IMG/VR virus record: IMGVR_UViG_3300042519_003104
Coordinates: 1 to 25,126 of that record
DNA length: 25,126 bases
Source of the DNA: a virus
Direction: 5' to 3' (one strand)
Part shown: in pieces, positions 1 to 25,126 of the stretch
Numbering within the stretch: the first letter of the stretch is position 1
Layout: every line of letters starts with the position of its first letter
The notes under the pieces: generated by a model
Databases searched by the model: none
What the model saw: the letters and a program-made list of their open reading frames with translations, nothing else
What the model was told of the DNA's origin: nothing
Translations under genes and position numbers: made by a program

Positions 1-495
1 CAACCCGTACTTTATAAGTACACTTCGACAAAAGAATATCACGATGCATTTCCCTGTGCTTACAGGCAATGGAGAAGTGATAGTCACTGTAATCTAATTC
101 ACGGCTATTCATTTAGCATGAAATTTTACTTTGGCACCAACGACCTAGACGTCCGCAATTGGGCGGCTGACTATGGTGGTTTGAAAGAACTTAAAAAGAC
201 ACTGGAAGATCAATTTGATCATACACTAATTGTTGCACAAGACGATCCATGTCTTGCTACATTTAAAATGTTGCAAGAAAAGAATATGGCTAAGATTGTT
301 ATCCTGCCGGCACTAGGCTGTGAAGCACTAAGCGACATGCTTTACAAATACGTGAATGGTGTTTACATTCCAGAAATGTGGGGTCCTGGTGAAGCAGCTA
401 GGCTTTGGTGTTATCGTGTAGAAGTACGTGAGACACAGAGCAATATGGCTTTCCGTGAAGGTCATCGAGAATGGAATGAGGATCTGTTTGCGTGA
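1..495 (+). CDS. queD: QueD-like 6-carboxytetrahydropterin synthase, 5' end missing
   Basis: The reading frame is open from the first base of the window, so the gene starts upstream and 164 residues are visible. No ATG occurs in frame before position 118, and the part before it already carries family motifs, so 118 is not the start. The order matches QueD/PTPS: FPCAYR (where E. coli QueD has F-x-A-A-H-R), SHCNLIHGYSF (catalytic Cys and HGH region), FDHT (catalytic Asp-His region) and GPGEAAR (substrate-binding Glu region). QueD makes 6-carboxytetrahydropterin on the route to preQ0/queuosine; in phages that route can feed 7-deazaguanine DNA modification. Two of the three usual zinc-binding His positions are Tyr here (AYR for AHR, HGY for HGH), so activity may differ. 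No other queuosine gene is in view. It overlaps the next gene by 4 nt (GTGA). Family membership is good; the reaction is inferred. Confidence 0.8.
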   Translation, partial: QPVLYKYTSTKEYHDAFPCAYRQWRSDSHCNLIHGYSFSMKFYFGTNDLDVRNWAADYGGLKELKKTLEDQFDHTLIVAQDDPCLATFKMLQEKNMAKIVILPALGCEALSDMLYKYVNGVYIPEMWGPGEAARLWCYRVEVRETQSNMAFREGHREWNEDLFA

Positions 496-683
496 ACTCG
501 CTTGAACGTATATGGGCCCGGGCGACCGGGCACCTAATGGGTCAAACAGATGAGGATAGACCAGATGTGCCCATCCTTTCTCTACGCGAAGCTCGAATTG
601 CTCTATTCTTTAAAACATTCTGGGTAATTATTCATGTTATAACCTGTCTGTTTATTATTGCCAACACCATTAGACATTGGTAA
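492..683 (+). CDS. small membrane protein, phage hypothetical
   Basis: This 63-residue protein begins at a GTG that overlaps the TGA stop of the QueD-like gene (GTGA, 4 nt), an arrangement typical of translational coupling. The N-terminal half is polar and charged. Residues about 39-58 ([20 protein letters not shown]) form one hydrophobic segment long enough to cross a membrane, followed by a short basic end (TIRHW). Positive charge just before the segment (LREAR) would favour an N-in orientation. I do not recognise a family with certainty; small proteins of this type occur beside metabolic genes in T4-like phages of water. A role at the host inner membrane is an inference from the single hydrophobic segment only. 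Confidence 0.65.
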
Positions 684-686
684 ATA
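679..686 (+). promoter_or_regulatory. possible T4-type late promoter element upstream of kdsA
   Basis: GGTAAATA sits here with exactly 5 nt between its last A and the kdsA ATG at 692. The same 8-mer at the same distance precedes the superoxide dismutase gene (4370-4377). T4 late promoters are TATAAATA and related cyanophage ones CTAAATA, with transcription starting about 6 nt downstream, so a transcript from here would start at or next to the ATG. The TAA inside it is also the stop codon of the preceding gene. Prediction from sequence likeness only. Confidence 0.4.
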
Positions 687-691
687 ATTAT

Positions 692-1525
692 ATGCGTACA
701 TTTAACATTCATAATATAAAATTAGGAAACAACGAGCCGTTGGTATTGATTGCCGGGCCTTGTCAAATTGAAAGTCTAGACCATACACTCGAAACTGCAC
801 ATAGCATAAAAGAAACCTGCGATAGTTTAGGAATTAAATTTATCTATAAAAGCAGCTTTGACAAAGCCAATCGATCTAGCATATCAACTCAACGAGGTAT
901 TGGAATTGACGAAGGTTTAAAAATTCTCAATACCGTTAAACATCAGTTAGGAGTGCCAGTTTTAACTGACATTCACGAAAGCTATCAGGCAGAACTGTGT
1001 GCTACAGCTGGCATTGATGTACTACAGATCCCAGCATTTCTCTGTAGACAGACTGACCTATTGTTGGCAGCAGGTGCTACAGGCTGTGCCATCAATGTCA
1101 AGAAGGGGCAGTTCCTTGCACCTCACGATATGAAGAACGTTGCGACAAAGATTGCTTCAACTGGCAATGACCGCATCATGTTATGCGAAAGAGGATACAC
1201 TCATGGATATAATAATCTTGTTGTTGATATGCGTAGTCTACCCATTATGGCAAGCACCGGGTATCCAGTGGTCTTTGATGCCACACATAGTGTTCAGCAA
1301 CCAGGGGGATTGGGCTCAGTCTCCGGAGGGGATCGTACTATGGTCCCGTACCTCGCGAGGGCAGCAGTGGCCACCGGATGCGTAAGTGCAGTGTTTATGG
1401 AATGTCATGAAGATCCAGACAATGCCCCTAGCGATGGTCCCAATATGATAATGTTGTCTAATCTTAAAAACGTGTTAGAAAGTCTTATAAAAATAGATGG
1501 AATTGTTAAATCCTCCTCAAACTAA
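692..1525 (+). CDS. kdsA: 3-deoxy-8-phosphooctulonate (Kdo-8-P) synthase, metal-dependent type
   Basis: KdsA condenses phosphoenolpyruvate with arabinose 5-phosphate to give Kdo-8-phosphate, the first committed step toward the Kdo sugar of lipopolysaccharide. The 277-residue protein is close to the usual length (about 280) and carries the family signatures: [10 protein letters not shown], the DIHE segment, [30 protein letters not shown] and SGGDRT. The N-terminal motif is AGPCQIES, with Cys24 where the metal-independent E. coli enzyme has Asn; with His in DATHSVQ, Glu in FMECH and Asp in PSDGPN it completes the four metal ligands known from the Aquifex enzyme, so this is the metal-dependent class. 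I chose the ATG at 692; an in-frame TTG at 677 would add five residues and overlap the previous gene. The 3' end overlaps the glycosyltransferase start by 29 nt, suggesting joint work on surface glycans. Likely an auxiliary metabolic gene taken from a Gram-negative host. Confidence 0.93.
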
Positions 1526-2312
1526 ACAAGAACGAAAGCGACTCAAGGCTATTAGAAGATTTGAAAAAGAGTCTCAACATCTGCAAAAAGAAATTGGTGT
1601 CGGTGATGCTAATCCTGAAAAAGTAACTGTTCTGTGTGTAAAATTTGGTACTAAGTACGGGCGTGAATATATCGAACGACTTCGGAACATGGTATCCCGC
1701 CATCTTACGGTACCTTATGAATTTGTCTGCATCACTGATGATCAACACTCCATACCTGGTGTTCGAAGTATTGTGCAACCTATGAAAAATTATAAAAAAA
1801 TATGGTGGCACAAGGTACATATGTTTGATCCTGGGCTGCCAATACAAGGAAGAATATTATATTTTGATCTTGACGTGATAATACACGCCAATATTGATAG
1901 TCTTGCAATCGGTCACGGACATAGTTTCTTGGGTATCAAAGATTTTAATAGAAAATTTCATGCTTCGTGGACCTATCTCAATAGTTCAGTTATGAGTTGG
2001 ATACACGGATCACAAACTCATATCTATCAAGAATTTAATAATAACCCAAACGAAGCACAAAAACTGCAAGGTGATCAAGATTGGATATGGAAAACCAGCA
2101 AGGATCGTATAAAGTTTTGGCCCATAGAATGGATTCAAAGTTACAAATGGGAAATTCGCAGTCGCGAAGAACTGGTGTTGAAGGACGGTAAACGAAACTT
2201 CAAGTCAGTGATCAATCCAAAAATTCCAATCAATTGCAGTGTTTGTGTATTTCACGGAGATCCAAATCCTCACGATGTTTTAGATCCGTATGTAGTTGAC
2301 AACTGGCGGTGA
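1497..2312 (+). CDS. glycosyltransferase, GT-A fold (GT8-like)
   Basis: The 271-residue protein starts with a basic, probably helical stretch (residues 1-40), then a GT-A-like Rossmann strand ([13 protein letters not shown]), a segment with FVCITDD, and the metal-binding DxD in YFDLDVII (Asp124 and Asp126). Downstream come GDQDWIW (the QDxxN-like region of GT8 enzymes) and a C-terminal HGDPNPHD that fits the metal- or donor-binding His of such enzymes. It would transfer a sugar from a nucleotide-sugar donor; the acceptor cannot be read from sequence. It overlaps the end of kdsA by 29 nt, which makes a cell-surface polysaccharide or LPS acceptor attractive, but phage DNA or a virion protein is also possible. 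No strong Shine-Dalgarno is seen before the ATG at 1497, so translation may depend on kdsA read-through. Confidence 0.82.
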
Positions 2313-2324
2313 TTGTGCTATAAT
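2296..2324 (+). promoter_or_regulatory. perfect sigma70-type promoter, extended -10
   Basis: TTGACA (2296-2301) and TATAAT (2319-2324) are both exact consensus hexamers, separated by exactly 17 nt, with TG one base before the -10 (extended -10). The predicted start of transcription, 7 nt after the -10, is position 2331, which is the A of the next gene's ATG. The -35 lies inside the last codons of the glycosyltransferase gene. It is likely an early or host-polymerase promoter for the WYL_2-like, 131-residue and uvdE genes. Confidence 0.8.
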
Positions 2325-2330
2325 AATAGC

Positions 2331-2633
2331 ATGACTACTATTACCCCCGAAGCATTACGCACTCTGCTTCTTGAAAACGAGTGTGTTGTTGAATTTACCA
2401 AAGTCAACGGCGAGACTCGAGCTATGCCCTGTACACTCAAGGCAGAGCTCATTCCTGCTCCTACTCCCCATATTAGTAACACAGACAATCCCGTTGACTT
2501 TCCCAAAGTTAAAAAAGAAAATCCTAATGTTATGAGTGTTTGGTGTTTAGATAAAAAGGAATGGCGATCCTTCCGTATCGCCAATGTGATCTCAGCGAAA
2601 GTAAAAGATGAAACTAACACAGTACAGTCGTAA
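2331..2633 (+). CDS. WYL_2-like (formerly DUF2693) small phage protein
   Basis: The 100-residue protein has the pattern VVEFTKVNGETRAMPCTL near the N-terminus and VWCLDKKEWRSFRIANVIS near the C-terminus, separated by a Pro-rich linker. This matches my recollection of WYL_2 (PF10902), a small Sm/SH3-like beta-barrel family common in T4-like phages with no firmly known function; nucleic-acid or ligand sensing is the usual guess. I start it at ATG 2331 rather than at the upstream in-frame TTG (2313) because the -10 box at 2319-2324 would lie inside that longer version. There is no Shine-Dalgarno; the promoter places the transcript start on the ATG, so the mRNA is probably leaderless. It overlaps the next gene by 26 nt. 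Confidence 0.78.
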   Translation: MTTITPEALRTLLLENECVVEFTKVNGETRAMPCTLKAELIPAPTPHISNTDNPVDFPKVKKENPNVMSVWCLDKKEWRSFRIANVISAKVKDETNTVQS

Positions 2634-3003
2634 TCGTATCCTAGAAACTTTTAACCGCTGGAATGTACCTAAAGAGTTTGCCGAGCCAATGTACAATTAT
2701 CTTGTTCATGGGTTTAGTCCGGGCGGATGTTTTACCGCGGTGCTAGCCAATGACTTTCACCGTGCTATACGTAGCAGTCATCCTGGCAACACTGTCGAAG
2801 CATTTAAGGCTCTGTCTGGTTGGATAGATGAATGCATACCTCCCGAAACAAAAGGTAACTATAATAATGTTGAAGTTTGGTGCAGTCTACCTGCAGATGT
2901 TCGTAGATCAATATTAGAAGACTGCGAAATAATCTATACTGAGCAACAAGAAATTATGATGGCTCTGCAAAGTAAACCCACAGTTGAACCTGTCTTTTTT
3001 TAA
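2608..3003 (+). CDS. phage hypothetical protein, 131 residues
   Basis: I cannot name a family for this 131-residue protein. It is a soluble, mixed-charge, probably mainly helical protein, with a central segment GFSPGGCFTAVLANDF that resembles the pattern P-G-x-F-x-T-A-V-x-x-N-D found in small hypothetical proteins of cyanophages and other T4-like phages. It starts at ATG 2608 inside the end of the WYL_2-like gene and its TAA overlaps the uvdE ATG by one base (TAATG), so it lies in one operon with both. Its weak upstream purine stretch (AAAG) is the only ribosome-binding hint. Function unknown; co-transcription with a repair gene does not by itself make it a repair protein. Confidence 0.75.
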   Translation: MKLTQYSRNRILETFNRWNVPKEFAEPMYNYLVHGFSPGGCFTAVLANDFHRAIRSSHPGNTVEAFKALSGWIDECIPPETKGNYNNVEVWCSLPADVRRSILEDCEIIYTEQQEIMMALQSKPTVEPVFF

Positions 3004-4049
3004 TGAAAGAAACTATGATTAAACGCATAGGCTTTGCCTGCAAATGGATCAATGATCCTGAAGAAGTCAACGGCATGAAGATCAATGCCAAAGACCGTGA
3101 CTTAAATACTGGTGCTACTACAGTTAGGTGGTTGCGTGAACATCCCCAAGAAGCAGAACAGCGACTTTGGGACTTGATGAAACGAAATATTGATGCCTGC
3201 ACCAAGTTGGTGGCCAGGGTAGGAACACTAGATGAAGATCTTAGAATGGTACGACTCAGCAGCGATATACTGCCTGTATACACTGAGCCTAGTTGGAAGT
3301 GGTTTTGGCGGCAGCCCGATGTTAGAGCCTATGCAGAAACAGCATTTAGAACAGTGGGAGATTTGGCTCGCCAGAACGGTGTTCGCCTGTCTTTCCACCC
3401 TGGTCAGTTTTGCGTGTTGGCATCTATCAACCCTGGTATTGTAGAACGAAGTATCGAAGAGTTTGAGTATCATGTGGACATGGCTCGCTGGATGGGCTAT
3501 GGCAAGACGTTTCAAGACTTTAAGATCAATGTGCATATCTCGGGTAAGCAAGGTCCACAAGGTGTTCGTGATGCTCTAAGCAAAATGACACCCGAAGCCC
3601 GTAACTGTCTTACCATTGAGAATGACGAAATGACCTGGGGCATTGACTCTAGCATTGAGTTGGTCAAGGACTGTGCCCTGGTCATGGACATACATCATCA
3701 TTGGATTAACTCTGGAGAATATATTGAAGCAACTGACGACCGTGTTAAGCGGATTATTGATAGCTGGCGTGGCGTTCGCCCTGTTTTACATTATAGTGTT
3801 TCACGGGAAGACTGTCTTATTGACCATCCCGGACATATCCGTCCCAATCTTTCGACCCTCTTAGAGCAGGGCTACAAAAAACAAAAGCTCAGAGCACATT
3901 CAGAATTTTACTGGAATACAGCAGTAAATGAATGGGCACTGAGCTTTCGAGACTCGTTTGACATCATGTGCGAAAGCAAGGCTAAGAATCTATCCAGCTT
4001 TGCACTCTATGAACAAAGTCTTAAGCAGCCGGCTTTACTTTTGGCTTAA
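3003..4049 (+). CDS. uvsE: UV-damage endonuclease UvdE/UvsE
   Basis: UvdE cuts the DNA backbone 5' of UV photoproducts and some abasic sites, starting an excision repair route independent of UvrABC. The 348-residue TIM-barrel protein shows the family motifs in order: RIGFACKW near the N-terminus, NTGATTVRWL, SFHPGQF (His132), NVHISGK (His178), TIENDEM (Glu206), VMDIHHHW (Asp229, His231-233), LHYSVSRE (His263) and HSEFYW (Glu301). These cover the His/Glu/Asp positions that hold the metals in the Thermus enzyme. Translation may begin at ATG 3003 (TAATG overlap) or at ATG 3015, which lies directly before the conserved N-terminus. Phages of sunlit water often carry this gene. The last 29 nt overlap, tail to tail, the minus-strand gene that follows. 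Confidence 0.92.
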   Translation: MKETMIKRIGFACKWINDPEEVNGMKINAKDRDLNTGATTVRWLREHPQEAEQRLWDLMKRNIDACTKLVARVGTLDEDLRMVRLSSDILPVYTEPSWKWFWRQPDVRAYAETAFRTVGDLARQNGVRLSFHPGQFCVLASINPGIVERSIEEFEYHVDMARWMGYGKTFQDFKINVHISGKQGPQGVRDALSKMTPEARNCLTIENDEMTWGIDSSIELVKDCALVMDIHHHWINSGEYIEATDDRVKRIIDSWRGVRPVLHYSVSREDCLIDHPGHIRPNLSTLLEQGYKKQKLRAHSEFYWNTAVNEWALSFRDSFDIMCESKAKNLSSFALYEQSLKQPALLLA

Positions 4050-4341
4050 GTGGTGCTTTTGGCTTAGGTGGTGCTTTTGACGTTGCAGTCTTTGGAGCAA
4101 CAGGCTTTTTGGCAACCTGTGGCTTTTTAGGTGCAGGCTTTTTAGCAGGTGCTTGTTCAACCACAGCCGCTGGAACAACTGCTTCTGCCTCAACAACCAC
4201 TGCTTCAACTACAGGCGCAGGTGCTGCCTCAACAACCACTGCCTCAACTACAGGCGCAGGTGCTGCCTCAGCTTTATATGGGGCTTCCGCAGTTTGTTCT
4301 GCTGGCTTGGCGCCAAATAGTTTCTTTAATAAATCGATCAT
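4021..4341 (-). CDS. Ala/Pro/Val/Lys-rich low-complexity protein with 13-residue repeats
   Basis: The 106-residue protein starts at ATG 4341-4339, with a near-perfect Shine-Dalgarno (AAGGAGA) about 7 nt upstream on the minus strand. An upstream in-frame ATG (4380) would put that Shine-Dalgarno inside the gene, so I reject it. A short amphipathic start (MIDLLKKLFG) leads into an acidic, hydrophobic repeat region where APAPVVEAVVVEA occurs twice, then a basic tail of KKP/PKKP/KPKAP motifs that recalls the C-terminus of histone H1 and bacterial histone-like proteins. Possible roles are nucleic-acid binding by the basic tail or a flexible virion or scaffold protein; neither is shown. It converges on uvdE, with a 29-nt overlap, and diverges from sod. 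The opposite strand also has an open frame (Thr/Ala repeats) that I judge to be its shadow. Confidence 0.75.
   Translation of the reverse strand: MIDLLKKLFGAKPAEQTAEAPYKAEAAPAPVVEAVVVEAAPAPVVEAVVVEAEAVVPAAVVEQAPAKKPAPKKPQVAKKPVAPKTATSKAPPKPKAPLKPKVKPAA
4188..4270. repeat. 39-nt tandem repeat, about 2.1 copies
   Basis: CCTCAACAACCACTGC recurs starting at 4188 and 4227, and its first bases again at 4266, giving a strict 39-nt period that encodes 13 residues per unit in the minus-strand gene. The first two copies differ at very few bases, suggesting a recent slippage or unequal-crossover duplication and likely copy-number variation between related phages. Confidence 0.85.
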
Positions 4342-4361
4342 ACTAAATCTCCTTAGGAATT

Positions 4362-4377
4362 TATTTAGCGGTAAATA
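4362..4377. promoter_or_regulatory. divergent pair of late-promoter-like elements
   Basis: TATTTA (4362-4367) and TAAATA (4372-4377) form an inverted pair separated by GCGG. Read on the minus strand the first is GCTAAATA, containing the CTAAATA form described for cyanophage late promoters, 20 nt before the minus-strand ATG with its Shine-Dalgarno in between. Read on the plus strand the second is GGTAAATA, 5 nt before the sod ATG. The 41-nt gap contains nothing else, so it is a plausible two-way late promoter. Confidence 0.5.
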
Positions 4378-4382
4378 CATAT

Positions 4383-4949
4383 ATGGAATTTAAATTCATT
4401 CAAAAGTTTATAATCGAAGGCAAAAAAGACAAACTCATACAGTTGACACTGCCCTACGACCCCGATGAGTTGGCGCCAATAAAATCCAAAGAAACTATAG
4501 ATTATCACTACGGTACACTATATAAAGCCTATGTTGATCGATACAACAAGGGCGAGGGTGATGACGATTTCAACGAAGCTGGTGCGTTTTTACACAATAT
4601 CTATTTTGGTCAATTACAAAAACCAGAAGGTGCCAATAGACCCTATGATGCTATTTTACAGTTTATAGAAAAACATTTTGATACATTTGATCGTTTCAAA
4701 GAAGAATTTGAAAAAACTGCTATGACAATACAAGGCAGCGGGTGGGCATACCTAGCTCGAGATGGCAAGATCAAAACCATTGCGAATCACGAAATTAGAA
4801 ATGATATTGTGCTGTTAGTAGATTGGTGGGAACACGCTTGGGCTTTAGACTATCAGGCTGATAAAAAAAGCTATTTGAAAAACATATGGAAGCTAATAAA
4901 CTGGAGAGTAATCAATGGCGTACTCGGACAAAGTAATCGATCACTATGA
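4383..4949 (+). CDS. iron/manganese superoxide dismutase
   Basis: The 188-residue protein has the SOD_Fe/Mn layout: an N-terminal helical hairpin and a C-terminal alpha/beta domain. All four metal ligands are present: His42 (DYHYG), His71 (FLHNIYF), Asp147 and His151 (VDWWEHAW). GSGWAYL and the terminal YLKNIW-LINW are also typical. It would convert superoxide to oxygen and peroxide in the cytoplasm. Two active-site details are unusual: the second-sphere gateway His of E. coli FeSOD (HYGKHH) is replaced (HYGTLY, Leu46), while the gateway Tyr is kept (Tyr50); and the residue that is Gln in E. coli MnSOD appears to be His136, as in mycobacterial FeSOD, with Gly67 at the alternative Gln site. 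Metal preference therefore cannot be assigned. It overlaps iscU by 35 nt, linking it to iron-sulfur assembly. Start ATG 4383 has no Shine-Dalgarno. Confidence 0.88.
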   Translation: MEFKFIQKFIIEGKKDKLIQLTLPYDPDELAPIKSKETIDYHYGTLYKAYVDRYNKGEGDDDFNEAGAFLHNIYFGQLQKPEGANRPYDAILQFIEKHFDTFDRFKEEFEKTAMTIQGSGWAYLARDGKIKTIANHEIRNDIVLLVDWWEHAWALDYQADKKSYLKNIWKLINWRVINGVLGQSNRSL

Positions 4950-5301
4950 AAACCCACGTAATGTAGGATCATTTGCTAAAGATGATCCCAACATAGGCAC
5001 AGGTATGGTCGGTGCTCCGGCATGCGGAGATGTAATGAAATTACAGATAAAGGTAGACAATGATACAGGTCTTATTACAGATGCAAAATTTAAAACGTAT
5101 GGCTGCGGATCGGCTATCGCGAGTTCGAGCCTCATTACAGAATGGGTCAAAGGAAAAACCCTCGACCAAGCCGGAGCAATTAAAAACTCCGAAATCGCCG
5201 AAGAACTAGCCCTACCTCCAGTAAAGATACACTGTAGTATTCTAGCAGAGGATGCAATCAAAGCAGCCGTAAATGATTACCGTAACCGACACAGCCTGTA
5301 A
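4915..5301 (+). CDS. iscU: iron-sulfur cluster assembly scaffold IscU
   Basis: IscU holds a nascent [2Fe-2S] cluster built from IscS-derived sulfur before passing it to target proteins. The 128-residue protein matches full-length IscU and keeps every key residue: Cys37 and Asp39 (PACGD), Cys64 (YGCGSAIASSS), the LPPVK motif at 100-104 that binds the chaperone HscA, and His106-Cys107 just after it. ATG 4915 has a good Shine-Dalgarno (GGAGAG, 4903-4908) and lies within the end of sod; the stop overlaps iscA by 29 nt. No IscS, HscA, HscB or ferredoxin is nearby, so the phage protein would have to work with host partners. LPPVK being intact supports that. Probably a host-derived auxiliary gene. 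Confidence 0.95.
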   Translation: MAYSDKVIDHYENPRNVGSFAKDDPNIGTGMVGAPACGDVMKLQIKVDNDTGLITDAKFKTYGCGSAIASSSLITEWVKGKTLDQAGAIKNSEIAEELALPPVKIHCSILAEDAIKAAVNDYRNRHSL

Positions 5302-5599
5302 AAGAATTAAGCAAACACTTGCCAAACGTGGCAAGGGTGCGGGTATTCGAATAGGTGTTAGAACTACAGGGTGTAGTGGGTTGGCCTACGTATTAGAATA
5401 CGTAGATGACTACAAACCCGAAACTGGAGTAACTAATTTTGCTCAAGATGGTTTTGTTGTTTTGGTAGATGCCAAAAGTCTAGTGTATCTAAAAGGGATA
5501 ACTATGGATTGGGTTCGCAATGGGCTCAATGAGGGATTTGACTTCGTCAATCCCAACGAACGTGATCGATGCGGTTGCGGTGAAAGTTTTAGAGTTTAG
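5273..5599 (+). CDS. iscA: A-type iron-sulfur carrier protein IscA
   Basis: A-type carriers bind iron or a cluster and deliver it to apo-proteins. The 108-residue protein has the standard length and the three conserved cysteines, Cys34 (TTGCSGLAYVLEY) and Cys100/Cys102 (CGCGESF). The IscA/SufA/ErpA subfamilies are hard to separate by eye; IscA is chosen because iscU overlaps it directly. The ATG at 5273 lies within the last codons of iscU with no clear Shine-Dalgarno, so translation is probably coupled. The 3' end overlaps the convergent minus-strand zinc-ribbon gene by 11 nt, closing the sod-iscU-iscA unit. Confidence 0.92.
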   Translation: MITVTDTACKRIKQTLAKRGKGAGIRIGVRTTGCSGLAYVLEYVDDYKPETGVTNFAQDGFVVLVDAKSLVYLKGITMDWVRNGLNEGFDFVNPNERDRCGCGESFRV

Positions 5600-5876
5600 A
5601 AATATCTAGATCAGCGTCAGCGGGCATATCCCAGATTTTCTTGTGATCTACTCCTGTTCGCTGCGCAAATCTCTTGATATCGCACCCAGAACAACAATGA
5701 AAGTAGTTGTTATTCAACCGTTTTCTATCTATATTTTTTAGATCTCTTTCAAACACTGCATCACAGTCATCACACTTTAAAGTCACAACGGTTTTTGTCC
5801 TGGTATAACTGTGTTGATTGCCCAGTTTACTGAACCTAACATATTGATTTTTCTGCGATCTGGTCTGTATGAACAT
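5589..5876 (-). CDS. small zinc-ribbon phage protein
   Basis: The 95-residue minus-strand protein has two cysteine knuckles, CDDC (35-38) and CCSGC (61-65), spaced as in a zinc ribbon, and is rich in Lys/Arg (KNIDRKRLNNNYFHC). The end reads HKKIWDMPADADLDISKL. I recall similar hypothetical proteins in aquatic T4-like phages but know no function; zinc and nucleic-acid binding are inferred from composition. The only in-frame Met is at the start. No Shine-Dalgarno is seen, and a TAAATA element on the same strand ends 4 nt before the ATG, so the message may be nearly leaderless. It converges on iscA with an 11-nt overlap. Confidence 0.75.
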   Translation of the reverse strand: MFIQTRSQKNQYVRFSKLGNQHSYTRTKTVVTLKCDDCDAVFERDLKNIDRKRLNNNYFHCCSGCDIKRFAQRTGVDHKKIWDMPADADLDISKL

Positions 5877-5880
5877 CTAG

Positions 5881-5887
5881 TATTTAC
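5881..5887 (-). promoter_or_regulatory. late-promoter-like element for the zinc-ribbon gene
   Basis: On the minus strand this reads GTAAATA, followed by CTAG and then the ATG at 5876. It is the minus-strand half of a second divergent pair, the plus half being at 5908-5916. The short distance would give a leaderless or nearly leaderless mRNA. Confidence 0.4.
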
Positions 5888-5904
5888 ATTAGGCTTATAA
5901 AAAC

Positions 5905-5931
5905 TTTGGATAAATATTATCGATATCCAAA
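5905..5931 (+). promoter_or_regulatory. late-promoter-like GGATAAATA inside a perfect 8-bp inverted repeat
   Basis: GGATAAATA (5908-5916) is close to the T4 late consensus TATAAATA and lies 30 nt before the first giant virion gene, with a Shine-Dalgarno-like TAGGA (5936-5940) after it. TTTGGATA (5905-5912) and TATCCAAA (5924-5931) are exact inverted copies around an 11-nt centre, so the element overlaps a possible operator or hairpin. With no T-run following, it does not look like an intrinsic terminator. This 70-nt gap (5877-5946) holds nothing else I can identify. Confidence 0.5.
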
Positions 5932-5946
5932 CACATAGGATCTGCT

Positions 5947-8900
5947 ATGGCAAGAAAAATTATTAATATTGGTGCAATTGGCAACGACGGCACCGGCGAC
6001 AGTATCAGAGACAGTTTTAGATCTGTCAACGACAACTTTAGAGAACTCTATAGTTCACTAGGACTAGGTGAAAAACTCACATTCATAGGTCTAGATGATA
6101 CACCCGAATCATTTCCTAACGATTATGAAAATGCGTTGGTTGTGATCAATGATACCACAGACGGCGTGGTTTTCAAAAAACTAGAAGCTGGCGTAGGTGT
6201 TCAAATTGATTTTGATACCAGTCAAAATTCCATTGTGGTCAACAGCTTGTTTTCAGATATTTCAGGCGATCCTAATCCAAATCTAGGAGGACCAGTTAAT
6301 GCTCAAAGTGGTGGAGTAAGATATCCTATTGGAAATTTACCCGATATAGGATCTTTTTCTGAACTCACTGATTCAATTGGCAGAATAAACACAATTCACG
6401 GATCCACTGCCACAGAAACAAACAGACTGGCGGCCAATAAGGGCTATGTAGATTCCAAGATATCCCTGCAGGGCATAGATGCTGTTGATCCTGCTACCAA
6501 TACAACCAACACTGCATTTGGTACCATGACCGGGCCGTTGATACTTTCAAGAGACCCTGTGGATGATGATGATGTGGCCTACAATGGTTTGATAGCTGCC
6601 ACCAAACGATATGTTGACAGTTCCGGTTATAGCAGCACAGTGAATCTGTATGTGAGTACAGCCGGGTTAGATGATCGACCAGGTGTTGGATTAGACCGAC
6701 AAGGTCGCAGTTTGGCCTATGCATATAAGACACTAGAAGCTGCTCTTAAACGTGCAGAAGAATTGGTGCTGGAAGCACCGTTAGAAATTGGCCCTTACAA
6801 GAAAGTTCTTACTTGGAACAACGGTGATGAGCCTTGTACTCTAGTAGAAATTGACGATACCAGTGCTACCGCAGGCACTGGTTTCAGTCCTGCATTTATT
6901 TTTATGAATGTGGACACAGTTGAAATTGTCAGCGGTGGCCTAAATTATCTACCCGGTGACATACTTACTGTGGCCACTGGTACCGGTACAGCAGCAAGAT
7001 ATCAGGTGCTGTCGGTTAGTCCTGGCGGCTCAGGAGGACGAGGACCAGTTACTGCCATTAGACAGATCACTGGCGGCAACTACAGCGTGTTGCCCGCACC
7101 AGTGGCTCCAGCAGCCACTACCTGTCCCGGCAGCAGTGTTGGTGTTAGAACTGGATGCACACTAAATCTCACATTCAAAGTGGCCAGAGTGCAGGTTAAC
7201 TCGGGAGGCCGTGGAACTGGATACGGTTTAGTGTCAGTGAGATTTGTTGGTGGTGGTGGTGGTGGAGCCTTTGGTGTAGCAGATGTTAGCGCAGTTGACG
7301 GCGGCATAAACAGCATCAGTATCACCAACGGAGGAACAGGGTTTACTTCGCAGCCATCTATACTTGTGAGTCTTCCAAGATTTAGATTGTTTACCAGCGG
7401 TTACAGAACAGACTTTACTGGAAATCCTGCATTGAGCACAGTGGCTGCTAACGCAGCCAAAGACATACGAGAAGGACTATATCTTCGTGGGGAAACGTCT
7501 GGAGCTCTTGCACAGATTCTAGCACACGACGGTACTTTGGACACGTCCGGCAATGAAGAATTTGATGTTGATGTTGTCAGTGGTGAATTTGTTGTTGGCG
7601 AGGTTATTTCATTCGGTGATGTAACCAAACGTATTCAAATTTCTGTATTTGTTGAAACTGGCATTTACCTAGAAAATTTACCATTACGTGTGCCTCAAAA
7701 CGTGGCAGTAATAGGTGATGAATTTCGTAGAACTATTATTAGACCACAGATAGGCTTTGACAGTTCCAGTCCCTGGGCATTTTTGAATTTTAGACGAGAT
7801 CCTGTGGTAGACGGACTGACTGTGGCAAATGAACTGTATGGTTATCACTATCTAGCAGATTCCACACAGCCTGTTTATCCCCTGATCAATAACAAAGGTA
7901 ACTATACCAGTGCTGCACGACTGATCACATTGAATAGAAAGTTTATTCAAGATCAGGTCATAGGTTGGATCAATAATCAAATTTTAACAAACACTGCACC
8001 ATTTACATCTGCATTTGACTACAATGAAGATATCTGTTATAGAGACGTTGGCTTGATCATAGACTCTATGGTATTTGATTTGAAATGGAGTGGACAGAAT
8101 CGCACAATTTCTGCTGCATTGAAATACAAGGGACCAGCAGTTCCGGGCAGTAATCCTGCACTAGCTATTGGTGCGCAACTGAGTCAGACTGTGGCCGGTA
8201 TTCAACGTATCAACACCTTGGCCCAAGACATTATCGACAATGTGAGTATTGCGGCACTGTATACATTGTCCGGTACTGTGGCCACTACTGCCACAGTACC
8301 AACACTACAGACTCTAGACGAAGGTCTAGTGGCAGAAGTAGGATCCGATACTGTGATCACATTGTTGACCAATGCCATAGTTGATGTTATCAGCAACAGT
8401 GGAACAGTAAACTATCCCAAAGACAACGGCGATATGGACATGTTCTTGTGTAACGATGCTGTAATCCTAAGAGCCATGACCTTCCAGGGTCAAGGTGGAT
8501 TTGCAATGGTATTAGATCCAGAGGGACAAATCCTTGCTAAATCTCCGTACTGTCAAGAATCTGCATCCTTTAGTAGAAGTATAAATGCCAAGGCATTTTC
8601 TGGTGGTATGTTTGTAGATGGATTCACCGGCAATCAGAAATTTGTCATAGACAGCAAAGACAGTAATATATTTTTACGAGTATCGGGACTGCTGAGACCG
8701 CCTAATACTCCCTGCAGCTTTATTGTCAGTGGTGAAATTTACAGAATAAACTACATTAGAGGGTATACATTTGGAACAGGTGCTGCTACTGCTACCACAG
8801 GTGGATTCAGCACAGCTCAGTTCATCTTGGATGAGCTGACACCTTACACACCTGCTGCTGGATCACGTGCCTGTACATTTAGTACTCCAAATATAACCAC

Positions 8901-11900
8901 TGCATCTGTTCACGAACTACAACCAGGTGCCATTGTGAAATTCAGTTCTACTGGAACACTGCCAACTGGTATCGCTGCCAATCAAGAATACTATGTGTTA
9001 CTGGCTGGATTTACGCTTACTCAATTCAGAGTTGCCGCAGTAGCTGGCAGTACCACAGCAGTGACTTTTGTAGGTGCCGGCTCGGGTACACACAGTTTTA
9101 TCAGAGTGTTTGAAGTTCTTATGCCCGGTAATCGTTCCATGCTTAGTAACGACTTTACCCAGGTCTGTGATCTAGGCTACGGACTTATAACCACCAACGG
9201 CGGATTGGCCGAAGCTGTGAGTATGTTTACCTACTACTGTCAAATTTCCTACTATTCATTGAACGGTGGACAGATTAGAAGCGTGGGTGGATCTAGTGCT
9301 CACGGAAACTTTGCATTGGTAGCGGAAGCCAGTGATCCATTAGAAGTTCCGACTCCCACAGGATTTTACACCGATCTTGCACAGACCGCAACTGTTTATG
9401 CTGCATCAGTTGATACGTTGAACGAAAAGGGAGAAAATATATTATATGTGACCTATGATGATTTCTTTCCTTTGCCGAACAGTGAATTAGAAATCAATCA
9501 TGGAGGCCAAATTGTACGATATGTTGTCACTACGGCACAGATCAGCGATGTTGCCACCAAACGTGCAAAATTAAATATCAGCACCGGCGGCGGACTTTTG
9601 GCAGCAGTGCCCCATGGACAACGTGTTACAATTAGAAACAACAGTTTCCATGTGTTACACGGAGACATTGTAGAGGTAGCAACTAGACCTAGTACTGCTC
9701 TGATACTAAATGACAGTAATTTTGTCTACAGACAATTGGAATTCACAGACTATGATTCCACATATGATCTAGAAACCTATACTATCACAGGTATAAACTA
9801 TGGCACTGGGGTGATAACCACTGATATCAATCATAGACAACGTGCAGGATATCAAGTGAGATTTGTCAAACCTCCAGGCGCAGTGTTGCCCAATGAGATT
9901 ACTGCAGGTGTCACAGTTGACGACGGTGTCATATACTATGTCAAGACTGCACCAACTCCTACCACATTTACCATTTCTGCTACAGAAACAGGCTCAGGCA
10001 TAACCACATTTACTGGATCGGCGGTGTCGGGAAGTCCCACAATGGTTCCTTACGGTCTAGCCCTGGCACAAGGTAGAGAAAATTATGATTATATAGAAAT
10101 CACTGTGTATGAGCCGGGTGTAGAAACAGGTGCGGCCAATACTGTAACCAGTATAAGCACTGCGGCCAATACGTTTACCAAAAACAGTCACGGACTCACA
10201 GCTGGTCAACCTGTGAGATTCAGTGCCAGTGTGTTGCCTGGAGGACTAACTGCAAACACAGTGTACTTTGTAACCACTTCTGGACTAACTGCCAATGATT
10301 TCAGTGTTAGTACCAGAGCGTTAGTAGACAGTACATTTATAGGTGTGCCTACTTCTTTGGCATTTTCAGTGGGGCCATCCCTGGGAACATCTACTGGCGC
10401 TGGTCCTTATTTTACAACCATTTCAAATATCATCTGTTTGGAAAATCTTATATTGGGATCAAGTTTGGTAGCAAAGCCAAATATTACCGGTGTTAGCGCA
10501 GTAGGTGACGGTGTTACCTGCACATTGACGTTTACCGCTCAAAACGTTCCTCCATATTTGCCATTCCAGTTGATTACTGTGAGCGCATTTGCTGTAGGTG
10601 GTGTGCCATTCAATGGCGCACAAACCGTGGTGACCTGTACCAATACCACTGTGACATTTGCCAGCGCAACCATTGCTACAGACAGCGGTGGTGTCATAGC
10701 TACTGGTGGTACAGGCGCATTAGGTGCGGACTCAGTGATTTATTCTGTTTCTGCAGCTACCAACAGCATTGTGGTGCAGTCTTCTACAGCAGCCACAACA
10801 GGAACAATAGCCTTTCAACTAGAAGGCAGTGTGTTAGATATCACCACAACCGGTACTGCCGTAACCTACAAACTGATTCAAGGCGAACGTGGTGATGCTA
10901 CCTTTGGTATAGGAAACCTAGGCGGCAGTGACGGTGATAGATTGTTGACTGGTATAGCTGCTGGTACATTTTATAGATTTGTACACGAAGGCCAAGAATA
11001 TGAAATAACCAATTATCAAGACAGTCTTACCACTGGTCAAGACTATGCACTACTAACAGTCAGTCCAGCATTGACACGCAGTGTGGTCAGATTCAATGAT
11101 ACGCCTACTCTAAAGGGATCGGTTCCTGGACCAAGCGCACTATCCGATGGTACACTGACCATTAGAATCAGTTTGACTCGTGTTACGTCACATGATCTAT
11201 TGGAAATTGGTACAGGTGGTTATGCCGATACCAACTATCCTAGCGAAATCTATGGACCTGCCGTTAATTCAATTATTTCAGTACCTACATATGCCACACA
11301 GGCAGATACAGAAACAGGCGAACTAGTATTACGTGCGCAGATGCAGGAACGAGGCTCGGGGCGTACATTCTTTGTGACCACTGACCAATTTGGTAACTTT
11401 AACGTTGGTCCGTTCTTCCGTGTTGATCAGGGTACTGGTACTGTTACATTCTCAGCTTCAATTGCGCTGAGTCAGTTAGACGGTCTAGGATTTAAACGTG
11501 GTACAACAATTTCTGAATTCTCCACAGCAATGGACGAAGGTCGTGTTGACGCGGTGCCTACAGAATCAGCGGTTAGAACCTACATTGGTCGTAGATTGGG
11601 ATTGGACTTCAATGGCAACATTGTTGCCCTAGGCGATCGTGTGCCAAACAATGTGGGCTTTATGGCTCTTAGTGGTGACTTGGCGTGGGTTGGACCTGCT
11701 GACATGGACATGAATTCGTACAAGATTGAAAATCTTGGGGTGCCTACATTAGCCAGTGATGCTGCCAGACTGGACAGTATTACAATTACTAATCTAAAAG
11801 ATACCGACGGAACCAGCCTATTTAATTTTTCACAGTCACAGGCAGGTCAATTGTTAGCCTTGGATGGTACGGGTAATACAATTATCAATGTGACACCTAC

Positions 11901-13368
11901 AGGTGAAGTTACTTTTGATATATTGTTAGGTGATAGTACTACCAACATCATAAGAACCACTATCAGTGATGGTGTCATTGACGATGCCAATATCATGTCC
12001 ACTGCGGCCATTGATCAGGCCAAGTTGAGTTTGAATGATGCTTATGCTACTATATCAGCCAGTATTACCAATGTGACTGCAACTGGTAGCGGCAGTACAG
12101 CTACTATAACATTCCCTGTAGCACAGTCCAGTGCTCCGTTTACAGCGGGACAAAAAATTGTAGTTACAGGATTGTCTGTGAGTGGATACAACGGAACTTA
12201 TACCGTTGCAACCTGCAACACCACTGTTGTTACCTATAGTAATACAACTACAGGATCAGCTATCAGTGGAACTGTAGCAGCTCTACGAGGTATATCAAGT
12301 TTTGACAGTGCTCAATTTACACTAACCAACGGTTGGGCTACAATCAAAGACAACGGTCTAGCATTGACCAAATTAGCACAGGTGGGAGCAGATAGACTAT
12401 TGGGCAACAGTACAGCTTCAACAGCCGATGTTGCTGAAGTGAGCTTTGCCACAGTGGTTGATGAAGGCCTGGCTTTGAGACTGTCGGACTATGGCAGCGC
12501 CACAAGTACTGGTTATCTACGACACACAGGCGGCGATGGCACTGTTCGTGCAAGTTGGGCATACAGCATTGTTGACGAAGCTTCTGCTGCCACTGTGAGC
12601 ACTTTGGTTAAACGTGATAGCAACGGAGATTTTGCTGCACGTAATGTAGATCTTGCTCAGCTTAAAATTGACAGCATATTATCCATTGACAGCAGCGCCA
12701 GCGGCACTGGTGGATTTCTTCAGTATTATGGTTATCTAGGACAAGTGGGTATTTACATAGGTGATGGTACAGTACCAGCTAGCGATAAGAAAACTTACTA
12801 CAACAACACACAGCACGTATTCCGCAGTCAAGACAGTGCCACAACATTTGCCACTCTCGACTCTACTGGTATTAGTGTAGCAGCATTAAAAAGTTGTACC
12901 AGTATCAGCACAGGCGCTGTGACAACACCTGGAACTATAGAGGGCTATTGGTCATTGAGTGGTAGCAGTAGATTCCAAGCTACCTATGCTGCTGACCTAG
13001 CAGAATACTACGAAGGTGACAAGGAGTATGCTGTGGGCACTGTGTTGATATTTGGTGGAGACAAAGAAGTTACAATAGCAAATCGACAAGGTGATCATAG
13101 AGTGGCTGGTGTAGTAAGCGATAATGCTGCCTATTCCATGAATGGTGATTGTCCGGGCTTTAAAAATCAAGTGGCTCTACAGGGTAGAGTTCCTTGTCGA
13201 GTAGTTGGAAAAATTGAGAAGGGAGACCTGCTGATTGCCAGCAACATTGCAGGCTGTGCTGTAAGTGCAGGCGGTGATGCTAGAACAGGCACAGTGATTG
13301 GCAAAGCACTAGAAAACTACAATTCAGATCATATTGGCACTATTGAAGTGGCCGTGGGAAGAAACTAA
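5947..13368 (+). CDS. giant tailspike/fibre-like virion protein with C-terminal chaperone-like domain
   Basis: The 2473-residue protein starts with the shared module (INIGAIGNDGTGDSIRDSF ... NDNFRELYSSLG, residues 6-40). Residues about 232-275 (YVSTAGLDDRPG ... AYKTLEAALKRAEEL) resemble the entry of right-handed beta-helix tailspikes. Glycine-rich modules follow (poly-Gly 435-440), then VPQNVAVIGDEFRRTIIRP (about 580-600), typical of aquatic phage tailspikes. Between about 970 and 1640 come repeated beta-modules of the form HxLxxGxxVxF ... LPxGLxxNxxYYV. Near 1800-1885 are GRTFFVTTDQFGNFNVGPFF and VPTESAVRTYIGRRLG. The last 130 residues (from about 2341, DLAEYYEGDKEYAVGTVLIF, RVAGVVSDN, GRVPCRVVGKIEKGDLL) resemble phage Peptidase_G2-type intramolecular chaperones, which trimerise and then cleave themselves off. 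Likely role: host-surface adhesin or depolymerase on the tail. Its stop overlaps the next ATG (TAATG). Virion role is confident; domain names are from memory of patterns. Confidence 0.88.
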   Translation: MARKIINIGAIGNDGTGDSIRDSFRSVNDNFRELYSSLGLGEKLTFIGLDDTPESFPNDYENALVVINDTTDGVVFKKLEAGVGVQIDFDTSQNSIVVNSLFSDISGDPNPNLGGPVNAQSGGVRYPIGNLPDIGSFSELTDSIGRINTIHGSTATETNRLAANKGYVDSKISLQGIDAVDPATNTTNTAFGTMTGPLILSRDPVDDDDVAYNGLIAATKRYVDSSGYSSTVNLYVSTAGLDDRPGVGLDRQGRSLAYAYKTLEAALKRAEELVLEAPLEIGPYKKVLTWNNGDEPCTLVEIDDTSATAGTGFSPAFIFMNVDTVEIVSGGLNYLPGDILTVATGTGTAARYQVLSVSPGGSGGRGPVTAIRQITGGNYSVLPAPVAPAATTCPGSSVGVRTGCTLNLTFKVARVQVNSGGRGTGYGLVSVRFVGGGGGGAFGVADVSAVDGGINSISITNGGTGFTSQPSILVSLPRFRLFTSGYRTDFTGNPALSTVAANAAKDIREGLYLRGETSGALAQILAHDGTLDTSGNEEFDVDVVSGEFVVGEVISFGDVTKRIQISVFVETGIYLENLPLRVPQNVAVIGDEFRRTIIRPQIGFDSSSPWAFLNFRRDPVVDGLTVANELYGYHYLADSTQPVYPLINNKGNYTSAARLITLNRKFIQDQVIGWINNQILTNTAPFTSAFDYNEDICYRDVGLIIDSMVFDLKWSGQNRTISAALKYKGPAVPGSNPALAIGAQLSQTVAGIQRINTLAQDIIDNVSIAALYTLSGTVATTATVPTLQTLDEGLVAEVGSDTVITLLTNAIVDVISNSGTVNYPKDNGDMDMFLCNDAVILRAMTFQGQGGFAMVLDPEGQILAKSPYCQESASFSRSINAKAFSGGMFVDGFTGNQKFVIDSKDSNIFLRVSGLLRPPNTPCSFIVSGEIYRINYIRGYTFGTGAATATTGGFSTAQFILDELTPYTPAAGSRACTFSTPNITTASVHELQPGAIVKFSSTGTLPTGIAANQEYYVLLAGFTLTQFRVAAVAGSTTAVTFVGAGSGTHSFIRVFEVLMPGNRSMLSNDFTQVCDLGYGLITTNGGLAEAVSMFTYYCQISYYSLNGGQIRSVGGSSAHGNFALVAEASDPLEVPTPTGFYTDLAQTATVYAASVDTLNEKGENILYVTYDDFFPLPNSELEINHGGQIVRYVVTTAQISDVATKRAKLNISTGGGLLAAVPHGQRVTIRNNSFHVLHGDIVEVATRPSTALILNDSNFVYRQLEFTDYDSTYDLETYTITGINYGTGVITTDINHRQRAGYQVRFVKPPGAVLPNEITAGVTVDDGVIYYVKTAPTPTTFTISATETGSGITTFTGSAVSGSPTMVPYGLALAQGRENYDYIEITVYEPGVETGAANTVTSISTAANTFTKNSHGLTAGQPVRFSASVLPGGLTANTVYFVTTSGLTANDFSVSTRALVDSTFIGVPTSLAFSVGPSLGTSTGAGPYFTTISNIICLENLILGSSLVAKPNITGVSAVGDGVTCTLTFTAQNVPPYLPFQLITVSAFAVGGVPFNGAQTVVTCTNTTVTFASATIATDSGGVIATGGTGALGADSVIYSVSAATNSIVVQSSTAATTGTIAFQLEGSVLDITTTGTAVTYKLIQGERGDATFGIGNLGGSDGDRLLTGIAAGTFYRFVHEGQEYEITNYQDSLTTGQDYALLTVSPALTRSVVRFNDTPTLKGSVPGPSALSDGTLTIRISLTRVTSHDLLEIGTGGYADTNYPSEIYGPAVNSIISVPTYATQADTETGELVLRAQMQERGSGRTFFVTTDQFGNFNVGPFFRVDQGTGTVTFSASIALSQLDGLGFKRGTTISEFSTAMDEGRVDAVPTESAVRTYIGRRLGLDFNGNIVALGDRVPNNVGFMALSGDLAWVGPADMDMNSYKIENLGVPTLASDAARLDSITITNLKDTDGTSLFNFSQSQAGQLLALDGTGNTIINVTPTGEVTFDILLGDSTTNIIRTTISDGVIDDANIMSTAAIDQAKLSLNDAYATISASITNVTATGSGSTATITFPVAQSSAPFTAGQKIVVTGLSVSGYNGTYTVATCNTTVVTYSNTTTGSAISGTVAALRGISSFDSAQFTLTNGWATIKDNGLALTKLAQVGADRLLGNSTASTADVAEVSFATVVDEGLALRLSDYGSATSTGYLRHTGGDGTVRASWAYSIVDEASAATVSTLVKRDSNGDFAARNVDLAQLKIDSILSIDSSASGTGGFLQYYGYLGQVGIYIGDGTVPASDKKTYYNNTQHVFRSQDSATTFATLDSTGISVAALKSCTSISTGAVTTPGTIEGYWSLSGSSRFQATYAADLAEYYEGDKEYAVGTVLIFGGDKEVTIANRQGDHRVAGVVSDNAAYSMNGDCPGFKNQVALQGRVPCRVVGKIEKGDLLIASNIAGCAVSAGGDARTGTVIGKALENYNSDHIGTIEVAVGRN

Positions 13369-14879
13369 TGGCACAACAAACACTAAACGCAGGCAGTCCT
13401 CCAATAGTATGGAGCACAGTAGAAGATGCATTTACAAAAATAAATGCCAACTTTGACGAACTGTATGGTAGCATAGGAGGTCCGGGAGGAGTATTAGACT
13501 TTACCAGTCTCAGCACTGATATTAAACCCAGTGCCAGCGAAGTCTACGATCTTGGTAGTCCAACAGCTCGGTGGAGAGATCTTTATCTAGCTGGATCAAG
13601 TTTATATCTAGGCTCGGCACAGATAACCGCTGACGGAGCTGGTGTTGTGAATTTGCCGGCTGGCACTACTGTTGCAGGAGAGTTAATTAGAAATCCTGCA
13701 GAAACCAATTTCAAAACAATTACAGTTAGTGGTCAATCAAATATTGTTGCAGATAGTTTTGAAGACACATTGACTGTAGCAGCAGGCAATGCTGGTATAA
13801 CATTGACCACAAATGCCGGCACTGACACATTAACCATTGCCAACAGCGGTGTTACAGACCTCACAGGAACTGCGGGGCAGATTGCAGTGAGTGCTGCAAC
13901 GGGTAGTATAACACTAACCAATTTGGGAGTCACTAGTCTAACTGGCACAGCAGGTGGCATCGGAGTAAGTGCTGCAACTGGCGGTATAACATTGACCAAT
14001 CTCGGTGTCAAGCAGATCGTAGGAACTGCCAGTCAGATTGGTGTAACTGGTGATGGCACTGGAATAGTAACCATTACCAATTTGGCTCCTGCAAGTCCAA
14101 CATTTAGATTTATTGTTGTAGACGGTGCTACTCTGCAGCCAGTGGCAGCTGACAATATTTCAGATACATTGAATTTGATATCTGGTCCTGGTTTAACAAT
14201 TACCAAAGACACTGCCACAGATACACTGACATTTAGTGTAAACAGCAATTTAGATATCAGAGGTTCGGTGTTTGCAGATGACTCCACCATGTTGGTAGAT
14301 GCTACCAATGGCGTACTGAGAGGCACGTTGATCGGTACCGTGGTCGGTGACTTAAAAGGATCTATATTTGGCGACGACTCAACAAAGATTGTTGATGCTG
14401 TGGAGAACAAAGTATACGCAGAATTTTTTGGCAACTTAACTGGTAATGTAACTGGTAATTCTAGCTCGGCAACAGTTTCAACTACATTAGATATTACAGA
14501 TACCAACGGACTGACAACTGTTTATTATCCTACGTTTGTTGAGAATAGAACTACTGGTCAAACTGTTAGAGCAGATATTGATCTATCATACAGAACAGAT
14601 ACCAATACACTAACAGTACCAAACATTGCTGGTAACTTAACTGGGTCAGTTACCGGTAATATTTTTACATCATTGATTGATTCATCAGATTCATCAGCAA
14701 TTACTGTAACTCCTGCAACAATATTCAGTTCGGATGTAACTGTAGAAAATGATCTAGACGTTACACAACGATTAAGAGTTCAAGGCAGCAGGGTTATTAA
14801 TATAACAGAATTACAAGCCATTGTGGCGGTCAGCATAGACTTTACTGACTTCCAAACAAGAATAGCTGGTTTGGTATAA
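13368..14879 (+). CDS. tail-fibre-like virion protein with tandem repeats
   Basis: The 503-residue protein begins with a diverged copy of the shared module (TLNAGSPPIVWSTVEDAF-TKINANFDELYGSIG). Next is YDLGSPTARWRDLYLAGSSLYLG (about residues 58-82), a fibre motif that also occurs in the second giant protein as DLGSSTLPWRSLYV. Residues 161-239 are three tandem repeats of 26-27 residues (LTGTAGxIxVSAATGxITLTNLGV). Further on are two copies of the GSxFxDDSTxxVDA motif (about 302-345) and short GNLTGxVTGN repeats. The composition is Thr/Gly/Ala/Ser-rich with almost no Cys, as in fibrous beta-structured trimers. It is joined to the previous gene by TAATG and is 12 nt before the next. Probably a fibre or connector subunit; receptor unknown. 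Confidence 0.85.
   Translation: MAQQTLNAGSPPIVWSTVEDAFTKINANFDELYGSIGGPGGVLDFTSLSTDIKPSASEVYDLGSPTARWRDLYLAGSSLYLGSAQITADGAGVVNLPAGTTVAGELIRNPAETNFKTITVSGQSNIVADSFEDTLTVAAGNAGITLTTNAGTDTLTIANSGVTDLTGTAGQIAVSAATGSITLTNLGVTSLTGTAGGIGVSAATGGITLTNLGVKQIVGTASQIGVTGDGTGIVTITNLAPASPTFRFIVVDGATLQPVAADNISDTLNLISGPGLTITKDTATDTLTFSVNSNLDIRGSVFADDSTMLVDATNGVLRGTLIGTVVGDLKGSIFGDDSTKIVDAVENKVYAEFFGNLTGNVTGNSSSATVSTTLDITDTNGLTTVYYPTFVENRTTGQTVRADIDLSYRTDTNTLTVPNIAGNLTGSVTGNIFTSLIDSSDSSAITVTPATIFSSDVTVENDLDVTQRLRVQGSRVINITELQAIVAVSIDFTDFQTRIAGLV
13848..14084 (+). repeat. three tandem coding repeats of 78, 78 and 81 nt
   Basis: Units start at 13848, 13926 and 14004, each beginning with a GV pair and ending ITLTNL or similar. 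The second unit is close to the first at protein level; the third has diverged (KQIVGTASQIGVTGDG) and gained one codon. They probably build a repeating beta-fibre shaft. Confidence 0.85.
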
Positions 14880-14891
14880 TTGGAGCGATAA

Positions 14892-17800
14892 ATGGCAAAA
14901 CAGAATATTAATGTAGGCACCACAGCCAACGACAAGAAAGGCGATAGCCTACGAGCTGCGTTTCAAAAAGTAAATGCTAACTTCACAGAACTTTACACAG
15001 CACTGGGAATAAATGCAGATGTCAATTTAAATATTGGCGCATTTGAATTCACTGGTAGCACCCTGAGTACCACAGACAGCACACCCGTTGTAATTGATCA
15101 AGCAACCACCATAACCAGTAACTTAACAGTTGGCGGAGATATGTTGCCTAGTGTGGCCAATGGTGGCGATCTAGGTAGTTCAACATTGCCTTGGCGCAGT
15201 CTGTATGTCAGCAATAACACAATTTTCCTAGGTGGCACAGCATTATCTGTAGATAGTCAAGGTAATCTATTAGTGGGAGGGCAGTTTATAGCAGATGTTG
15301 GCACAGCAGCCTGGAACAGTATCACAGGCAAGCCCACATTCGCTACAGTGGCTACTACAGGTGCCTATGCTGACCTAACTGGCAAGCCAACTATACCAAC
15401 CAGCTTTGACAGCTTAGTCAACGGTGCTAACACAGTTAGTCTTGGCTCAGATGGTAAACTAACACTACCAAACGGTTCTACCATAGGAGATGCTGATACT
15501 TCCGCTGGTGTCCCAATAACCACAGCCCGTGGCACAATATTGTTGGGCAACCTAGCAGAGTGTGCAGGCGGGGAAAGTCATTTCCACATAATGAAAGGCG
15601 GCCAGCAGGCCATTGATTTGTTCTTGGGTGATGACAGCAACTATGTAAAACTGCCAAGCACTGGTGGGGTTGAAATAGCCACACAAAATTTCAATCAATA
15701 TTCTTGGATCTTTAGCACAGATGGTAATTTAACTATCCCAGGTGATATCCGCAGTGAAGGCAATATCAATATTGACATCAACCTGTCAGACTCAACTCTG
15801 CACCGTTGGCAGTTCGGAGAAGATGGTGAGTTGACATTCCCTAACGGTGGTCAAATATCAAATTATCCAGGCGGCGTAGGTGTCAGCAACGACAGTTGGT
15901 TTGTGACACCCGACAACGGTACCGGCGGTATTTCCAGCCAAGACGGTCAGCAATATATACAGATAAACGATAATTTGCATGTTGAAATCGGCACAAGTTA
16001 CGGCACAGAAAATGAATCTATTTGGCAATTTGGCCTTGATGGCAATCTAACACTGCCAGTAGGTGGAGACATTTTAGACAGCACAGGCACAAGTGTGTTA
16101 GGCGTTGGTGGCACAGGCGATAGTCTAACCAGTAACAATGACATCAACATCACAGTCAACAGTGAAGACAGCAGTAGCTATACTTGGAACTTTGGACAGA
16201 CAGGTGATTTAACCGCTCCTGGCGACATTGTTGTCGGCGGCGTCGATGGCGGACACATTTACATAGACAGTACCGAAGGTGCCAATACCAGTGTGCGTTG
16301 GATCAATATGCCTGTAAATGAAGACGCTAGTATCATTAGAGCCTACACTGGCAATCCCGATGAGGAAACAGGTCTAAATCGAGGTCGAATTCAACTAGCG
16401 TGGCAAGACAGTGATCGTAGCGGTCTAAGAATTATATCATATGATCGCACTGATTCAGAAGATACAGTTGAACACGAATGGACCTTCCAAGGCGACGGCG
16501 GATTACAATTCCCAGATGGTACTACACAGACCACAGCCTACACTGGCGGTGGCGGTAATGCCAACACTGGAGACTTTACATTTAGCGAAGACACTATCAC
16601 AAACGGTGACGGACTGATACTGTCCACCAATAGAGGCACATTGGCCATGGGTACTGACATGGAAGTGCCAGGTGTAGCACAACACTTCCATATTGCCTTT
16701 GACGGTAGTAACAGTAATCCACCCGCCAGTGACCTGTTCCTAGGTGATGACCACAACTATGTTAAATTGCCTGGATATGAACTCAACCCAACTGCTCAAT
16801 TTGGTGTGGAGATTGGCACAGATAATAGAAACCTTGGCCCACAGAATATTGAAGTTGGTACGGTAGATGAACTTGTGCCACCGGGTGGCGTGTGGCGGGT
16901 GTTTATTGACCACGAGACCTATCCTAACTTGGGCTCCGCTGTCAGCGTAGGTGATACAGTGACCACATCATGGGGAACACCCATAACTGCCACAATCACA
17001 GACGTCGTTGAAGAACCTGGTAATTGGTGGAAAATTCATGTTGCTCAAGATATTACCGCTGGATTTCTTGATGAGGGTGAAACAGTTTCATTTGGTGCTT
17101 CAGGAGACAGTCATGTTTGGCGTTTTGGCACAGATGGTGATTTAACTATTCCAGGTGATATTAAGAGCGAAAACGACATCAACATCACAGTCAACAGTGA
17201 AGATAGCAGTAGCTATACTTGGAACTTTGGACAGACTGGTATACTAACAGCACCAGATGATATTGTCACTGGTACAAATGGTGGTAGATTTGTACAAGAC
17301 TGTGCCGATGGCACAACTTCAATGCGTTGGATCAATGTAGAGGTTGACGAAGATAGCACACAACTTATTCGAGCCTACAGTGGTGAAGGTGACAGTGACG
17401 AACGAGCACAGATTAAACTAAACTGGCAGGATGAAGATCGCAGTGGCCTAACCATTAGATCATTTGATCGCACAGATACAGAAGATACTGTTAGCCATGA
17501 TTGGAAATTTCAGGGCGACGGTAGCATAGAATTCCCAGACGGCAGTATACAGACCACAGCCTACACTGGACAGAATAGTGGCGCAATAGGTACTTTTTTT
17601 GTCGTAGTCAACGAAGACGGCACAGTCAGCAAATCCACAGACGGTGTCACTTGGACCACGGCAGTTGATCTAGTTCAAGGCATTGGTCGTGTGGCCACCA
17701 ACGGTGTCACAGTGGCCATGATTCAAAGCGATCAACTGAGTTGGACCACATTCGCTGGGCTGGAAGCATCAACATACGTAAGCGGCAGCAGTGGCACTGC

Positions 17801-20800
17801 CGATGAAATCGGTGGTCAAGATATTGACTGGAATCAAATTGACTACGCCGGCGGATACTTTGTGGCAGTAGGTAGTTATACTCCAACCGGATCAAGTTTT
17901 ACACAAGGTGTATACGGCTATAGTACAGATGGTAGAATTTGGGCTTTTCTAACTGTTGATCAAACAGTGGTAGAGTTTTTTGGTAACGATCCTGTGGACA
18001 GCGATTGGGAGTTTTCAGACGTAGACTACAATGGAGTGGGTTGGATGTTCAGCGTCGGCGACAACGAAAGCGGTGATGCCAACGGCGGTGGCGTATACAT
18101 CACTGACCTAACAGCCACAGTGACTTCTGCTAGATGTTTTAGTATGAACATAACTTACCGGGCAGCATGGAATGGCTCAGCGTGGTACATGGAAGGTGAA
18201 GACAGTATAGCCGGTGTCAACACCAACCTCGATCCACGCAACGGCACATTCGCCGGGCCAATTGATCCATGGGCTACTGATATTCAAGATCTTGGCATTG
18301 ACGCGGGTGACACTGTTGAAACAGCAGGCGGTAATGGATACCTTGCGGCAGGAGACGGTGACGGACACGTGGCGTGGAGTGATGACAACGGGCAAACCTG
18401 GCAGATTGTCACGCCGATACCATACACTCGTACTATTTCAGCAATTACACAAGCCAGCCCACCACAGGTAACATTCAGTGGCAGTGGGAATAATGGAACC
18501 TCGGGCGAGAAAGTCGTTATCAGCGGTTCGTCAGTCTCAGGCTATAACGGCACGTTTTACTGGAAGTCCGCCGATAATTCTTTATACACAGACCAAATAT
18601 TAGACACACCATTTGACACCAGTGGACTAGCACCGTTCACTGGCACAGCAACACTGACTTGGAGTAACGGAACATACATTGACGCCATGGACTACATCAA
18701 TGGTTATTTCTACATTGGCAATGACGATGAACAAATTGCTCGTACCACCGACTTTGTATCTTGGACCATTTTAGACGATCAAAGCAGTAGCGAATTTGAC
18801 TATTGGAATGACATTGCTGGCTTTGTGGGAACAGGTGGCGACATTGGCGACATTGTGGTTGAAGTGGAAGAAGGTACCACAACACTGACCTTGGCCAACA
18901 AAGATTTTACTCTTGAAACCACCAGAACAGGTACTCAAGATGCTGACATAAATCTTACTGCCGCAGACGATATTTGGATTGAAGCCAATGGTAATGATAT
19001 TTCTCTTTCAGCGGCAGATCAAGTTAGAATTAACACAGGCTGGTCCACCAATGACGACCCAGAAGAGTATCCTACTTGGACGTTTGACAATGTTGGTGAT
19101 TTAACTATTCCAGGAAACATCAAGAGCGAAGGCAACATCAACCTTGACATTAACTTGAGTGACTCTACTCTAAGACGCTGGACATTTGGGGAAGATGGCA
19201 ATCTAAATCTACCAACTGGCGGTGACATTCTTGACAGCGAAGGTAACTCAGTATTGGGTGGTGCTACAGGTGATGCCAATGTTTGGGTGCAGACATTTGA
19301 AACGCAAAACGGTGCTCCAACAGACATTGTGTCACTAGCAATCAGCGTGGAATACGATTCAGCGGGCAATGTGATTGCCTTGTTCAATCATTTCAACGAC
19401 GATGGTGGTGGTAGTAGTTATTATTCCGTGGGCAAGTACACCACAACTGGCGCCAAGATATGGACAGCAAGATTTGACGATGAATTTTACACAGACGGTT
19501 GGGGGCTGGCAGTGGACAACGACAGCAACTCGATATATGTAGCAGGCGAGACAGATGTTGAAGGACAGGACAATGCCACTTTGACCAAAATTGACAGCAC
19601 TGATGGCAGTGTACTATGGAGCAAGATCTATGACTTTGGATTCAGTAGTCAAAGTTCAGTAGTGGATGTGGCTTCAGACGGTGACCCGGTTATGGTTGGA
19701 TATGCCTACAACGGCACAGATGACTATGTTGCCACTACCAAGGTAGATGCCGCAGACGGCTCAGTCATATGGTCAAGAGCACTGGACGGTCAGGCCGACG
19801 AAGAAGCCTACGGTATGGCAGTGGGTCCTACAGGTGAAGTGGTGGCCATTGGTTACATGGAGCAGTTGGGTATTCTTGATGCCGCCGAAACACTATACGC
19901 AGATCCAGTAAGCAACGCTAACTGGACAATAAATCAAACAGGAGTGTTAGCCGGCGCACTAGGGTTTGATGTTAGTTTTGCGGCAGGTGTTCCAACATTT
20001 GCCAACATTAGTGACACAGCAGGCGGCAGAACAGTGGATGACACAGTTGCTACTATCCTTGGCTCTATACTTGGCGGTGCTGATGGTGTAGACGATATGG
20101 TAGTCAAAGTAGCCACACTGGCCGCTAATAATACAGACAATCACATGCTTGTGGTCAAATACAACAGCGCAGGATCTATACAGTGGCAAAAGGCCATACT
20201 GTTTGATGAGGGTTTTGATTGCCGTGGAGCAGATGCTGACATCGACAGTGCGGGTAACATCTATGTAACTGGCAGTTATGAATATAGTTTTGAAAGCTAC
20301 ACAACCAGTGCCCTAAGCATACTGAAACTGGACGGCACGGGTGCTAAACAGTGGAGCAGAAGAGTAACAGGTGACTGTGATACATTTGGCGTCAGCGTGG
20401 TAGTTGGTGCTGATGACAAACTGTACTTGTCAGCCATGACTGGCAACGATGCCAATAGTGAGTACACTTGGGTCGCGGCCAAGTATGGCATTGACGGTAC
20501 TGTAGAATGGCAAAGACTCATAGACAATACCACAGGTTGGTCATTTGCCGGTAACATCTTTGGCGCCGACGGCGGTGGTAGTAACATAGCAGTCAAAGAC
20601 GGGTATGTGCTACTTGGCGGCGGTTTTGGTAATTTACCAGAAGATTTTCCTCAAGCCACAGTGGTTCAGGTCTCGGCTGCTGGAGATGTATTCACTGTTG
20701 GCGACTGGGATTTCAAAGCAGCCTCATTCAGCGGAGTGTTGTCTGCTGATGCCAGCGATATCACAGTGGTCAACGCAGGCAAGACCGACACAGACAATGC

Positions 20801-22574
20801 TGAAAACATCACCACCGGCACAGTGACACTGACCACAGAAGTCAGCGGATTCTTGATAGGCACATTATACTCAACCACTGCCAACAACAGATTAATCAAC
20901 GGCAGTAACGAATTAGTTTTAGGTACAACAGGAACTGTGACATTGCCACAAGGCGGTACGATCACAGAAGGATATGTTACCAGCAATCCCACTATACAAC
21001 TTACACCAGCAACGCCAACGGTGGCCAGTCAGAAGTTGGTGATCAAAGGCGGCAGCAATTATAATTTCACTGACAACGGTATAACCTTAAGTTATCAAGA
21101 TAACACTGCTAACAACGGCGATAGTCTTGATTTCTATATTAACAACGCAATCACTTATGCTAACCAAACACTCTACTGGTGGATCTATCCAGAGGGTGCT
21201 GGCCTAACAACCCCAAGTTCTGGCACAATAGCACTAAATGGATCGGGTAATAGTGGAGAGGAATCTATCAGTTTTGTGGTAGACAGTGATGCTTATGAAT
21301 TTACTGTGCGGGTATCACCTGAAGAAGATAATTACGATCCTGCGAATGTAGGTGTTGAATCAGGTTTGATAAACGGAGACGCACCCGCATATGGTGATCA
21401 TCACTTACACTTGACCACAGGTGATTTAACAGAAACCAGTATCTTTCTGGGCACTGACGATCACAATGTGCGTACTACCACTGACGGTAAGATACAGATA
21501 ACCACTCCTAATGATACTAACAATGTTTGGGAGTTTGACGCAACTGGTAACTTAACCATTCCAGGCAATATCCGTAGTGAAGGCAATATTGATATTGAGA
21601 TTAATTTAAGTGATAGCACACTACGTAGATGGAGTTTTGGTGAAGATGGTAACTTAACATTACCAAATGGTATGACCATAGACAGCGAAGGTAGTTTAGG
21701 CAGTAACGCATTTGTTCGAATCGGTGGCAACAATACTCGGATCAGTATTGACGACAATGGAGCACCTCCAGGAATCGTAATGGCAACTGATATTACCGGT
21801 ACAGGTAACTATTGGTTGTTTAGTTCAGATGGTATTACATCACTACCTGGAGATTTAGAATTAAACTCTACCGGTAATATCCGCAGTGAAAACGCTATCA
21901 ACATTGAAGTCAATCTTTCAGACTCAACACTACGCAGATGGCGATTTGGTGAGGATGGCGAGTTAACATTCCCAGACAATACTGTACAGACAACGGCTTA
22001 TACTGGCAATACCACTGCGACTACTCCAACAACAACTGGTATCCCTAATGGGTTTGCCCTGGATGCTTACACTAATACTAACCTCACTCCAGGAAACTAT
22101 TCCAACATACTTGTTGGGTTTGATGGCAAAAATGTTACGCTAGGAGTTCAGGTTAGCAGTGAATATAATATTACTATTTTTGGTATTACAAATGCGTCGC
22201 CGGCTACTTTTATTATCAGTGACAGCGCCGTAATACCCGGTAATCTTATTGGCGGTGCTACACCTACTGATGACTTGACTATTACTGTAGACAGTCTAGA
22301 TCTTGTTGCTATAGACCTAACTAAAACTATCAACAAACTAACAGACGGTGAGTATACGCTGGCCGACGGTGTAGAAGGTCAGATCATGTATTTGGTAAGA
22401 CAGGACGGTTCAACTGCGGCAAATATATCTGTAGTAGTTGCCAACGCACGTTGGGACGGAGGTCTATTTCCAGATCAACTTGTTGTTCCATTTCAAATCC
22501 CTTTTACTGATATGGTCACAATAATCTTTACAGACGGTGCTTGGCAAGCAAGCACATTTGGCAGTTTAACTTAA
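14892..22574 (+). CDS. giant modular fibre-like virion protein with two beta-propeller regions
   Basis: The 2560-residue protein starts with a good copy of the shared module (INVGTTANDKKGDSLRAAF-QKVNANFTELYTALG) after a Shine-Dalgarno (TGGAG, 14881-14885). Then come DLGSSTLPWRSLYV (about 92-105) and ITGKPTFATVATTGAYADL (about 138-156), both common in aquatic phage fibres. A module LTIPGDIRSEGNINI ... FGEDGxLxxPNG recurs near residues 272-320, 1396-1440, 2213-2262 and 2310-2365. Residues about 895-1310 carry four Asp-boxes (STDGVTW 915, STDGRIW 1011, SDDNGQTW 1163, TTDFVSW 1285), as in BNR/sialidase-type propellers. Residues about 1461-1937 carry SBBP-like blades (DSAGNIYVTG, LDGTGAKQWSR, IDGTVEWQR). 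HxH motifs occur at 230-232, 598-600 and 2171-2173. Propellers suggest glycan binding on the host surface; catalysis is not shown. No signal peptide. Role is inferred from modules and position. Confidence 0.87.
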   Translation: MAKQNINVGTTANDKKGDSLRAAFQKVNANFTELYTALGINADVNLNIGAFEFTGSTLSTTDSTPVVIDQATTITSNLTVGGDMLPSVANGGDLGSSTLPWRSLYVSNNTIFLGGTALSVDSQGNLLVGGQFIADVGTAAWNSITGKPTFATVATTGAYADLTGKPTIPTSFDSLVNGANTVSLGSDGKLTLPNGSTIGDADTSAGVPITTARGTILLGNLAECAGGESHFHIMKGGQQAIDLFLGDDSNYVKLPSTGGVEIATQNFNQYSWIFSTDGNLTIPGDIRSEGNINIDINLSDSTLHRWQFGEDGELTFPNGGQISNYPGGVGVSNDSWFVTPDNGTGGISSQDGQQYIQINDNLHVEIGTSYGTENESIWQFGLDGNLTLPVGGDILDSTGTSVLGVGGTGDSLTSNNDINITVNSEDSSSYTWNFGQTGDLTAPGDIVVGGVDGGHIYIDSTEGANTSVRWINMPVNEDASIIRAYTGNPDEETGLNRGRIQLAWQDSDRSGLRIISYDRTDSEDTVEHEWTFQGDGGLQFPDGTTQTTAYTGGGGNANTGDFTFSEDTITNGDGLILSTNRGTLAMGTDMEVPGVAQHFHIAFDGSNSNPPASDLFLGDDHNYVKLPGYELNPTAQFGVEIGTDNRNLGPQNIEVGTVDELVPPGGVWRVFIDHETYPNLGSAVSVGDTVTTSWGTPITATITDVVEEPGNWWKIHVAQDITAGFLDEGETVSFGASGDSHVWRFGTDGDLTIPGDIKSENDINITVNSEDSSSYTWNFGQTGILTAPDDIVTGTNGGRFVQDCADGTTSMRWINVEVDEDSTQLIRAYSGEGDSDERAQIKLNWQDEDRSGLTIRSFDRTDTEDTVSHDWKFQGDGSIEFPDGSIQTTAYTGQNSGAIGTFFVVVNEDGTVSKSTDGVTWTTAVDLVQGIGRVATNGVTVAMIQSDQLSWTTFAGLEASTYVSGSSGTADEIGGQDIDWNQIDYAGGYFVAVGSYTPTGSSFTQGVYGYSTDGRIWAFLTVDQTVVEFFGNDPVDSDWEFSDVDYNGVGWMFSVGDNESGDANGGGVYITDLTATVTSARCFSMNITYRAAWNGSAWYMEGEDSIAGVNTNLDPRNGTFAGPIDPWATDIQDLGIDAGDTVETAGGNGYLAAGDGDGHVAWSDDNGQTWQIVTPIPYTRTISAITQASPPQVTFSGSGNNGTSGEKVVISGSSVSGYNGTFYWKSADNSLYTDQILDTPFDTSGLAPFTGTATLTWSNGTYIDAMDYINGYFYIGNDDEQIARTTDFVSWTILDDQSSSEFDYWNDIAGFVGTGGDIGDIVVEVEEGTTTLTLANKDFTLETTRTGTQDADINLTAADDIWIEANGNDISLSAADQVRINTGWSTNDDPEEYPTWTFDNVGDLTIPGNIKSEGNINLDINLSDSTLRRWTFGEDGNLNLPTGGDILDSEGNSVLGGATGDANVWVQTFETQNGAPTDIVSLAISVEYDSAGNVIALFNHFNDDGGGSSYYSVGKYTTTGAKIWTARFDDEFYTDGWGLAVDNDSNSIYVAGETDVEGQDNATLTKIDSTDGSVLWSKIYDFGFSSQSSVVDVASDGDPVMVGYAYNGTDDYVATTKVDAADGSVIWSRALDGQADEEAYGMAVGPTGEVVAIGYMEQLGILDAAETLYADPVSNANWTINQTGVLAGALGFDVSFAAGVPTFANISDTAGGRTVDDTVATILGSILGGADGVDDMVVKVATLAANNTDNHMLVVKYNSAGSIQWQKAILFDEGFDCRGADADIDSAGNIYVTGSYEYSFESYTTSALSILKLDGTGAKQWSRRVTGDCDTFGVSVVVGADDKLYLSAMTGNDANSEYTWVAAKYGIDGTVEWQRLIDNTTGWSFAGNIFGADGGGSNIAVKDGYVLLGGGFGNLPEDFPQATVVQVSAAGDVFTVGDWDFKAASFSGVLSADASDITVVNAGKTDTDNAENITTGTVTLTTEVSGFLIGTLYSTTANNRLINGSNELVLGTTGTVTLPQGGTITEGYVTSNPTIQLTPATPTVASQKLVIKGGSNYNFTDNGITLSYQDNTANNGDSLDFYINNAITYANQTLYWWIYPEGAGLTTPSSGTIALNGSGNSGEESISFVVDSDAYEFTVRVSPEEDNYDPANVGVESGLINGDAPAYGDHHLHLTTGDLTETSIFLGTDDHNVRTTTDGKIQITTPNDTNNVWEFDATGNLTIPGNIRSEGNIDIEINLSDSTLRRWSFGEDGNLTLPNGMTIDSEGSLGSNAFVRIGGNNTRISIDDNGAPPGIVMATDITGTGNYWLFSSDGITSLPGDLELNSTGNIRSENAINIEVNLSDSTLRRWRFGEDGELTFPDNTVQTTAYTGNTTATTPTTTGIPNGFALDAYTNTNLTPGNYSNILVGFDGKNVTLGVQVSSEYNITIFGITNASPATFIISDSAVIPGNLIGGATPTDDLTITVDSLDLVAIDLTKTINKLTDGEYTLADGVEGQIMYLVRQDGSTAANISVVVANARWDGGLFPDQLVVPFQIPFTDMVTIIFTDGAWQASTFGSLT
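16137..16205 (+). repeat. 69-nt near-identical repeat, copy A (copy B at 17172-17240)
   Basis: This stretch encodes NDINITVNSEDSSSYTWNFG plus QTG and recurs at 17172-17240 with three base differences, all synonymous. It is the start of a longer duplication of about 135 residues (16137-16550 versus 17172-17571) whose remainder has diverged but keeps RWIN, IRAY, DRSGL, DRTD-EDTV and QTTAYTG. Confidence 0.9.
17172..17240 (+). repeat. 69-nt near-identical repeat, copy B
   Basis: Second copy of the 69-nt segment at 16137-16205, within the same giant virion gene; the encoded residues are identical. The much higher identity of this segment than of the flanking duplicated sequence suggests either strong constraint or recent gene conversion. 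Confidence 0.9.
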
Positions 22575-22575
22575 A

Positions 22576-22584
22576 CGGTAAATA
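22576..22584 (+). promoter_or_regulatory. late-promoter-like element before the 182-residue virion gene
   Basis: CGGTAAATA starts two bases after the stop of the second giant gene, 18 nt before the ATG at 22603, with a Shine-Dalgarno-like AAAGAGAG (22589-22596) between. The same CGGTAAATA core occurs before sod. It would allow separate late expression of the last two virion genes. Confidence 0.45.
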
Positions 22585-22602
22585 TACTAAAGAGAGCGAA
22601 AT

Positions 22603-23151
22603 ATGGCCATACAAGAAATTAATTTAGGTAATGTAGTCAATGACGGACTAGGTGACGACCTACGATCAGCTTTTCAAAAGGTTAACGCTAACTTTGCAGA
22701 ATTATTAACCACCTTTACTTTAACTGGTGCAAATACTCAAGAAGTAGGCGCTAAAGTTTTTAAAGAAAAAACAGGTAGCATATTAAAATTTAGAAATTTG
22801 ATATCTGGTACAAAAATTGTTGTCACAGAATTTGACAACAGTATTGAAATTCGTTCCACACAACCAGATGCTTTTACCAGTATTACTACTAATGCAGGAA
22901 TAGTACAGGCAGGAGATAATACCAATATTGCCATCCAAGGCGGAAACAATATCACAGTTACAGGATCTACTCCATATATCACTGTTGATACCAACTTGGA
23001 TCTAAATGCATTACTGTTAGGTTTTGATTTTGGGCCTGTTGGCAATCAATATACCACAGCTCTGCAGGTGCTATCCGCTGCTGCCAATGTGGACTTTGGT
23101 ACTTTTCCAACACCTGGACCATTTAACATAGACCTTGGCACATTGGCCTAA
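22603..23151 (+). CDS. small virion protein with the shared N-terminal module
   Basis: The 182-residue protein opens with INLGNVVNDGLGDDLRSAF-QKVNANFAELL, the fourth copy of the module found in the three preceding genes. The rest is a short beta-rich region (FRNLISGTKIVVTEFDNSIEIRS, then NIAIQGGNNITVTGSTPYITVDT) ending in a Gly/Pro-containing tail. It has no repeats and no large receptor-binding part, so it may be the minimal form of the family: a connector, plug or assembly partner using the same docking site. A Shine-Dalgarno (AAAGAGAG) precedes the ATG. The next gene starts 9 nt after its stop. Confidence 0.82.
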   Translation: MAIQEINLGNVVNDGLGDDLRSAFQKVNANFAELLTTFTLTGANTQEVGAKVFKEKTGSILKFRNLISGTKIVVTEFDNSIEIRSTQPDAFTSITTNAGIVQAGDNTNIAIQGGNNITVTGSTPYITVDTNLDLNALLLGFDFGPVGNQYTTALQVLSAAANVDFGTFPTPGPFNIDLGTLA

Positions 23152-23160
23152 GGACAGCCA

Positions 23161-25126
23161 ATGATTACTTGGATTACTCCAGCTGGCAGACTAAACATAG
23201 TAACCGAAAGGATTATTCTAGATATTCCTCTAGAAGCAACATCCAGTGTTGGTCCTATTACATTTACCTTGCTGGCAGGCTCATTGCCTAGAGGGCTAAG
23301 ACTAGACACAGTGGTAACCACAGATAGTTCTCAGGGCACGGTGTTTATCAAGGGCAGTCCCACAGAAGTAGAAAAATACACAGTCAGCAGATTTGTAATT
23401 CGTGCAGACGACGGAGAAGACATTGAAGATCGAACTTTCAGCATCGATGTTGACGGTTCCGATGAACCAGCTTGGTTGACCAAAGAAGGGTTCTTGAATG
23501 TAGGTTCAGGTGAAAATTATTTTGTTCTCGATAATGCGTTTGTGGATTTCCAGCTAGAAGCAGAAGACACAGATGAAAGCATCGGTGATGTACTAGAATA
23601 CTATCTTGTGCCGTCGGGTGGGGAATTACCTCCTGGTCTAACACTAACACGCCAAGGAAGACTATTTGGATTCACTGATCCGGTGTTTGCGCTAGATGTG
23701 GCAGGTCCAGGTGGATATGATACTGAAGCATTTGATATCACAGCACTGGATGTAGCTGAAGCCAAAAGCAACGGATTTGATTCCTATCTCTATGACAATG
23801 TCACCTATGGTTACACCGAGGCCAGTCAAACTCCTAGACGACTAAGTAGATTCTACACGTTTATTGTTGCTGTGTCAGACGGCGAAAATGAAATAAGAAG
23901 ATTGTTTAGAATTTGGGTGGTCACTGAAGAATTCTTGCAGGCGGACAACAGTATACTACAGATCGATACCAATCTGTTCCGAGCTGATGCTTCAAGTGAT
24001 CGTAAACCAATATGGATTACTGAAAGCAATCTAGGTAGACGAAGAGCCAATAACTACATCACAGTTTATCTAGATGTTTATGATCCTCCTTCACTTGCCG
24101 GCACTATTACATATATATTTTTGCCTACCAACGGTGGCACCTACAGATACAAAGATACCGGGGAAATAATTACCACTGGCCGATGGGAACTTAGTTCAGA
24201 AACTGTGTACTTTCCAGTATCGAATATTAGAACCAATGATCCTGATGACTGGACTGTGATCATACCGGAAACTGTGAGCCAACTGCCTCCGGGCATGGTG
24301 ATTGATTCTATCACTGGTGAAATAGCTGGTCGAGTGCCTTATCAAAGTGCTGTAACCAAAACGTATCAATTTACCGTACAGGCTATTAATTATCCTGCCA
24401 CTCTGTCCTCGTTGGTCTACACAGTGTTGCTGGGCAGTTGGAGTTCTACTTTTAACTATACCATAGGTCAGGCCGTGAGGTATGGAGATTTTATCTACAT
24501 AGCTGTGCAAGCCAGTAGAAATCAATTTCCAGATGCATTGGACAGCATATATTGGACCAAGGGTGTTTCAACTGTTGAAAAAATATTCAGTATAGACATC
24601 ATTGGTGAAATTGAAAGCAGTATAGAGTGGATATCCGACAGTGATCTAGGAACCATAGTTCCCAATCAACCCAGTCAGAAGTTTGTAGAAGCTAGAAGTT
24701 TGAGATACGGTGGCAGAGTGATCTATGAAATTGCCACAGGCACACTGCCGCCAGGATTAGACTTTCAGTCCACGGGTATCATAATCGGCAAGGTAAAACA
24801 ATTTGGTGATGACAACGGGCCTGGCCTCACTAGATTCTACGAAAGAATTGACAGTTTGAATCCCAGTGAAGATAGTTCTACACTGTCTAGAAACTATACT
24901 CCAGCATTTGATAACAACACCAGCTTTGACAAAACATTTAAATTTGAGATCATAGCCAAAGATTCTGCAAATTTTGCAGAATCGTTAAAAGCATTCACGA
25001 TGCTGGTGGTAGCAGACAACACAAAAACTTTCGCCAACCTGTATCTTAAAGCATTTCAGACCAAGGATAAAAGACTGAATTGGTTTAATTTTATCACGGA
25101 TAACAATATATTTAGATCCGATGATT
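23161..25126 (+). CDS. virion protein with He_PIG-like Ig modules and a CBM5/12-like module, 3' end missing
   Basis: The frame opens at ATG 23161 after a Shine-Dalgarno (AAGGA, 23150-23154) and stays open to the window end, giving 655 residues of an unfinished protein. Four segments follow the He_PIG pattern LPxGLxxD-xxGxIxGxP: LPRGL 42, LPPGL 156 (with GRLFGF), LPPGM 375 (ITGEIAGRVP) and LPPGL 529 (TGIIIGKV). Each belongs to a cadherin/Ig-like beta-sandwich of about 100 residues. Between the third and fourth, residues 427-468 (GSWSSTFNYTIGQAVRYGD ... YIAV ... FPD ... YWTKG) fit the pattern of CBM5/12 chitin-binding-type modules (W, Y-x-x-G-x-x-V-x-Y, Y-x-A, P, W). It does not carry the N-terminal module of its neighbours. 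Likely a baseplate or tail-surface protein that binds glycans or peptidoglycan. Confidence 0.85.
   Translation, partial: MITWITPAGRLNIVTERIILDIPLEATSSVGPITFTLLAGSLPRGLRLDTVVTTDSSQGTVFIKGSPTEVEKYTVSRFVIRADDGEDIEDRTFSIDVDGSDEPAWLTKEGFLNVGSGENYFVLDNAFVDFQLEAEDTDESIGDVLEYYLVPSGGELPPGLTLTRQGRLFGFTDPVFALDVAGPGGYDTEAFDITALDVAEAKSNGFDSYLYDNVTYGYTEASQTPRRLSRFYTFIVAVSDGENEIRRLFRIWVVTEEFLQADNSILQIDTNLFRADASSDRKPIWITESNLGRRRANNYITVYLDVYDPPSLAGTITYIFLPTNGGTYRYKDTGEIITTGRWELSSETVYFPVSNIRTNDPDDWTVIIPETVSQLPPGMVIDSITGEIAGRVPYQSAVTKTYQFTVQAINYPATLSSLVYTVLLGSWSSTFNYTIGQAVRYGDFIYIAVQASRNQFPDALDSIYWTKGVSTVEKIFSIDIIGEIESSIEWISDSDLGTIVPNQPSQKFVEARSLRYGGRVIYEIATGTLPPGLDFQSTGIIIGKVKQFGDDNGPGLTRFYERIDSLNPSEDSSTLSRNYTPAFDNNTSFDKTFKFEIIAKDSANFAESLKAFTMLVVADNTKTFANLYLKAFQTKDKRLNWFNFITDNNIFRSDD

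Follow-up and report, generated by a model that had tools for sequence, protein, structure and literature searches.

A four-gene array sharing a T4 gp9/gp10-type N-terminal module in a phage genome fragment

Results

Organisation of the locus

The window (the whole stretch of DNA analysed, a virus record of 25,126 bases with relatives present in IMG/VR) contains four open reading frames of 2473, 503, 2560 and 182 amino acids, arranged head to tail on the plus strand and almost abutting, whose positions are referred to here as slots A, B, C and D. Protein 1 (slot A, positions 5947 to 13368) is a long tail-fibre-like protein: it matches the tail-fibre PHROGs 9851 and 5342, its tblastn matches are to cyanophage and pelagiphage fibres (all below 60% identity), PHROG 22593 spans positions 12973 to 13350, and the C-terminal part (12922 to 13134) shows a weak likeness to Peptidase_G2, an intramolecular chaperone or autoprocessing domain (E 4.8e-4, 20 bits against a cut-off of 25). 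Slot A proteins are usually 2150 to 2990 amino acids long. Protein 2 (slot B, 13368 to 14879) is fibre-like and aligns with relatives, and it had no match in PHROG or Pfam; slot B proteins range from 477 to 811 amino acids. Protein 3 (slot C, 14892 to 22574) has a fibre-like body rich in repeats, which relatives either replace by another or lack, and shares shaft repeats with a fibre-like gene of different N-terminus in the relative L011. Protein 4 (slot D, 22603 to 23151) is a conserved small protein. The T4 late promoter TATAAATA had no match in the window, against 1.3 expected.

The array is followed by an Ig-like gene (He_PIG; PF05345, E 3.9e-19; 23161 to 25125, plus strand), which lacks the module and is truncated by the end of the window; an Ig-like gene also comes after slot D in relatives. 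The Ig-like protein matched none of the isolate-phage records by tblastn at E 1e-5, and its identification as cyanophage VrlC was unconvincing (best score 4.8 bits, for an S-H38 protein, when a profile of eight relatives was compared with 15 reference proteins, one of them misframed). Directly upstream of the array are a NifU_N gene and a Fe-S_biosyn gene (window 4915 to 5599; L033:19442-19807), and in the distant relative G007 slot A is immediately preceded by a frame that is IscA-like as judged by eye. Positions 1 to 4949 carry host-type metabolic genes (PTPS/QueD-like, DAHP/KDO8P-synthase-like, UvdE and Fe/Mn superoxide dismutase) and also a glycosyltransferase (PHROG 1962).

A common module at the four N-termini

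The first-pass annotation of this DNA had described a common N-terminal segment at the heads of the four successive ORFs, starting near M-A. The segment is real: it comprises about 38 residues starting at residue 1, and all four proteins open exactly with M-A. In a six-frame translation of the window its core, [VI]NxNFx[ED]L, is present four times, each time at the head of a different one of these ORFs, compared with a single occurrence over 500 codon-shuffled windows together. Leave-one-out profiles recovered copies 1, 3 and 4 among 8031 frames over 36 to 40 of 40 positions (copy 1, 5947 to 6066, E 7e-12; copy 3, 14892 to 15011, E 5.6e-16; copy 4, 22603 to 22722, E 2.2e-13); copy 2 (13368 to 13481), in which PPIVW replaces the ND..GD part, was recovered among the same frames via its helix half only (positions 22 to 39, E 2.2e-4). 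A profile made from relatives of copy 2 matches the canonical modules (hhalign probability 97.4%, E 1.1e-11, 39 columns), indicating that copy 2 belongs to the module family. This copy had been thought to have lost its GD part; instead, the PP(I/L)xW variant recurs in relatives as a conserved subtype, and copy 2 is consequently a subtype rather than a decayed copy. The slot B gene, which carries this type, is absent in the more distant G007 and G008, whose arrays read A-C-D. AlphaFold monomers were of low confidence (pLDDT 45.4 for protein 4 with a 16-row alignment, 38.8 for protein 2 with a 9-row alignment), and that of protein 4 includes, at low confidence, a short helix at residues 20 to 37.

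A further candidate module was rejected. The N-terminus FPVAGQDNDTQxFRDNF of a nearby gene in relatives (19 distinct examples of 26) is module-like by eye and reached an hhalign probability of 1.4%, indicating that the profile comparison discriminates. The FPVAGQ family is itself conserved and located downstream of the Ig-like gene (L026:11592-12332 and 18 more distinct sequences).

Identity of the module

When the four-copy profile was searched against all PDB sequences, the matches were T4 gp10 (E 2.6e-10), T4 gp9 (E 0.0039), and the gp10 (1.8e-6) and gp9-like connector (4.8e-5) of entry 9f4a, the next match being at 0.043. Family PF07880 matches copy 1 (26.6 bits, 29.2 in a second scan), copy 3 (23.3 bits) and copy 4 (19.2 bits), copy 1 alone being above the cut-off of 25; copy 2 is unmatched by PF07880 and is tied to the family by the profile-profile comparison alone. 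PHROG 958 matches proteins 1 and 4, and PHROG 677 matches protein 4 (both 3.3e-7 for the module of protein 4). The four segments therefore belong, over about 40 positions, to the T4 gp9/gp10 N-terminal module family. On these profile matches the module is the extreme N-terminus known from T4 gp9 and gp10, and what had been noticed at first was an already known module, seen without its name.

The segment is also tied to virion proteins, so that the concern that it might be a generic, low-specificity sequence was not borne out: with a composite query for the module, 1,763 of 50,697 isolate-phage records gave a match at E <= 0.05, and the 60 matches listed comprise 53 annotated as baseplate or tail protein, six as hypothetical only and one unannotated.

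The bodies behind the module

Likeness to the gp9/gp10 families ends early. PF07880 matches stop at family position 38 to 49 of 175, PHROG 958/677 matches in proteins 1 and 4 stop at residue 44 to 63, and the gp9/gp10 family matches in protein 3 stop near residue 40; the match of protein 3 to cyanophage proteins annotated as gp9 or gp10 (P-SSM7, S-H38, S-WAM1) runs from residue 1 to between 48 and 168. Orthology to T4 gp9 or gp10, understood as likeness over the middle and C-terminal domains, was not found for any of the four proteins in Pfam or PHROG. As these matches end early and the bodies differ, the shared part appears to be an anchor, and the bodies resemble fibre shafts and, in one case, a conserved small protein, rather than gp9 or gp10. 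PHROG 677, the gp9 family, does align with two relatives along extended, gap-rich stretches (1-391 and 1-397), so some remote likeness of the bodies to gp9 is conceivable. The downstream parts had been described as unrelated in length and architecture; some relatedness exists, proteins 2 and 3 aligning at 25.7% identity over 245 columns including the module (E 7.7e-7).

Protein 4 consists of the module, a conserved body of about 140 amino acids and a conserved C-terminus, FDFG...NVDFGT...DLG (23026 to 23148; 16 sequences aligned). In a pattern search of the frames collected by then, this C-terminus was found in 28 frames, all from slot D relatives. Per block, 34 to 39 of 40 residues are identical between protein 4 and its L007 relative, 21 to 30 of about 40 in L016 and L017, and just 10 to 13 of 36 to 40 behind the module in G008. 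Among isolate phages, protein 4 matched a single record by tblastn at E 1e-5, through the module only. Its full-length conservation in close relatives makes the slot D protein more likely a structural part than a variable adhesin.

Survey of modules in other phages

Searching IMG/VR with protein 4 gave 19 loci. A 14-row module profile was then searched and the best 80 of 580 confirmed stretches were kept, a locus set that favours good matches, contains some redundancy and is truncated where contigs end. Within these best 80 of 580, 39 loci carry one module, 21 two, nine three and 11 four, and in 145 of 152 frames the module begins no further in than residue 20, while in none does it begin after residue 60. 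The four-module loci of this best-80 set are eight members of a second array family and three of the window type (L049, L055, L071). The second family, known from nine loci (L064, L069, L095, L097, L103, L106, L111, L112, L119), differs from the window type in its bodies and in the subtype of its first slot.

Among 12 isolate phages searched with the profile, T4, IT22 and phi-ST2 have two modules each, S-SSM7 three (dispersed), six phages one each, and S-CAM3 and P-SSM2 none. Four modules in a row were found in none of the 16 phages profiled (these 12 and four jumbo phages), and no four-member array was found in print in the open-licence PMC full text.

Module subtypes follow the position in the array

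Unsupervised clustering was applied to the 185 non-identical modules out of 224, and the subtype clusters track array position. In the 14 of its loci that contain more than one module, the slot A cluster (20 members) always supplies the first; the slot D cluster (21 members) supplies the last in all cases but one (20 of 21). That case is L009, where an additional module gene further downstream encodes a collagen-bodied protein of 304 amino acids (PF07880 scores 40.6 bits in the twin locus, L010). The modules of slot C share one large mixed cluster of 96 with second-family members and single-module loci; the separation is thus clean for A, B and D, not for C. Once identical module sets were dropped (48 arrays reduced to 40), the order A-B-C-D, missing members allowed, held in 37 of 40 arrays; the three exceptions are L009 and two second-family loci mistyped by the motif-based slot rule, which mistypes L106 and L113. 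Mean same-slot identity across loci is 0.73 for A, 0.52 for B, 0.60 for C and 0.62 for D, compared with 0.39 between the slots of one locus. Nearest neighbours agreed in slot in 83 of 85 cases, a figure that is partly circular as the labels were taken from module motifs.

The collagen-bodied module gene is followed by a subtilase gene (963 amino acids) behind the Ig-like gene in L010 (3429-7238) and L011. A pairing of a module gene with an S8 protease, like that of the collagen-bodied protein and the subtilase, occurs in cyanophages too.

Swapped bodies and stubs in slot C

In five relatives the slot C module is identical to the window copy at 28 to 40 of 40 positions and the body is exchanged. 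Complete slot C proteins of window-type arrays measure 70, 74, 82, 84, 89, 110, 114, 150 and 175 amino acids at the short end, 332, 480, 484, 525, 586, 624 and 770 in the middle range, and 1192, 1264 and 2560 at the long end. Stubs of 70 to 114 amino acids occupy slot C in eight loci. It had been suggested that the 182-amino-acid protein 4 was the minimal form of the family; given its conserved body, that role falls to these slot C stubs.

The stubs look like real genes, judging from their context and codons. Slot D starts 9 to 32 bases after the stub in seven of the eight loci, and in L053 the gap is 737 bases and contains another frame (not a fibre by eye). The stretch upstream of the stub has a GGAG-like or AAGGA-like leader in six of seven cases; the seventh stretch is truncated where the contig stops. 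The stubs of L071 and L073 differ in two codons, both synonymously, and those of L053 and L072 (ungapped, 58 codons) by 27 synonymous and 13 non-synonymous differences. The PF07880 cut-off was passed by four of the five stubs scanned.

Discussion

We favour, with a probability of about 0.6, the explanation that the locus encodes an enlarged gp9/gp10-type anchor array, in which fibres are fused straight to the anchor, the anchors form trimeric baseplate plugs and each subtype has one site. The anchor would consist of a brief extended stretch and then a single helix, as in T4 gp9 and gp10. By extension from T4, each protein would probably be homotrimeric, its three N-termini together making a plug, and this plug would be held by a site at the baseplate periphery; the fibre bodies being fused directly to the anchor, a separate gp9-like adaptor would be unneeded for them. 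The slot pattern suggests an anchor subtype specific to each array position and, most likely, a dedicated site for each. Slot A would hold a long fibre (in the window, one with a chaperone-like C-terminus), slot B a fibre-like protein, slot C a fibre whose shaft can be lengthened, swapped or trimmed to almost nothing, and slot D usually a conserved small protein, more likely structural. On this view the virus would probably bear fibres or plugs of several kinds, seated at separate sites of the baseplate, and we infer that the array fibres would bind receptors. The early proposal that one docking or assembly module was fused to different parts agrees with the gp9/gp10 match and with the N-terminal position of the module in almost all frames of the best-80 set.

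PMC3004832 describes T4 gp9 and gp10 as trimers, the first 200 residues of gp10 being 23% identical to gp9; the gp9 N-terminal domain binds gp7, whereas gp12 sits on the gp10 N-terminal domain and gp10 touches gp7 near Cys555, so that the docking role is documented more for gp9 than for gp10. As in this array, the first 40 or so residues of gp9 and gp10 are homologous and the two genes lie side by side, with a distinct version of the module in each. The differences are that T4 has two members in place of four in a row, that the middle and C-terminal gp9/gp10 domains were undetected here, and that fibres are bound to the anchor in T4 and fused to it here. The gp9/gp10-annotated proteins of P-SSM7, S-H38 and S-WAM1 likewise combine the module with a different body, but each of these phages has one copy, adjoining protease and gp8 genes. 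In CBA120 (TSP1-4; Ackermannviridae) and RaK2, several receptor-binding proteins are also assembled via gp10-related N-terminal parts, and most Limestonevirus TSP4 proteins, according to PMC11414711, are an anchor without a receptor-binding domain, comparable to the slot C stubs. Branching in CBA120 and RaK2 proceeds through XD domains from a single anchor, whereas here there is one anchor per protein and the XD domain was undetected by sequence.

The resemblance to CBA120 and RaK2 raises the alternative of a branched complex in which one member carries the others by gp10-like domains. T4 gp10-like domains do organise such complexes, as PMC8825819 and PMC10253068 describe; the parts shared in CBA120 and RaK2 are, however, the gp10 XD2/XD3 jellyrolls and not the first 40 residues, and the four bodies lack any gp10 match beyond the N-terminal region at the sequence level (Pfam and PHROG). 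We give this alternative the least weight. Hardly more credible is the original suggestion of one attachment site, with adhesins competing for it or stacked on it and the mixture conferring a broad host range. The modules are homologous and cross-binding is conceivable, and multi-adhesin phages exist (PMC11414711), but modules are less alike between slots than within a slot, their order is nearly constant, and slot D is conserved, not variable, in close relatives. Since subtypes follow position and their order is nearly constant, distinct docking sites are favoured, indirectly, over competition for one, and a single shared site is the less likely reading.

The module might also be mainly a trimerisation or chain-register element (an N-terminal helix bundle), other parts attaching the protein. 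This would suit the single short helix predicted at low confidence for residues 20 to 37 of protein 4, the requirement of fibres for an N-terminal register, and the distance of the gp10 contact with gp7 from the N-terminus (PMC3004832). Position-linked subtypes, on the other hand, are not expected of a pure trimerisation element, stubs of 70 to 89 amino acids leave almost no body to register, and T4 gp9, according to the same source, docks to gp7 by its N-terminal domain; we regard this role as unlikely, although the most serious of the three alternatives.

The favoured anchor array can be extended, tentatively, to at least four distinct docking sites per wedge, each with one anchor subtype, the slot C plug being obligatory and the shafts exchangeable. 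The slot C site would then have to be filled for assembly even when fibreless, which would explain why a plug of 70 to 90 amino acids is retained, and shafts ranging from almost nothing to about 2500 residues could be gained or lost on a fixed anchor with the baseplate untouched. An anchor array would turn the vague idea of a many-adhesin phage into a concrete anatomy. Environmental phages carry many large tail genes that are unannotated; the short anchor singles out those that are probably part of the baseplate and indicates their slot, and the slot-linked subtypes can serve to annotate fibres in metagenomic data. With the stubs, nature has already set up an experiment that asks whether a slot is under selection for docking or for receptor binding.

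Phage affiliation is suggested by the relatives. In G002 the array has identical lengths and a protein 4 identical to that of the window, and the nearest matches to its clamp loader come from PA5oct-type Pseudomonas jumbo phages (51%); G007, which is more distant, has a DNA polymerase most similar to those of Phosso, Atu_ph07 and PA5oct (46-54%). The likeness of these two proteins makes it probable that the window comes from an uncultivated lineage close to giant phages of the PA5oct, Phosso and Atu_ph07 type. Contrary to this affiliation, the profile search found no module in three of four such giant phages (PA5oct, Phosso, Atu_ph07) and one weak match in the fourth (XacN1, E 0.025). As for baseplate wedge genes, the T4 gp8 and gp25 families were found in none of nine fragments with window-type modules, all nine being incomplete genomes; the same search detected both families in T4, P-SSM7 and G012, and gp25 only in G013. 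In pelagi- and cyanomyophages, PMC7029224 reports, gp7 is missing and VrlC takes its place. These points, the modules missing from PA5oct, Phosso and Atu_ph07, the low-confidence AlphaFold monomers and the extended PHROG 677 matches of two relatives count against the favoured anchor array. Other genes observed on the related contigs include at least two fatty acid desaturase genes in G002 (L027, L031; two scanned, both PF00487), several desaturase-like frames recognised by eye in G003, and GroEL-like, DnaK-like and curli-like genes, also by eye, in G018 (L139, L140), an 88-kb contig with slot A and slot C.
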